This document shows, piece by piece, positions 1 to 64,000 of a DNA stretch of 64,000 bases. Where the stretch lies: the NCBI GenBank assembly GCA_903813345.2, contig CAIIXF020000003.1, forward strand, positions 5,543,815 through 5,607,814. Reading direction: 5' to 3'. A program made the position numbers and the translations under genes. Position 1 is the first letter of the stretch, and every line of letters begins with the position of its first letter. This DNA is from Owenia fusiformis (lineage: Eukaryota; Annelida; Polychaeta; Sabellida; Oweniidae). The notes below the pieces were generated by a model that worked only from the letters and a program-made list of their open reading frames with translations, was not told the DNA's origin and did not search any database.

Positions 1-755
1 GTCTTATGGGATTGCAACAAGTTGTTGTTTGATCTTATACATCATCGTCAACCGCTGTTGCTGTCTCCTCGTTTCAAGTGGTGTCCATCATAGTGTATTC
101 AGCATTGTCGTCACTGAGCTGTAATGACTGTAGTCATTCATCACATAGCGTACAGCTCTTCGTTGGACCATTTCTAGTGCAGCATGTGGGTTTGGGTGTG
201 TGGATCCCATACAGCAGCAGCATACTCCAGTCTTGGTCTTACTAGAGTAAAGTAAGCCATCTGCTTTGTGTGGCAAGGGGCCTTCCACAGGTGTCTTCTC
301 AGCATGCCAAGAAGCTGTTTGCTCTTAGATATAGACTTGTCTATGTGCGGGTTCCATTTAAGGTTGTCTTGTAAGGTAACACCAAGGTAGCTAGCAGATG
401 GTATGTTCCAAGGTGTGTCTACTCATTTCATACTTGTAGATTTTGGGATTCAACTTGGCAGACAATGCAGTACATTTGTCAGGATGATAATTCATCAGCC
501 AAGTTTTCTCCCATTCTACAGCTGCATTTAGGTCTTCTCTGTAGATGATGCTGTCATCAGCAAATAATTGGAGGGTTGTATGTTGTAGAGCATCGGGGAG
601 GTCATTAATATACAGCAGGAATAATATCGGTCCCAATACCTTTCCCTGTGGCACGCCAGATGTTACCTGCCCGATTTCAGATGAAGACCCATCTACACTA
701 ACTTTCTGGGTTCTATCAGACAGAAAGTTAGAGATCCATGTATGTGAACGCTATA
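1..755 (-). pseudogene. Broken non-LTR retrotransposon reverse transcriptase (jockey/CR1-like)
   Basis: Reading the minus strand from about 755 downward gives a reverse transcriptase palm region: TSGVPQG, then LGPILFLLYINDLP, then the catalytic FADD motif (around 560-575), then WEKTWLMNYHPDKC. The frame then breaks near 390 and resumes at 288-88 with LEMVQRRAVRYVMNDY, a segment typical of the C-terminal end of these polymerases. Between FADD and EDLNAAVEWE the usual spacer is missing, so there is an internal deletion as well as at least one frameshift. The N-terminal endonuclease is not in view and the copy continues past the window start. It is a dead fragment of a LINE-type element. Which clade it belongs to is uncertain. 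Confidence 0.85.
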
Positions 756-756
756 T

Positions 757-1165
757 AAGCATGGCACACTGTCTAATGACACTTTTAGTAGAAGGCTGCC
801 ATTTTGAAAAATGTCCGCCATTTTAAAGTTTTTTACTATACCTCGGAAAGTAGTAGAGTGATTTTGTTCATATTTGGTATGTGAATATTATTAGCATGGC
901 ACACTGTCTAATGACACTTTTTTTTTACTTTAACTCGAAAAGTAGTAGAGCGATTTTGTTCATATTTGATATGTGAATACTAGAAGCATATCACTTTGGG
1001 GAGTAGGCGAAAATTTTTCTAAATGGCCACCATTTTTATGTGTGTTATTTTACGTTTTTTACTATAACTCAAAAAATGATAAAACGATTTTGTTCATATT
1101 TGATATGTAAATACTCATAAGCATGGCACATTGTCTTATGACATTTTGGCGGCCATTTTGGCTGT
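757..1165. repeat. Three diverged tandem units of about 120 bp
   Basis: The phrase GATTTTGTTCATATTTG recurs three times (near 860, 952 and 1083), each preceded by a TTTTTACT-type stretch with AGTAGTAGAG or its decayed form and followed by GCATGGCACA or a relative. Fragments of GCCATTTT lie between units. This is old tandem duplication with no coding content. Confidence 0.7.
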
Positions 1166-1329
1166 TTGATGGGATTAGCTATGCTTTGGCGTTGCTGTTG
1201 TCTAGTTTAAATCAAGATGGAAAGAGGTGGACCAGTGAATTACTACAGGAGCAAACATGAACCATGGTTAGAGCTCCTCTTCAAAGTTGCATACTCGTTT
1301 CCCAGTTTGATATTTTTGATTTCCATTTT

Positions 1330-2092
1330 TCAAAATACAGGATATATTCTGCTCGAGAAATCGAGAGCAGAATATATCTTGTATTGCACTTCAAATCATT
1401 TGCTAATATTTTTATCGTGTGATCTTAGGCCAGTACATTTTACTTAGGAGATAATCCCTAAGATATTTTCTGTGCTACTGAGATTGTCCCCTCCGTGCCA
1501 ATATAATCTGTATCGCTACGGAGATGATCGATCAATGGAGACAATCTAAGTAGCAATACAGATTGGTACAGCACAAGGACTGACCAATCAGAGGGCTTCA
1601 TTGTACAGATCATACGATAATATAAGTTATTGAATGATTGCAATACAGGATATATTTTGCTTTAGAAATTCTGTATTTGCATGAGACAAAGGCCAGTGCC
1701 AATGCAGAATATTGAGAGAACAAAAGCATGTGTTTGGAGCAGTGGAATTTATTACATAATACATGTATTACATAACATTATATAACATAAGTTAACTTGA
1801 TAACTCATTTTCCCAAACTCCCAGTGAGGTATTAAATCGACAATTCTGTTGTCTTCTGAATAATTTTTTCACAAACATATACATTTTCTTACATATGAAA
1901 CTGATACACGTTTGTGATAAAAATGTCGTTAGAGAATTGCTAATGAGATTGTCCCCTCTGTACCAATATTGTCTGTATTGCTATTGAGATGATCAATGGG
2001 GACAATCTCAGTAGCAATACAGATTGGTAAAGCACATGAACTGACCAATCAGAGGGCTTCATTTTACAGATCATACAATAATTAAACAACCT
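1330..2092. mobile_element. Two decayed copies of a non-autonomous palindromic element (MITE-like)
   Basis: Segments 1481-1618 and 1947-2090 are diverged copies of one sequence: GAGATTGTCCCCTC, an internal palindrome ending GGGGACAATCT, then GACCAATCAGAGGGCTTCAT and ACAGATCATACGAT. A third copy lies inverted in the first intron of the b5 gene. The stretch 1335-1400 carries the foldback part GATATATTCTGCTC / GAGCAGAATATATC. No protein is encoded. Confidence 0.7.
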
Positions 2093-2592
2093 TGCTGCAT
2101 CTTCAGTAATATAGCATATTGGCAGTTATCATTAAAAAGAGAGATTCTGTCCTACATAATGTACTTTACATTTTATGATTGCAAAGTTCAATGTGTTCAA
2201 GGATAATTATTTGCACTTTAACATGATGTCAAATAGAGTTCATTCAACATTATCACATGTTTTTCATTTGAATTTTATACCCCTTCACAGCAGCATATTC
2301 TGAGGTATTTTTAAAATTATAGTATGAGAAGTCTCATGATCAAAAGAAACATACTCACTCAATAATAAAGGTTCATTGGTGATTTATTGAGGAATTCATT
2401 TTTTATTATTTATTTTCAGGCAAAGGGGGAAGGATGATAATTGTTATTTCGTGAAGAGTCAGAACAATTTTCATACCTCAACAATTGTGCAGTACTGTAC
2501 AAATTTCTTACATTCCATTCTACTCTTTTGATGTGGAGACAGAACTGAGTTGACTGAAGAACATTTTAAGAATTAGATAAATACCTGTCTGA

Positions 2593-4053
2593 ATGATGGA
2601 GTTGAGCATAGAAACTCAGGATAAAACAGTTGAGTCTTATATAAAACTTTTCACACTTAATGAGGTGGCAGATCATTGGGAATATAATGACTGTTGGATT
2701 GTCCTACGTGATAGAGTGTATGACATAACACCATTCTTAAAGGAGGTAAGCAGAATGTTATTTATCATCACTAAGTATATGTTATTTGAAAACTCCATTT
2801 ATCGTATGATCTGTAAAATGAAGCCCTCTGATTGGTCAGTTCTTGTGTTGTACCAATCTGTTTTGCTACTGAGATTGTCCCCGTTGGTCATCTCCGTCGC
2901 AATACAGAAAATATTGATACGGAGGGGACAATCTGAGTAGCAATACAGAGGATCACACGATAAAAACGTTATTGAATGATTTGAAGTGCAATACAGGATA
3001 TATTCTGTCTCGATATTCTGTATTGGCACTCAACTTCGTCTCGTTCCAATACAGAATTTCTCAAGCAGAATATATCCTGTATTGCACTTCAAATCATTCA
3101 ATAACTTATAGTGTGTTATGTTATATGCTTGGAAAATTACTGTACCAGCATCAAGCAATCCGAATAAGGTCTGTCTTGTATTGGGGCCATTATTTTGAGG
3201 CTTGGAGCCCAATGTCTGATATTTAACGACACTCTCACCCTGATTCTCCTTCTTACTTTAGCATCCAGGTGGGGAGGATGTAATCCTAGAGAATGCAGGG
3301 CGTGATGTCACAGTGGCATTTTATGATAAAGGACATTCTAAAGATGCAGTAGAGATGCTAGGGCAGTATTGTATAGGAATGCTTATTGAGGTATTAACAC
3401 TACACTTTGATTTAAATACATGTATATGTATGGCCAATTCTAAAAACGAATGCTCATATTATACAATGATCAACTTCATAATCTCCAGAAACAGTTTGAA
3501 ACAATTTATAAGAAAGGATAGCTAGGTTCTCTCATACTTCTCTTCATGTATTTGAAAAGTTCAAAGTATTGACTATTTATGATATTAAGAGACATCCAAT
3601 TGGTCAGCTCATGTATAAATTCTTTAACCAACACCCTCATTTTTCAAATAATTAAATAAAATGTCTTTATTAATTTTCATAATCATTTCACATGAAGTGT
3701 AACTTAAAATTGTAAATAAACTGAAACTGCTTTAAATGTGGTCTCCGTACATATGTAGTTATATTTTTCATTTCTCAACGTACATGTTTGGCCCTTGGAT
3801 GTCTATTGTCTACCTCCTTGTTATTATAGTGTATAAAATTTAAAATAAATTGAACTGAATTGAAAATTAAATTTTTCTAAACACAATATCATATATTTGA
3901 CAAGTTTTGTATAAGTTTACAATTTCAAATCTTTTTACAAACCAATCTATAATTGTTTTATATGTTTGAAAAGTAATATTTATGATGCAACTTTTTCAGA
4001 GTGAAAGAATATACAGCCGGCCAACTCTCTGTAGGAAAGAGAAAGCAACGTAA
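2593..4053 (+). CDS. Cytochrome b5-domain protein, complete, three exons
   Basis: Exons 2593-2745, 3262-3390 and 4000-4053 join in phase 0 at both junctions (GAG|gtaag, ag|CAT, GAG|gtatt, ttcag|AGT) to give 111 residues. An in-frame TGA lies directly before the first ATG, which fixes the start unless an upstream splice removes it. The fold is clear: FTLNEVADHWEYNDCWIVL near residue 20, VYDITPFLKE, then HPGG at residues 52-55 opening exon 2 and GHSKDA later in that exon; the two histidines are the expected axial heme ligands. The protein ends soon after the second heme helix (SERIYSRPTLC..) with no hydrophobic tail, so a soluble electron carrier is more likely than a membrane-anchored b5. A possible 5' UTR acceptor, TTTATTTTCAG, ends at 2419. 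Its redox partner cannot be told from the sequence. Confidence 0.9.
2783..3113. mobile_element. Inverted copy of the palindromic element inside b5 intron 1
   Basis: This is the reverse-orientation relative of the copies at 1481-1618 and 1947-2090 (CCCTCTGATTGGTC, then GAGATTGTCCCC). It is followed by a long foldback at about 2972-3113 whose arms carry GTGCAATACAGGATATATTC and its complement. It fills most of the 516-bp intron between the first two b5 exons. Confidence 0.75.
3391..3999 (+). other. Intron 2 of the b5 gene
   Basis: This 609-bp AT-rich intron begins gtatt and ends with a TTTTTCAG acceptor. I see no other gene in it. The open frame that runs from exon 2 into it is retained-intron reading only. 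Confidence 0.8.
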
Positions 4054-4457
4054 ATTAAAGCTTGCTCTCTGGAAGGACTCCAACCAAAGTCAGTCTACAA
4101 CTGAACTGTGTGAATCTAACCAGTGTTCACAATTTGCTCAATCTACATATGATGTTTTATGATGATATTATACAGGACACATTCTATTTTACATTGCATA
4201 TGGACACATTCCATTTTACATTGCATATGGACCTCATTTTATATAAAATTCATTATATGGGTACATTTTTAAATACAGTAGAACCTTTTGTAAAGTCTCA
4301 CTACTTTTCACGCAATAGCAGTTGAGTGGACCTCCTTATACCATATTTGGTAATAGGTATTTATACAGCATTAACTTATTGGAAATCAGGGTTTATTAGA
4401 TTAGTATTATGTACAATTGTGCCTGTTTATAACTTGAATATTATGTCATAACACTAT

Positions 4458-4709
4458 TTATAACATACCTATGATGATGTATAGTGCAAAGTGTACACAA
4501 GACAGCGGGCCAATATAAGTTTTGAAAAGCCCGCGCCCGCTAACTTTCTGATTGGTCAGGGCGCTGACGTCATAACCAATCAATCGAAGATAAAACTGCG
4601 CGAGCAATTATTCTAAACTCATTTCAATCATTTTCAAACCATTTGTTTGTCAATTCTATAAGAAAACGGTACTCTCTGACCAGTCTACATCATCATAGGT
4701 ATGTTATAA
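4458..4709. mobile_element. MITE with 24-bp terminal inverted repeats and promoter-like motifs
   Basis: The ends are inverted copies: TTATAACATACCTATGATGA at 4458 and its complement ending at 4709. The interior is much richer in GC than its surroundings and contains a palindromic CRE, TGACGTCA, at 4565-4572, with ATTGGT upstream and ACCAAT downstream. No ORF is present. Confidence 0.75.
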
Positions 4710-4715
4710 ATCGTT

Positions 4716-4826
4716 TATGTCACTATCGTGGCACATATGCCCTCGGTTCTCAGAGATCAATGTCCCTCCCAAGGTCGGGCCATATATCACTGAGACCTCG
4801 GGCATATATGCCACGATAGTGACATA
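4716..4826. repeat. Foldback with arms of about 29 bp
   Basis: TATGTCACTATCGTGGCA opens the left arm and TGCCACGATAGTGACATA closes the right arm, with CCCTCGG / CCTCGGG as the inner ends. It directly abuts the preceding MITE and may belong to the same composite insertion. Confidence 0.75.
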
Positions 4827-4829
4827 ACC

Positions 4830-6892
4830 TCTAAATATTTACACATGTCAAATGTTTATTAACAATGAACATTGCATTAAAGTACATGTGGACGTCAAAT
4901 AAATTACTCAAAAGTGAATATAAGTAAAATAAACACCATTTAAAGAGGCACATTTTGACACATCTTGATATTTTTACGTTTGGGGATATGACTGATGTTT
5001 ATTTATTACACCAACTGTAAGATTCTTTCCCTTTCAGCTATTTTGTTGATTGTATGACAAAATTAATATTTAGATGGATGGTGTAAATGTTTTAGTGTTG
5101 ATTTTGAGGTTAAAAATCCTGGATTTTATAGAATCTACAGCATTCAATAAGAGAATTATTTTGAACTTACTTTGAATATTATACTACTTTGCAAACCAAA
5201 CTAGTAGGAAGGTATATTTCTTGTATATATTGTACTGTGTATTTTTACCTGAAATGTAACATTTTTGTATTAAGTAACAACATGAGAATATTTGTTAAGA
5301 ACATGTTACTTGTAAATGAGTCATTTTAATTCAAAGCATTTTTAAGTTGTATAAAAATGAAATTTTAAAATTAGTTGATTATGCAATCACTTTTATCATG
5401 TTTAACTGATTGTGATCCTCACTTTCCCATGGGTCTAGCTGTAAAATCCTGGTAGGAACAGATACAAAAAAGGTGAACTCTGAGATGGTGTTTAGGCAGA
5501 AAAGGGTTCAGCTACTTAAATCAAGGTTTCAGATTTCACTCAATGTTTCGTATCACATGATTTTACATTCTATTCTATTGACCTGAAGTTCCCTTCACCT
5601 TGCCTGAGCTCTTAGGTTTGATTAAGTGGAAGTTGATAATGACTATAAGTAGTAACCTTCAAATCATGGGTGTGTAAAATAGGTGTGTATTTTTAAACCA
5701 ATAAGAAATGCTGTTGATAATGGAACAGATTGATTGTAATCCTCTTATTTCATTGAGCCATTGTTAAACTACATTTTGGAGAAACCTGTCAACAACGTGC
5801 CAAGGTCAATATTACAAACAGTTTACAATAACAACCTGCATGTCAACACTTTTAAATCTCTATATGTGATTTATCAAATATTTTCAAATTGATCTTTAAT
5901 TTTGAGAGGTCTAAAAGAACATCAAAGCACATTGGTTATTAATATATTGTATTCTTGCCCTATTTAATAAGATGTATATGGGAAACTGTTTTTAACAGTT
6001 TACATTACCATTGCATTGTTAAGCTATTTTGAAACAAGGATATGACACAGAGTGGACTATTTTCTTTGGTATATTGAAACCTCATACATGTATATATTTA
6101 TCTAAGAGTTTCTTTGAAACCGTAACAATTAATTTATAAATAGGCCTATGAGGTTTCAAAACACTGACTCTGCAGCAACTGACTCTGCAAAGTGTAGTAG
6201 ATCATTGAGTGTATTCCTTCACTTCTGTTTGATATTGATTCACACAAGGCAAGGTGCGTCCGCTTCCAGCCAATCCAAACACAGTATTTCATATAACTGC
6301 AGTGCATGATATAACCAATCACCACATCCAAGGTGATCCCTTGTGGTTGTCAATGTGACAACTTTTTTCTACAGAATTAAATGTGCTTTGCCAACTTGAC
6401 CATTTCTAAAAGTGTCATTGAAAATATGTTCTTTTAGTGATTTCGTTTCTAAGTGACATGGTAGAAAATATTTTGCAGTGTGTGAAAAGATTTTTAAGCC
6501 AAAGACTCAATGTATTGTGAAATGACCAAATTTTGGAAAGCAACACCTTCAAGGAATGGACATTTCACATTTCACTGAGTCCAGGGCTTAAATTCTTAAA
6601 TAAATTTCTATTTTTTAAGTTAAAGCCATCAAGGTGCCCATTTACTTTAAAATGTAATTTTTTACCTTTTGTTTCCACATTATTGGTTTATCATGGGAAA
6701 AAGAAGGCCAATTGCATTCAGGTTAGCAAAATTTTAGTGTAACTTTTATAGAAGATTTTAATGAGATGAGTGCAGGGAATGAAGTGGTTTTGTGATGTTG
6801 TAAATTGTACTTACTTTATTTGCTAATTCAGTCAGACATATATACTGTAACTGTATTTTAACTTTTCCGGTGATTAGATTAGAGTAAAGAAT
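4830..6892. other. Intergenic AT-rich DNA
   Basis: This lies downstream of the b5 gene. I see no exon, RNA gene or clear terminal-repeat element; short open frames here lack any recognisable family motif. Part may be 3' UTR of the b5 gene, since an AATAAA occurs at 4898-4903, but that cannot be settled from sequence alone. Confidence 0.5.
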
Positions 6893-7060
6893 AGGTATCG
6901 ATATGGTGAACTGAGAAAAGCAATGTTTTTATCTTAAACCAATTATTGAAAACATTCTGTAAAAAATGACGTTAAATTGACAATGTGTAAGATTTTCAGA
7001 ATTTTTAGATGAATGGTTTAAGAGAAACGTGTTTTCAAAAAGTTCACCATATCGATACCA
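6893..7060. mobile_element. MITE with TATCGATA-type ends, intact short copy
   Basis: The left end GGTATCGATATGGTGAACT and the right end AGTTCACCATATCGATACC are perfect complements. The element is about 168 bp. A second copy of this family at 46918-48369 is split by later insertions. Confidence 0.85.
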
Positions 7061-7623
7061 CTCCTTTGGTGCAAATTAAAGGCTTGAGTAAATGAGAATT
7101 AAATTCTTAAATGTAGCATTTTCTGTCAGTTTATTATAGTGTAGATTTAAGATTTTTACATGTAGTATATTTTCTCGCATAGTTACGGTAAAAATCAAAA
7201 TTCTTGCAGTAGCACTTTCTTGCATAGGTATAGTGAAAATTTAAAATCTTACATGTAGCATTTTTTATCACACAATTATAGTAAAAATTAAAGTTCTTAT
7301 AAGTAGCATTTTCTTGCACAATTACATTTGTAAATGTCTACAGGGTGTCTAAAAATATACTTTTCTTAGATCCAAGTCTGCAGTTGATGTTGACTTGCAA
7401 AATGTTTAAAAATATGTAATGTTTATTTAATAATAAATGTCATGATGACTCCACTATGCTTTTTTATATTTGTGTCATAATTGTACTGTTGGTTGATGTT
7501 AACACTACTGAATACATTCAAATACATTCACCAATATATTTTGCAAAGTTGTTTTAGTTGTTCTTATAAAGCATCATTTTTAAACTTTCCCCATATAATA
7601 CCCAATATTGATGTAACAACCAC

Positions 7624-7900
7624 TAAAACAAGGCATTAACATGACAAAGTGTCACCGCCTAGTTGAATACCATTAGTTCCATCTTAAGTCAGATTTGAAT
7701 TTCTGAAAACTTGTAGATGATTTTGAAAAAAAACTGGTCAATTCGAAGCAAGTTGAAAAAGACTTTTGTCAACCTTTTTTGACCTTGAAAAGATCATTGA
7801 AGGTGAAATCTTAAATATAGAGTCAGATTTGAACTTCTGAACTTGTAGATGATTTTGAAAAAATTGAGGTCAATCTAAACAGTACATGTATTTGGAAGTT
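7624..7900. repeat. Interspersed repeat, AAAACAAGGCATTAACATGA family
   Basis: This opens with AACAAGGCATTAACATGACA and AAGTGTCACC and holds two tandem units that include CTTGTAGATGATTTTGAAAA. A longer copy lies at 61660-62172. It is non-coding. Confidence 0.8.
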
Positions 7901-8230
7901 TAAGAATTTGTTACGGATGAAACCACCACCCCCAACCGCCGCCACAAAAACGGAAACCATAATAATATTTCACCACTTTTTGGTGACATAATTAGCTAAA
8001 GCTCATTTTTAAGAGGCCCATCCAAACTTAACTCAATGATAATGTTATATGATATAAATGTTGGTTTATTTATCATTTTGTAGCCACATACATATTTAAA
8101 TCTTAACCATGAACTACTGACAATGTTACTTTCAAGCTTGGAAATTCTGCATGATTCATTACTTACTACCATTGCTTTACTGTGGAAAAAAATTGAAAAT
8201 CAAATAAAAGATAAATCTGTAAACTAAAAA

Positions 8231-9315
8231 TACAAGGTGTTTCAGAACGACCATCCCCTCTCAACTAACAATCCTGGAGAGCATATGTTCACTGGTCCCC
8301 ACCTGGTTAAAAAGACGTTACACCTTATTTAGCATATTTCATAACATCTTAGTTGCATTGATTTATGGAGCCATTGGATGGATATACTAGTGACTGATTT
8401 GCTTTCCAGTAACGGATGTTACTATTTACATACAGTTAAAAAACTTTTTGGATACAAATCAACCTTCTCCAATGGAAGGTACAAATGGTGTTCCGCTTGA
8501 ACAAGCTTTACTTATTAAAGGGTGACGCATATCGTTTAGCAAATCGAACGCTCGTTTCTGGTGTTGCTCACCGTTTAGTATAAAAGGCCCGATACCGGAA
8601 TAATACTCAAGGGTTCACAGGTTCAAGGTCGTTGTGTCAACACCTCTAACTGTTATATAGCATAAGTATATTATAGATCGTCACACATTTATAAAAGGGT
8701 GATTTTTATTTTGACAAATCAATTCCACATTTATGGGTGAAGTTTCAGGATCTTCTATTTGTGTATAATAAGGAAAAATTGGCATCTAAATTTCCCCATA
8801 ACGTAATAGCACACAGCTTGGCATATGAAATATCCTACAAATGAAACAAAGCAACACAAACCGGTTTCTAATACAAGAATTTATATTGGCTGTTGTACAT
8901 GTATTATTTGAACGCAATCACTCTTTGGATAACGTTTTCAAAATCATTATAAACAGATTACTTTATCTCAAAGACAATTTCAATAAACTGGATTTTACAG
9001 AACTCCCCTTATTTCTTAAAAATGGACTGATCCAGTTGATTCGCCTGGAGCCGCCATATTGTTTTTATACGGGATGCTAATCGGAACCCTTTAAACACCA
9101 ACGACTCTGAGAGCTCTCAATGATAGCTCTTAATAATACAATGGATTATATAGTTGATCTGCACATCTCTTTAAATCCAGTATAAATTTTGGCCAAGAAT
9201 TGAGGAAATTGGGGTGAGTATATTGTGGAGCCCATGTATATACATCATGGGGGTATGTGATCCAGGATTGACTATGGATGGGGGATTGGGGACAGCCATT
9301 ATGAAACACCCTGTA
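8231..9315. mobile_element. Mariner-like non-autonomous element, about 1.08 kb
   Basis: The left end TACAAGGTGTTTCAGAACG and the right end, read on the other strand as TACAGGGTGTTTCATAATG, form imperfect inverted repeats starting with TA. No transposase is visible; the 79-codon frame at 8841-9080 has no recognisable motif. The segment 8990-9095 recurs inverted at about 27503-27600, so part of the interior is a dispersed repeat. Confidence 0.7.
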
Positions 9316-9509
9316 CAATCATAATTGTTTACCCAAGGCCTGTTTCTGCAACAGTTATCTACATGAATAAGGTTTTGTTTGAATATTGTTACATTTATCA
9401 GTAAAGAACACTACCCATTGTTATACATACATGCGTGATTGTACATGAGTGTATACATGTAGGCATATGTTTTATGTAAGATGGTCAGGTGTACTTTAAG
9501 CTGTCTGTA

Positions 9510-10080
9510 TACAGGGTGATCCATAAAACAGAACCCTCCAAAAATGAAATAACTTCTTTAATACATTTGTAATCAGCTTCATTTTTCATGTACAGAAACT
9601 AACTACAAATCTATGGATGACAATGTGAGACTAAATTCTTTACATAAAATGCAATATTCTTCTTGTTAATGGTCAATTAAGCCGATCATTTTTTCCATTA
9701 GGGTATTTCACAGTTTACCTTTCTTCCTCTTCCAACAAATAATTGAATATTTGACTTTGATGTCTCATGCTCAGACCTATCATTTTGCGGTCTTTATGAT
9801 TTCATGAGAATTTATCCAATGGAATTTTGTAGTCTTGCTCAGAGGCCACTAATTTCAGTCATCTGATTTTTACAAGTTTAAATTTTTTCAATTTAAATAT
9901 TAAATGATACTTTCACTTCATCTTTGGATTTCAAAGATCATCCATGTTATCACAAATAATCAATTTTGTGTAACAACCTTAATATCATATTATCATCTAT
10001 AGATTCTAGTTCATGCACATACAAATTGGGTTGATAGGATAACTTTTAGAGGGTTTAGTTTTTTGTGGGTCACCCTTGTA
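9510..10080. mobile_element. Mariner-like MITE, 571 bp
   Basis: Inverted ends of about 30 bp: TACAGGGTGATCCATAAAAC on the left and, on the other strand from the right, TACAAGGGTGACCCACAAAA, both running into an AACCCTC. Both begin with TA, the usual target of mariner/Tc1 elements. No ORF is present. Confidence 0.8.
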
Positions 10081-11223
10081 GCCATGTCTCAATTGCAAAG
10101 GGTCTGATTTATACGTTGCATTATATATGAATTTCTTTATGAGACATTATACTTTCAAAACAAAACCTCTTTCAGGTATGTAACAAATGAATAAGATGTA
10201 TATCATATCACTGAGTTAGTGTTATTACACTATTTTGGTGCTCTATCAAGTCACCTAAAAGGTTGAATTACATCACCTAAAAGGTTGAATCACATCAACT
10301 TAATCAAGTTTTTCTTGACAATGAACTTGGAAAATTAAATTAAATTGGCATACAACTAGTTGATCTTGTTAACATGTGGATTGAGAATTAACCCGTGATC
10401 CCAATCATAAGAAATCATTTTTTAACATTTTGTCAGTGGTTTATTATTAATTAACCTGACCTTTCTTCAGAAAAGCTAAAGATCCTTGGAAGTTGAATAA
10501 AATAAAATTATTGGCTTAAATTTCTACTATAAGAAAATTCAGCAAAGAATTCAAACATGTCAAAAATAGAAATATGTGAGTGACCTTAGTATTTTAACAT
10601 GCAAATCTCATTCAAAATAAGACTTCAACAATGAGATTTCAAGGTTATATAGCAAATGTTTAATTCTGTGACCCCCTATATCTTGGATTTGGCCTTAAAG
10701 CTTTTAAAACAAGTCTCTTTGCATAAATGTGTCCATAGATGAAGGAAGATATAAACTTACTAAAGGTAGCATCAGAGTAAAAAAGCAACTAGAGTTAGCC
10801 TAGTAAACAGATTTTGAATCTGGAGTCTAATAATAATAAATTGAAATACATGTACTGTAAATAAGTAATAGACTGCAGATTTTTAATCCAGAGTCTAAAA
10901 ATAAATTAATAAAATGATAATAACTACAAAATTTATAGGCCTTGCCTTCTTGTAATAAATATAAATATTTACAATATCTTTATCACAAAGTGGCCTCATA
11001 TTAATCTGTTTACTTATATGTAAACTTACAGTGAAATTTCTGTCCAATGAACTATGTACTAAATTGTGCACAGCTGATCAATGAGTTTTCACTTTATACA
11101 ATATGGAGTTGTTATTAACTAATTCAAGTAAACAGAGAGATAGAGATAGCCCTATAACATCTATGTGTCAATCAGTTTTTCAGATGATACTGATTACATA
11201 ATTTCTAAACCATCGTTGTTGAT
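10081..11223. other. Intergenic region between convergent b5 and spire genes
   Basis: AT-rich DNA with a short local duplication (TCACCTAAAAGGTTGAAT twice near 10250-10290). I see no gene. Confidence 0.5.
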
Positions 11224-11229
11224 TTTATT
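11224..11229 (-). terminator. Polyadenylation signal of spire
   Basis: On the minus strand AATAAA lies about 88 bases past the spire stop codon, a fitting position for the cleavage signal. Other AT-rich hexamers nearby could also serve. Confidence 0.5.
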
Positions 11230-11316
11230 TTACAGGTTTCACTGATAAGTCTAAATCATAGACAGCCTTGCTTCTGGTGGTTCCATCAAACAGGTTTTAC
11301 TGTAGACTCTAAAGCT

Positions 11317-11689
11317 CTACAGCTTATATACTGGCTTCAGTTTCAGATGGAAGTTACGGTTAACTTTCCTTTGAGTAGGCTGAGGTAAAGTTAGAGTGCC
11401 TGTGTCAGGTGCATTAGCTAAAGTCACTCTGCTGGCCCTAATCACATGACAGATCATGTCTTTACAGTCTGTACATATTGCCAATAGAGGGCTCTCAATA
11501 GAGCCCCTCCCCATTCTAGGTGACAGCAGCAACTGTTGGGCTTTATGCCAGCGCTGCATCACAGGGTTACTATTAGAAGTGTTCACATTGAGAGTCTCAG
11601 CTTTGTGGCCATTAACATTTACTGCATCTGGTGATGGGGTACTGATATCTTTTACTGCAAGCCTCGGAGAATTTGGTGCCGACCCAGAA
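11317..11689 (-). CDS. spire: Spire terminal exon
   Basis: 124 codons with stop TAG. Acceptor TTTTCTTTAG. A polar linker precedes [13 protein letters not shown], the last cysteine pair of the FYVE-type finger (residues 648 and 651), then a basic tail [14 protein letters not shown]. This tail corresponds to the conserved C-terminal block of the family. Confidence 0.93.
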
Positions 11690-14600
11690 CTAAAGAAAAA
11701 AATCACATGTAAAAGATGTGCAGAGATCAGTGGTACATATCAACATTACATTTAAGGCATGTAAGGTGTGTTAAATGAGAAGTGCTTCAAAGTACATTTC
11801 CATAAAAGTAGGAGTGTTTTGCAATGTCATGAGTCTTGATTCTATTGAGAAACCTTTCCCCCTGGTTTCAGTTATAGTGTAAAAATAACATTACATTTAT
11901 ATGATTGCAAAGGAATCCCGAAAGTTATATCAATGATATAAATCATAGAGGCAAATTAATGCACCATTTCCATGATTTTGTGAGAATTATGTATTCAAAA
12001 TAATCATAACTCCACAAAGCAAAAAGAAAACAATTTTTGAATGTTTTACATGCTAATATCATATTCTCAAACCTCTCATTTTCAATGAGATCCTTATTTT
12101 TAGGTGTCTTCAGGCCAGGACTGAGGGCAAACACAGGGATGTTCTCAAAATGTTCACTAGGGATCTGCATCTGAAAAATAAAAGCCTCAAAATAGAATTA
12201 AATGTCAAAAATGATATGATCAAAATAATGACACAATATGACTTATATGAAATATAAATATTTATGTGTTTTGGAGTTGGCTCAGATCACTAGATATTCA
12301 TACAGTTAAATCTATCTCGTAAGTGATGTATAGATGGCACAAGTGCATAGGTGAGTTAATTTACGAAGATCATGTGATAAGGATGAAATGTCACGTGACT
12401 ACATTAGGCGGGAATCAGTTTGTGAACTCATAACCTGGAAAGCCCACCAGCCTCCCCAGCACCAACCATAGTAATGAACAGGTTAATGTACTGCAATTAA
12501 AGTAAGTAAAAACATATATCAAATATATTGTGTTTTTACTACGCAAACCTTTACTACTTACACTAATATTGCCACTATGTGCTAACATCCACCATTGAAT
12601 CTATCTATGGCCAACTTCCCGGGAATTTCTTGAGCATATTACACTGTGCACCCCCGCACACATGCCCGGAGATTCCTCAATTATTCCGCCATTTTCCTTC
12701 TGTAAAGTCGGAAATTTTAGAATCGCAATAAATTTACAAATAACTTGTGACTATGGACACGGAACTAGGAAGTTAGTTGTTCTACAGGTTCATCAGTTAC
12801 AAATGAAAGTAAGAGGACGAGGAAAATAGATCATATGGAACTATAAGACATGTAAGACAAGTTTTCAAGGTTTTTTCTTTGGGTTGTTAGTCCACAAAGA
12901 AAACATCTGATATAAAAATGTCGAAGATCTTACCTCGTTCGTTTTTTCTTTGCTTGCTCCATATAGGGTCTTCAGTCCCGACATGAGATTATAGTAAGCA
13001 TATGGAAAAGGTCTCTAGTGTCAATTGACCTTTTCCAGACAATTTGTCATATATAAATGACAATTTCACAGGGGTCATTAGACCAACAGAAGACATCATG
13101 TACAGAGAACGTAATATTACATGTTCTTCTCTGTGTTATGTTACATGAGAGGTTTTCAATCCAGATAAGAAAGTAAGGAAGCCCGAAGAAGGTAGACACT
13201 GTGTTTATGCCTACAGTACCCTGCCTTACATTGAGGTCTTTCTTTTGGTTGTCAGTCCATAAAGAAAACATTAACTGTTCAAGTTTACATAGCTCTCAAT
13301 TCTTCGTCTCTGTATTTATCACATAAACGTGTTCAGTTCCAGATGAATATGAGAAATTTGAAAAATATCTACATCTACATCTGAAGATGGCTTCTTTACT
13401 GCTGAGGTGTTTTTGGTTGTTAGTCCACAATAAAAACACATATGTGTTCAGGAGAACGCAGACGAAATGGCTTCTTTACTGCTCATGTGTTTTTTGGTTG
13501 TAAGTCCACAATGAAAACACATACGTGTTCATTAGAACGCAGTTATCATCTCTTTTCTTTATGCATAGTTTATAAAAGGACTCCAGTCCCGATATGAATT
13601 ATGTAAACATGAAGAAATAAATACACCAGTAAATTTGTCTTTCGGGATTTGACATGTGTCGAGCATAGACTGTATGATCCTAAGATGAAGAAGATATTTC
13701 TTCATCTTACAGTAGCGTGATCACGATGATGTTCAGATGAAGACACTTGGTTCACATACATTTAAATGTATTTAGAAAATAACATTGTATGTTGTAAAAC
13801 CTGGTGTAGTATGCATACATAGAACACGTATGCTGACCACAGAATAATTAGTTTATTTAGTCCATTTAGTTTTTATACTAGTTATGCGCAGCAGGATAAG
13901 TTTGTCACTTATGCATTTGGTACAGTTATTTCTGGACTGAGTTGTTTGTCTACTGTTCAGAAAAAGGATAGGCTAAAGATTAACAAAAGTAACTGTAAGG
14001 TTTACAGTAGGCCTACTGTGAAGTCGTCATCTTCTTCACAGAAAAGACCAATATAGCTTTTTAGCCTACTCATCTTCCACGTAGATCTTTTCGAATCAGA
14101 GACCTATAAGTTATTGTCTCTGATTGAGCGTTCCTGTTTTCTCCAAGTAATTGTAGATGTTGCTATTACTATATGCTGAAGAAAACGATTCATGGATGAT
14201 CACAATCATCCTGTTATTGGTTGATTCCGTCTCTTCAACAGAGAAGTAGAAGGTGACTTAGATTGTTTTAGTTTTGAGTCACTAGACTATTCTTCTAGCT
14301 ATATTAGCCAACAACTGAACAACACAAGTAATTATTCATATAAGAAGTGTTGTATGCGTTGACAAATGACAATGTCATGAACTTGTCATTTCTGAGTTTC
14401 AGACTGAAATCTTTATATTCTCAAGAATCATTTCTGAATACTCCTATTTAGACTCTATTCCTGGAATATTAACGTTCAGAGTTGAGTTGGCGGAAGTATC
14501 TTTGACATAGGTTACTTTCGCCAGATGCTTCTCATAAAGCATTCAACTCAGTGTTAATTGTTTGAGGAATTAAGATTACAGTCGAGGTTTTTTGAAAACT

Positions 14601-17600
14601 TAAACATTTGGCGGCTTTCAGTTTGCCAGTTAAAGTAAGGTTATGTCTAAAACATCACCTCAGTAAAGGTTTTGTTTCCTTTATTTTTCTTAGCCTTGAC
14701 AGCTTTTGAAGTCAAAAGTTGATTATTGAAGTCTAAGATGACTTTTCAGATCTCTTGGTAAGTCAGTTCAAGAGACTGTAAATCAAATTCTGTGTTTTTC
14801 ACTACAACCTTGGGTGTTATTCCAAAGGTTTTATTTTGTGACGAGGGGAAGTAGTTATACTTACTTATAACAAGTCCCTATATCTGTATATACAGACCAT
14901 TGGCCTGTTTGCTACCACATCACACACAGAATGAATATTTGTTTATTTTGACCTTGTTCAGGTTGCTCAGTTTTTAAACACGGTTTAAGTTTAATCACTG
15001 TTTTGAAGAGTGTTTTACTGAGCCAGCCTCAGTCATGACAGTATCATCTTCAACAGGTTCACAGTCGTGCCGTGCTTCTGTGTAAACATTTGTGTCTTAA
15101 ATAGCCACACATTTACTTTAAATCAGTGTATCATCAGTGTTCAGTTCAATCACTAATTGAGAGATCTTACATGTTGATTAGAGGTTTATGTTTTTTCACC
15201 ATGGAATCACTTGTTACCATGTTTCCTTGGTGGTAGAACCTCAATACATCATTTAGTGGTACTGAAGTACTATATACTCAAGAGCTAGTGTACTCTTTGT
15301 TATAGACATGGTTTCGTTTGTCTTGACATGAGCTCTTCCAAACAAGAGATTCAGACTTACCTTTTTACGCATTGGTCAATTAATATTAACAGTGGCAATT
15401 TTTCACACATATGCCAAAAATTGTCGTGATCAAATTGTGACCAAGTTATTTTTGTAACAGTCTCATGATTTTAAGAATCACAGACATTTTCTGCTGACTG
15501 TTATACATATGTTCTTTAACGGAAATCACAGTCGTTTCCGTGCGGTTTTGGAGATATTTCTATACGAATTATCTTCAACTCCATCTATACTTTATCAAAT
15601 AGTTTCATTTTTGAGACAGTATATTTTTTCAGATGTTGTTTTGAGTAGAACACTGAATTAAGGAATCGTCCTGTCCTGAGACTAGTAATGTCACTACCCC
15701 CTTAATAGGACAAATATACATCTAAGGTTTATGATGTCAAGATTCCAAGTAATTAACAAGGCATTTTGGTGCCCTGTCACAGGAATGTAAATTCTCAGGA
15801 ACCACATAGTCATCGGTTCGATTCCTATTACCGTAGCTACTGTAGTTTAGTGGTGTTTGCCTATTCTATTTGGCAATTGAATAAGGCTTTTAACGTTGCT
15901 TTATTTTCCTCTGTACCATTCATAATTGAGGCAGATGGTGGTCAACCTCTTGAGGTGTTTAACAGAGGATTTCAATGCGAGAATAATTCTCGTTTTATTT
16001 ATACATGTTATATGGGAACGGTTCTTGAACACTTACAAGGTAGATGAAAATTGCCCAAGAACATTTTTGTGTTCAAAGATGCAAACCATAACGTAGTTGT
16101 TAATATCCACGTTGCTTGACAGCTAGACTATCCTTCAAAATCAGGGTTCATTTTCAACAAGAGAAAGTGAAACACCTGTTGATTTTAAGGATGAGAAGCG
16201 TGATGGGTTTTTTAACACCTATATTGCAAGAAAGCAATACTGTGACATCTGACACTACAGTTCAATTGATGTGTAACACTAGTTACTATTAGACATCAAG
16301 ACGTCTCACTTGAATTGTTTGTTGTTCCAGATTCAAAGAATATTGATGTTTAGAACATCAAAGTCTTATTAATGTGAGCTTGCATTTCCATTGCATTCTA
16401 ATGAGTTTATTTACTCATATTTTAGTCATAGTATACATGTTTGTGTATGACTAAACAGCAATATTAGAAGATACATGAAACGTATATCTTCCCTAGCAAC
16501 TTTGTGGATAAATACATTGCAGGTGTTTATCACACTATATATGCTATTAGACTAGAATGCCACTGAATTACATGGTAGTCGTCTTATTTACCTGTAATTG
16601 TTGTAATTGGAACTCTCTAATGATATATTCTATCATGATATCGTACAATTTGTTCTAGTAAATTGTCAGCATATATCAGAGGAGGGTTTTCAGAACCAGT
16701 TCGTAAATGATCTTGTCCTGATAACTTCTTCTAGAGTCGAATGATTCTTTAAGGTTTTGAGTTAGTGTTGTGGTTCAGTTGAACTTATTCACTCTTAACC
16801 ATTATAATCTCTTTCTTGGGTTTGTACCAAGATCTAGGATTGTATTCAGCAGGTATCATCTAGACATGTTTGGATACATGACTATCTTTAATTTACCGAT
16901 TTTTTCAGAACGTGTTCGGTAATATGCACAGTTTTATTGTTGAATTGTAAACAACCAAGCATACTCGACTAATAAGGAGGGTGTACATGGGTTCTTCAAT
17001 GATTGAACATGTGATCCTAATGGCAATGAGTAAATGATGAATCTCTACGTAGTTTATCATTCAGACATAGCTTAGCCTTTAAGGGTTACAATGCTTTGCA
17101 GAAGCACTTATACCAGATGTTTAATATTTAAAGATGTAATTGGGATTTCGGAGTTATCACAATCCCAAGAATATTTAAACAACTGGTGTTCATAGTTCGA
17201 AGATCATAAAGAGTCCAACATATGGTAACCGATGTAGTACTTCGTCTCACCTTTACTCAAAAGAGAGAACGAAAAGTTTGCATTGTTTTGAAGAACCAGA
17301 TACATTTAAGGAACTTCAATATAATTCCTTTAGATCTTTTAATCAAGCAATTATTAGCTGTTATCTATACACGTACAAGGTATACAGAAGTATAGAAGGG
17401 TCGAAAAGTAAAGAAGGGTCGAAAACGTTATGTCAAGGCCAGTAGCTACTTCTTCAATCTTTGTTTCTAGAAGTCGAGTGGAAGATATGTTTAAAGCAGG
17501 CACAATGGGCAGCTTAAATTACTTCCAAGTCATGTATGTAAGTCTAAGACATGTAAGACTATGCTAGAAAATATTCTGACATTTTTCTTAACTTTATGGC

Positions 17601-20600
17601 CAATCAGAATGTCAGAATTTGTACTGTGGTATAAGTTCGTTTTTGACCTTTGGTGGTTGAATTACCCCGCCATAGATAGACGTCCGTTTTTTATCATAGT
17701 GGCCATTTGAGTCATATATGAAATAATACTCAGTAGTTTTTTAGCATAGTGAATCTGAATTATTAGTTTTGTTAAGTGTTTAACACAGTTTGAACATTTC
17801 ACCCCAGAACTTGTACTAGGTTATTAAGTTCCTTAGTCCCGAAGGCTTTAGGATGTAAAGTTGGGTTACCTAAAGTTGTAGGGTTGATCAATTTGTAGTT
17901 TGTTGCAAATTTATTCTATTCCCGTGGTCTTTCTGCTGTTTAACCCACCGCCTACTTGGCTGGGATTCAGCACATAGTGGCAATATTAGTGTAAGTAGTA
18001 AAGGTTTGCGTAGTAAAATCTTAAAATTTAAAGTAATTTTAGTTTTTATTAGTAAACCATACTTACCTAATATTGCCACTACAAATATGTCCCTCCCTCC
18101 TCCTCCGCTTACAGCAGAATTTTCATAAATGTTATAGCGGAATAATTGAGGAATCTCCGGGCATGTGTGCGGGGGTGCACAGTGTAATATGCTCAAGAAA
18201 TTCCCGGGAAGTTGGCCATAGATAGATTCAATGGTGGATGTTAGCACATAGTGGCAATATTAGGTAAGTATGGTTTACTAATAAAAACTAAAATTACTTT
18301 AAATTTTAAGATTTTTAATATATATCTTAGTGATTGGGACCCCTTCAGTATAAGAATATAGTATTAAATTGAGATAGATTAACTAATGTTTCTGTAAGAA
18401 TTATGTTGAAATCATGTTAACCCAATAATTGATATAACATATTGGGTTAAAGTAGTGATCAAGCAACTCCAAACTGCACACAACTCAAATAAATATAAAT
18501 AACTTTATTCTTTTTGCGTTCCAAATTGAAAAAAATACTTGCACCCTTTTAATTTTAAAGGCATTCCAATTTCATTTATATAGAAAATACTTGTAAAAAG
18601 TTTCATCTAAACCTCACAAGCTTATTGATAGTACACATGAAAACTTACATGTATACTACACTTAGTGTACTAAATGTATAATAACATTAAAAGATAAATT
18701 TGATATCTATTAGCAAAATGAATAACTGGAGGATAGACAAAGATTGTGACGATATATTCCACTTGTTGATTTCCAACAATTTATTTTTCCTCAGAATCAT
18801 AGGATTTCCTATAAATATTTTGATAATGAAATGTAGGTCAGCTACAAGCCTCTGTAACCCCCTCCTACTTGACAATACATCCTCTCAGTGGGGAGGGCCA
18901 CAAGGTCTCGTAGCTTGACTAAATGAAATGCTAAAGGAATGCAACTGTGACCCCCTCTACTTGACAATACATCCTCTCAGTGGTGAGGGGCCACAAGGTC
19001 TCGTAGCTTGACTAAATGAAATGCTAAAGGAATGCAACTGTGACCCCCCTCCACTTGACAATGCATTATCTCAGTGGGGAGGGGTCACTGCACAAGGTCT
19101 TGTAGCTTGACTAAATAAAATGCTAAAGGACTGCAATAATCAGTGATAAAAATGGGCACAATTTGATTTCACCATTATATTCTTTCACACCTTTTATATT
19201 TACCTGTCTGAGACACTTCTTGCAGACTTTCCTCTTGCAGAACTTGCAGTGTGTCCCCCAGTCTCCCAGTAGAGAGAACTTCACCTTCCTACAGTTGAAG
19301 CACACCTACAATCAGACAGAGAACAGTCAAATAAGCAAAGTGCACCCTTAAACCATACATGATTTCACATGTTTACCTTTAATGGGAAGGTTAACTGGAA
19401 GTAGGAATATTACATTTGATTACAGAAATGGACACTTGGCATCTGTCAATATATCTTGAAATCAAAAATGGTCAAATGGAAGGGGGTTTCAATTTTGATT
19501 ACAGAGTCCTGAGAGCAAAAAAATTGCAATTGCAAATGGCATTACCTTTCCTCTTGCCACAGACTCATATAGGCCTGGTACTGTGAGCAGTGTCTCCAGC
19601 TCTGCCTTGGTAAGAACATTGCGAATGTGCATCACTTCCTCTACTGTCAGTGATAGACATTCTAGTGGATTCTGGAGGCTCTTCTACAAAGCAGAGACAC
19701 TTCATTCTAAAGACATCTTAAAAGCATGGGTAAAAATTAAAAAAATATTGATATTTTGTGCATGAAAGTTTTGTTTTTAAGTTTATATCTCATATTCATA
19801 GGATTCCATTTTAAAATTGGCACAGGGTCTTGATTCAATATTTAATACATTTTCCTTTCCTTTCATGAAAAACCTTAAAGGATAGAAAAATATGCTTTAT
19901 TTCCAAACTAATTTAAATTTTACAAGCAAACTTTTTCATATCCATGTACAGATCATATATGCCTCCATACTTTTCTATTAAAACTAAATATATCTATTTC
20001 AGAGCATGTTCTCAGAAAAGTTGATAATTGATGGTGTTAATCTTAAAAATGCACATGCACACACTTCATGTCATTAAACTAAAATGTAAAAATCAGAAAA
20101 ATATCATAAAAATATGAATGCACAAACCGTAAAATTAGCAATCTGTTTTCTATGTGATTTTGAAGTAGATTTATTAGGAAGAGTCGACTGGCATGCCTTA
20201 GCTTCACCCTTACGCCTTTCAGGAGTCTCCCTTAAGATGGCGCCAGCATTTGCATCTGATCCATCAATTTTATTTCCACTTTGAGTACAAGAAGTCACTG
20301 TTGAATCATCCCTTCCATTGGGGAGAATTGTTTTGTCTTTATGTACATCAGTTAAGTCATCTAAACCATGCTTTAAGGAACTACTTTTATGCAAGTGTGC
20401 TTGAAATGGTGATATAGCCACCATTAATGAGTTCATAGGAGATTCACAAACTGTGATACTATGTCGTCTTTCCAGAGAATGGCGAGATGTATCTAGATCT
20501 GTTAAGGTGAGGTCAATAACTGAAAGTGAAGGCAAACACTACAACTACAAGGTCTAGTTTTACAAAATGCTCTTTGTGCAAGACAATGGCCAGTTCTAGT

Positions 20601-23600
20601 GGAATAAAAATAACATACTCCTTGGCCAAATACAAGTCCCACCTTAATACAGTGGGGGCTTAGTATAAAACAAGTGAAGCTGTAATTTCAGACATAAATA
20701 TGCATTGACAACTGTGTTAGTAAATTCTAACTGATAAACCATGCTAGGGGGAAGGGGTCAATTTGATACCTTGATTTTTCTAGGAGATTCACAGACTGTT
20801 ATACTGTGACGACGTTTTGGATGGCGTTTAGACTTTTGAGTAGAAAGATCTCTAAATACTGAAAACAATTAAGTCCATTTGTCAATTTGATTTGACATTT
20901 GTTCCCTCAGTACCTCAGTACTACATGCTGTTTAAAATACATGCTTATGTAATGTCAAGTGTCTCCTTCAGGAGTCATACTTTTCCACTTCATTTTTCTA
21001 CATTTTTTTTTAAATGCTAATAATTTTAATGAGAATAATATTCAACCTAAAAGATGATTCAGATTTTCTGCTACTCTTTAACTTCCTTGATTATGGTTTA
21101 AGATTATTAGAAAAGAAAAGCTCATAGTAAATTTCATACCTTTCTGTTGCCATGGTGACTGTGGGTCTCCATCTGGGGGTGTGAAGGGTGAGAAATCACA
21201 AGGGGTCACCTTGAACCTCTCATCCTCAGGGGTGGGTGAAGGGGAGAGCACAAAACTGTCATCATAATCGTCATCATCGTCATCATCATCATCAACATCT
21301 TCCTATAAAGTCAAACATTGAAGGCATAATGGGAAACACTTTTTCCAGATTAATAAATGCTTAAAATATTTATTTCAGTAACACATGTCCCAACATCTGT
21401 GTTGAAAAATGGATGAATCAAAACAGAGTCATGGTCTAGTCATAGTTTCCAGAGTCAATATTTACAATAGAACAAAATTTACCAAATCTTAGTCCTATAG
21501 TCAGATAGTCAAACTCAAGAATGGCTTAAAATTGAAGCATCCTCCAATTTATTTAATAGCCTTATTGGTGATGCTTTATTGGGGATGAGTGTCAGACTGC
21601 ATTGTATTCTAGACAGCACTTACATCAAAGCTGTTTGAAAGCAACAGGGTCAGGTCAGGTTTAATAAGCTTGCGTGTTGGCTGAGGAGTCTCATCCCCCT
21701 CACAAAGCTTGGTACGTGAAGTCTCAACTAGAAACCAAAAATGAAATAAATTGATAAAACATACATGTACACTGAAATCTCACATTTCTTGATTCATTTC
21801 GTTCTTGTACTATAACATTATCAACACTTATAAAACTAGAATACAACAACTCCAAAGAGTAGCAAATCCAAACAAACAAAATATTCCTAATTCTGAGTTA
21901 TTTCATGAATCTGAAATGTGTCACAATATGATATTTACAATCAACGCTTAAATATTCTCAATTTGCACACAAAATTTTGGGAAGGAAAATCAAAATTGCC
22001 ACATTAAAGGTTAGCCAGTAAGGCCAGAAATGAATAATCAGTTATAGATTTTCATACAAATAGCTGGTTTGCCTGGCTGGAAACATGTAGACAAGAATAT
22101 TTCTTTTGAAAACTGTTCCTTGTAGAGAGGTTTTCTTCCAGTGAGGTGTTCCCTTGAAGTCGTTTTACTGTATGTATCATAATAATTGATATCATTAGTA
22201 TGGGACATTTAAGCTTTTGTACATCTACAGAACAAAAGATTGAGAAAATAACTTATACCTTACCTATTTTTCCTGGAATGGGCCTCAGTTGATGCTCTTT
22301 CCTAATAGCATTCATCAACTGCTCTCTGATGTTCAAAACTTGTTCTGGGGGAGGCTTCAACTTTCTGTCAGAAACCTGAAAAATACAAAATCAAGGCATT
22401 GGGTTCTAGTTTTTGTTGAATGACTAATTTTAATATGAAGTATCCATTTTTCAATCTATTACATTAATATGAATCCTCCTGAGCACCATTGTAGTGTGAA
22501 ACCTGTACTGAATTTGATCCATCAAAGGATTCAATTAAGGTGGCCATTTTGGAGTTCCAAATACACATCACAAATATCAGAATATATGATTCAAATTATT
22601 ATATCTATTTCAAACTTACATCTGTCTAGAACAAATGACAAATACTTTAAATCACTTGCAATTGACTTTTCTCTTCAAAGACACTTACTAGTACATTCCC
22701 ATAACTTTTAAAATGTAGCAAGTTCTTGATGTGACTGTGGATTTAGAACTGAGAGCGCAATTCATAATGTTCTTGAATGCCCTCTCAAAAAACAAACAAA
22801 TTGCCAGCCTCCAAAAATAAGGTTACATTAACATTTTTAACAGCCTCAACTACAGAGTTGATTCAAAGTTTCATTTCTTTTACATGGAGTCTTCATAGAT
22901 GTGTTTATACAACAAATGTTAAATTCTCAGAAGCAACCACTAAGTAGTTCATAAACAAATCAAAGGAAACTGCACCCTAACATAGCCATGAAATACAGAA
23001 ACACACTCCACCTATTTAACATGACAGTACCTCACCATGAAATACAGAAACACACTCCACCTATTTAACATAACAGTACCTCACCATGAAATACAGAAAT
23101 ACACTCCACCTATTTAACATGACAGTACCTCACCATGAAATACAGAAACACACTCCACCTATTTAACATGACAGTACCTCACCATGAAATACAGAAACAC
23201 ACTCCACCTATTTAACATGACAGTACCTCACCATGAAATACACTCCACCTATTTTACATGACAGTACCTCACCATGAAATACAGAAACACACTCCACCTA
23301 TTTAACATGACAGTACCTCACCATGATATACAGAAATACACTCCATCTATTCAACATGACAGTACCTCACCATGAAATACAGAAATACACTCCACCTATT
23401 TAACATGACAGTACCTCACCATGAAATACAGAAACACAATCCACCTATTTAACATGATAGTACCTCACCATGAAATACAGAAACACACTCCACCTATTTA
23501 ACATGACAGTACCTCACCATGATATACAGAAATACACTCCACCTATTTAACATGACAGTACCTCACCATGAAATACAGAAACACACTCCACTTATTTAAC

Positions 23601-26600
23601 ATGACAGAACCTCACCATGAAATACAGAAATACACCCCACCTATTTAACATGACAGTACCTCACCATGAAATACAGAAACACACTCCACCTATTTAACAT
23701 GACAGTACCTCACCATGATATACAGAAACACACTCCACCTATTTAACATGACAGTACCTCACCATGATATACAAATATACACTCCATCTATTTAACATGA
23801 CAGTACCTCACCATGAAATACAGAAACACACTCCATCTATTTAACATGACAGTACCTCACCATGAAATACAGAAATACACTCCACCTATTTAACATGACA
23901 GTACCTCACCATGAAATACAGAAATACACTCCACCTATTTAACATGACAGTACCTCACCATGAAATACAGAAACACACTCCACCTATTTAACATAACAGT
24001 ACCTCACCATGAAATACAGAAATACACTCCACCTATTTAACATAACAGTACCTCACCATGAAATACAGAAATACACTCCACCTATTTAACATGACAGTAC
24101 CTCACCATGAAATACAGAAACACACTCCACCTATTTAACATGACAGTACCTCACCATGAAATACAGAAACACACTCCACCTATATTACATGACAGTACCT
24201 CACCATGATATACAGAAACACACTCCACCTATTTAACATGACAGTACCTCACCATGAAATACAGAAACACACTCCACCTATTTAACATGACAGTACCTCA
24301 CCATGAAATACAGAAACACACTCCACCTATATAACATGACAGTACCTCACCATGATATACAGAAACACACTCCACCTATTTAACATGACAGTACCTCACC
24401 ATGATATACAGAAACACACTCCACCTATTTAACATGACAGTACCTCACCATGAAATACAGAAACACACTCCACCTATTTAACATGACAGTACCTCACCAT
24501 GAAATACAGAAACACACTCCACCTATATAACATGACAGTACCTCACCATGAAATACAGAAACACACTCCACCTATTTAACATGACAGTACCTCGATCACC
24601 ATGAAATACAGAAACACACTCCACCTATTTAACATGACAGTACCTCACCATGAAATACAGAAACACACTCCACCTATTTAACATGACAGTACCTCACCAT
24701 GAAATACAGAAACACACTCCACCTATTTAACATGACAGTACCTCACCATGATATACAGAAACACACTCCACCTATTTAACATGACAGTACCTCACCATGA
24801 TATACAAATATACACTCCATCTATTTAACATGACAGTACCTCACCATGAAATACAGAAACACACTCCATCTATTTAACATGACAGTACCTCACCATGAAA
24901 TACAGAAATACACTCCACCTATTTAACATGACAGTACCTCACCATGAAATACAGAAACACACTCCACCTATTTAACATGACAGTACCTCACCATGAAATA
25001 CAGAAATACACTCCACCTATTTAACATGACAGTACCTCACCATGAAATACAGAAATACACTCCACTTATTTAACATGACAGTACCTCACCATGAAATACA
25101 GAAACACACTCCACCTATTTAACATGACAGTACCTCACCATGAAATACAGAAATACACTCCACCTATTTAACATGACAGTACCTCACCATGAAATACAGA
25201 AACACACTCCACCTATTTAACATAACAGTACCTCACCATGAAATACAGAAATACACTCCACCTATTTAACATAACAGTACCTCACCATGAAATACAGAAA
25301 TACACTCCACCTATTTAACATGACAGTACCTCACCATGAAATACAGAAACACACTCCACCTATTTAACATGACAGTACCTCACCATGAAATACAGAAACA
25401 CACTCCACCTATATTACATGACAGTACCTCACCATGATATACAGAAACACACTCCACCTATTTAACATGACAGTACCTCACCATGAAATACAGAAACACA
25501 CTCCACCTATTTAACATGACAGTACCTCACCATGAAATACAGAAACACACTCCACCTATATAACATGACAGTACCTCACCATGATATACAGAAACACACT
25601 CCACCTATTTAACATGACAGTACCTCACCATGATATACAGAAACACACTCCACCTATTTAACATGACAGTACCTCACCATGAAATACAGAAACACACTCC
25701 ACCTATTTAACATGACAGTACCTCACCATGAAATACAGAAACACACTCCACCTATATAACATGACAGTACCTCACCATGAAATACAGAAACACACTCCAC
25801 CTATTTAACATGACAGTACCTCGATCACCATGAAATACAGAAACACACTCCACCTATTTAACATGACAGTACCTCACCATGAAATACAGAAATACACTCC
25901 ACCTATTTAACATAACAGTACCTCACCATGAAATACAGAAATACACTCCACCTATTTAACATGACAGTACCTCACCATGAAATACAGAAACACACTCCAC
26001 CTATTTAACATGACAGTACCTCACCATGAAATACAGAAACACACTCCACCTATTTAACATGACAGTACCTCACCATGAAATACAGAAACACACTCCACCT
26101 ATTTAACATGACAGTACCTCACCATGAAATACAGAAACACACTCCACCTATATAACATGACAGTACCTCACCATGATATACAGAAACACACTCCACCTAT
26201 TTAACATGACAGTACCTCACCATGAAATACAGAAACACACTCCACCTATTTAACATGACAGTACCTCACCATGAAATACAGAAACACACTCCACCTATTT
26301 AACATAACAGTACCTCACCATGAAATACAGAAACACACTCCACCTATTTAACATGACAGTACCTCACCATGAAATACAGAAACACACTCCACCTATATTA
26401 CATGACAGTACCTCACCATGATATACAGAAACACACTCCACCTATTTAACATGACAGTACCTCACCATGAAATACAGAAACACACTCCACCTATTTAACA
26501 TGACAGTACCTCACCATGAAATACAGAAACACACTCCACCTATATAACATGACAGTACCTCACCATGAAATACAGAAACACACTCCACCTATTTAACATG

Positions 26601-29600
26601 ACAGTACCTCACCATGAAATACAGAAACACACTCCACCTATTTAACATGACAGCTCATATACAGAAATACAGCTCATGACAGTTCATATACTCTAAAACA
26701 GAACCATACTTTATAAATTAACCAACACAAATGTAATCTGTTCCCTTGTTGGCCTGATTGCTGATTATTGACTGCAAAATGTGTTATGTCCTTAATTAAT
26801 GCTAATTTACAACACAAAACAAGGCATATGGTGAACAATATCGTACCTAAAACATAGCAGTGTGGGCTTGTTGACCCTGACAGCAAGATGACCAAAAGGT
26901 TAATCAGCTCTAGAACTTCTTACCACGTAACATGTGTAAAAATTTTGAAACAATTCTGTGAAGTTGTTTTCCTGGAATCACGATAACAAGAAAATAGAGA
27001 CACTGCTGCCCGCCAAGCTGACAACAACACAGTACCTTTTTTAAGTACGATAAAAACATGACCATATCTACATTATTGCCAAATGGCTAGACAGACAAGC
27101 AGACAGACACGTTGGTGATAACACTGGCCCATCAATGCTTAGCCTAGCTGATAAAACCCAAAGAAATTATACAAGAAATTAAGGGAAATCCTGTAGAACT
27201 TTATATTTCTTTGGAGAGTAAGTGTGTTATAAGTTTATATAATCTTGCAAGCCTATACCTAACAATGATTAGAATATTATTAGCACTATAATTAAACTCA
27301 TCCGCAAGACTATAATATATACCAGATCTTCTATCAATTCTACTAATAACTATCAGGTGAATGAACCTCAATTATATTCATATTTATTTATGTATCATAT
27401 GATCCTTGTGAAAATACTGTGTCATAGCTAATTCTCTTTTTTCTCACATTATCACAATCAAAAGATGAAAAACTATCACATACTGTAAAACATTTCACAG
27501 TAAAGGGTTCCGATAAGCTTCCCGTATAAAAACAATATGGCATCTCCAGGCGAGTCAACTGGATCAGTCCATTTTGAAGAAATAAGTCCCATTTATTTTA
27601 CAACACAGAATTGATTTATTATTCGCATATTGTGGTGGTAAATCGTGAAAACATGAATATGCGAAAAGAATCAAATGTACAAATCCACGAAAATTGCTCC
27701 GCTGAATTTGAAGTGTTTTACAGTACTGGAACTGGAACGAGTGCACTTAGGTAACTATACCCAATTGCAGCATTTGAAAGGCAAAGAGCAAAACTAAACT
27801 ATTGGAAATGGTAAAATGATAGATATCCCTGGCCACATAGGTCATATTCTCAGCGCTTGCATTAGGTTAGAAAATTTGTGAGTCCCAAGGACGCAATTTT
27901 TTTAAAAAAAAGTGTCCTTTGAAAAAAAACTGTGTCCCCTATTTCTAGCCTGTTTTGAGGTTTAACTTTATTTTAAAACATTTTTTACCAAAACACCTTT
28001 TAGTATTTGATTTCTTGCCGTGAATTTAAAACGGAAGTAAACATTAACCCCCCTATCACACCAAACTAGTTCTTACCCGTTCTTGCCAGTCCTACGAAAA
28101 CATCGTAAAACGGGCTCAATCTGGCTTTGGTCGGGAAATATGTCTGAAATAATTAGCTTCTTCGTTCTTAAACAGTCTTCAATACGTTCATCTCGTTCGC
28201 AGTTCGTTCAGGTCGCACCAGGTTGGTGTGCAACGTCGTAGAACGCGTCCCTTAGTCTAGAAGGTCATTATGACCTGATTATAGAACGGTATGGTCGCCA
28301 TCGAATTTTGAATCGATTCAAAATTCTAAAATCACATTCCCGTCTGAGAACGTTCATAAAGTTCGTAAATAGACCTTAGAAAGTTGCAGCTACGTTCATT
28401 TCGTTCGCACACAGTTTTGAAGAACGCAGTGGCAACTTGTTTGGTGTGATAGCTATATTTTTGCTAACTCGTTAATAAGCAGTGTTAAATACGTTCTTAA
28501 TCAGTTTAAATCCGTTTGCAATTAGTTCTACCTCGTTCTCAACACATCCTCAGACAGTTCAACTCGTTGTTAAAACGTCCCTAGTAAGATTGAAGTACGA
28601 CGGTTCCGTTCGTAGTACGTCCAGCTCGTCGTTAGTACGTTGTCACTCGTTCTAATTGTAGAACGTGACGACCACGAGAACATTTTGAGCATTGTCTAAG
28701 TTCTAAAGGACCTACCCGTTCGAGTACGTTCGATGAAGTTTGTAAATAGATCCCAAACGGTCCTTAGTAGGTCCAGTCCGTTCGTACACAGTTGAAGCCC
28801 GTTTTCGAGAACGTTGTGGGAACTAGTTTGGTGTGATAGTAGGGTAAGTACAGACTAAATAAACGCATGTCCGTTCAATCGACAATGAATACATTTTATT
28901 TCATGAATAACCTATTTGTTTCTGAATAGGAAAAACTGTGGCGTGTCATGGTTTCAAATTTAAAAATAAACAAAGTCGAAAAAATTCGAGAGAATCATGA
29001 TTATTTGTAAATATTCAACATGTTGAGCCTTATTTACGATTCAAATAAAGGTGAGAGATCATAATTATTTGTTTTTGTTAGGTATCGTTGTAAACACATT
29101 GTAGTATTGACTTAAAAAAATTTTGCGTCCAAAAAACGGAAATATTTTCAATTTTTGCGTCCTCCAAATTATTTTTGAGTCCTTAACATGTACGGGACGC
29201 CGTTAATGCAAGCCCTGTATTCTTGTTTTAATATTTTCAGAATCATAATACAACACAACACAGATTATTCTATAAGTAAACTTGAGTTTTTTGGGACATG
29301 AGAGTAGTTAATTACCATGCCTCCCTGGTTTTCCACCATCCAATATATGCAAGGGTGGATCTAGGAACCAACAGGGGGGGGGGCAAAATTTCAAGTCTGA
29401 TAAAATAAAAAGAATGGGCCCCTAAAACCAAAAAATGGGCCCAAATTTTCAAAATTTAAGGCCTATTTTCTTCAAAATTTGGTCAAAAATTAAAACATTA
29501 TCGGGGCCTTAAGGTCTTTTTCTGCCCCCCCCCAGATCCGCCAGTGATATGATTATATACTGAAGATATGTAGATCTATTCTAAAGGTTTCATGGAACTT

Positions 29601-32600
29601 TCTTCATTTTTCTTAAGTTTTTTAAGATTACCTTTAACCTCTGATAGAAAGATTTAAAACACCTTCCAAAAATAACCTTATATGTCACAACATGAGCATT
29701 CAATAGAAACCCTCCCCTCTATTGAACTACGGTACATACATTTTATATGATTTTCAAAGAAGACCTCTTGCCATAATATAAGCAATCAACATTGACATAT
29801 CCAGATATATCTAACTTACCTGATGCTCATAATCCTTTCCAACATTCAATGAGTCTCTTAGACTTGTCATATTAATATCCTTCATCTTATATAGTTGGAA
29901 GTTAGCTCCTAAAGCTAAAGTATGTATACTGTATATACTTCTCTAATTGTTATCCTGATATCAGCTTAATGTTATTATTTGTAGGATTGAGTTCTTTAGA
30001 TTTTGCTTCAAATCTCTATTTTAATTTGATTATCCCAGTTGATCCTTCTAAAGTGAATGAATGTTTGGTTCCACCAGTCTGAACTATTTCCACACCAGTT
30101 TATAAGAAGTTGTGTTTATGTTATGAGACTCCAAGCTCTTACTGCATCAACTTTTATGATCCTCACCAACCAATCCAATATATAACCCACTTAAAGGGCC
30201 TGAAACCTATTGGTAATTTCTGCAATAGTAATTTGTTCCTCCTTTTTGTATTTTCCTCATTTAATCCTTTGTGTTTGGTAGACTATTTCCATCTCTTAAC
30301 TCAAATGGTGATTATAAATACAAAGTTTAGCTTGTAAGTAAAAATATCCTGACAGAGTGGGAAAGTAGAATCTGCATGGAATAGCACCTTGCAAAAATAG
30401 AGCTCACCATATATAATGTGATTTGTTTACATCAGTATGGAATATAAAATATATGGTTAGTTAAAATTATGACCTTACCCTACAGAAATGAAGATTATGC
30501 TTTGGAGTTGTTTGGGGGATACTTTATGATGATATCATGCATGCTCAAGGGGGAAAATAAACTATAAGGGAATAATTAAAAATTCATTTGCACTTCAACC
30601 TGCTATGCTCACTTACTCAAAGTTACTTTTTACTCAAATAACTTTTTTGTCTCTTACAATTTGAAGTAGATTTTTCTATCTTGGTGACAGGCCTTTTAAG
30701 TAACACATTGAGCAAAGTCAAAACCAATGGCATAAGTGTTAACATATGTGATTACTCTAAACATATGATTTGAAGAGTTAAAGACTTTAATTCCCTCTCC
30801 ATATATGTTCATGTGGAATGACTCATTCATTGTACATGACTCATTCATTGTACTTAGGGGAGGCATCAAAAGTTCGATGTCGGATCGGAAACTAAATAAA
30901 TCTAGTTTTGACTCAGACCCCCCCCCCTCCCCCCAAAACTAAATACCGTGAAAGTTGATCGCTTACTTCGGTTTGAGAATTTGAAAAATTATTGCTAAAC
31001 ATGATCTAGTTTTTGTTAATTCCTATTGTAATTTGCGGCTTTTAACAACTATTGATAGAATAGAATCCATTGGAATGATCTTGACGAAGAAAGCATCAGG
31101 TAAAATCTTTATTTTTAAACCATTCCAAAGCATTCTGAGTTGAAATTGCCCAAAATTTGAAATGTTGAAATTTGTCGGATAGCAAACTGAAATGGGTTTG
31201 AACCCCCTCCCCCCCTAACTAGATTTATTTAGTTTTCTATCCGACATCGAACTTTTGATGCCTCCCCTTATTCAACATATCTCAGTTTACTCTGCTCTTC
31301 ATCAGTGATATTGAATTTAATAATATTATTATATCTATCTGATTCTATTAAATAATTCCCTTAAAAGAAATTTAAAGTAAGGCCAGTTGAATAACACATG
31401 TTAACAAATAACAAAAATAACAGAATTATAGAAAACAAATAAATACCAATAACAATAAAAATTTTATCTTCATAGTCAGGGTATATTTCCCCAAAGTGCA
31501 ACCAATTTTCTTCTTTGCAAGATCTAACCAGTATAAGGGCGGTCAGTGGTTGCAATATTTTAGTCTGACTTATCTAATAAGTTCTGGTATAAATCAATTT
31601 AAGCACGAACCCTATCTTTATAAGCCCATTTATGAGGCCTGATATTAGGACAGAAAAACCAATAATATGACCCATCTGGTATTCTAAAAGAATTCTCTTG
31701 AAAATATCAGATCTTACCAAGATTACTCAACATTTGCCGTAATAGAGCTATGGGGCATAAAGAAATTCAAAATATATCCCAAGCATATTTCAATAAGTTT
31801 ATTTTACCCAAGACAATTCATGTACAAGGCAAAAATAGCAAAATGTCCCACCTGCCATTTGTTACAGACATCAACTGCCAAATACCAACCACCATATGCC
31901 GAACACCATCCATAAAAAGTTGGAGACTATAGCAATATGTCACCACTTGTGACATGATAAAGATAATGCCCAGATATTATGATATTTGAAGAGTTATAGG
32001 TTGTAAGTACATGTATAGATGGTACCTAAACATTTATGATATTCTCAAAAAGCTTTTTGCCATTTTACAAAATGACTACCATATTTTGAGCTTTAAAGGT
32101 TTCTTTCTTATTATATCTGATTCTATCAAAGTTCACTCCCTACTATGAGATAAGAGTGTAGAAATTGATATCTTAGGCACAGTAGCATAAAGCACACAGG
32201 TGAATCAGCTGCATACAACCTACAAGATGTATCATTAATTTATATTTATAAACACTTCCACACTTGCTCCTGCAATATAGCACACAGCTTATCTATTATA
32301 TGTAGATTCACATTAAGCTCTGTAGCTTCATGCTTTGTGTATTTTCCAAATATATTTTGCTCCTTAAAGGCATCACTTCACAGTCCTACTGCTTATCCTA
32401 CTACATAAAAAGTCCTAATTCATCTTCCAAAATAGCTCAGGCCAGTGTGTTTTCCCTTGAATGTTGTATCCTGTAGTATGTTACCTGAGCCCAGTTTATT
32501 GCATCTAGGATGTACTACATTAACACACATGTAAACTCAGCAGCCATATGAACCAGGTGTTCTCTTAGCTATATTTAACTCTTCTTAAAAATGCAGACAT

Positions 32601-35600
32601 TTCTTGTCTTACACAAAGTTATATGATATAAGTTCATTTCAATAAATGGGAACATAAATTAATTTACAACATATAGATGAAATGTATGTATATTATCTTA
32701 TTTTTAGGCGACACTTTTTCACATACAATTTCAAAATATTTCAATTGCTAGGCGAAAAATGTGACTGACAAAATCAACCAAACACCTATTACTCTCTTTA
32801 CAGCTGAACCTTTCACATAGAGGGACTGCCATACTTAAACTCTTTTAAGCTGGATGACTCTAACTGTAATTAGTATCATTCAAGATGGTGGCCAAAATTC
32901 TTTTGTTTTTGATAAACCAACAATTTCAGCTAAACTAAATCTGGATTCCAAAAGTTTTCATGCAAACTGTAAACAGCCAGTAAAAAATGCTCAGACACCC
33001 GCATTAATAGTGAATTTTAAAGAAAACAGCTTCACTTAGAATGACTCTAACTGAAGTTGATGAAACACTAATTCATGATAACATGACATTTCCTCAACCA
33101 ATAAGCAAGCAGAGAGAAACATGTTACAACTAGAAAAACAGCAACTCCAAGGAGTAGCAAATCCTTCCAAACAAAACATATTTTGATAAATAGTGAGTGG
33201 CCACCTTGAAAATTTCTTCTTGAGCAGAGCTCCTTCCTAGCAGCATATAAAATTTGAACCAAATCTGTCAACTGGTATTTGAGTTATTAAAGAACACATT
33301 TTTAACAACAAATGGCAGCCATTTTGATAAATAGTGGCCATCTCGAGAATATATTCTTGAGCTCCTTCTCTTCCTCCCATCTCTAAGCATCAGCTCCAAC
33401 TACTGGTATTTGATTTCTTAAAGATAACATTTTTTACGAAAAATGGCAGCCATTTTGATATTCTGTGGACATCTTGAAAATGTCTTCTTTAGCAGAGCTC
33501 CTCTGGCCCTTGGCACCAACATATAAAATTTGAACCAAATCCATCAATTGGCGTTTGAGCTATCAAAGATTACGTTCTTTTAAAAAAATGGTGGCCATTT
33601 TGAAATTCAGCCACCATCTTGAAAATTCTTTCTCAAACAGAGCTTCTTTGTCATTAGGCATCAGCTTATAACCAAATCCTTTCACTGGTATTTCAGTTAT
33701 CAAAGATTACTTTTTTATGAAAAATGGTGGCCATTTTGAATTAAGCGGCCATATTGCAAATTCCTTCTTGAGCAGAGGTCCTACACTCATAAGGCATGAG
33801 TATATAAAATTTAAATCAAATCCATCAACTGGTATTTGAGCTATTATCCCCTGGAAAGGCAAATGAACTAACGTACAGACAGATGGACGGACGGACAGAC
33901 AGCTTTCCTATATCCCCCACAAACTAATATTTTAATATATCCAGAAAATCATCCTTCTTTGTGATGAGAACTCTGGTTAACTTGGTGAGTTCAGTGGAAA
34001 TCTCTTAAGAGATAAGATGAAGATATCTTTTAAGAAACTAAGTCAAACATGTGCAAATAATATATGTTGATCCTAAAGAAGACTTCTTTACAAACAAGAA
34101 AGTTGAAGAATTAACAGCTGGTTTCCTGAATTCTATTTTTAAAGCAATTAAGACTTGGTTTAAAAGTTCATCAATTTTTGTTTACCTGTGTGAGTGTCTC
34201 CCTGTTCCCTTTGATCTTTTCATTCTTATAATTAACCTATATTTTGCAGCCTGTAACATGTACAGTATAATGTGCTTTGTTAATTCAAAGGTCAAATATA
34301 GTAAAAATTACAATTACAGGGAATATGCGTTTCCTGGAATTCCCAATGGGGTCTCAAGGAAACCTTTGAATAGTGCAAAATACATGTAGTACAGTACATA
34401 TTCTTTCTGGACTATTAATTCTCTAGCTTAGGCCCTGTAAATAATGAACTGTTTGTAAAAATTGCAATAAAGAAAACGTGAATTCTACTAACTGTCTGAA
34501 ATGGATGGTAATAAATTCTTAAAGGGAATGGGAAAAAGTGGTGTATATTTCCAAACAACCTACCATCAGTTTTAAATTAATTTAGATTAGAAGCATCCAG
34601 TGTTTCCAAATTATTCTAGTTAGATTTGTATTCCACAAAATACTGTAAAAAATCTTCAATTAAAAAAATGCTGACAGTTCTAAATTATGATATCCCTGGA
34701 AACATGCAGACAAGATGCCAACCTTGTAAACTGATCAAAATGTAGCATGCAGTCAATGTTGTGATAAAAATAGAGTAAATGATTAGAAGTACTTACTGCC
34801 TTAAGAGGTGGCCTTGATCTGATGAATTCAAGAATGACAGCATGGGCATCATCTTTTACACATTGAGAACTCCCTCCCTCATCTGGTGCCTACAGTGTAA
34901 GAGAGAAAACAAACTTCAGTTGTCTATTTATGTGAGTCAAAGTAGTTATAATTTAATGGGACTGTGCATTAGATTGCATAGTTTATATAGTGTTGCTCAT
35001 TTCAATAAACACTGTACGAGATGCGAGTAGAAATAATCTTGATTTACTCCGTTAAATATTCAAAATTTCGTTAAAGGGATATCATATTTGAAGTCTACAT
35101 GTAGACTTGCATCTATAAATGTAGTTTAAAAAAGTATTTTCCAACTTTGAAAATTTAATCTTCTTTGAAAATGTGACTTTTAGGTCGGGGAGATTCCCCA
35201 TAGACCCCATGTTACAAAATCACAAAATGTGAAGTATATTTTCTTGTGTTGGGCAGATAATATTTTCTTTTACTGAACATATTTTTGTTTGTATAATTAA
35301 CAGACACATAAGGGTTTTATGAAAATTGATCCACTTAAGGGGACTCATCTCTAACCCTTACGACAATGGTGATATACTTGCCTATTACAGAACAGAAAAT
35401 AAACATCTTCAGGAAAAGCTTGTTTGTTAACTTCACGTTTGACAAGTGTTCTATAATTAAATATTAATGACGCTGAATGACGGTATGTGACACTTTATGA
35501 CATAGTAACTCATAGCAACTATGAGCTCCTCACTTGAAGCATCGTTTTATCATGACGTCATATAACACTCTTGCTCACAAATTCTTGGAAAATTGTTTCC

Positions 35601-38600
35601 ATTATATGTGACGTCAGTGACTCATTGCCCCATCAACAATTAAACAAACAAATGAACTATACGTCACTGATTTCCCAAATAATTGCATAATTTGGGTATT
35701 TGCTTTGTTTTCTTGTATTCGTTCAAGCTTAGTTCGTTATATTCCAGCAGTTTAACAAGCAAGCAAAGGATTTACAGACAAACTAGCATGTAACTTGCTT
35801 TTTTCGCTAAATGCCATTAGTATGAGCTATAATTTATAGGTTTCATTGAATATTACCTTGGAAATCAAAATGGTTATTATTCCCATATATATTACTGGTG
35901 TATAAGAAAATCGTTTTAGCCTACGGTACAGCCACCGAATGGTGTGCCTCTTAATAACATCTAAAATAAAAAAAAGGTTTCACCATCGATTTTTTACGTC
36001 AAATAATATCAAAGTTTATTGAAATAAAGAGGCGATTGAAATTCAACATGGCGTCAAGAACCATTTACAAATGTTAGTCTTATAAGGCTTTAATATATTT
36101 ACCCTCATTTGAATTTTCTTGGAATTCAAACTATTCAGATAATAAAAGGCATTGCATTTATATCATTTTAAGCGATTGTAAAATGATTCGCATATCTGAT
36201 AACACGTACAGCAAGATCATACCGTTTCGCACTGAACAATTTTTGTTTGTTTTTGATAATTGACGAAATTCTTGAAAAATATCAGAAAAAGCCGAAATTT
36301 TGAATCTAAATAACAGAAAAAATCGACGGTGGAACCTTTTTATCTTTTCAAATGTTATTTAGGGGTACGTGAACTATTGTTCAAAACAATAAAAACAATA
36401 TGTCAATGTTTTATTTTTCTCCTCAAAGAATGTCAAAGTTTATGGTAATTTAAGTTCGACATGGCCTAATTTTTATTGCCGAACTTGGGTGAGGGGTCAC
36501 AATCCTTTTCAAAGGTTGGTCTTGTGATTCTTTATTTACCCTAATTTTAGTTTTCTTGATATTTACATTATTATGATAATATAAAAGGCATTGCATTTAT
36601 ATAATTTTAAACGATTGTAAAATAATTCGCAACACGTATGTTGAGATCATACCTTTTCGCACTAAAAACATTTTTTGTTGGTGATAATCGATGACATTCT
36701 TGAAAATATAATGAAAAAAGCCGAAATTCCGAAAATAAATAACAGAAAAAATCGACGGTGGAACCTTTTTATATTTTCAAATGTTATTTAGGGGTACGTG
36801 AACTGTTGTTTGAAACAATAAAAACAATATGTCAATGTTTTAGTTTTTTCCTCAAAAAATGTCAAAGTTTATGAAAATTGGAATACAATTACAATTTTAT
36901 ATGGCGTCAATTGCACTGCCGATTGATCAAAACCCTTTATCTAACCTGTTCTTACTATGCTTTATTAGTACCCATGAAGAAATAATTGGCATCAAAAGTC
37001 TTCAGCTTATCAAATGCCGTAAATTAAAAACAACCTTGGTGGCCATGTGACGATTTTCCTATCAATCATCGATAAAATAAGAACGTGTCGCTTTTAAAGC
37101 AAGCATATTCTAGTGAAGCGGGTAAATTGAGGCGTTTTTTTTCCGTAACGTCACACCCATTTTTCAGACGATGTAGGGAAATATTTTGATGGCTAACATT
37201 CAGTGTTTTTTACATTAAATGAAAGCATATATGAAATACTTCAAAAAAAAGAAACATAAACAGGGGGTTCAGGGTACCCCCAATTCGGCTAGGTTAGAGA
37301 TGAGTCCCCTTAAACTGACAATTTTCAAGTTTAAGGGATTTTCTTATATACCTGCCATGTTAATTAACTCAAATCAGCCACCTTGTGGTGAAACTGGTAA
37401 CTATCTACTAGCATCTGGGTAATTAAATACAGTTTAATCAAAATCAAGATTTCTTCCATTAACACATAATATGATCATACCTACCATGACTTGACGTAGC
37501 TCATAGCGTCGTGCTCTGATGTCTTCCATTAACATCTCGTATGGTGTCAACTCATATTCCACTGACCTCATCCTCATGTCACTGTCCACTGACTTCAGCT
37601 TGACTCCTTGCCTGCAAAACACAAAACATGAGGCTTCACACAAGACTATAAATAGAGGGATGTAAAATTACAGATCCCATTTTCAAATGATCAATAATTT
37701 GTTAATGTTAACCTTATGTGCACTGCCATTGTCCACATCCAGTTGGGGAGTTTAAGCTTGTATATAAAATCAAAATGCCAACCTATATGTATTATATATT
37801 ATTATTATTATATGACCAATCGCAGATACAAATGCATCGCTTAAATATTTTTCGTTCATGATTAGGTTGTGAAAAACATTGTGAGCTTAAACTCCCTATT
37901 ATTACACTGTACTGTGAGACTGCTGGCCACCGCCCGCCCATCCTTTTTTAGGTACAATTTTGTCATCAGCTTGATGGGCGGGCGGCATCTCACTTTCTTG
38001 TCATCATGATTCCAGGAAAACCATTGGACAGATCTACTTAAAATTTTCACACATGTTATGGTAAGAAGTTGTAGAGCTGATTAAGTTTTATGTTGCCATC
38101 TTGCATTTTGGTGGCCATATTGGAAGCCTGCCTGCCCGTCAAGCTGACAACAATGTCATATCTTTTTAGGTACGATAAAAACAATAAGCAAAACTGGATT
38201 TCTGAGTTTCATCAAATGGCAAAGTGGAATCAGTCTCTGCAAGACATACAAGTAGTGTTAAATATTTCACTTGAAGAACAAGGCAACCAGTAAGATATTT
38301 TATCCTAAATTGATGTAAATAAAATTGATTGATTTATTTACTGAAAGATAGTTAGCACCTATCAGCTAGATAAAGAATTTAATATGATGAGTGGATTTCA
38401 TGGAATCTAATGGCAAGATACATGTATATTGAGTAATTCAAAAGGCAAACTTAAATTCAAGATGGCCACACAAGCGTTAATCCACTCTTGAAATAGATAC
38501 ATCTGACATATTGAATCAAATGAGAGCTGTCTTCCAGGAATCCCAAGGACAAGAGATGTCAAACAATAACTTCAAAATAGAAACATTATTTGGGTTACAA

Positions 38601-41600
38601 TTACAAACTGACAATGAGTTCTCAATTACTTCATCAGTGCCATTATTTTTACAATGTATGGAGCTTATTATGGACAAATTAATGAGAACAATTTAAAGAA
38701 TGCAGGATGCAGAATTTATCTTATATTCTTCACAGAAAATAACTGTAAAAAATTTAGTATTGACGGTTAGAAAGAAAGGAATGAATGGTAAATAAAAACC
38801 TGATTACAATAATATAGTCAACTAAGGTCATAAAGAAAGAAACTAAGAGAGAAATTGAGTGGACAAAGCATGAAAACATGAAATTAATTCTTGGCAAAGA
38901 TAACATGATTTACCTGAGGTCTCGCATTACTTGTAGCCAGAATCTCGCCCAATCAGATTGTCGGAGGTCCTCAAGGAAATGTTCTCCTTCAGTGCTTTCA
39001 TTGTGTTCTGCCTTTAAGATCTAGAGTACAAATATTTTGCAAATTCATACTGTACATCTAAAGATGCTGGGAGTCATCTTGAAAAATTGTTATCATTGGT
39101 ATAAGTACCGAGTGATACAAAAAAGACACCTACCCATATAATGTTTCATAACTTTTTTGTCTGAAAAGATTCTGACTTGTTTTTTCACACATTAAAACTA
39201 CACTCCATTTTGGAACTCCACAAGTTTCAGATGACTAGCTCACTTAGATGCACATATTTATGAGCATTACAAAATCAGTCGTCTATTCCTTTGCTGGCAC
39301 AACTGGATCTTACACAAAAATAACACCCACCTTTTGTAACATAATTTTGGAAATAAGTTATAATGATTTTATCAATGACAACTAGATTATTTTGTGTTTA
39401 ATTGAATGGGCTTCATTTCCCTGCAAGTACAAGCCCAAATCATTAGTATTTGCAAAGTTATGTTACAAAAGCTGGGAGGCATTTTTGTGTAGAATCCATG
39501 TGTGTCTGCAAAGGAATGGACGACATTTACAAGGTGTCCGGAAAGATAAGAGTGCTCTAATTTCAATAGATTTGCCTGTTGTGAAATGAAATTAATACAG
39601 ATTGTAGAATGACATTATAACAATCCTGCAACTGTCATGAGATATAATGTTTTAAAGTGAAAAAGTTATAGTTGCTATGGTAACAGGAGTTTGGGGTATG
39701 TGAAGCAGCGTCACAATTGTGTTTTATGATTCTTTTTCCTGCTCATATCATCTTGGAACTCAATCATATGTACTTATTTTACATCACATTAATATCACAG
39801 CAACATAAGGATTAGTGCTATAACATTATTTGGTCATTTGACATTACTACTGTTATCCAGTATTATGTATTTCCCACCATTATCTAAAACTTTGAGATGC
39901 ATCTTGACCAGAGATTCAAAGACCTGACAAAATTGGCTGCTGTCCGTCCACCTTTCAGATTACTGATAACATTGGCTTCAAGCCGAGTCTCATTTTTATG
40001 TTGAACTTGTAACAAACATTACTTTCAGATATTCATGCAATGTAGAAGTCTAACGTGGGTCTAACAGGGGAATATGGGTCATTGTACAAAAAGCTTTAAT
40101 GTCAAGAAATTCAATTGTAAGATTTCTTTTCTTTGCTTTGTGAGTCCGTGCATTTTGGAGGTTCACTATTGACTTTCCTTTTAATCCAGGGACCTTTTTT
40201 CTCTAAGCACTTATATTTTTTTCTATGATTATAATAATAAGTGACACTACATAGTTCTGATATGTATCAATGATATCTTTATACTTAAAAGAATACTATG
40301 ACAGCAAGAATACAATATTGAACAAAACAAAACATTGATAGAAAATACAATAATAAACACTGTTTCAAATGGTTATATTTTAGCAATTTATCACATTTTA
40401 GCGATATCATGGAGTTGCTCCACATACCCCTGACCACTGTAACAATGACAACCATAACTTTTACATTTAGATGTTATGAGATGAAAGTTGGTAGATATAT
40501 TGTCATAAAGTTCCTCTACAATCTGTAGCAATTTTATTACAAAAAATCAAAATCTCTTAAAATTAGATTATTTGTATCTTTACCTTCCAGACACCCTGTA
40601 GAGCAAATGTTGTAATGCTCATAAAATTTGACTTACTTGAGCTACACATCATCTGAAATTTCTGCAGGTGCTTTCGCATTATGTATACTTTAAATGTGCC
40701 AAGAGGACAAGTCTATATGTTAATAGACAAACAAGTTATGCAAGGTAAGGTGGGTGTCATTTTTTGTGTCACCATGTATAACTACAGTCTATGGCTGAAA
40801 ATGATCAAGGGAAAGTGTTTCATCACAAAAGAAATTTTACAAGAATAATAATCAAAGAAATTAGAAGTTCTTAAAATACCCCCATTAATCTGATCGATAA
40901 CAATTTCACAATGAAACTATAAAAATATAATGTACTAAATGTATATGTTACAATTTGTTTACCTTTTGTTCTTTTGTAATTTTTTCAAGAAAACTTGTAA
41001 GTTCAAGAGCCTCTGTGACGAGAGCACGGCAAACTGCTTTATAGTGGGACTTTGCATCCTGGTGGGACCCTAAGTGCTCCTCACAAGCCTGTAAAATAAA
41101 ATGATGTGTATCACTGATTTTAATTCAGTATAGTGTTCTCTCAAGAACTTTACTAATTCTCATTTACAAGGTAATATGACAAAAAATGTCCAAAACTAAA
41201 TGGTTATTTCCTATGTTACACCCAGTTGATCCAATTAAAAAAAAGAAAGAATGGCCATAAAGATGTTTCTTAAAACATAGATTTACATGGATCAAAGGAT
41301 CTTGTAACCCTAAACATATTTTCTAAAAAAACAACAGAATCACATCTAAGTGAATTTGTTGATTATTCAAAAAGCAGTTGTTCCTTATTAATGGAAATTG
41401 AATGATTGGGATTCAGACGATTAGAATTCAGACCAATGGGATTCAGACCATTGAGATTCGGATGGATGGGAATTGAGCAATTGGAATTCGGACCAATGGG
41501 GCGAACCCTATTATACAACATGGAAGGCTACAGATTCTCAATAAAATCAATGGTTTATTCCCACAGGGAGCCAAAAACCAATAGAACAATATACAATGTA

Positions 41601-44600
41601 TATAGAATGTGAACTTATCCAGCCACCAAGATTGCATGTTATATGCAGGCTTATTATATGAATTCATTTGATATCGATCGTACCAGTTATTTCAATTTGA
41701 GGCTATACTTGAAAGTATCATTTCCTACATATCTGCTATTTACCATGCACTAACTTTGATCATAATGGCTAACCAATTAGTACAAGTATTTCTGTATAGA
41801 CTGAGTCACAGTGGTCATGATTTAAAACTAAATGAAGTACATAACAAGACAGAGTGAACTAGAAAAAACTAAACAGTTTAATCTTTTAGAATATGCCTAA
41901 TCCATCAAATAGTATTTAAAGTTTGTATGAAACCTGGAGCTATGAAAATGTGGTTTTCTGCATTTTAAGTACAATATAGAGTTCTTGCAATAACCATTAT
42001 AAAAAATAAATAACTGTTAAGAGTTCAAATCAATGTTTTAAAATCAATGGATCTGTCAAATTGGGCCCCGTGTGCTCATTGATGTCATGCTTAAGTGTAG
42101 TTCTGGTTTTTAATGAGAAATTGTTCTATATGCCTAAAGCTCATTTCAAATAAAACATTTAATTTTTTTATTATTATTAAGATATATTTATTTCATTACA
42201 AGATATTACATTGCATATCCCTTCAATCGCCCAATGGCATTATAGAAGGGTAGAGTAAGATAATACAAATACAATATGAAAAAGGTCAAGGGGTTAACAA
42301 AATAAAAAAACATTTAAATCAATAAATAAATAAATAAATAAATAAGGCCCTTGGATAAATCCAGTTTGAACAAATGCAAAAAATAGATTCTTTTTAAAAT
42401 GGTAGTTTGAGAGAAAAAAGTTATGCATCTTAGTTGCTTAAAGCAAAAACTAAATTTTCGCAAAAAGAAAGAACTTTTTCAAATTGAGTGAACATATTTG
42501 AAATCCTCCACTTTAAAAAATGTTGGCTTTTCCTTTATAAAATTCCTTCTTCAGTAATGGTTCTATTTTTCCAAATAAGGCATCATCCCATAAATTTAAA
42601 GCAAATCTGACAACAGGTTTTTGAGTTATCAATACAGTGTAATTGCATATTTTGTTCATCAAAGAGTGGCTATCTTTGGCTTGCCCTGTAGATGCATAAC
42701 ACAAAGTGGATTTCTAAATCATATTCAGATCATGCAGTGATAATTATATGAAGAATATGAATGAGCAATTGCATTCGTTCCTCCCTCTTCCATTATAATA
42801 CTGCAAATATAAGGTCCTCTCAAACAAATTAATGTGAACAATCATCTCTGAACTATAATTTACAAGAAGAGAAGGAACACCAGAAAATATGATGAGTTAT
42901 TTGACTACGAGAATTGCCCTAAATAGCCAGTAGAGTGTCATATATAGAATATTACACAAAGTCTTATACATGTGCTTAACTTGAATGTTTTAATGTTTTG
43001 TTTTATGGCCATCCATTCACTTACACCTTGGAAAAATGAAGAGACTTGATGGCTGACATGGGGATCAGGCCATGAGATTTGGTGGCTCAAGTAGGCCTGC
43101 TATTCTTGAGCTTGATGGATAACCTGGGGGTAAGGGCAAATACTTGATGGCTAAGCTGAGGGTAGGGCAAAGACTTGATGGATATCCTGGGGATAAGGGC
43201 AAATACTTGATGGCTAACCCGGGGATAGGCAAATACTTGATGGCTAAGCAGGGGGTAAGGGCAAATACTTGATGGCTAACCTGGGGGTAAGGGCAAACAC
43301 TTGATGGCTAACCTGAGGGTAGGGCAAAGACTTGATGGATATCCTGGGGATAAGGGCAAATACTTGATGGCTAACCTGGGGGTAAGGGCAAATACTTGAT
43401 GGCTAACCTGAGGGTAGGGCAAAGACTTGATGGATATCCTGGGGATGAGGGCAAAGACTTGATGGATATCCTGGGGATAAGGGGTGGGCAAATACTTGAT
43501 GGCTAACCTGGGGGGTAATGGCAGAAAACTGATAGTTAACTGAGGTTTAAAGCTAAGTGAGGTCACGGGGCAAGCCAGGGTTAACATTAACATGGGTCAA
43601 TTATTAAATTGTTTTTTAGACTGTGTATAGTTAATTAGATCCCATTATAATATATGGAAGAGGATGATTGTGAACAGAGCAGGAAGCTGTCACTTATTCT
43701 AGTAATTGTTTCCAATTGCATCTTAAAGTAGCATAATTAAGCAAGGATATGGATAATAAACCTCGAAGAATGAGGACACATACATAAAATTGTGAATTCA
43801 ATTTCTACAGATTTCTACACAAATAATTTAATAATTAAAAATTAATGATGAATTGCTCATCATTTAATTGATAAGAAGCTGTGAATCCTTTTGAGATTTT
43901 AAATAATTAAGGACAAAATGGTTGGATCAACCATGATCAACACAGCTGACATTAATATTGCGATGATCTCATGGTAGCTTTAATTACATTTAATTTATTG
44001 AGTAAAACTCAGTTTTCCTGGAATAAAATATGTTGTTTTTGGAAATTAAAATTACAAGAATGATATGAGACAAAATGAAACAAAAACTAAAACAATATTT
44101 TGGATAAATTGCTCACTCAGATCTTACTTTAAATGCACTGGCACGAATACATAATTGCTTCTGTATCTATTAAATAAACATTCATCATCTAACCATAATA
44201 ATACAATTAGTATCGACCTCCAAAATACGTAGATTTATATTCTTTCAAGATGATATGGCAATGCTGGTAACCTTTTGCTTGTTTTTTCAAGTTCAAACAT
44301 TTATATTTGACTCAAGATATATATATCATATCCTTTACTATTTGGAATAATGATGAATGTTTGCTGTTTCCTCTCCAAATGTAATATCTTTAATATTTAT
44401 AATTTTTCATTATATTCTAGACTGCACATATACCATAATCATTCTAAATTCCCTATGGCAATCAGTGACTGATTTACAGCAGCAGGATTGCATTAGCCAG
44501 AATTTGTGCATAATTTTGATAGCTTAGAATATATAGAATTTCAAAAAATGAATTAACTATAGACATTATTTATAGTATACATTGTAGCTTATCAAGGTTC

Positions 44601-47600
44601 AACATTCTCTTAATTAGGGTTTATATTGAGTAGATTTTGTCTATGCAGGATTCATATCTATTGCATTAGGTCTTTACATTTGAGGAAGAAATAAAAACTT
44701 GAAGGACAAAATGATGACAACCCTCATTTACAGTTGCAAATCACATCTGCACATCCTCTACAGCTGATGAATAGGGAGCTATAAGGTGCAATATAAAGAG
44801 CTATAAGGTGCAATATAAAGAGCTACAAGGTGCAATATAAAGAGCTATAAGGTGCAATATAAAGAGCTACAAGGTGTAATATAAAGAGCTATAAGGTGCA
44901 ATATAAAGAGCTATAAGGTGCAATATAAAGAGCTATAAGGTGCAATATAAAGAGCTACAAGGTGCAATATAAAGAGCTATATGGTGCAATATAAGGTGAC
45001 CAATTTGAAAATGTAATTAAATGATACATTCAAAAATAAGGTTTATTAACCCTTACCCTATTCGAATTTAAGTTTCTTATAAGATTCAACTACACTCATT
45101 GGATTTAAGAGAAACCTCTGAACTAACCAAACAAACTGCAGCTTGTTGTCGCCAGAGACATAATTTTCTAAACATGGTCATTTCCTCTGACATCATCATT
45201 GACTCAGAACTAACCAATAATGAAACATTTTTCTTTCGAATTCTGCTCACTGATTGATTGAGAAAATTTCAGTGCGGTGAGTTTGTATTGATTTATAACT
45301 CACTTGACAGCAGCAAGCAATAGGGGCAAAGTTTATAAAGTGTATATTGTCTAACCTATTCAGAAGTTAGTTTAGAACTAAACTCAGGGTAATTAACACT
45401 GCGGTTAAACAAAACGTAAGGTTCAATCAAGTAACAGGTGGTCAGCCCCTGGTTAGTTTTATTAGACAAAAAATCTAAGATCTGATATAATATAATAGAA
45501 GGAGAAGGTTTCCCTGAAGTGATCCCTAAAGATATTGCTGTGAAGCAGAATTGTTATTTATTGGTGTACAATGATCAAAAATGGTAAAACAGACATATAC
45601 CCATTTGCCTCATCTCATTTACCAGATAGTTCAATAAGTTTATAGAAAAGGTCTCTCATTTCAAAGGTTTTTAATATTTTCCATGAAATGTTCACATAAC
45701 ATCAACAAAGTCACACCTGAGAGAAGAAGCTTTCACAGATCAGACCTGCTTTAGACTCTTTGTCCTTACAGGTCAGAACAAACAGAAAACAATGAATCAG
45801 ATTTGGAATAAGATGCTATGCATTATGATGAGGCAATCCTTGACTTTGCTGTTTTGAACAGGATGAAGGATGAGTTGAGGCATGTACGGTTTGGAACAAT
45901 GCAAAAACTTTCAAAAGCAGTCCAAATGGCCCTTCAAAAGTTTCCCTGATGACTTCAGAACACAGTACCACCAATGAGTTGAACACCAGTGACTGCATTG
46001 AACACAAGGCAGGGAGTGTACTTTGAACAACTCATGGGATAATACATGTGTTTATGAGGGGTAATAGCATGTATACATAAAAAGCAGATAAAAAGGAAAT
46101 GCATGTCACATTGTGATCTGCATGTGATTCACTCATAGCTTTGCCGACTTAATTGCATTTCTCTATTTGATGTAAAAGTGCCCTGCCTAACCAAATGTTA
46201 TGTTATAGTAACCATTGTTTTGACCAATCACATTACATATGCTGATATTCAGGGAATCAATATTAAACCAGATATTTTTTGGATGTTATGTGAAATGTCA
46301 CGAAAAACTCAAAACACTAAAATGAGAGCATTTTACCGTGAGCTTATTGAACGCCCTGGTATGTCAGATTATATTATATGTGTATAACTTGAGCAGATTG
46401 TACATATACCTGTATAACTTGAGCGAGAGATATCCTATGATCCTCTTCGATTCCTTCGTCAGCACCATCTATATCATGCTGTGTCATTTTGAAAATGAGA
46501 TCTTCAAGACTTCTGCTTAATTTCCGTTCTTCATTCTCTCCTAGACCATGATCTAAAGCATCATATATGGCACGGCCAAGTTGTTCAACAATCTAAAATA
46601 ACAACATTGAATTCTCATAAAACCAATTATTTTAGTTGATATTTGAGGATAATCGTGCAAAATACTTTTCAAATTACAATAAAATATATATAGTCAAATG
46701 TATATCCTAACAGTTTTCTAATCTGAGTACATCTCTGAGAGGGAGTTGATCTTGTTAAGATGCAGTTAATGATTCAAACCATGGGCTTTCAAGAGAACAC
46801 ATGTTCAAACTTATACTGAAACAAGAAATAGAATAAAGAATGTGTTTAAAACATTTCTGAACCATGAGCTTGCTTACTTTTCTTTACAATGAATTAATAT
46901 CTCACTAATTTTCAACCAAAGGAGTGGTATCGATATGGAGAACTGAATTCAACAATGTTTTTCTCTTAAACCAATCATCGAAAACATTCTGTAAAAAACA
47001 CGGTATTTTATGTAACGTTGACTGATTAACAACAATTTAATGTGAAAATTATTTAGAAATATTTTATATAACTGTTTTTGTTAACATTTTTTGTTTTTTA
47101 GTGCAATTGTTTTTGCTTCTTTCTACAAATTCTTGAGAATGAAATAAAATGTCTTTCCGAACCTTGTTGGAACAAAATAACATATACAACATGTTTTTAG
47201 ACCTCTCGATATTATAGTTATACAAAGGAATTTTTAAAATCAACCAAAATTTCCTTTGTACAATTACAATGTTGAGAGACCTAAACATGTTGTGTTTATG
47301 TCGTTTTGTTCCAATGAGGTTCGGAAAGATGTTTCATTTCACTCTGGAAACATGAAGAACAAAACAAGTGTTTGATGTGTTTTCTAAAACAATATAGATG
47401 AAAGTATATATATATTTTTCAAATTATATTGTTACCATTCAAAAGATGACCATTAAATCAGCGCTTGCATTAGGCTCTGAAAAATGTGAGTCCCAATGAA
47501 GGAAAAAATTTTAAAAAGTGAGTCCCGACTGAAAAAAGTGTGTCCTCCAATATATAAGCTAAATTAGCTATAATGGGCTATTTTGGAATGTGCATGACTT

Positions 47601-50600
47601 GATCTTACATGTCTTATGTGTTTTCAAAATGTTGCCATTCGTGCCCTGTGATTTAAACATGTTCTGTTATGTAACCTCCAGCCTGTTATAGTAAGTACTA
47701 TTATACTGTGATTATCTTTATACTTGCTGTTTGCAGTTTGCACTGAACAACTGCTTGAAAAATAAGAACATTTTTTAGTATGAATTTGTCTGACGCTCAG
47801 TAATTTAGTGTATCACTACATTTTCTACATGATCAGAATCCTCTGATTTATATCATAAATTAGACCATTTTGACGTTATATAATCACAAATAGACTATTT
47901 CACCTAGGTAAGTATGCATCATTTGTACAATTGAACTCATTTTGAAGGTTTTATATCAGCTTTTCAGTGAGAAAAATATGTCACATGCAAACTGATAACC
48001 TATTATCGCCCATTACAATAGTTCGTTTTTCTGCATTCTTTTTCTTTTTTACTCAAAATAAAGTTGTAAATCTCACATATTTTGATCTTAATATACACCT
48101 CAAAGAAGTCAAACATGATCAACTATTGAGATTTTCAAGATTTTCAAAAAATGTTCAAAGTTTTGACTCAATTTTTTTTCCGTCCCAAAAACGGAAATAT
48201 TTTTTATTTTTCCGTCCTACAATTTTTTTTTGCGTCACTTACATGTAAGGGACGCCGTTAATGCAAGCCCTGATTAAATTGACGATGTGTTAAATTTTTA
48301 GATTTTTTTCATGACTGGTGTAAGAGAAACGTGTGTTCAAAAAGTTCTCCATATCGATACCACTCCTTTACAGGAATGCGCTGGTGTGAATTATGGCTTA
48401 AATAATAGATGTGTGTGACAATAGTTTGGCAAAACTAAACCTTTATATAACTGTATTATATCAATTAATACAAAATCCCACACCTGTAACATTTGCAATC
48501 TACTCTAAAACACCATCAATTTGAGATGTTTAATTTACACAACTTCCTGTCTTTAAGCTGACAATTTGGATTCTTCAGGCACAAATCAGAAAGATGAATT
48601 ATCATTTGGGATTATCTCTAATATATATTTGATGAGGGTATAATAGCTTGCCTATATCCCTAATGAATCATACCTTGGGATAACTAAAACGAGAATAACT
48701 ATTATTGATGGCTTAGGCTGGAATTAAGGCAGATCAGCAGACAGGACCTACGTCAATGGTCAATCTAAATACAAAGAAAATTGATCTTTTTCTAGTTGAA
48801 TTTGATAACCTAATGGGTAATTGTATGATATCAATGAAATGTAAAGATAAAATAGCAAGCAAGGGAAATAGATAATCAGCTGGGAGAGAAATGATGTGAT
48901 AAATAAAATGTTATGATGACTTTCTACTATTAATTTCAATTTTAATATGAAGCAAGAACAAGAAAGAAAGTTTACCATGAACAAAACTTAAAAATGAATA
49001 GGATCTCTCATGACAGTAGTTTGAAAACATATAGTCACAGGCTGGTATCGAAAGATTTGTCGGCTGTGACGGAGCATGCTATTTTTCATAAAAACACTAA
49101 GAACGCTTACGATTTATTTTTTAACTCATATGTTTCGTTATATCAAAGATAATTACTTACTCCATGCAATGGATATATCATTTGCGTGTAACCTTCACTT
49201 CTGTTTGAAGTCCAATAACGCTAGGAGTAAAATCTATTGAAAACGGCGCCAGAGTATCAAACTCTAAAATGTACCATTTCTTTTTTAACTTTTCAATGGC
49301 ATGATATGGTGACCCGATAATATTAACATATGTTTTCAGCATAACTCTGAATGTATTAATGAGATAATAATGCATTGGGTCTTTTTAATGTTTTTATAAA
49401 AAATAATATTAATATTTTTTGTCCGCTGTGACGGAGCATTTTCACAGTTCACATTTGCAACATTATTTTTTATAAAATAATTAAAAAGGCCAAATACATC
49501 AACATCTCATTTATACCTTCATAGTTATGCTGAAACCATGTGTAAATATTATCGTGTCACTATATCGTGCCATTAGAAAGTTAAACAAGAAATGGTACAT
49601 TTTGAAGTATGATACTCCGGCGCCATTTTCAATAGCTTTTCTTCCCAGCGTAAATGGACTTCAAACAGAAGTGAAAGTTACCCGCAAATGATATATCCAT
49701 TGCATGGAGTAAGTAATTTTGTATGGTATAACGAAACATATGAGTTAAAAAATAAATCGTGAAGTATTCTTAGTGTTTTTATGAAAAATAGCATGCTCCG
49801 TCACAGCGGACAAATATTTCGATACCAGCCTGTGATAGTACTCAAGAGCATAATACTGTTCCTGATGTATTTCTAAATTCTTTCAATATTTAAGCTAGAG
49901 TATAGCTACATAACCAATCAATCTCATGAGATCTAACTTCAAGGAAATTAGAGAACAATATTTCTACTAAAATGTTATAAGTTCTGGTTTTAGAATAAAG
50001 AAATACATATTAAGGGGGGGGGGTAAGATCTAGCAGCAAGTTCACTAATACAGAGCATGGTAATGCAGTACACTTATATTTCTAGAGGTTATATGCTAAG
50101 ATGTGAAATATACCAAATCTGTCCTACAGGCCGACCTTGAGAGGCCTACATTTCAACAAGGATTTCACATCATAAGTATATACCATAAATGACTTCATTT
50201 AATGCTGTGGTCATATTTGCTCCGATTTTTACTACTCATTGCTGAAAATCGGAGCAAATGTGACATCGGCATAAGGTGACAATATATATTCCATATCCAT
50301 GATATTAGATCAATGATATAATCCAGCTATTGTGTTTCTATTTGGATGAAGTAATCTAGCTGAGAATCTTAGAATTTCTACCCCCAAGAGACTACATCTG
50401 TTCTGAGATATCAAACAAATTGATTATTTTAGCACCATGTTTCAAGGAGAGGAACTTATCATAAATGAGATTGGGCTTTGCATGGTTACACATATTGATG
50501 CCTTAATTTATCACTTTTTCCCGATACAATCACGCTATAGCTGTATGAAACTTTTTGTAGAAGTGATCATTCTTTTGAACTTGCAATAATTGGTTCTCTC

Positions 50601-53600
50601 CTACAGTACAATTACCTTTATAATTGTTTTAATTACATAATATGTTTTCTGAAACTTCATTTGAATTCAAATTATACATGTATACTAAATATTTGAATAT
50701 TATAGTCAAAAATTATTATCTAATAAATAATTTGTTTCTCTATTCAAAATGTCTATAAACTGTTTTGAATTAACATTTATTAATTTAATTATGAAATAGA
50801 GTAATAAAACGTGAATAACTAAATATGAATTATGTTCAGGGTTAACATATATTTGTTATTGCCATGAATGATAAATTACCCGGTTAAGCATTCGGTAAAT
50901 CAGTTTTAATAAATAAACATTGTCGACTATTGGACATATATTTATATATGGAATATTTCAACATCTTCTTAGAAAAATGGTTGGGGAGGGCATAAAATAA
51001 ATATAGATTTTATAAGTTAGCTTCCTTGACAGTAAAGCACTGACACACAGTCCTCTATCAAATTCATATTACAGTTACAGTTGGTTAATAAAACTTGAGT
51101 GGGTGAATGTATTTTAGACTGCAGTCATTATCTATGTGGGCTATGATAAGGCAGAATGTAATTTAGAACCACTCAAGTATTTTCAGATGATGATTATTGA
51201 TTCTGATTCCCCCATGGCCATGTTTTCAAGGAGAGTCGTCATGAAAAGTTGAAGAGTAAATTCTGTAACCTTATTATGACCACAAATTGAATTTACCAAG
51301 GAAGAAGACATGAGGTCAACACAGGAAATTATAGATATATATGTATAATCCAACACTTGTAGAGAAAAAACATAAAATAAAGGCATGAAGAGAGAAAATG
51401 TTTAATGGAATGGTAACATCAATATATTGATCCAAGTCTATAGTCTATACACACAAGATTAAGATATGCTATTCTGTATACAAATAGCATTGTTGCATGA
51501 ATTGATCTTTTCATACACAATGTACATGCATGTCGGTTATGTTTATATTCACAAATATTGTCTTGTGACATGTTTTATGTTGGTATTTTTATGTTATGTT
51601 TTGCTGCAAAGTGATATGCTGTGATGTGATTTTTATGTTATATTTTGCTGTGATGTGCATGATAAGTGATATGCTGTGAGGTGATGTTGATGTTATATTT
51701 TGCTGTGATGTGCATGATAAGTGATATGCTGTGAGGTGATGTTTATGTTATATTTTGATGTGGTGTGCGATAAGTGATATGTTGTGATGTTTATGAACTA
51801 TTTAAATGACATATTCTATGATTTTGAAATATCATATATTTCATGTATCAACAAATAAAATAATGTTCTATTTAAGCCATGATCTACATGTGATAATGTA
51901 ATTATAATGGTTACCATAGTAACCATGACTTTTGTCAAGATTAAGTGGATAGTCCAGATATTTTAACAGAATAAGGTCAGATATGTGTTATTTATGTTCT
52001 GAAAATTTCACGAAGAAGAATCAAGAGAACAAAAGTTATAGCAAAATTAGCAATACTTAATAAATATTGTTTTCTAAGAATGCAGTTCACATTTCATTAG
52101 TTTGGATTATATCAACTAGTATCTTATACAAACAGACTAAATTTTAGGACAGAAAGTCAAACATTCATCATATTGAACATAATGTGATGGAAATAACCAG
52201 GAAGAAGTAAAGTAGCTATTGTCTCCTCTACACACATGATATGTGATAGTTGTTAATCCTTAAACAACTTTAATCATTTAATCTGATGGTATAAAGCACT
52301 TATTTCCTGATAAAGAACTGAACATGGATTTTATACCTCCGTCCCCTGAGAAATATCATATAATACCATTGCATAAAACCTATTTGATCCCTCCCAGTAA
52401 ATAACCTCTCTGTATTATCATAGCAACAATGGGTATTAACAAATCCATGCAAAAAATGTAATGAAGTAATTTCATCTGAAATAATAATAAATTAATAATT
52501 ACCTCTTCTTCTCCTGGGTCGCCATGACCTGAAAAATAATATCATCATTAAAAAGTTATTTCAACAGGCATTTTACAGCTGTAGCTTATTATATCAGATT
52601 TAAATTGGAAGAGCAACCCTTTTCCAAATTGACACATTCTCTCGTCTAAAGTGTAGTTGTAAAATATATATTAGGAATCTGCATTTCCCATTTGAAACTG
52701 CTCCCCCACAGTTGACAAAAAATAATCTTTTTATACATCTAGATCTCATATAAACATTCAGAGTTATACTGAAATAACCATTTTGAGTTAATAAAAAAGA
52801 AATGGTACACTTTAGAGTATGACACTCTGGCACCTTTTATTTCTATGCGTTGTTGCACTTCAAACAGAAGCGAATGTTATCTGCAAATGTTATAACCATA
52901 ATTCGGAGTAGGTAATTTTCTTTGGTATAACTGATGAGTCAAAAAATAATTTGAGACTTTTTTTAGTGTTTTTTTTGAATGACTCCCATACAGTGGACAA
53001 ATCTTTTGATCATCCCTGTGTTCATTGTCCAAATTATGGCATAATAAGTACAATAGAAGCCAACACTGGTGCTTTTTGAAACAAAACAACATGTTTTCAT
53101 TAAGAGACCAAACAGCGGTCTACTTTTGGGTAGATGGATATGGGAACTCATGAAGGAATGAGGCATGATTGGCTGCACATGGAAATATTTTCTCTCATGC
53201 TTGGTTGAGTTTCATAACGTAACATAGGAGGCGGGATGTCATAAAATATATTATGTGTTAACATAACATCATTTCATTACATTGATCATTCGAACTTCTG
53301 ACAAACATTATGATTTTGACCTTAAGTATGGTGGCATTTCTAGTAAATGAAATTTTTTATTTTCTTCTCGTTTTTGTTAATTGGTTCGAACGTTCTATTT
53401 GGCGTAAAAAAGAAGATCTGAAATTTTCTTTTACCGGAAATGCCACCATTCTTAGTTAGGTCATTTGGAAAACCTCCAGAGATTTACGTAAATTTCTGAG
53501 CAAAAATCGCCATATTGAAAAAGGCAGAAAGAACATCCACTCGATGAACAATTACAAGTCTTGATCAACAAAGTACTCCAGCATTCCAAAACTTGCGAAG

Positions 53601-54686
53601 ATGGATGCCACTGATGAAGGATACAGGACTATAGTCCTGAGAACGTCTCAATCTTTAGCCTGTACGATTACAACATGGGAGAATTTTCTACGCCTCTTAC
53701 CTACTTCAATAGATTCCTGGGTATTTTAGCATTCTTTTTGTGTAGTTGTATCCACAATTATCTGGGTTTATCGGCAGAACAGGAACATTTTTCTTTTTCA
53801 TCGAGAGAGATTCCATCACTTTTCAAGATGGCAGTTGGATTTAAAAGGGGATTCCCCATTTAACTCGCCCGGAAGTACCAATAAATGGAGGAATTTGAAC
53901 AGTTGAAACATGGGCTTTCTAGTTGAAAGCCCATGGTTGAAATACATGTAAGTTAAATATTACACGCAAATATTGCGATCAAAAACGAAAATTCCTTCGT
54001 TCTGCCGATAAACCCAGATAATTTTGGATTCAACTACACGAAAAGAATGCTAAAATACCAAGGGAATTATTGAAGTAGGTATCTTATTAAAAGTGTAAAA
54101 GGCGAAGAAAATTCTCCCATTAATTGTAATCGTACAGGCAAAAGATTGAGACATTCTCAGGACTATAGGCATAGATAATCAAAATACACATAAGTTATAG
54201 CTTTCGCAGGAAGTAAGGTATGTATAGATATATAGGCCTACTTTTGTTGATTGCTAAATTATAAAATAGGTATGCCTGTAGTGAAGAGTATGCATACTGA
54301 ATGACAAAGTCGTTTGATTTCTCTCTTTCTCTTGAAAGCCCATGATCTCATCCAAGAAGCAATATTTTGTTATTTGTATCGCTCAGAATTCATTTAAAAG
54401 TAACATAAATTTAATAATAATACTTGCCTTGACCTGAGATAGTAGATCTAGCTCCACTATCAAAACAAACTTTCCCATCTTTGAAAACATGGATTGTGTG
54501 ATAGTTGATGGTGCAGTATTTCAAGTCTTGCCACCGATTTAATAAGCATTGTGAACACTGGAAACATACAGCCCATGCTTGTTCCTCGTTAATTGATGTA
54601 TTGAAAGCTCCTGCTATCCGTTTTAATGGTAAAAACTCTGTGTTGTTCTCTGAGTTTTTGTCAGACCGTAAAACTTTTTCTGCCAT
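11317..54686 (-). CDS. spire: Protein spire: KIND/WH2/Spir-box/FYVE actin nucleator, about 43-kb gene
   Basis: Fifteen exons join in phase to 2,100 nt (699 residues plus stop): 54686-54428, 52528-52503, 46592-46410, 41088-40963, 39020-38914, 37611-37485, 34889-34797, 22375-22264, 21727-21624, 21302-21140, 20858-20770, 19683-19546, 19305-19204, 12170-12073, 11689-11317. Using 20519-20128 in place of 20858-20770 gives 800 residues. Spire proteins nucleate actin by lining monomers on WH2 repeats, bind formins through the KIND domain, and sit on vesicle membranes through the FYVE-type finger. Order here: KIND about residues 17-210, WH2-like segments about 255-345, an acidic linker (380-395), RRHSI motif, Spir-box (about 470-495), zinc finger with eight cysteines (511 to 651). 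I see three clear WH2 segments where four are often described. The gene is complete at the protein level. Confidence 0.95.
12073..12170 (-). CDS. spire: Spire exon after the zinc-finger core
   Basis: 32 codons plus two bases: [20 protein letters not shown] and [12 protein letters not shown]. It matches the M-x-x-PS..IPIFSL block that follows the finger core in vertebrate Spire. Acceptor TTTTTCAG, donor GAGAG|gtttga. Phase 2 matches the next exon (AG+T gives Ser). The intron before it (19203-12171) holds the hairpin-rich region. Confidence 0.88.
12534..18018. mobile_element. 5.5-kb hairpin-packed element with 50-bp terminal inverted repeats
   Basis: Positions 12534-12583 (TTTTACTACGCAAACC... 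ending GTGCT) and 17969-18018 are near-perfect inverted copies. From about 12,860 to 17,700 the interior is an almost unbroken series of short inverted repeats, many nested. Examples: 14094-14125 (stem AATCAGAGAC), 16421-16455 (stem TTTAGTCATA), 17573-17618 (stem ATTCTGACATT), 16130-16192 and 17112-17187 (compound stems). The longest frame (15766-16047) has no family features. It lies in the spire intron before exon 12170-12073. Known classes fit poorly; calling it mobile rests on the terminal repeats and a small relative next door. Confidence 0.65.
18015..18312. mobile_element. Short foldback relative of the 5.5-kb element
   Basis: Arms 18015-18085 and 18247-18312 are inverted copies (TTAAAATTTAAAGTAATTTT, AGTAAACCATACTTACC, AATATTGCCAC). 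The segment 18136-18262 is also an inverted, near-identical copy of 12564-12690 at the other end of the big element. The shared AATATTGCCACTA end and the 127-bp shared block suggest a deletion derivative. Confidence 0.75.
18838..19135. repeat. Three tandem units of about 93 bp
   Basis: ACTTGACAATRCAT recurs at 18867, 18959 and 19053, each followed by CTCAGTGG and CACAAGGTCT with GTAGCTTGACTAAAT. A related single unit lies near 61055-61165. It is located in the spire intron. Confidence 0.85.
19204..19305 (-). CDS. spire: Spire FYVE-type zinc-finger exon
   Basis: 34 codons: CFNC, then CKFC and CKKC pairs (cysteines at residues 511, 514, 529, 532, 537, 540 of the short isoform). These are six of the eight metal ligands; the last pair lies in the terminal exon. 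Acceptor GATTGTAG, donor CAG|gtaaat. Confidence 0.95.
19546..19683 (-). CDS. spire: Spire Spir-box exon
   Basis: 46 codons, phase 0 to 0: [20 protein letters not shown] then AELETLL and SVARGK. This is the Spir-box, a conserved helix preceding the zinc finger. Acceptor TTTGTAG, donor AAAG|gtaatg. Confidence 0.95.
20128..20519 (-). CDS. spire: Spire exon 11b, longer member of the pair
   Basis: Phase 1 in, phase 0 out, 392 nt (130 codons). It contains [13 protein letters not shown], a clear duplicate of exon 11a's motif at a similar distance from the acceptor, then a polar, serine-rich tail with no known domain. Acceptor ACTTTCAG. The only phase-compatible donor I see is ACG|gtttgt, which is weak, so the exact 3' end is less sure. 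Joining 11a to 11b puts TAA in frame six codons in, so only one can be used. Confidence 0.75.
20770..20858 (-). CDS. spire: Spire exon 11a, first of a mutually exclusive pair
   Basis: Phase 1 in, phase 0 out, 89 nt: [20 protein letters not shown] then VCESPRKIK. Acceptor GTTTTCAG, donor ATCAAG|gtatca. The RRHSI block matches the basic RRHSI of vertebrate Spire just before the Spir-box and fits a basophilic kinase site (RRxS). This exon alone links exon 10 to the Spir-box exon in frame. Confidence 0.85.
21140..21302 (-). CDS. spire: Spire exon 10 (acidic linker)
   Basis: 54 codons plus one base. It begins EDV followed by nine aspartates and YDD, then a proline-rich part ([23 protein letters not shown]). 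The Asp run is encoded by a GAT/GAC repeat likely to vary in length between individuals. It leaves phase 1, which both alternative downstream exons can accept. Confidence 0.9.
21624..21727 (-). CDS. spire: Spire exon 9 (linker)
   Basis: 34 codons after a split valine: [20 protein letters not shown] then [14 protein letters not shown]. It aligns by position with the KKLLRAPTLAELD stretch of vertebrate Spire, the region between WH2 repeats and Spir-box; a partner-binding role is inference only. Confidence 0.9.
22264..22375 (-). CDS. spire: Spire exon 8 (third WH2)
   Basis: 37 codons plus one base: [12 protein letters not shown], then [20 protein letters not shown], the third WH2-type segment with a basic LRPIPGK tail. 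Acceptor TTTTTCAG, donor AATAG|gtaagg. Confidence 0.92.
22985..26653. repeat. 49-bp satellite array, about 75 copies
   Basis: The unit begins CATGAAATACAGAAACACAC, then TCCACCTATTTAACATGACA, then GTACCTCAC. Variants recur in the same order at a distance: the CTCGATCACC insertion at 24591 and 25820 and the CTATATTACATG variant at 24181 and 25410 are both 1,229 bp apart. The ACAAATATAC variant at 23771 and 24803 is 1,032 bp apart. So blocks of 21-25 units were duplicated. It lies inside the spire intron between exons 34889-34797 and 22375-22264. Confidence 0.97.
27851..29217. mobile_element. hAT-like non-autonomous element, interrupted
   Basis: The ends are CAGCGCTTGCATTA and TAATGCAAGCCCTG, inverted copies with one mismatch and the CAG-G start usual in hAT elements. 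TATTCT flanks both sides as a possible remnant of the target duplication. Inside are degenerate GAGTCC/GTGTCC and GCGTCC stretches but no transposase. A related copy is at 47459-48272. A separate element sits inside at 28053-28839. Confidence 0.75.
28053..28839. mobile_element. Element with CTATCACACCAAACTAG ends nested in the hAT-like element
   Basis: CTATCACACCAAACTAGTTC at the left is mirrored by GAACTAGTTTGGTGTGATAG at the right. A third copy of the right-hand end (TTGTTTGGTGTGATAG) occurs at 28437-28452, so it may be two adjacent copies. The interior is full of CGTTC/GAACG words and has more CpG than its surroundings. Confidence 0.75.
29345..29548. repeat. Short inverted-end repeat, GGGTGGATCTAGG family
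   Basis: GGGTGGATCTAGGA on the left and a C-run followed by CAGATCCGCC on the right form weak inverted ends around an AT-rich centre with GGGCCC words. It is non-coding. Confidence 0.45.
29820..29885 (-). CDS. Possible alternative first exon of a short spire isoform
   Basis: On the minus strand an ATG at 29885 opens 22 codons ([20 protein letters not shown] then HQ) ending in a consensus donor CAG|gtaagt in phase 0, exactly the phase the next exon (22375-22264) needs. No acceptor gives an in-frame cassette from exon 7, so if real it would be a first exon. The product would lack the KIND domain and the first two WH2 segments, much as described for a C-terminal Drosophila Spire isoform. No homology supports the peptide; chance is possible. 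Confidence 0.3.
30856..31269. mobile_element. MITE with AGGGGAGGCATC ends, about 414 bp
   Basis: AGGGGAGGCATCAAAAGTTC at the left is complementary to GAACTTTTGATGCCTCCCCT at the right. The inverted similarity continues through GATGTCGGAT and CTAGATTTATTTAG-type sequence. No ORF is present. Confidence 0.9.
33060..33905. repeat. About six diverged tandem units of roughly 130 bp
   Basis: Recurring phrases are GGCAGCCATTTTGATA or GGTGGCCATTTTGAA, CTTCTTGAGCAGAGCTCCTT, ATATAAAATTTGAACCAAAT and CAACTGGTATTTGAG. It ends in a GACGGACGGACAGAC tract at about 33890. The frame at 33068-33271 is a by-product. Confidence 0.8.
34797..34889 (-). CDS. spire: Spire exon 7 (second WH2)
   Basis: 31 codons, phase 0 to 0. 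[19 protein letters not shown] is the second WH2-type segment; it links directly to VSDRKLKP in the next exon, as in other Spire proteins. Acceptor ACTGTAG, donor GGCA|gtaagt. Confidence 0.93.
35441..35670. promoter_or_regulatory. Cluster of CRE and AP-1 type sites in a spire intron
   Basis: Two palindromic CREs, TGACGTCA, lie at 35553-35560 and 35609-35616. The second is followed within two bases by an AP-1 site, TGACTCA (35618-35624). Half sites TGACG and CGTCA occur nearby (about 35468, 35480 and 35663). Such clustering is unusual for an AT-rich intron and may mark an enhancer or internal promoter. Function is inferred from motifs only. Confidence 0.4.
35970..36930. repeat. Imperfect tandem duplication, unit about 429 bp
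   Basis: AGGGGTACGTGAACT occurs at 36361 and 36790, and AACAGAAAAAATCGACGGTG precedes each. TAAAAGGCATTGCATTTATA also recurs at the same offset. A partial third unit precedes them near 35970-36060. Confidence 0.8.
37485..37611 (-). CDS. spire: Spire exon 6 (first WH2)
   Basis: 42 codons after a split arginine. [20 protein letters not shown] is the first WH2 actin-binding segment (amphipathic helix followed by the L-R-V type tail). Donor CATG|gtaggt. Confidence 0.93.
37905..38180. repeat. Foldback-type repeat with CCGCCCGCCCATC arms
   Basis: CCGCCCGCCCATC at about 37931 is mirrored by GATGGGCGGGCGG at about 37973. The part around 38130-38180 (AAGCTGACAACAA, GGTACGATAAAAACA) recurs at about 27010-27060, showing a dispersed family. 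Confidence 0.6.
38914..39020 (-). CDS. spire: Spire exon 5
   Basis: 35 codons plus two bases: the C-terminal KIND linker ending [14 protein letters not shown], a near-invariant Spire block. Acceptor CTCTAG, donor CTCAG|gtaaat. It leaves phase 2, taken up by the first base of the next exon. Confidence 0.93.
39106..40774. mobile_element. Outer mariner-like element, about 1.67 kb, without transposase
   Basis: GTGATACAAAAAAGACACC at the left and, on the other strand from the right, GTGACACAAAAAATGACACC form inverted ends. No transposase frame is present. A second element occupies 39528-40600 within it. Confidence 0.6.
39528..40600. mobile_element. Inner mariner-like element, about 1.07 kb
   Basis: Ends TACAAGGTGTCCGGAAAG and, reversed, TACAGGGTGTCTGGAAGG. 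Inside, GGGGTATGTG near 39692 and CACATACCCC near 40421 extend the inverted symmetry (with GTTGCTATGGTAACA facing TGTAACAATGACAAC). It has no ORF of note. The ends resemble those of 8231-9315. Confidence 0.65.
40963..41088 (-). CDS. spire: Spire exon 4 (end of KIND)
   Basis: 42 codons, phase 0 to 0: [20 protein letters not shown] then [16 protein letters not shown]. The HYKAVCRAL block is highly typical of Spire. Acceptor TTTTACAG, donor AAAAG|gtaaac. Confidence 0.93.
41405..41505. repeat. Short minisatellite of GATTCAGACCAATGG-type units
   Basis: About six units of 15-18 bp (GGGATTCAGACGATTAGA, TTCAGACCAATGGGATTC and variants). Apparent frames on both strands here are repeat artefacts. Confidence 0.7.
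43105..43530. repeat. Minisatellite of about 32-bp units
   Basis: Around a dozen copies of CTTGATGGCTAACCTGGGGG then TAAGGGCAAATA, alternating with a GGATATCCTGGGGA variant. It generates a false 105-codon frame on the minus strand. Confidence 0.9.
44775..44998. repeat. 22-bp tandem repeat, about ten copies
   Basis: The unit GAGCTATAAGGTGCAATATA plus AA, with CTACAAGG variants, lies in the spire intron between exons 46592-46410 and 41088-40963. Confidence 0.92.
46410..46592 (-). CDS. spire: Spire exon 3 (KIND)
   Basis: 61 codons, phase 0 to 0. It carries [33 protein letters not shown] and an acidic [12 protein letters not shown] loop, corresponding to the helix and loop of the Spire KIND domain that contacts the formin tail in known family members. 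Confidence 0.92.
47100..47365. mobile_element. Palindromic element nested in the MITE
   Basis: GAAATAAAATGTCTTTCCGA then ACCTTGTTGGAACAAAAT on the left face the complements ATTTTGTTCCAATGAGGTTC-like sequence and GGAAAGATGTTTCATTTC on the right. The centre (ACATGTTTTTAGACCTCTCG) is also mirrored. It is an almost complete foldback. Confidence 0.75.
47459..48272. mobile_element. hAT-like non-autonomous element with target duplication
   Basis: The ends CAGCGCTTGCATTA and TAATGCAAGCCCTG match the family at 27851-29217. ATTAAAT directly flanks both ends (47452-47458 and 48273-48279), close to the 8-bp duplication usual for hAT. Internal GAGTCCC and GCGTC stretches match the other copy, and no transposase is seen. 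Confidence 0.85.
49036..49834. mobile_element. Long-arm foldback element, 799 bp, with ATAGT target duplication
   Basis: CACAGGCTGGTATCGAAA opens and TTTCGATACCAGCCTGTG closes the element. Arms of about 250 bp are inverted copies throughout, including GCTGTGACGGAGCATGCTAT facing ATAGCATGCTCCGTCACAGC. ATAGT lies directly outside both ends (49031-49035 and 49835-49839). The minus-strand frame 49375-49178 is not a recognisable protein. Confidence 0.88.
50203..50275. repeat. Small palindrome
   Basis: TCATATTTGCTCCGATTTT and AAAATCGGAGCAAATGTGA face each other around a loop of about 15 bases. Confidence 0.7.
51590..51800. repeat. About three tandem units of roughly 60 bp
   Basis: Repeats of GATATGCTGTGATGTGAT, TTATGTTATATTTTGCTGTG and ATGTGCATGATAAGT occur in an AT-rich intron stretch. 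Confidence 0.75.
52503..52528 (-). CDS. spire: Spire 26-nt microexon
   Basis: TTTTTCAG acceptor, then GTCATGGCGACCCAGGAGAA, then GAAGAG|gtaatt. It completes a split glycine and adds HGDPGEEE before the next KIND exon. Phase matches both neighbours exactly (1 in, 0 out), which supports it despite its size. Confidence 0.85.
52566..53025. mobile_element. Decayed relative of the 49036-49834 foldback element
   Basis: AATGGTACACTTTAGAGTAT, GCACTTCAAACAGAAGCGAA and a CAGTGGACAAATCTTTTGAT stretch ending ATCCCTGTG align with the right arm of the intact element. Both arms are much diverged. It is adjacent to the spire microexon. Confidence 0.65.
53328..53452. repeat. Foldback, arms about 35 bp
   Basis: ATGGTGGCATTTCTAGTAAA on the left faces TTTTACCGGAAATGCCACCAT-type sequence on the right. 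It lies in the first spire intron. Confidence 0.7.
53627..54170. mobile_element. Foldback element with arms of about 170 bp near the first spire coding exon
   Basis: The left arm (ACTATAGTCCTGAGAACG, GTACGATTACAACATGGGAG, TAGTTGTATCCACAATTATC) is mirrored by the right arm (GATAATTTTGGATTCAACTA, CTCCCATTAATTGTAATCGT, CATTCTCAGGACTATAG). The inverted ORF at 53675-53863 has no family features. Confidence 0.8.
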
Positions 54687-54695
54687 ATTTCTGCA
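54428..54695 (-). CDS. spire: Spire first coding exon (KIND N-terminus)
   Basis: A TTTTTCAG acceptor ends at 54696, so untranslated exon sequence lies upstream. The first ATG after it (54686) has A at -3 and G at +4. The exon encodes [20 protein letters not shown] then [11 protein letters not shown] and a VFKDGKV strand, matching the start of the Spire KIND domain. The 3' end reads CAAG|gcaagta, a good GC-type donor. A GT donor CAG|gtcaag lies six bases upstream. Both keep the frame and differ by two codons. Confidence 0.9.
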
Positions 54696-55528
54696 CTGAA
54701 AAATAGGTGTAACTCCACTATTGTTCGGATGGTGGACGGTAGAACTATAATAAATTGACAAAGTTCAAATTAGAATTTTTCAAATCGCAGCTCATCGATT
54801 TTGAAAGAATTTCAGAGAAATACAGCATCTCACCTTCATGTGAAAAAATTCAACCAAAATATCCCACGAAAATCATAAGTTCTGCTCTCATACATAATTG
54901 AAGTACCAATCATCCTATTTATGACCAATTCACCACTGTCAAGGTCATCCATCCGCAGAAAATAATCCCAAATATTTTACCGTTCACTGTTGTGATCAAA
55001 TGTTTTCCAGTTATTCTGGGCATTATATGCCTGCAATTTAGAGTATTGTATCCAAAGATGGTGCTGTAGTATACCATTGTAGTCCCTAAACAGGTTTTTA
55101 ATAGAACTACTTTCGTCTAAAACATGAAGATGATACTTCAAGGAAAAGTACAATTTTTTCTCACCTCAAACTGGCTTTATCGGTCAAATAATGAGCCAAA
55201 TCTGAGAATTTAGAATTGCAACTTGCTCTGCCTGTCGTGAGTGAATAGGCCGATTAAAGGATGTCGTAATTACAAATTCAAATGCGCCAATTTTGAATAT
55301 TTTTCCTGCTTCAGAATTTTAATCGCAAGATTTGGTCTTATTCCATAACTAGAAAATTCAAAACACATAACAGGGGATCGGGATATAAGTATAAACCTTT
55401 CAATAGTATGGATTACGAATTTATTGCCAGTTATAATGTCAGGGAATAACTATATTTCAGGGCGGAGCCAGTTTTTTTCTGATTCATAATGCCAAACCTG
55501 GAATATTCAGTATATATACAGTATGGAG

Positions 55529-56334
55529 GGTTTATTCCCATTTCGTCCCTTCCCATTTCGCCCCTTCCCATCTTGCCCCTCATTTATTCCCATTTCGCCC
55601 CTTCCCAATTGGCCCCTTTCCCCTTTCGCCCCTTTCCCATTTTGCCCCTTTGCCATTTCACCTCTTTCCCGTGTTGTCCTCTTCCCATATCGCCCCATTC
55701 CCTTATCGCCCCTTCCCATTTCGCCCTTTCCCATGTCGCCCCTTCTCCATTTCGCCCCTTTCCATTTCGCCCCTTCCCATTTTGCCCCTCATTCAGTCCC
55801 ATTTTGCCCCTTTCCCATTTTGCCTGTTCCCAATTGGCCCCTTCCCATTTCGACCCTTCACATTTTGCCCCTCATTCAGTCCCATTTTGCCCCTTTCCCA
55901 TTTCACCCCTTGTCTATCGCCCCTTGTGTCGGAACTGGTAACATATAAGGAGATGCAAGCTGCATGCCAGCTTTAAGCTCCGCCTACTTAAACATCGCAT
56001 TGACCAATCATATTTGGGAAAGGGGCGAAATGGGAAGGGGCGAAATGGGTAGGGGCGAAAATGGAAATCAATTAGGGGCGAAATGTGAAGGGCGAAATGG
56101 GAAAGGGGCCAATTGGGAAGGGGCGAAATGGTAAGGGGCGAAGGGGGAATGAGGGGTGAAATGGGAAGGGGGCATAATGGGACAGGGGATGAAATGGAAG
56201 AGGGGCGAAATGGGAAAGGGGCAAAATGGGAAGGGGCAAAATGGGTAGGGGCCAAATGGGAAGGGGCCAAATGGGAATAAATGAGGGGCGAAATGGGAAG
56301 GGGCAGAGTGGGAAGGGGCGAAATGGGAAGACAC
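55529..56334. mobile_element. Foldback-like element: inverted minisatellite arms flanked by a 10-bp direct repeat
   Basis: The left arm (55532-55925) is a tandem series of CCCATTTCGCCCCTTC-type units. The right arm (56016-56330) is the same series in reverse orientation, with a 90-bp unique spacer between. CAGTATGGAG occurs at 55519-55528 and again at 56335-56344, directly outside the arms, as expected of a target-site duplication. Arms made of tandem short repeats are the hallmark of Drosophila FB elements. All long frames here (up to 150 codons) are repeat artefacts rich in Pro and Ser. Confidence 0.75.
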
Positions 56335-56344
56335 CAGTATGGAG

Positions 56345-57990
56345 AACTTCCCATTATCTGTGGGTTTAAACACAGTGAGCACTATCAATCTTAATTATTC
56401 AGATATTAGATAGATGGTGCTGACAATGGGTTTAAGTCCTACCGCCGAGGTATACGTCGGCAGTCGGTGGTCCGCTGTCAGTCTTACATTAAGATAAATA
56501 GTTGCAAAATTAGAAGAGGAAAATAAAACTAAAGTATCAGGAATCCAATGACTATAACACTTACAAGGTCATGATTAAAACTTGTTATTAAATCAGGATG
56601 AAAAAACGCACAATCGTTGTGGTCTATAATGTCATATTTTGAGTGATGTCTCAGTTATTATATTAAGTCCAATTTCATTCTTGTCAGTCACTTTGAATCA
56701 TGATTAGAGAACGCACATAACATTACATTATGTTCAGTATGAATTTGACCCATGATTTTTGACCAATGGTTTATGACAGAAAGTATTTTTTTTGTGTTTT
56801 TTTTATATTCATAATGTGCTTTTTTCGAATAACTTTTGTATTCCCTTATTAAATGTATTATTCTCTTCAATAATGATTATTAAATGCCTGAGGAAAATGT
56901 GTTCAGGTGTCTTAAGCAAAGTCACCAAACATGCTATATTTTTATCCATTTATTCAAAACCCTGGATCAGACCGGTGGTCTATGTTTCATCATCGTTGTG
57001 TACATGTGCCAACCAGGAAGGTGCCTTTCAATTTAATTTTAAAATGAGTTGTAAACCATAGAGCTATTTTAAATGTTAAGGTTTTGAATTATATTCTATT
57101 CAAAGTCTATCACTATTAAATTATTTATCTGCTTAATATGGGTTTATTATTTTTCAGATTATTGAAATAGACATATTATGACAGTCGAGGATTACTGTTT
57201 TTCCACTAGTGACCTTATTCCATATATATCGAATTTGGCAAGTTATTACTTCCAAGGCAGAACTAATCCCTAGATTACCATAAATATCTACACGTTCACG
57301 TTCAAAAATCGTTGATCTTAATCTCCCTATTATTAGATATTCGAAGCGTAAAACGGTAATTTGGTGTTGCTACTTTTAGTGGAGTGACACCTTTAAAAAT
57401 AATGATAGCTGATTCTCGTTAGGAAAGAGCTGTCAAAATGAACAACAAAGTTTTAGGCTAACTTGAATCTTCGATCAACAACACTTTAACGTCATTTCGA
57501 CATATTTGAGATCAGAAATAATATATTGCAATCACTTCAGACAGTATCTTTCGTATTACTCGAGTCTCTAGCTTACAGCTAGACGAAACTTCATTGATTT
57601 CGTATGTACTGTGCTACACGCACCTACACGCACCTAGAACTCATTTTAAATAAATTTTATAAATATTTTTAAGAATATTAATCATATTTAGGATGAAGCG
57701 TTGCTTGTCTGGATTTAGATATTTCAAAATTTCATTTCGGAGTTTGACACATGGTGAAATTTTCTCGCTGTAGCTAAAAATGGCTTCCGGTTCTGGACGT
57801 GAATAACATTTGAAATTATTCTCGCTTAAAGAAATCAAATATAACAATAGATTCAGACGGGGATGTGAGCTGATGTTCTTCAAATCTATACATAAAGGTA
57901 TATTTCATATTATTATCACAGTCAGAGAGAATGTTTCTGGCGAAATTCTGGGACTTCAAATACTTTTAAGTTGGGAAACCGGAAGTGCTT
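56345..57990. other. AT-rich DNA between the foldback element and the putative promoter
   Basis: No gene, RNA or clear repeat element recognised; short frames have no supporting features. It is likely the first (untranslated) intron of spire if the promoter proposed at about 58 kb is right. Confidence 0.4.
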
Positions 57991-57992
57991 AC

Positions 57993-58110
57993 CTTTTTTA
58001 ATTCCCGAATCTCTCCGAAATTAGCTCATCTTGGTGACTGTAAATTGCACAGCTGTATTCAATGGAGTCTTGTCATATTCGATCAGCCTCAATTTTAAAG
58101 TGTATATTTT
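57993..58110 (-). other. Candidate 5' untranslated exon of spire
   Basis: A minus-strand donor AAAAAAG|gtaagc ends at 57993, in a segment with more CpG than the flanks, and the first spire coding exon has an upstream acceptor at 54696 that needs such a partner. The upper limit is arbitrary. Only a short upstream frame (ATG AGC TAA) is present. Evidence is positional. Confidence 0.3.
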
Positions 58111-58430
58111 ATTTTCAACGTGATTTCATCGTTTTTTGTCGACTGGTAAGAACACGCCGGGCAAATGGCAAGATGGATGACTTTTGACCTGACCTTGACC
58201 GATGGTGATCACGTCATCAATATTACCAAGATGGCGGTTTCAAAATTTTCTAAAATCGCTTCAAATAATATTATGTTAATTCCTAGCGAGTAAAGATATC
58301 TCTTAGTTTGCTATTTCACAATAAGATAACGAAATGTGTAAGGAATTCGTATTTATCAATTAAAACATCACATCGACATTTGGTATTCGTAAACTAGACG
58401 ATGAAGATAACGACCTCGAAAAAAAAAAAA

Positions 58431-58500
58431 GAGCGAGTACGGGATTCGAACCCGGGCCTCCAGCGTGCTAAGCGAGGATTCTCCCCCTAGACCACCGATA
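58431..58500 (-). pseudogene. tRNA-like sequence with intact A and B boxes, no acceptor stem
   Basis: On the minus strand TGGTCTAGGGG matches the pol III A box and GGTTCGAATCC (complement of 58442-58452) matches the B box. Between them CGCTTAGCACGC resembles an anticodon arm with AGC (alanine). A run of twelve T follows directly, a pol III terminator. The 3' bases ACTCGCT do not pair with the 5' bases, so a working tRNA is unlikely. It may be a tRNA pseudogene or the head of a tRNA-derived SINE. Confidence 0.6.
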
Positions 58501-58552
58501 TATTACATATGGTATTGCGATTTAAACGCTACTTATTTTGAATGCTATGATT

Positions 58553-58567
58553 CGGAAGTGACGTCAC
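58553..58567 (+). promoter_or_regulatory. ETS-CRE composite promoter element
   Basis: CGGAAGTGACGTCAC combines an ETS core (CGGAAGTG) with a full palindromic CRE, a pairing common in TATA-less animal promoters. It lies about 170 bases upstream of the candidate 5' exon donor of the Sel1-repeat gene. Confidence 0.6.
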
Positions 58568-58599
58568 GTTCTTCACGTTTTGTTTGAGAGCGAGAACGA

Positions 58600-58725
58600 G
58601 ACGTGTCAGAAGCCCGGCTTTTTTGTCAGTCGACCTGTTCAAAGTACATTTAGTTATAATTATCGCTTTCCAGAACAATTTAGGAAACAATATTTTCTAT
58701 CTACGTCGATTACAAAGCATCTAAG
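58600..58725 (+). other. Candidate 5' untranslated exon of the Sel1-repeat gene
   Basis: A donor CTAAG|gtacgt ends the exon at 58725, and a TTTTTTTGTTATAG acceptor ends at 59067, just before the coding start. The exon start is a guess below the ETS-CRE site. Confidence 0.4.
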
Positions 58726-59098
58726 GTACGTAAATTTATATGAACAACTGAGTCAATAGGGATAAATAGCCCAACGAGAGTCGGCGGTCTTAAAAATACT
58801 TGGATCTGGATGCCAGTCCTGGTATAAATATAGTTCCAGGGCAATTCGAAGAACGTATTAGATGTCCGTGATTATTATGCCATATTTACTGTGCGTGTGA
58901 CACAATGATTTACAATATTTATAATACTAAGGCAGCTCAATCTTCCTCCTCAAAGCCGGAATATAGAGAAGGCTTTGGACCGAAGTAACTTTCGTATACA
59001 TGACGCCTCGAAGAGACATTGTATGATAAAACTAATAGATATTGATCGGTTAGTTTTTTTGTTATAGAGGGCAGCAGTGAAATAGAGAACAAATCGAA

Positions 59099-62000
59099 AT
59101 GATGAATCCGGACGTCGAGATGAGGCAGCGGCTTTTAGCCGATGATTCTAAACCTAATGTTACTGATCCGTCATATGATCATAGTCTACCATATGGAGGA
59201 AAGGTTTATCTTGCCAGGAGGAAGAAACCAGACCCAATGTGGGTCAAAATTTTGGAGGTATGTGCGTTAGAAAGTGACAAAACTCAAAGAGCTTCACTCA
59301 TCAATATCTGTTTAGAACAGCATTTGTAAGGTCAATGAGAGGGACGATTATGATTGTAATTTTCAAAATATAAACCATTGAGAAACATTTAAGGTTAGGG
59401 TTGTATATTATGAAAGAGTATAGAACAAGAAAAAAATAAGTATACGTGTCAAACTCTCATTGCATTGCATTGTAAAATTCTAGAATCTAGAACAAGTGTG
59501 TAGTATAAATTATTGAAGAAGTTATTGATTTATCAGGTAAACATGGCCTTTGTTGTAAAACATTTGATTAGTTGTAGAGTTGTAGAGGCAAGATTCTTAC
59601 CTGCACAGTATTGGAATACACATCCATCCAATATGATATAAGGCCCTAATATGAGGCATCTTCGAGTTCATGGACTGATTTGTTTTTCAATTCCTACATG
59701 TACAATATACATGTACATGTATGTACATGTACTCTGTTGACACAGATTTTCTTAATTCAATACAACAATATTTATACTAAAGTATTTTTAAAAATCAGAA
59801 TTTTCAATCATATGTTGTAAATATTATACTTGTAGCCCTGATCTTTTATTGTTAAACCTCATTAATTAGGGTCACTGTTTTTGGCACACAAATGGAGATG
59901 TCCGAAGATACTTCAACTCAAAACCTACTGTATTCGTAAACCCTAATCCCTAATTCTAACCATAATCCTAAACCCTAACCTCTAGCCATAAAGAAAAATC
60001 AGAATTCCGCATGACCATCTCCAGTTATGTAACATCAGTGCTCTCCCCATTAATTTTCCCTTTCTCTCATCATTTCAGGCTGTAGCTCTTCTGGGAACAT
60101 TCTTATTTTGTTTATATGCATACTACAACTTTGACCACCTCCACTTCCATGTGAACCATGGCTATGCTCATCTAGGATACTCTTCTGCCCAACACCAAGT
60201 GGGTCAGAGATATCTCCATGGTATAGAACATAGACTACATTATATGTTGTTGTAAATTCAATTGTGTATGTTTTGCTATATCCACATTCCACAGACTTGG
60301 TGTTTCTGTATTGTATCAAGATGGTATTTTATTTTGCTTTATTTTCTTACCAAGAAGTGGTTTTCTACAACTTGAGTAATTATTGTATTTTATTTTAATC
60401 TTAGACAGAAGTAGGCTAGGCCAAAATAGTAGTTCGATTGTACATTTACATGTAGCCCATTTCCATAATGCTACCAGAACTATGCGTAGGAGATACATGT
60501 ACCTACATGCCACTGAATAGATAATTAACTTTTCAATGGAAATTCATTATGCACAAGTACGTTATTTGAAAGAAGGCATGTTATTCTTATAACACCACAT
60601 AATGTATACTTTCATTGATTTGTTTGTGTTGCAAATTGTAATGTCACTTATAACTGAGTAACTTCCCATACCCATTCATTGCACACAGTCTTCAATTTGG
60701 CATAATTTATATTTGACACATATCCCCCAAAATTTGTATATTTTACATTTTGTATACTCTCATCCACTGATGTATGACCTCTTGAAAATTCTTTTATTTT
60801 TAACATGGGAAATCCTCACTTCAGCAAATCCATGACTCATTTATTTATGGTCCAGACTGTACAAATATAAACATGTACAGTACTACCTTTTTGGCCCACC
60901 CTATAGTTGTGCAGACAATGTTATAAATGTATTATGTTCTTTTTAATTGTATCTATTGCTATTTTCTTTCAACAGATATCATTTAATTCATATTAATTTA
61001 TTTTCTTACTTCTACTTCACAGACCTTTAACTCACCACATAATTGAAAAGTAGTTTAGCTACAAGCCCATTACCCCCTCCAACTACTTGACTACACACAT
61101 TGAGGTATGGAGGGGGAGGGGGGGGGGGAGCTCACAAGGGGTTGTAGCTGGACTAGTTTAGAGGACCACTATACTTAATTTAGAAGAATAAAGTAAAAAA
61201 TAATCATTGAAACATGTTACTCACACACTCGCTCAAATATGACACAAAGTTTTATTTGCTTTAATATTTAACCAAGAAAAAAATAACTTACATAGAAAAA
61301 AGCATTTGAAGTTCAGAGATCATTAGAAGTGCATGCACATCTTAAATAAAGTGCATGTTTTAAATTGCTCTTGATTTAAAAGATGGCGACACTTCTATAA
61401 ATATGAATGTAGCATGTAATACAAACAGTTTTGTCATCTTTTGATAAAACTTGATACATAAAGCTTGACAGTTGAAAATTATTTTTAGATAATTTATTGT
61501 AAGCTTTAATGTGGTCTGTTTAAGTTGTTGTCGGTGTCAAATGAAAGCTAAGGTTCTTATAAATACATTGGACATACTATGAAATTCAAATGTAAGTTTG
61601 TAGCAAATACGCACCTTTACACCTGTGGATGATCATATATTATTATACCTGTACATTCATAAAACAAGGCATTAACATGACAAAGTGTCACCACCTAGTT
61701 GCTAACAATATATTATTAGTTTAATCTTAAGTCAGATTTGAATTTTTGAGAACTTGGAGATGATTTTGAAAAAAAAATCGGTCAGTTTGAAGCAAGTTGA
61801 AAAAATTCCTTTTTTGACCCTCAGAACCTCAGAATGTCATTGAAGGTGAAATCTCAAATCTAAAGGCAGATTTGAACTTCTGAGGACTTGTAGATGATTT
61901 TGAAAAAAATTGTTCAATTTGAAGCAAGTTGATAAAATTGACCTTTTTGGACCTTGAAGGTCAAATATCAAATCTAAAGTCACATTTGAACTTCCGATAA

Positions 62001-63788
62001 CTTGTAGATGATTTTGAAAAAGCAAGTTGAAAAAATACCTTCTTGACCTTTCTTAACCTTTTTTACCTTGAAAAGGTCATGGAAGGTCAAATCTTAAATA
62101 TAAAGTTAGATTTGAACTTCTTAAAACTTGTAGATGATTTCGAAAAAAATTGAAGTCAGTCTAAACAGTATTTGTTAAAGGCCCATTTTGTGTATTTTCA
62201 ACATTTTTGGGCAAAATAAAGACTTACATTTGAATTTCATGTGCCTTGTTTATAAATACACTGTAATGTGACATAAAATGCAACTCTTTAATTTTGGAAT
62301 ATCTTTCTCAATTGCCCTGGAATCTGAGTGTTCAGTGTTGGAAACAACAATGTTCTTACATACTAGTACATGAACATGCATATAATGAGTTTGGAGTAAT
62401 CAAGTGTTCTGTCAAGCCAGGCTCTCATGCCAAATTATTCAAAAATGCAACTTATGACATCCATCACATCAATATTTACCAATCACATAAGCAAATTAAA
62501 ATGGCCACAAGTTCTGAAGTTATTCAATTTAAACCGGGTATACAAGATAGACAAGGAAAGTCTCACATACAGTACATATAATTGCAAATATAGTATTAGT
62601 AATCTAATTCATATATTTTTGACTTTCTGTAGTAGCCGCTGGCTTAATCCTACATGTTCATACTAGCTTGAGAAAAGTATTTTCTAATGGAATTCTTCTT
62701 TTAATTTTAGAATGGAGTTCTTTTTAGCATCATTATTTTTTCTATCTACGCCTTCTTCTTCTTCAACCATGTTAGTTTCCACATTGTAAATAGTTACGCA
62801 CATCTTGGATATGACCACGCTCAACACTTTGTTGGACAAAGATATTTGCATGGTATTTTGTATAATATTTAAGTTTTTTGATGTTCATGTTTTTAAATGT
62901 AAGGTATACTTGTAGCAGGGGAGAGATGTCCCTTGAGGTTATTTTCCCACTTTCTTTAATTCAGTTTAGTTGTTCAGCACTAGCCAATCATCAATGTAAT
63001 TTATGAATTGAGTAGTAAATCCCACCACTAGTAAGGGCCACATATAGTTTCATATAAGGGAAAATTATCTCTAGGGGATATCTTTCAGTGGTGTAGATGT
63101 TATTTGTTTATTTAATGTTAAATGTTTTATATTTTAGTTATAAGAGTAGATTGCAAATATTTTACTTCTGATTCTGATTCAGAAGATTTTATCAACTTAG
63201 CAAAACAGTATTTATCAAAAAGTGATTAATTTGTACTCCTAGAGTCAAAGTGTAAATCATCGCTTTAAATAGTAAATACAATGACAGAATTGTATCCTGA
63301 AGTCTGGAACTGCGTCTCAGAGCAATCTGGTAATATAGTGAATATACTATCTATTTCAATGTGTTTTCAGGAGTAGGAGTGGAGAAACATCCTGAAAGAG
63401 CAATGGAGTGGTTTCAGTAAGTCTATACATGCACACTCAATTGCTAAGTTTTTTGAGGTTTGCATCACTGTGAGCAAAGCAATTACACCTATTGCACCAC
63501 CCCTGGCTACATCCATGTAGCTGTGCCTTCACTACTAAGAGCAACCAAGCTCGCACTTTGCATTGTAAAATGAAATTGAAGACTGTTTGACCATGCCTAT
63601 AAATGTTCAAAGGGATTTCATACATGTCCTTTTGGCCTACTACTTTTCATCTAAATCATTGATATGTAAGTTGCTAACAATTTGTTGTGGTACTATTTCA
63701 GGAAAGCAGCAGACCAGGGGCATCCCCATGCATCTTACAACCTGGCTATAGGACACCTGAAGGGCATCAAAACATCCCTTAAACCAGG
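59099..63788 (+). CDS. Sel1-repeat single-pass membrane protein, 5' part (continues past window)
   Basis: Exons: 59099-59257; then either 60079-60220 or 62711-62852; then 63371-63416 and 63702-63788, all GT-AG and in phase. The N-terminal 53 residues are polar (two possible starts, Met1 and Met2) and end in a basic ARRKKPDPMWVKILE stretch. The alternative exon supplies a hydrophobic membrane segment and then YAHLGY..QRYLHG; the next exons give GVGVEKHPERAMEWFQ, KAADQGHPHASYNLAIGHLK. The L-G/A-x-x-Y..G-x-G-V and A-x-x-W-F-x-KAA-x-QGH-x-x-A pattern is that of Sel1-like repeats, helical hairpins that bind other proteins. A short cytosolic tail with repeats in the lumen or outside is likely. I cannot name the orthologue. 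Confidence 0.85.
60079..60220 (+). CDS. Sel1 gene alternative exon 2a
   Basis: 142 nt, phase 0 in, phase 1 out. Acceptor CATTTCAG, donor CCATG|gtatag. It encodes AVALLGTFLFCLYAYYNF (membrane segment), a histidine-rich juxtamembrane part (FDHLHFHVNHGYAHLGY) and VGQRYLHG. 24 of 47 residues match exon 2b, mostly in the C-terminal half. Confidence 0.88.
61055..61165. repeat. Single unit related to the 18838-19135 repeat, with G-rich tract
   Basis: TAGCTACAAGCCCATTACCC, CTTGACTACACACATTGAGG, then GGGGGAGGGGG and CACAAGGGGTTGTAGCT. The two ends are partly complementary (AGCTACAAGC / GTTGTAGCT). Confidence 0.6.
61660..62172. repeat. Long copy of the AAAACAAGGCATTAACATGA repeat
   Basis: It starts like 7624-7900 but carries about four tandem units of roughly 115 bp with CTTGTAGATGATTTTGAAAA and GAAGCAAGTTGA. 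The minus-strand frame 62025-61837 is a repeat artefact. It sits in the intron between alternative exons 2a and 2b. Confidence 0.8.
62711..62852 (+). CDS. Sel1 gene alternative exon 2b
   Basis: 142 nt, the same length and phases as 2a. Acceptor TTAATTTTAG, donor GCATG|gtattt. It encodes NGVLFSIIIFSIYAFFFF, then NHVSFHIVNSYAHLGYDHAQ and HFVGQRYLHG. If spliced after 2a, the frame reads E-W-S-S-F then TAG, so the two exclude each other. Confidence 0.88.
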
Positions 63789-64000
63789 GTAAGATAACCT
63801 AGATTAGACTAGATTCATTAACATTTTAGTTATTTATCAGCTGCTTCATGGTATATAGCCAGAGGAAGAAGGGGATGGGTTAAATGTATAGCAGTATTTT
63901 TGCAAAAATTGTTGAGTAAATATGTAAGAGTGAATCAAGGTACAGCATCAGTTTAAGAGTATTAAAGTAAATTGTATCAGCATTGGTAGACCAGTACATG

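Follow-up and report, generated by a model that had tools for sequence, protein, structure and literature searches.

A non-autonomous DIRS1-like retrotransposon of Owenia fusiformis and the excess of short hairpins in its clade

The window analyzed here, a 64,000-nucleotide stretch of the genome of the annelid Owenia fusiformis, contains a copy of a non-autonomous family of DIRS1-like (tyrosine recombinase) retrotransposons (Table 1). Blastn alignments of the copies stop at 12534 and at 18311-18317, and the flanks are unrelated when compared by eye. A search for a second copy, as the initial annotation had advised, finds at least 26 copies of the family genome-wide. The private differences are about 0.4% per copy, and therefore the element has moved recently. 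Of the 25 copies other than that of the window, all but C2:6942868 were retrieved for comparison. An 18-copy alignment was made without L002, L004, L011, L012, L022, L024, and L026, which are partial or carry insertions, and L013, which has a large deletion, was removed from it for the 350-nt-fragment folding, subfamily-gain, branch, and template-cluster analyses.

Table 1. Features of the DIRS1-like element, in window coordinates
Feature	Position	Strand	Remarks
Whole element, non-autonomous DIRS1-like retrotransposon, ~5.78 kb	12534..18314	+ (coding sense of relatives)	Blastn of copies
Left terminus, begins TTT	12534..12583	+	50 nt identical to reverse complement of 17969-18018
Left ITR, conserved part	12563..12692	+	Pairs with 18134-18263; one mismatch near inner end (alignment)
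Noncoding body, excess of short Watson-Crick hairpins	12734..17960	+	
Gag start remnant	12753..12776	+	ATG GAC ACG GAA CTA GGA AGT TAG; aligned with start region of L031 gag ORF; stop after seven codons
Hairpin with loop TTAGTCC, first of four related	12874..12906	+	Others at 13239-13271, 13407-13439, 13488-13520
81-bp tandem duplication holding two of the four related hairpins	13387..13542	+	
Tyrosine recombinase ORF remnant, decayed	17436..17540	+	Matches aa 936-970 of L031 ORF
3' region alignable to autonomous relative L031	17440..18314	+	67-94% identity, peak about 17884-18081
Left ICR	17969..18018	-	Reverse complement of left terminus, 50/50 identical
Right ICR	18015..18081	-	Reverse complement of right terminus, 67/67 identical
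15-mer CTAATATTGCCACTA	18067..18081	+	In both ITRs and both ICRs; also at 12563; reverse complement at 17975 and 18249
Right ITR, conserved part	18134..18263	-	
Right terminus with right extension	18264..18314	+	Ends AAGA + TTT

The outer parts of the two ITRs are non-identical, and there is a right extension. Near the 3' end, the internal complementary region (ICR) reads as the left and right ends of the element joined together: its two ICRs overlap at the circular junction, which is 3 bp in DIRS1-like elements and is here AAAA, at 18015-18018. The right end had initially been placed at 18018, but the inverted copy that stops there is part of the internal complementary region; the element actually extends another 300 bases, to 18314. 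In the 10 copies with both ends, that of the window included, inspection by eye shows constant ends and no target duplication of constant length. Copy L008 has GTTT on both sides. Possession of an ICR, together with the absence of a target duplication of constant length, rules out a MITE or other cut-and-paste transposon; the view that this is neither a MITE nor satellite DNA is upheld. The termini are inverted, not direct as in LTR-derived LARDs.

The protein genes of the element have decayed almost beyond recognition, with length and ends retained. No stop-to-stop frame of at least 100 codons lies wholly inside the body, and none longer than 123 codons occurs in the element. Since gag, RT-RNase H, and tyrosine recombinase are not encoded, the element is filed as non-autonomous. 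The only coding remnants are the gag start and a 35-aa recombinase piece, found in its expected place by tblastn (40% over 35 aa, E 0.006, for a search space of the element alone with composition correction off).

The same genome carries an autonomous-looking relative, L031, with predicted reverse transcriptase and recombinase. L031 has an RVT_1 match (E 2.5e-21), two long overlapping ORFs, and ends and ICR matching those of the element. Its RNase H match is weak (E 0.0013, below the cut-off); Pfam gives no match for its gag-like ORF and no Phage_integrase match for L031 itself, and a search with its protein finds loci also matched by PF00589. The element is a roughly colinear, decayed relative of L031, and the ends nearly match. 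Along the body, 12 of 58 overlapping windows rank first on the diagonal, with about two expected; the claim of body homology takes its strength from this ranking. Interior blocks score 40-50, close to the best null scores of 40 and 50.

Among the other gene-carrying loci, L034 has RNase H as well, plus a weak Dam-type methylase match, and L035 and L037 have weak Phage_integrase matches (E 0.043 and 1.3e-4, below the cut-off). Of six loci checked for ICR arms, four (L034, L037, L038, and L039) have both; in L035 only the left arm is clear, the right being 27 nt and imperfect, and L036 has the right arm only. L036 is 99% identical to L035 and was not counted as an independent family. The broken L032 and L033 were not used as families, L040-L042 are copies of the L035 and L034 families, and L037-L039 make up a second DIRS clade.

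The body had been described as a nearly continuous array of hairpins, one every 30-60 bases. The excess of hairpins is real but moderate. Perfect stems of 7 bp or more with loops of 3-40 nt number 44, against 15.8 in dinucleotide shuffles (z 7.9), an excess of roughly 28 perfect stems in 5.2 kb; direct repeats number 22, against 17.5. Strong helices are in excess (26 vs. 13.3, sd 3.0). For weak helices, chance alone accounts for nearly the whole count (61.4, sd 3.2, vs. 73 observed), so that the spacing described is largely what DNA of this kind would show. The compound hairpins singled out initially are present, with helices 14479-14549 around 14488-14523, 16130-16192 around 16147-16171, and 17112-17187 around 17140-17168. 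In folding energy, 120-nt windows of the element lie 3.6 (+) and 4.1 (-) kcal/mol below shuffles, compared with at most 1.33 in four comparison elements. The folding excess of 350-nt fragments over dinucleotide shuffles is above zero in 13 of 14, with a mean of 18.1%, as expected of GORS. The proposed comparison with shuffles therefore came out clearly in favor of the observation, for folding energy and for inverted-repeat density alike, as did the search for second copies.

Four related hairpins of the element share an AGTCC loop. Two sites are common to L031, which at the place aligned with 12874..12906 has a hairpin with different stem letters; L034 and L035 lack the loop at those places. 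The recurrent loop may be a candidate binding site. Rfam gives no match to a known structured RNA up to E 1 in 12400-18450.

The hairpin excess is a trait of a DIRS clade, gene-carrying members included, and not of one locus, which bears out the initial idea of a link to the replication lineage. Observed and shuffled counts, 44/15.8 in the element, are 35/13.0 in L031, 36/15.7 in L034, 30/13.5 in L035, and 26/12.2 in L036, against 14/11.6, 15/9.1, and 11/10.0 in the second clade and 12/9.4 in an LTR element. Likewise, the folding excess of 350-nt fragments is 20.3, 23.2, and 16.5% in three independent coding families of the clade, vs. 6.2, 9.3, and 5.7% in the second clade, 3.0% in the LTR element, and 5.8 and 2.9% in two flanks. 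Against synonymous-codon shuffles, the folding of the gag ORFs has z values of -6.5, -10.2, and -5.3 in the clade and -0.9, -3.4, and -1.3 in the second clade, where the gag of L038 folds 13.8% above synonymous shuffles (z -3.4). The C-terminal part of the recombinase behaves otherwise: folding is alike (6.3, 20.3, and 13.6% in the clade vs. 8.7, 10.6, and 9.3%), and hairpin ratios are higher in the second clade (2.93, 2.89, and 1.78 vs. 1.21, 2.05, and 1.43). Direct repeats are raised in L031 (26/14.5) and L034 (28/16.6) too, and perfect 8-bp stems are few in L035 taken alone (8 windows vs. 4.5).

The excess is weaker or absent in the second DIRS clade, the LTR element, and most flanks. Neighboring DNA is thus mostly weaker than the element, as the initial annotation required, except that the stretch 1-3000 of the window comes close (hairpins 21/8.7, ratio 2.41, z 4.4; direct repeats 17/8.5). 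This stretch does not match the DIRS loci and contains three copies of a 146-bp repeat; since a hairpin arm recurs in the repeat, part of the count is one hairpin counted three times. Other control ratios are 2.00 for L030 and 1.69 for 33001-38000 and 57001-63900. Some other stretches of the window fold comparably to the element (1-3000 and, on the + strand, 52501-54000), and stems of 12 bp or more are denser in the flank 1-12500 (0.48 per kb vs. 0.19 in the element). The tandem arrays at 22986-26653, 43111-44994, and 55531-56330 were excluded from the hairpin controls; most other stretches omitted from the first control set were added in a second.

Pooling the element and three families, perfect 8-bp stems occur 53 times vs. 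15.6. Stems with one mismatch occur 70/40.8 times when the mismatch is G-U on the + strand, 68/40.3 when it is G-U on the - strand, and 230/158.0 otherwise. The excess is therefore mainly one of Watson-Crick stems with no strand preference for G-U, although single elements lean either way, and the folding excess of the + and - strands is alike. Hairpin positions turn over: those common to clade families number 9 vs. 7.5 and 9 vs. 8.1, and for L031-L034, 16 vs. 8.8 (null maximum 14). No individual structure proved to be conserved, apart from the two sites near the 5' end common to L031.

Protection of stems was sought in several ways. Among copies, compensatory double changes number 5 and non-compensatory ones 11, and variable columns make up 13.5% of paired and 14.2% of unpaired positions. 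Among the coding families, pairing-keeping double changes are 42% at the true register vs. 33-41% with the partner slid by 1-4, little beyond chance. Stems do not carry significantly fewer of the differences between subfamilies. On polarized internal branches, the folding effect of changes is 0.27 (standard error 0.14) vs. 0.43 kcal/mol for random changes, not measurably milder; the root branch, with 284 changes, is not polarizable and was left out of this test. On terminal branches the effect is milder (0.30 vs. 0.60 kcal/mol), which, as these changes are presumably mostly post-insertion, is read as mutation bias. For hairpins, internal branches show 19 gains vs. 11.8 (reached by 9 of 150 simulations) and 19 losses vs. 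25.1 (21 of 150 as low), and terminal branches 16 gains vs. 15.6 and 18 losses vs. 30.0 (13 of 150 as low). Three root branches have 6 gains vs. 1.1, in 24 changes; the tree used here is rooted inside one subfamily, and the polarity of the root branches and of a 125-change branch is arbitrary.

Several explanations other than selection for folding can be weighed against these results. The copying machinery might itself make hairpins, if template switches by the reverse transcriptase of the clade, made within a single strand, leave inverted copies behind; hairpins would then arise by mutation, decay freely, and need no use. The perfect arms, the lack of a G-U strand preference, the turnover of positions, and the absence of detectable stem protection are all what such a process would leave. 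Some subfamily-specific stems differ from other subfamilies by two or three letters in one arm, and three of six directed subfamily comparisons gain hairpins beyond random placement (14 vs. 6.5, 13 vs. 6.8, and 12 vs. 5.9, numbers attained in 1, 5, and 4 of 300 simulations); the other three show no extra gain (4/2.9, 5/2.9, and 8/6.0), with losses near random. However, these gains are not polarizable, an ancestor richer in hairpins that then decayed would give an identical picture, and terminal branches gain hairpins at the random rate. Template matches of 8 nt or more in 55 change clusters between subfamilies 1 and 3, in both directions, were inverted in 0, reversed in 3, and complemented in 1; 40 clusters between L031 and L033 gave 3, 1, and 0. 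Clusters thus match an inverted template no oftener than the reversed or complemented controls, template switching is not supported, and we consider this origin rather doubtful. It is also unlikely that the hairpins are a genome-scale ordered structure of the sense RNA, serving, as in some RNA viruses, to protect or package the genomic transcript. At 16-23%, the folding excess matches or surpasses that given for structured RNA viruses (15% and 7-11%; PMC7642675), where positions are likewise not conserved, and the signal in gag exists at the synonymous level. Yet both strands are structured to the same degree, and G-U pairs of the kind useful to the sense RNA exceed expectation by no more than those of the opposite strand.

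The remaining two explanations fare worse. Were the hairpins a relic, inherited from a structured coding ancestor and now decaying in a noncoding family, stem protection would be undetectable, as it is, but among the regions compared the excess is strongest in the noncoding family, whose body has moved so far away from that of L031 that stems this old should have vanished. Near the 5' end, the part covered in the hairpin-by-hairpin comparison with L031, two aligned sites are shared. We regard a relic as improbable. An artefact of composition, or the ordinary repeat-bearing DNA of this genome, is suggested by the near-chance number of weak helices and by control ratios of up to 2.41. This is very improbable, as dinucleotide and synonymous shuffles, matched second-clade DIRS elements, and the LTR element do not reproduce the excess, and the highest control count is partly inflated by the 146-bp repeat.

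Dictyostelium DIRS-1 and its animal relatives, according to PMC3266345, have in common with our element the split ITRs, a pair of ICRs that overlap at a short circular junction, a right extension, a motif of 10 nt or more in both ITRs and ICRs, a TTT start, no target duplication, and a length of about 5.8 kb. Our element differs in lacking gag, RT-RNase H, and recombinase and in the hairpin excess of its body. The terms hairpin, secondary structure, and non-autonomous are absent from the main text of that paper. The LARD elements of plants, which derive from LTR retrotransposons and are large and noncoding, are also full-sized, dependent on proteins in trans, and reported with RNA secondary structure (PMC7215508); unlike them, the present element is a DIRS, and its individual structures are not conserved. 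The ordered genomes of RNA viruses, as described in PMC7642675, share many consecutive stem-loops, a similar folding excess, and poorly conserved positions, whereas here the structure is in a retrotransposon, is equal on both strands, and shows no G-U strand preference. MITEs, too, are noncoding with inverted termini, but the element is 5.8 kb long, has an ICR, and shows no constant target duplication.

Any reading has to explain why perfect Watson-Crick hairpins are in excess in members of the clade with and without genes, in gag beyond synonymous shuffles, with positions turning over between families. The reading we prefer of this non-autonomous DIRS1-like retrotransposon, to which we give an even chance, is that its clade is selected for self-folding of both strands, as bidirectional RNA or single-stranded DNA. 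The nearly matching ends suggest that intact relatives such as L031 supply the proteins with which the element moves. Reverse transcription of its RNA would give a single-stranded DNA that closes over the ICR into a circle, an intermediate to which the ICR itself points, and the recombinase would insert this circle. Selection would act on self-folding as such, in a molecule where both strands count; candidates are DNA intermediates in single-stranded form, or sense and antisense transcripts, which without self-folding would pair with each other and become substrates of Dicer. More tentatively, it is conceivable that a strand-symmetric, genome-wide Watson-Crick folding programme of the DIRS clade was retained after the loss of all genes because replication exposes both strands, as single-stranded DNA circles or as transcripts that self-fold before Dicer or piRNA substrates form. 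On that view, what the noncoding family chiefly carries would be its own capacity to fold.

Discussion of large-scale folding has centered on RNA viruses, and among the titles and abstract openings listed, a coverage outside which most subscription papers fall, such folding is not described for DIRS elements. Here, a retrotransposon clade folds at RNA-virus-like strength in coding and noncoding members within one genome, where a sister clade built in the same way serves as a natural control, and the strand symmetry points away from the usual explanation by a single-stranded RNA. A full-length, recently mobile DIRS family without genes exists. It separates folding from coding, so that one can test whether the transposon needs folding and in which molecule. 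The results hint that folding as such belongs to the way of life of this transposon lineage.

The window element is a non-autonomous DIRS1-like retrotransposon copy. A genome search (498 Mb, 525 contigs) with a 501-base piece as query, in line with the initial annotation's proposal to look for other copies, found at least 26, the window's included, at 93–100% identity; 24 of the 25 others were fetched and aligned. In the first 13 fetched, the unit starts at 12534 wherever the left end is present and ends at 18311–18317 in the nine copies reaching that far. The right arm ending at 18018, initially taken as the terminus, is instead a reverse-complemented copy of the left terminus (left internal complementary region, ICR). 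Adjoining it is a corresponding copy of the right terminus (right ICR), and the true right inverted terminal repeat (ITR) and right terminus lie beyond the ICRs, up to 18314. One 15-mer recurs in all four repeats, ITRs and ICRs alike. Ten copies display both ends; in these the left junction is TTTTACTACG and the right junction is AAGA followed by variable trinucleotides. This architecture is the one that PMC3266345 describes for DIRS1-like retrotransposons: ITRs, a pair of ICRs that overlap at a 3-bp circular junction, a right extension, a motif of 10 or more nt common to both ITRs and ICRs, and insertion without target duplication. Since private differences amount to only about 0.4% per copy, the family moved recently. 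Among rearranged copies (Table), the inverted part of L012 is 99.5% identical to the window copy, with the remainder of L012 at 91%, and may represent a younger copy that inserted into an older one.

A frame scan of the element found no long ORF. With its right end as query, three diverged relatives were found. One of them, the gene-carrying L031 (5884 bp, three long ORFs), has ends and an ICR that match those of the element. The element's 5′ 475 nt and final 870 nt are alignable to L031; between them runs a chain of weak blocks in the same order, the best match falling on the diagonal for 12 of 58 overlapping body windows, and length is almost kept (5.78 vs 5.88 kb). Proteins for the recent movement were presumably supplied from elsewhere, most simply by L031-like elements. 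The L031 recombinase matched 118 places, from which representatives were fetched of a 60–65% clade (L034–L036, later L040–L042; with the element and L031, the first clade) and a 39% clade (L037–L039, the second). Both ICR arms are present in four of six loci tested and incomplete in L035 and L036. L035, L036, L040 and L041 form a single family and L034 and L042 another; the first clade therefore holds three independent coding families, with 56–58% pairwise DNA identity.

Features, hairpin ratios (observed/expected short hairpins) and 120-nt folding below shuffles (kcal/mol)
Feature	Position	Ratio	Folding (+; −)	Remark
Window element	12534-18314 (+)	2.79	3.62; 4.10	
gag start remnant	12753-12776			visible; stop after seven codons
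Recombinase remnant				35 residues, expected place
Left ICR	17969-18018			
Right ICR	18015-18081			
L031		2.69	3.59; 2.84	
L031 ORF, gag position				arginine-serine-rich; no Pfam match
L031 RT ORF				RVT_1, E 2.5e-21
L031 recombinase ORF				overlaps RT ORF
L034		2.30	4.62; 4.67	
L035		2.22	3.19; 3.44	
L036		2.13		
Second clade		1.20, 1.66, 1.10	at most 1.33	
Apparent LTR retrotransposon	L032:2725-8026	1.28	1.25; 1.06	1402-codon ORF, 150-bp identical direct repeats; within recombinase gene of L031-type DIRS
Four other recombinase loci		1.03-2.00		
Eight window stretches		0.81-1.69		
Further window stretch	1-3000	2.41		
Three further window stretches		1.52, 1.20, 0		
146-bp repeat	1473-1620, 1936-2081, 2799-2944			one inverted relative to other two; 88-90% identical
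22-bp unit with palindrome (AGAAGATATTTCTTCATCTTAC)	13688			one to three copies; single subfamily (L005, L006, L016-L019)
Three copies of 93-bp unit	18852-19136			~540 bp past element's right end
Tandem array	22986-26653			~75 copies of 49-bp unit, 96% matches; strong strand asymmetry, GC skew ~-0.58 in 23001-26000
Two arrays of ~15-bp units	55531-55925, 56015-56330			TTCCCATTTCGCCCC in one, TGGGAAGGGGCGAAA, approximately its inverse complement, in the other; ~90 bp apart, apparent imperfect inverted array
Mini copy, ~276 bp	L014:240-515			both ends kept, ICR and body lacking
Inverted element part, 1061 bp	L012:4557-5617			inside copy L012

The compound hairpins quoted initially are all there. 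The body (12734–17960) holds 44 perfect stems (7 bp or longer, loops of 3–40 nt), vs 15.8 expected from dinucleotide shuffles; direct repeats at the same spacing number 22 vs 17.5. The excess sits in short loops; it weakens beyond 40 nt and is gone past about 120 nt. Weak helices are near chance level. The claimed array is thus a real enrichment over shuffles but a moderate one, on top of a background that DNA of this sort has in any case.

Across 21 regions, with four window stretches added later, the hairpin excess is a trait of the DIRS clade, coding members included, kept after gene loss and strand-symmetric. Direct repeats are raised as well in L031 (1.80) and L034 (1.68). Fragments of 350 nt show a folding excess of 18.1, 20.3, 23.2 and 16.5% in the first clade vs 6.2, 9.3 and 5.7% in the second, 3.0% in the LTR element and 5.8 and 2.9% in two flanks. 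The first-clade excess is as strong as that of structured RNA viruses in PMC7642675 (15% coronavirus, 7–11% hepatitis C virus, 1.1% unstructured viruses), where shuffling and fragmenting differ in detail from those used here. First-clade gag ORFs fold 20.7, 29.8 and 16.8% better than synonymous-codon shuffles (z −6.5, −10.2, −5.3), second-clade ones 4.0, 13.8 and 4.9%; no clade difference of this kind is seen in the C-terminal part of the recombinase.

Two readings build on this trait. That the lineage of this non-autonomous DIRS1-like element was selected for self-folding on both strands is our best explanation, to which we give an even chance. A genome-wide, strand-symmetric Watson-Crick folding programme of the DIRS clade, kept after loss of all genes, is suggested more tentatively. 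Confidence in both was lowered, and that in ordinary repeat-bearing DNA or a composition artefact raised, because of the control at 1–3000. Mean folding z is −1.12 and −1.57 in the element vs −0.25 and −0.41 outside it, and most neighbouring stretches lie below the element, but 1–3000 has a comparable hairpin ratio and, like 52501–54000 (+) and the minus strand of the tandem array, reaches a similar z. This real exception has direct repeats doubled too, and the hairpin arm GATTGGT recurs within its 146-bp repeat. No match to the DIRS loci was found in 1–3000; a separate 119-codon minus-strand frame there resembles, as we take it by eye, a non-LTR reverse transcriptase. Even so raised, the ordinary-DNA explanation appears improbable.

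Individual hairpins are not conserved. Neither compensatory excess among copies nor stem protection was found within the element family, and change clusters lack an inverted-template signature. Hairpin positions coincide barely more often than expected at random in two of the three pairings of coding families and about twofold in the third; between subfamilies, stem gains exceed random placement in three of six directed comparisons, the direction of gains not being fixable. Since density is steady despite this turnover of positions, the pattern speaks for some continuing cause.

Were sense RNA the folding target, its strand should show a preference for G-U pairs. No such preference was seen in the element and the three first-clade families pooled, windows merged: the excess of one-mismatch stems is 1.71 (G-U on +), 1.69 (G-U on −) and 1.46 (other), with 3.40 for perfect stems (53 vs 15.6 expected). 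The corresponding values are 1.67, 1.67, 1.28 and 1.69 in the second clade and 1.29, 1.19, 1.21 and 1.36 in other controls. Only the pooled result is usable because single elements vary: the window element leans to +, L031 to −, and L035 has few perfect stems. The symmetry fits DNA, or both RNA strands having to fold. For Dictyostelium DIRS-1, PMC4482531 reports promoters in both ITRs, with bidirectional expression yielding Dicer substrates. We propose that self-folding may compete with the sense-antisense duplexes that become such substrates. Identity as a non-autonomous DIRS1-like element is the ordinary part of the finding; the unusual part is the folding trait of the clade.
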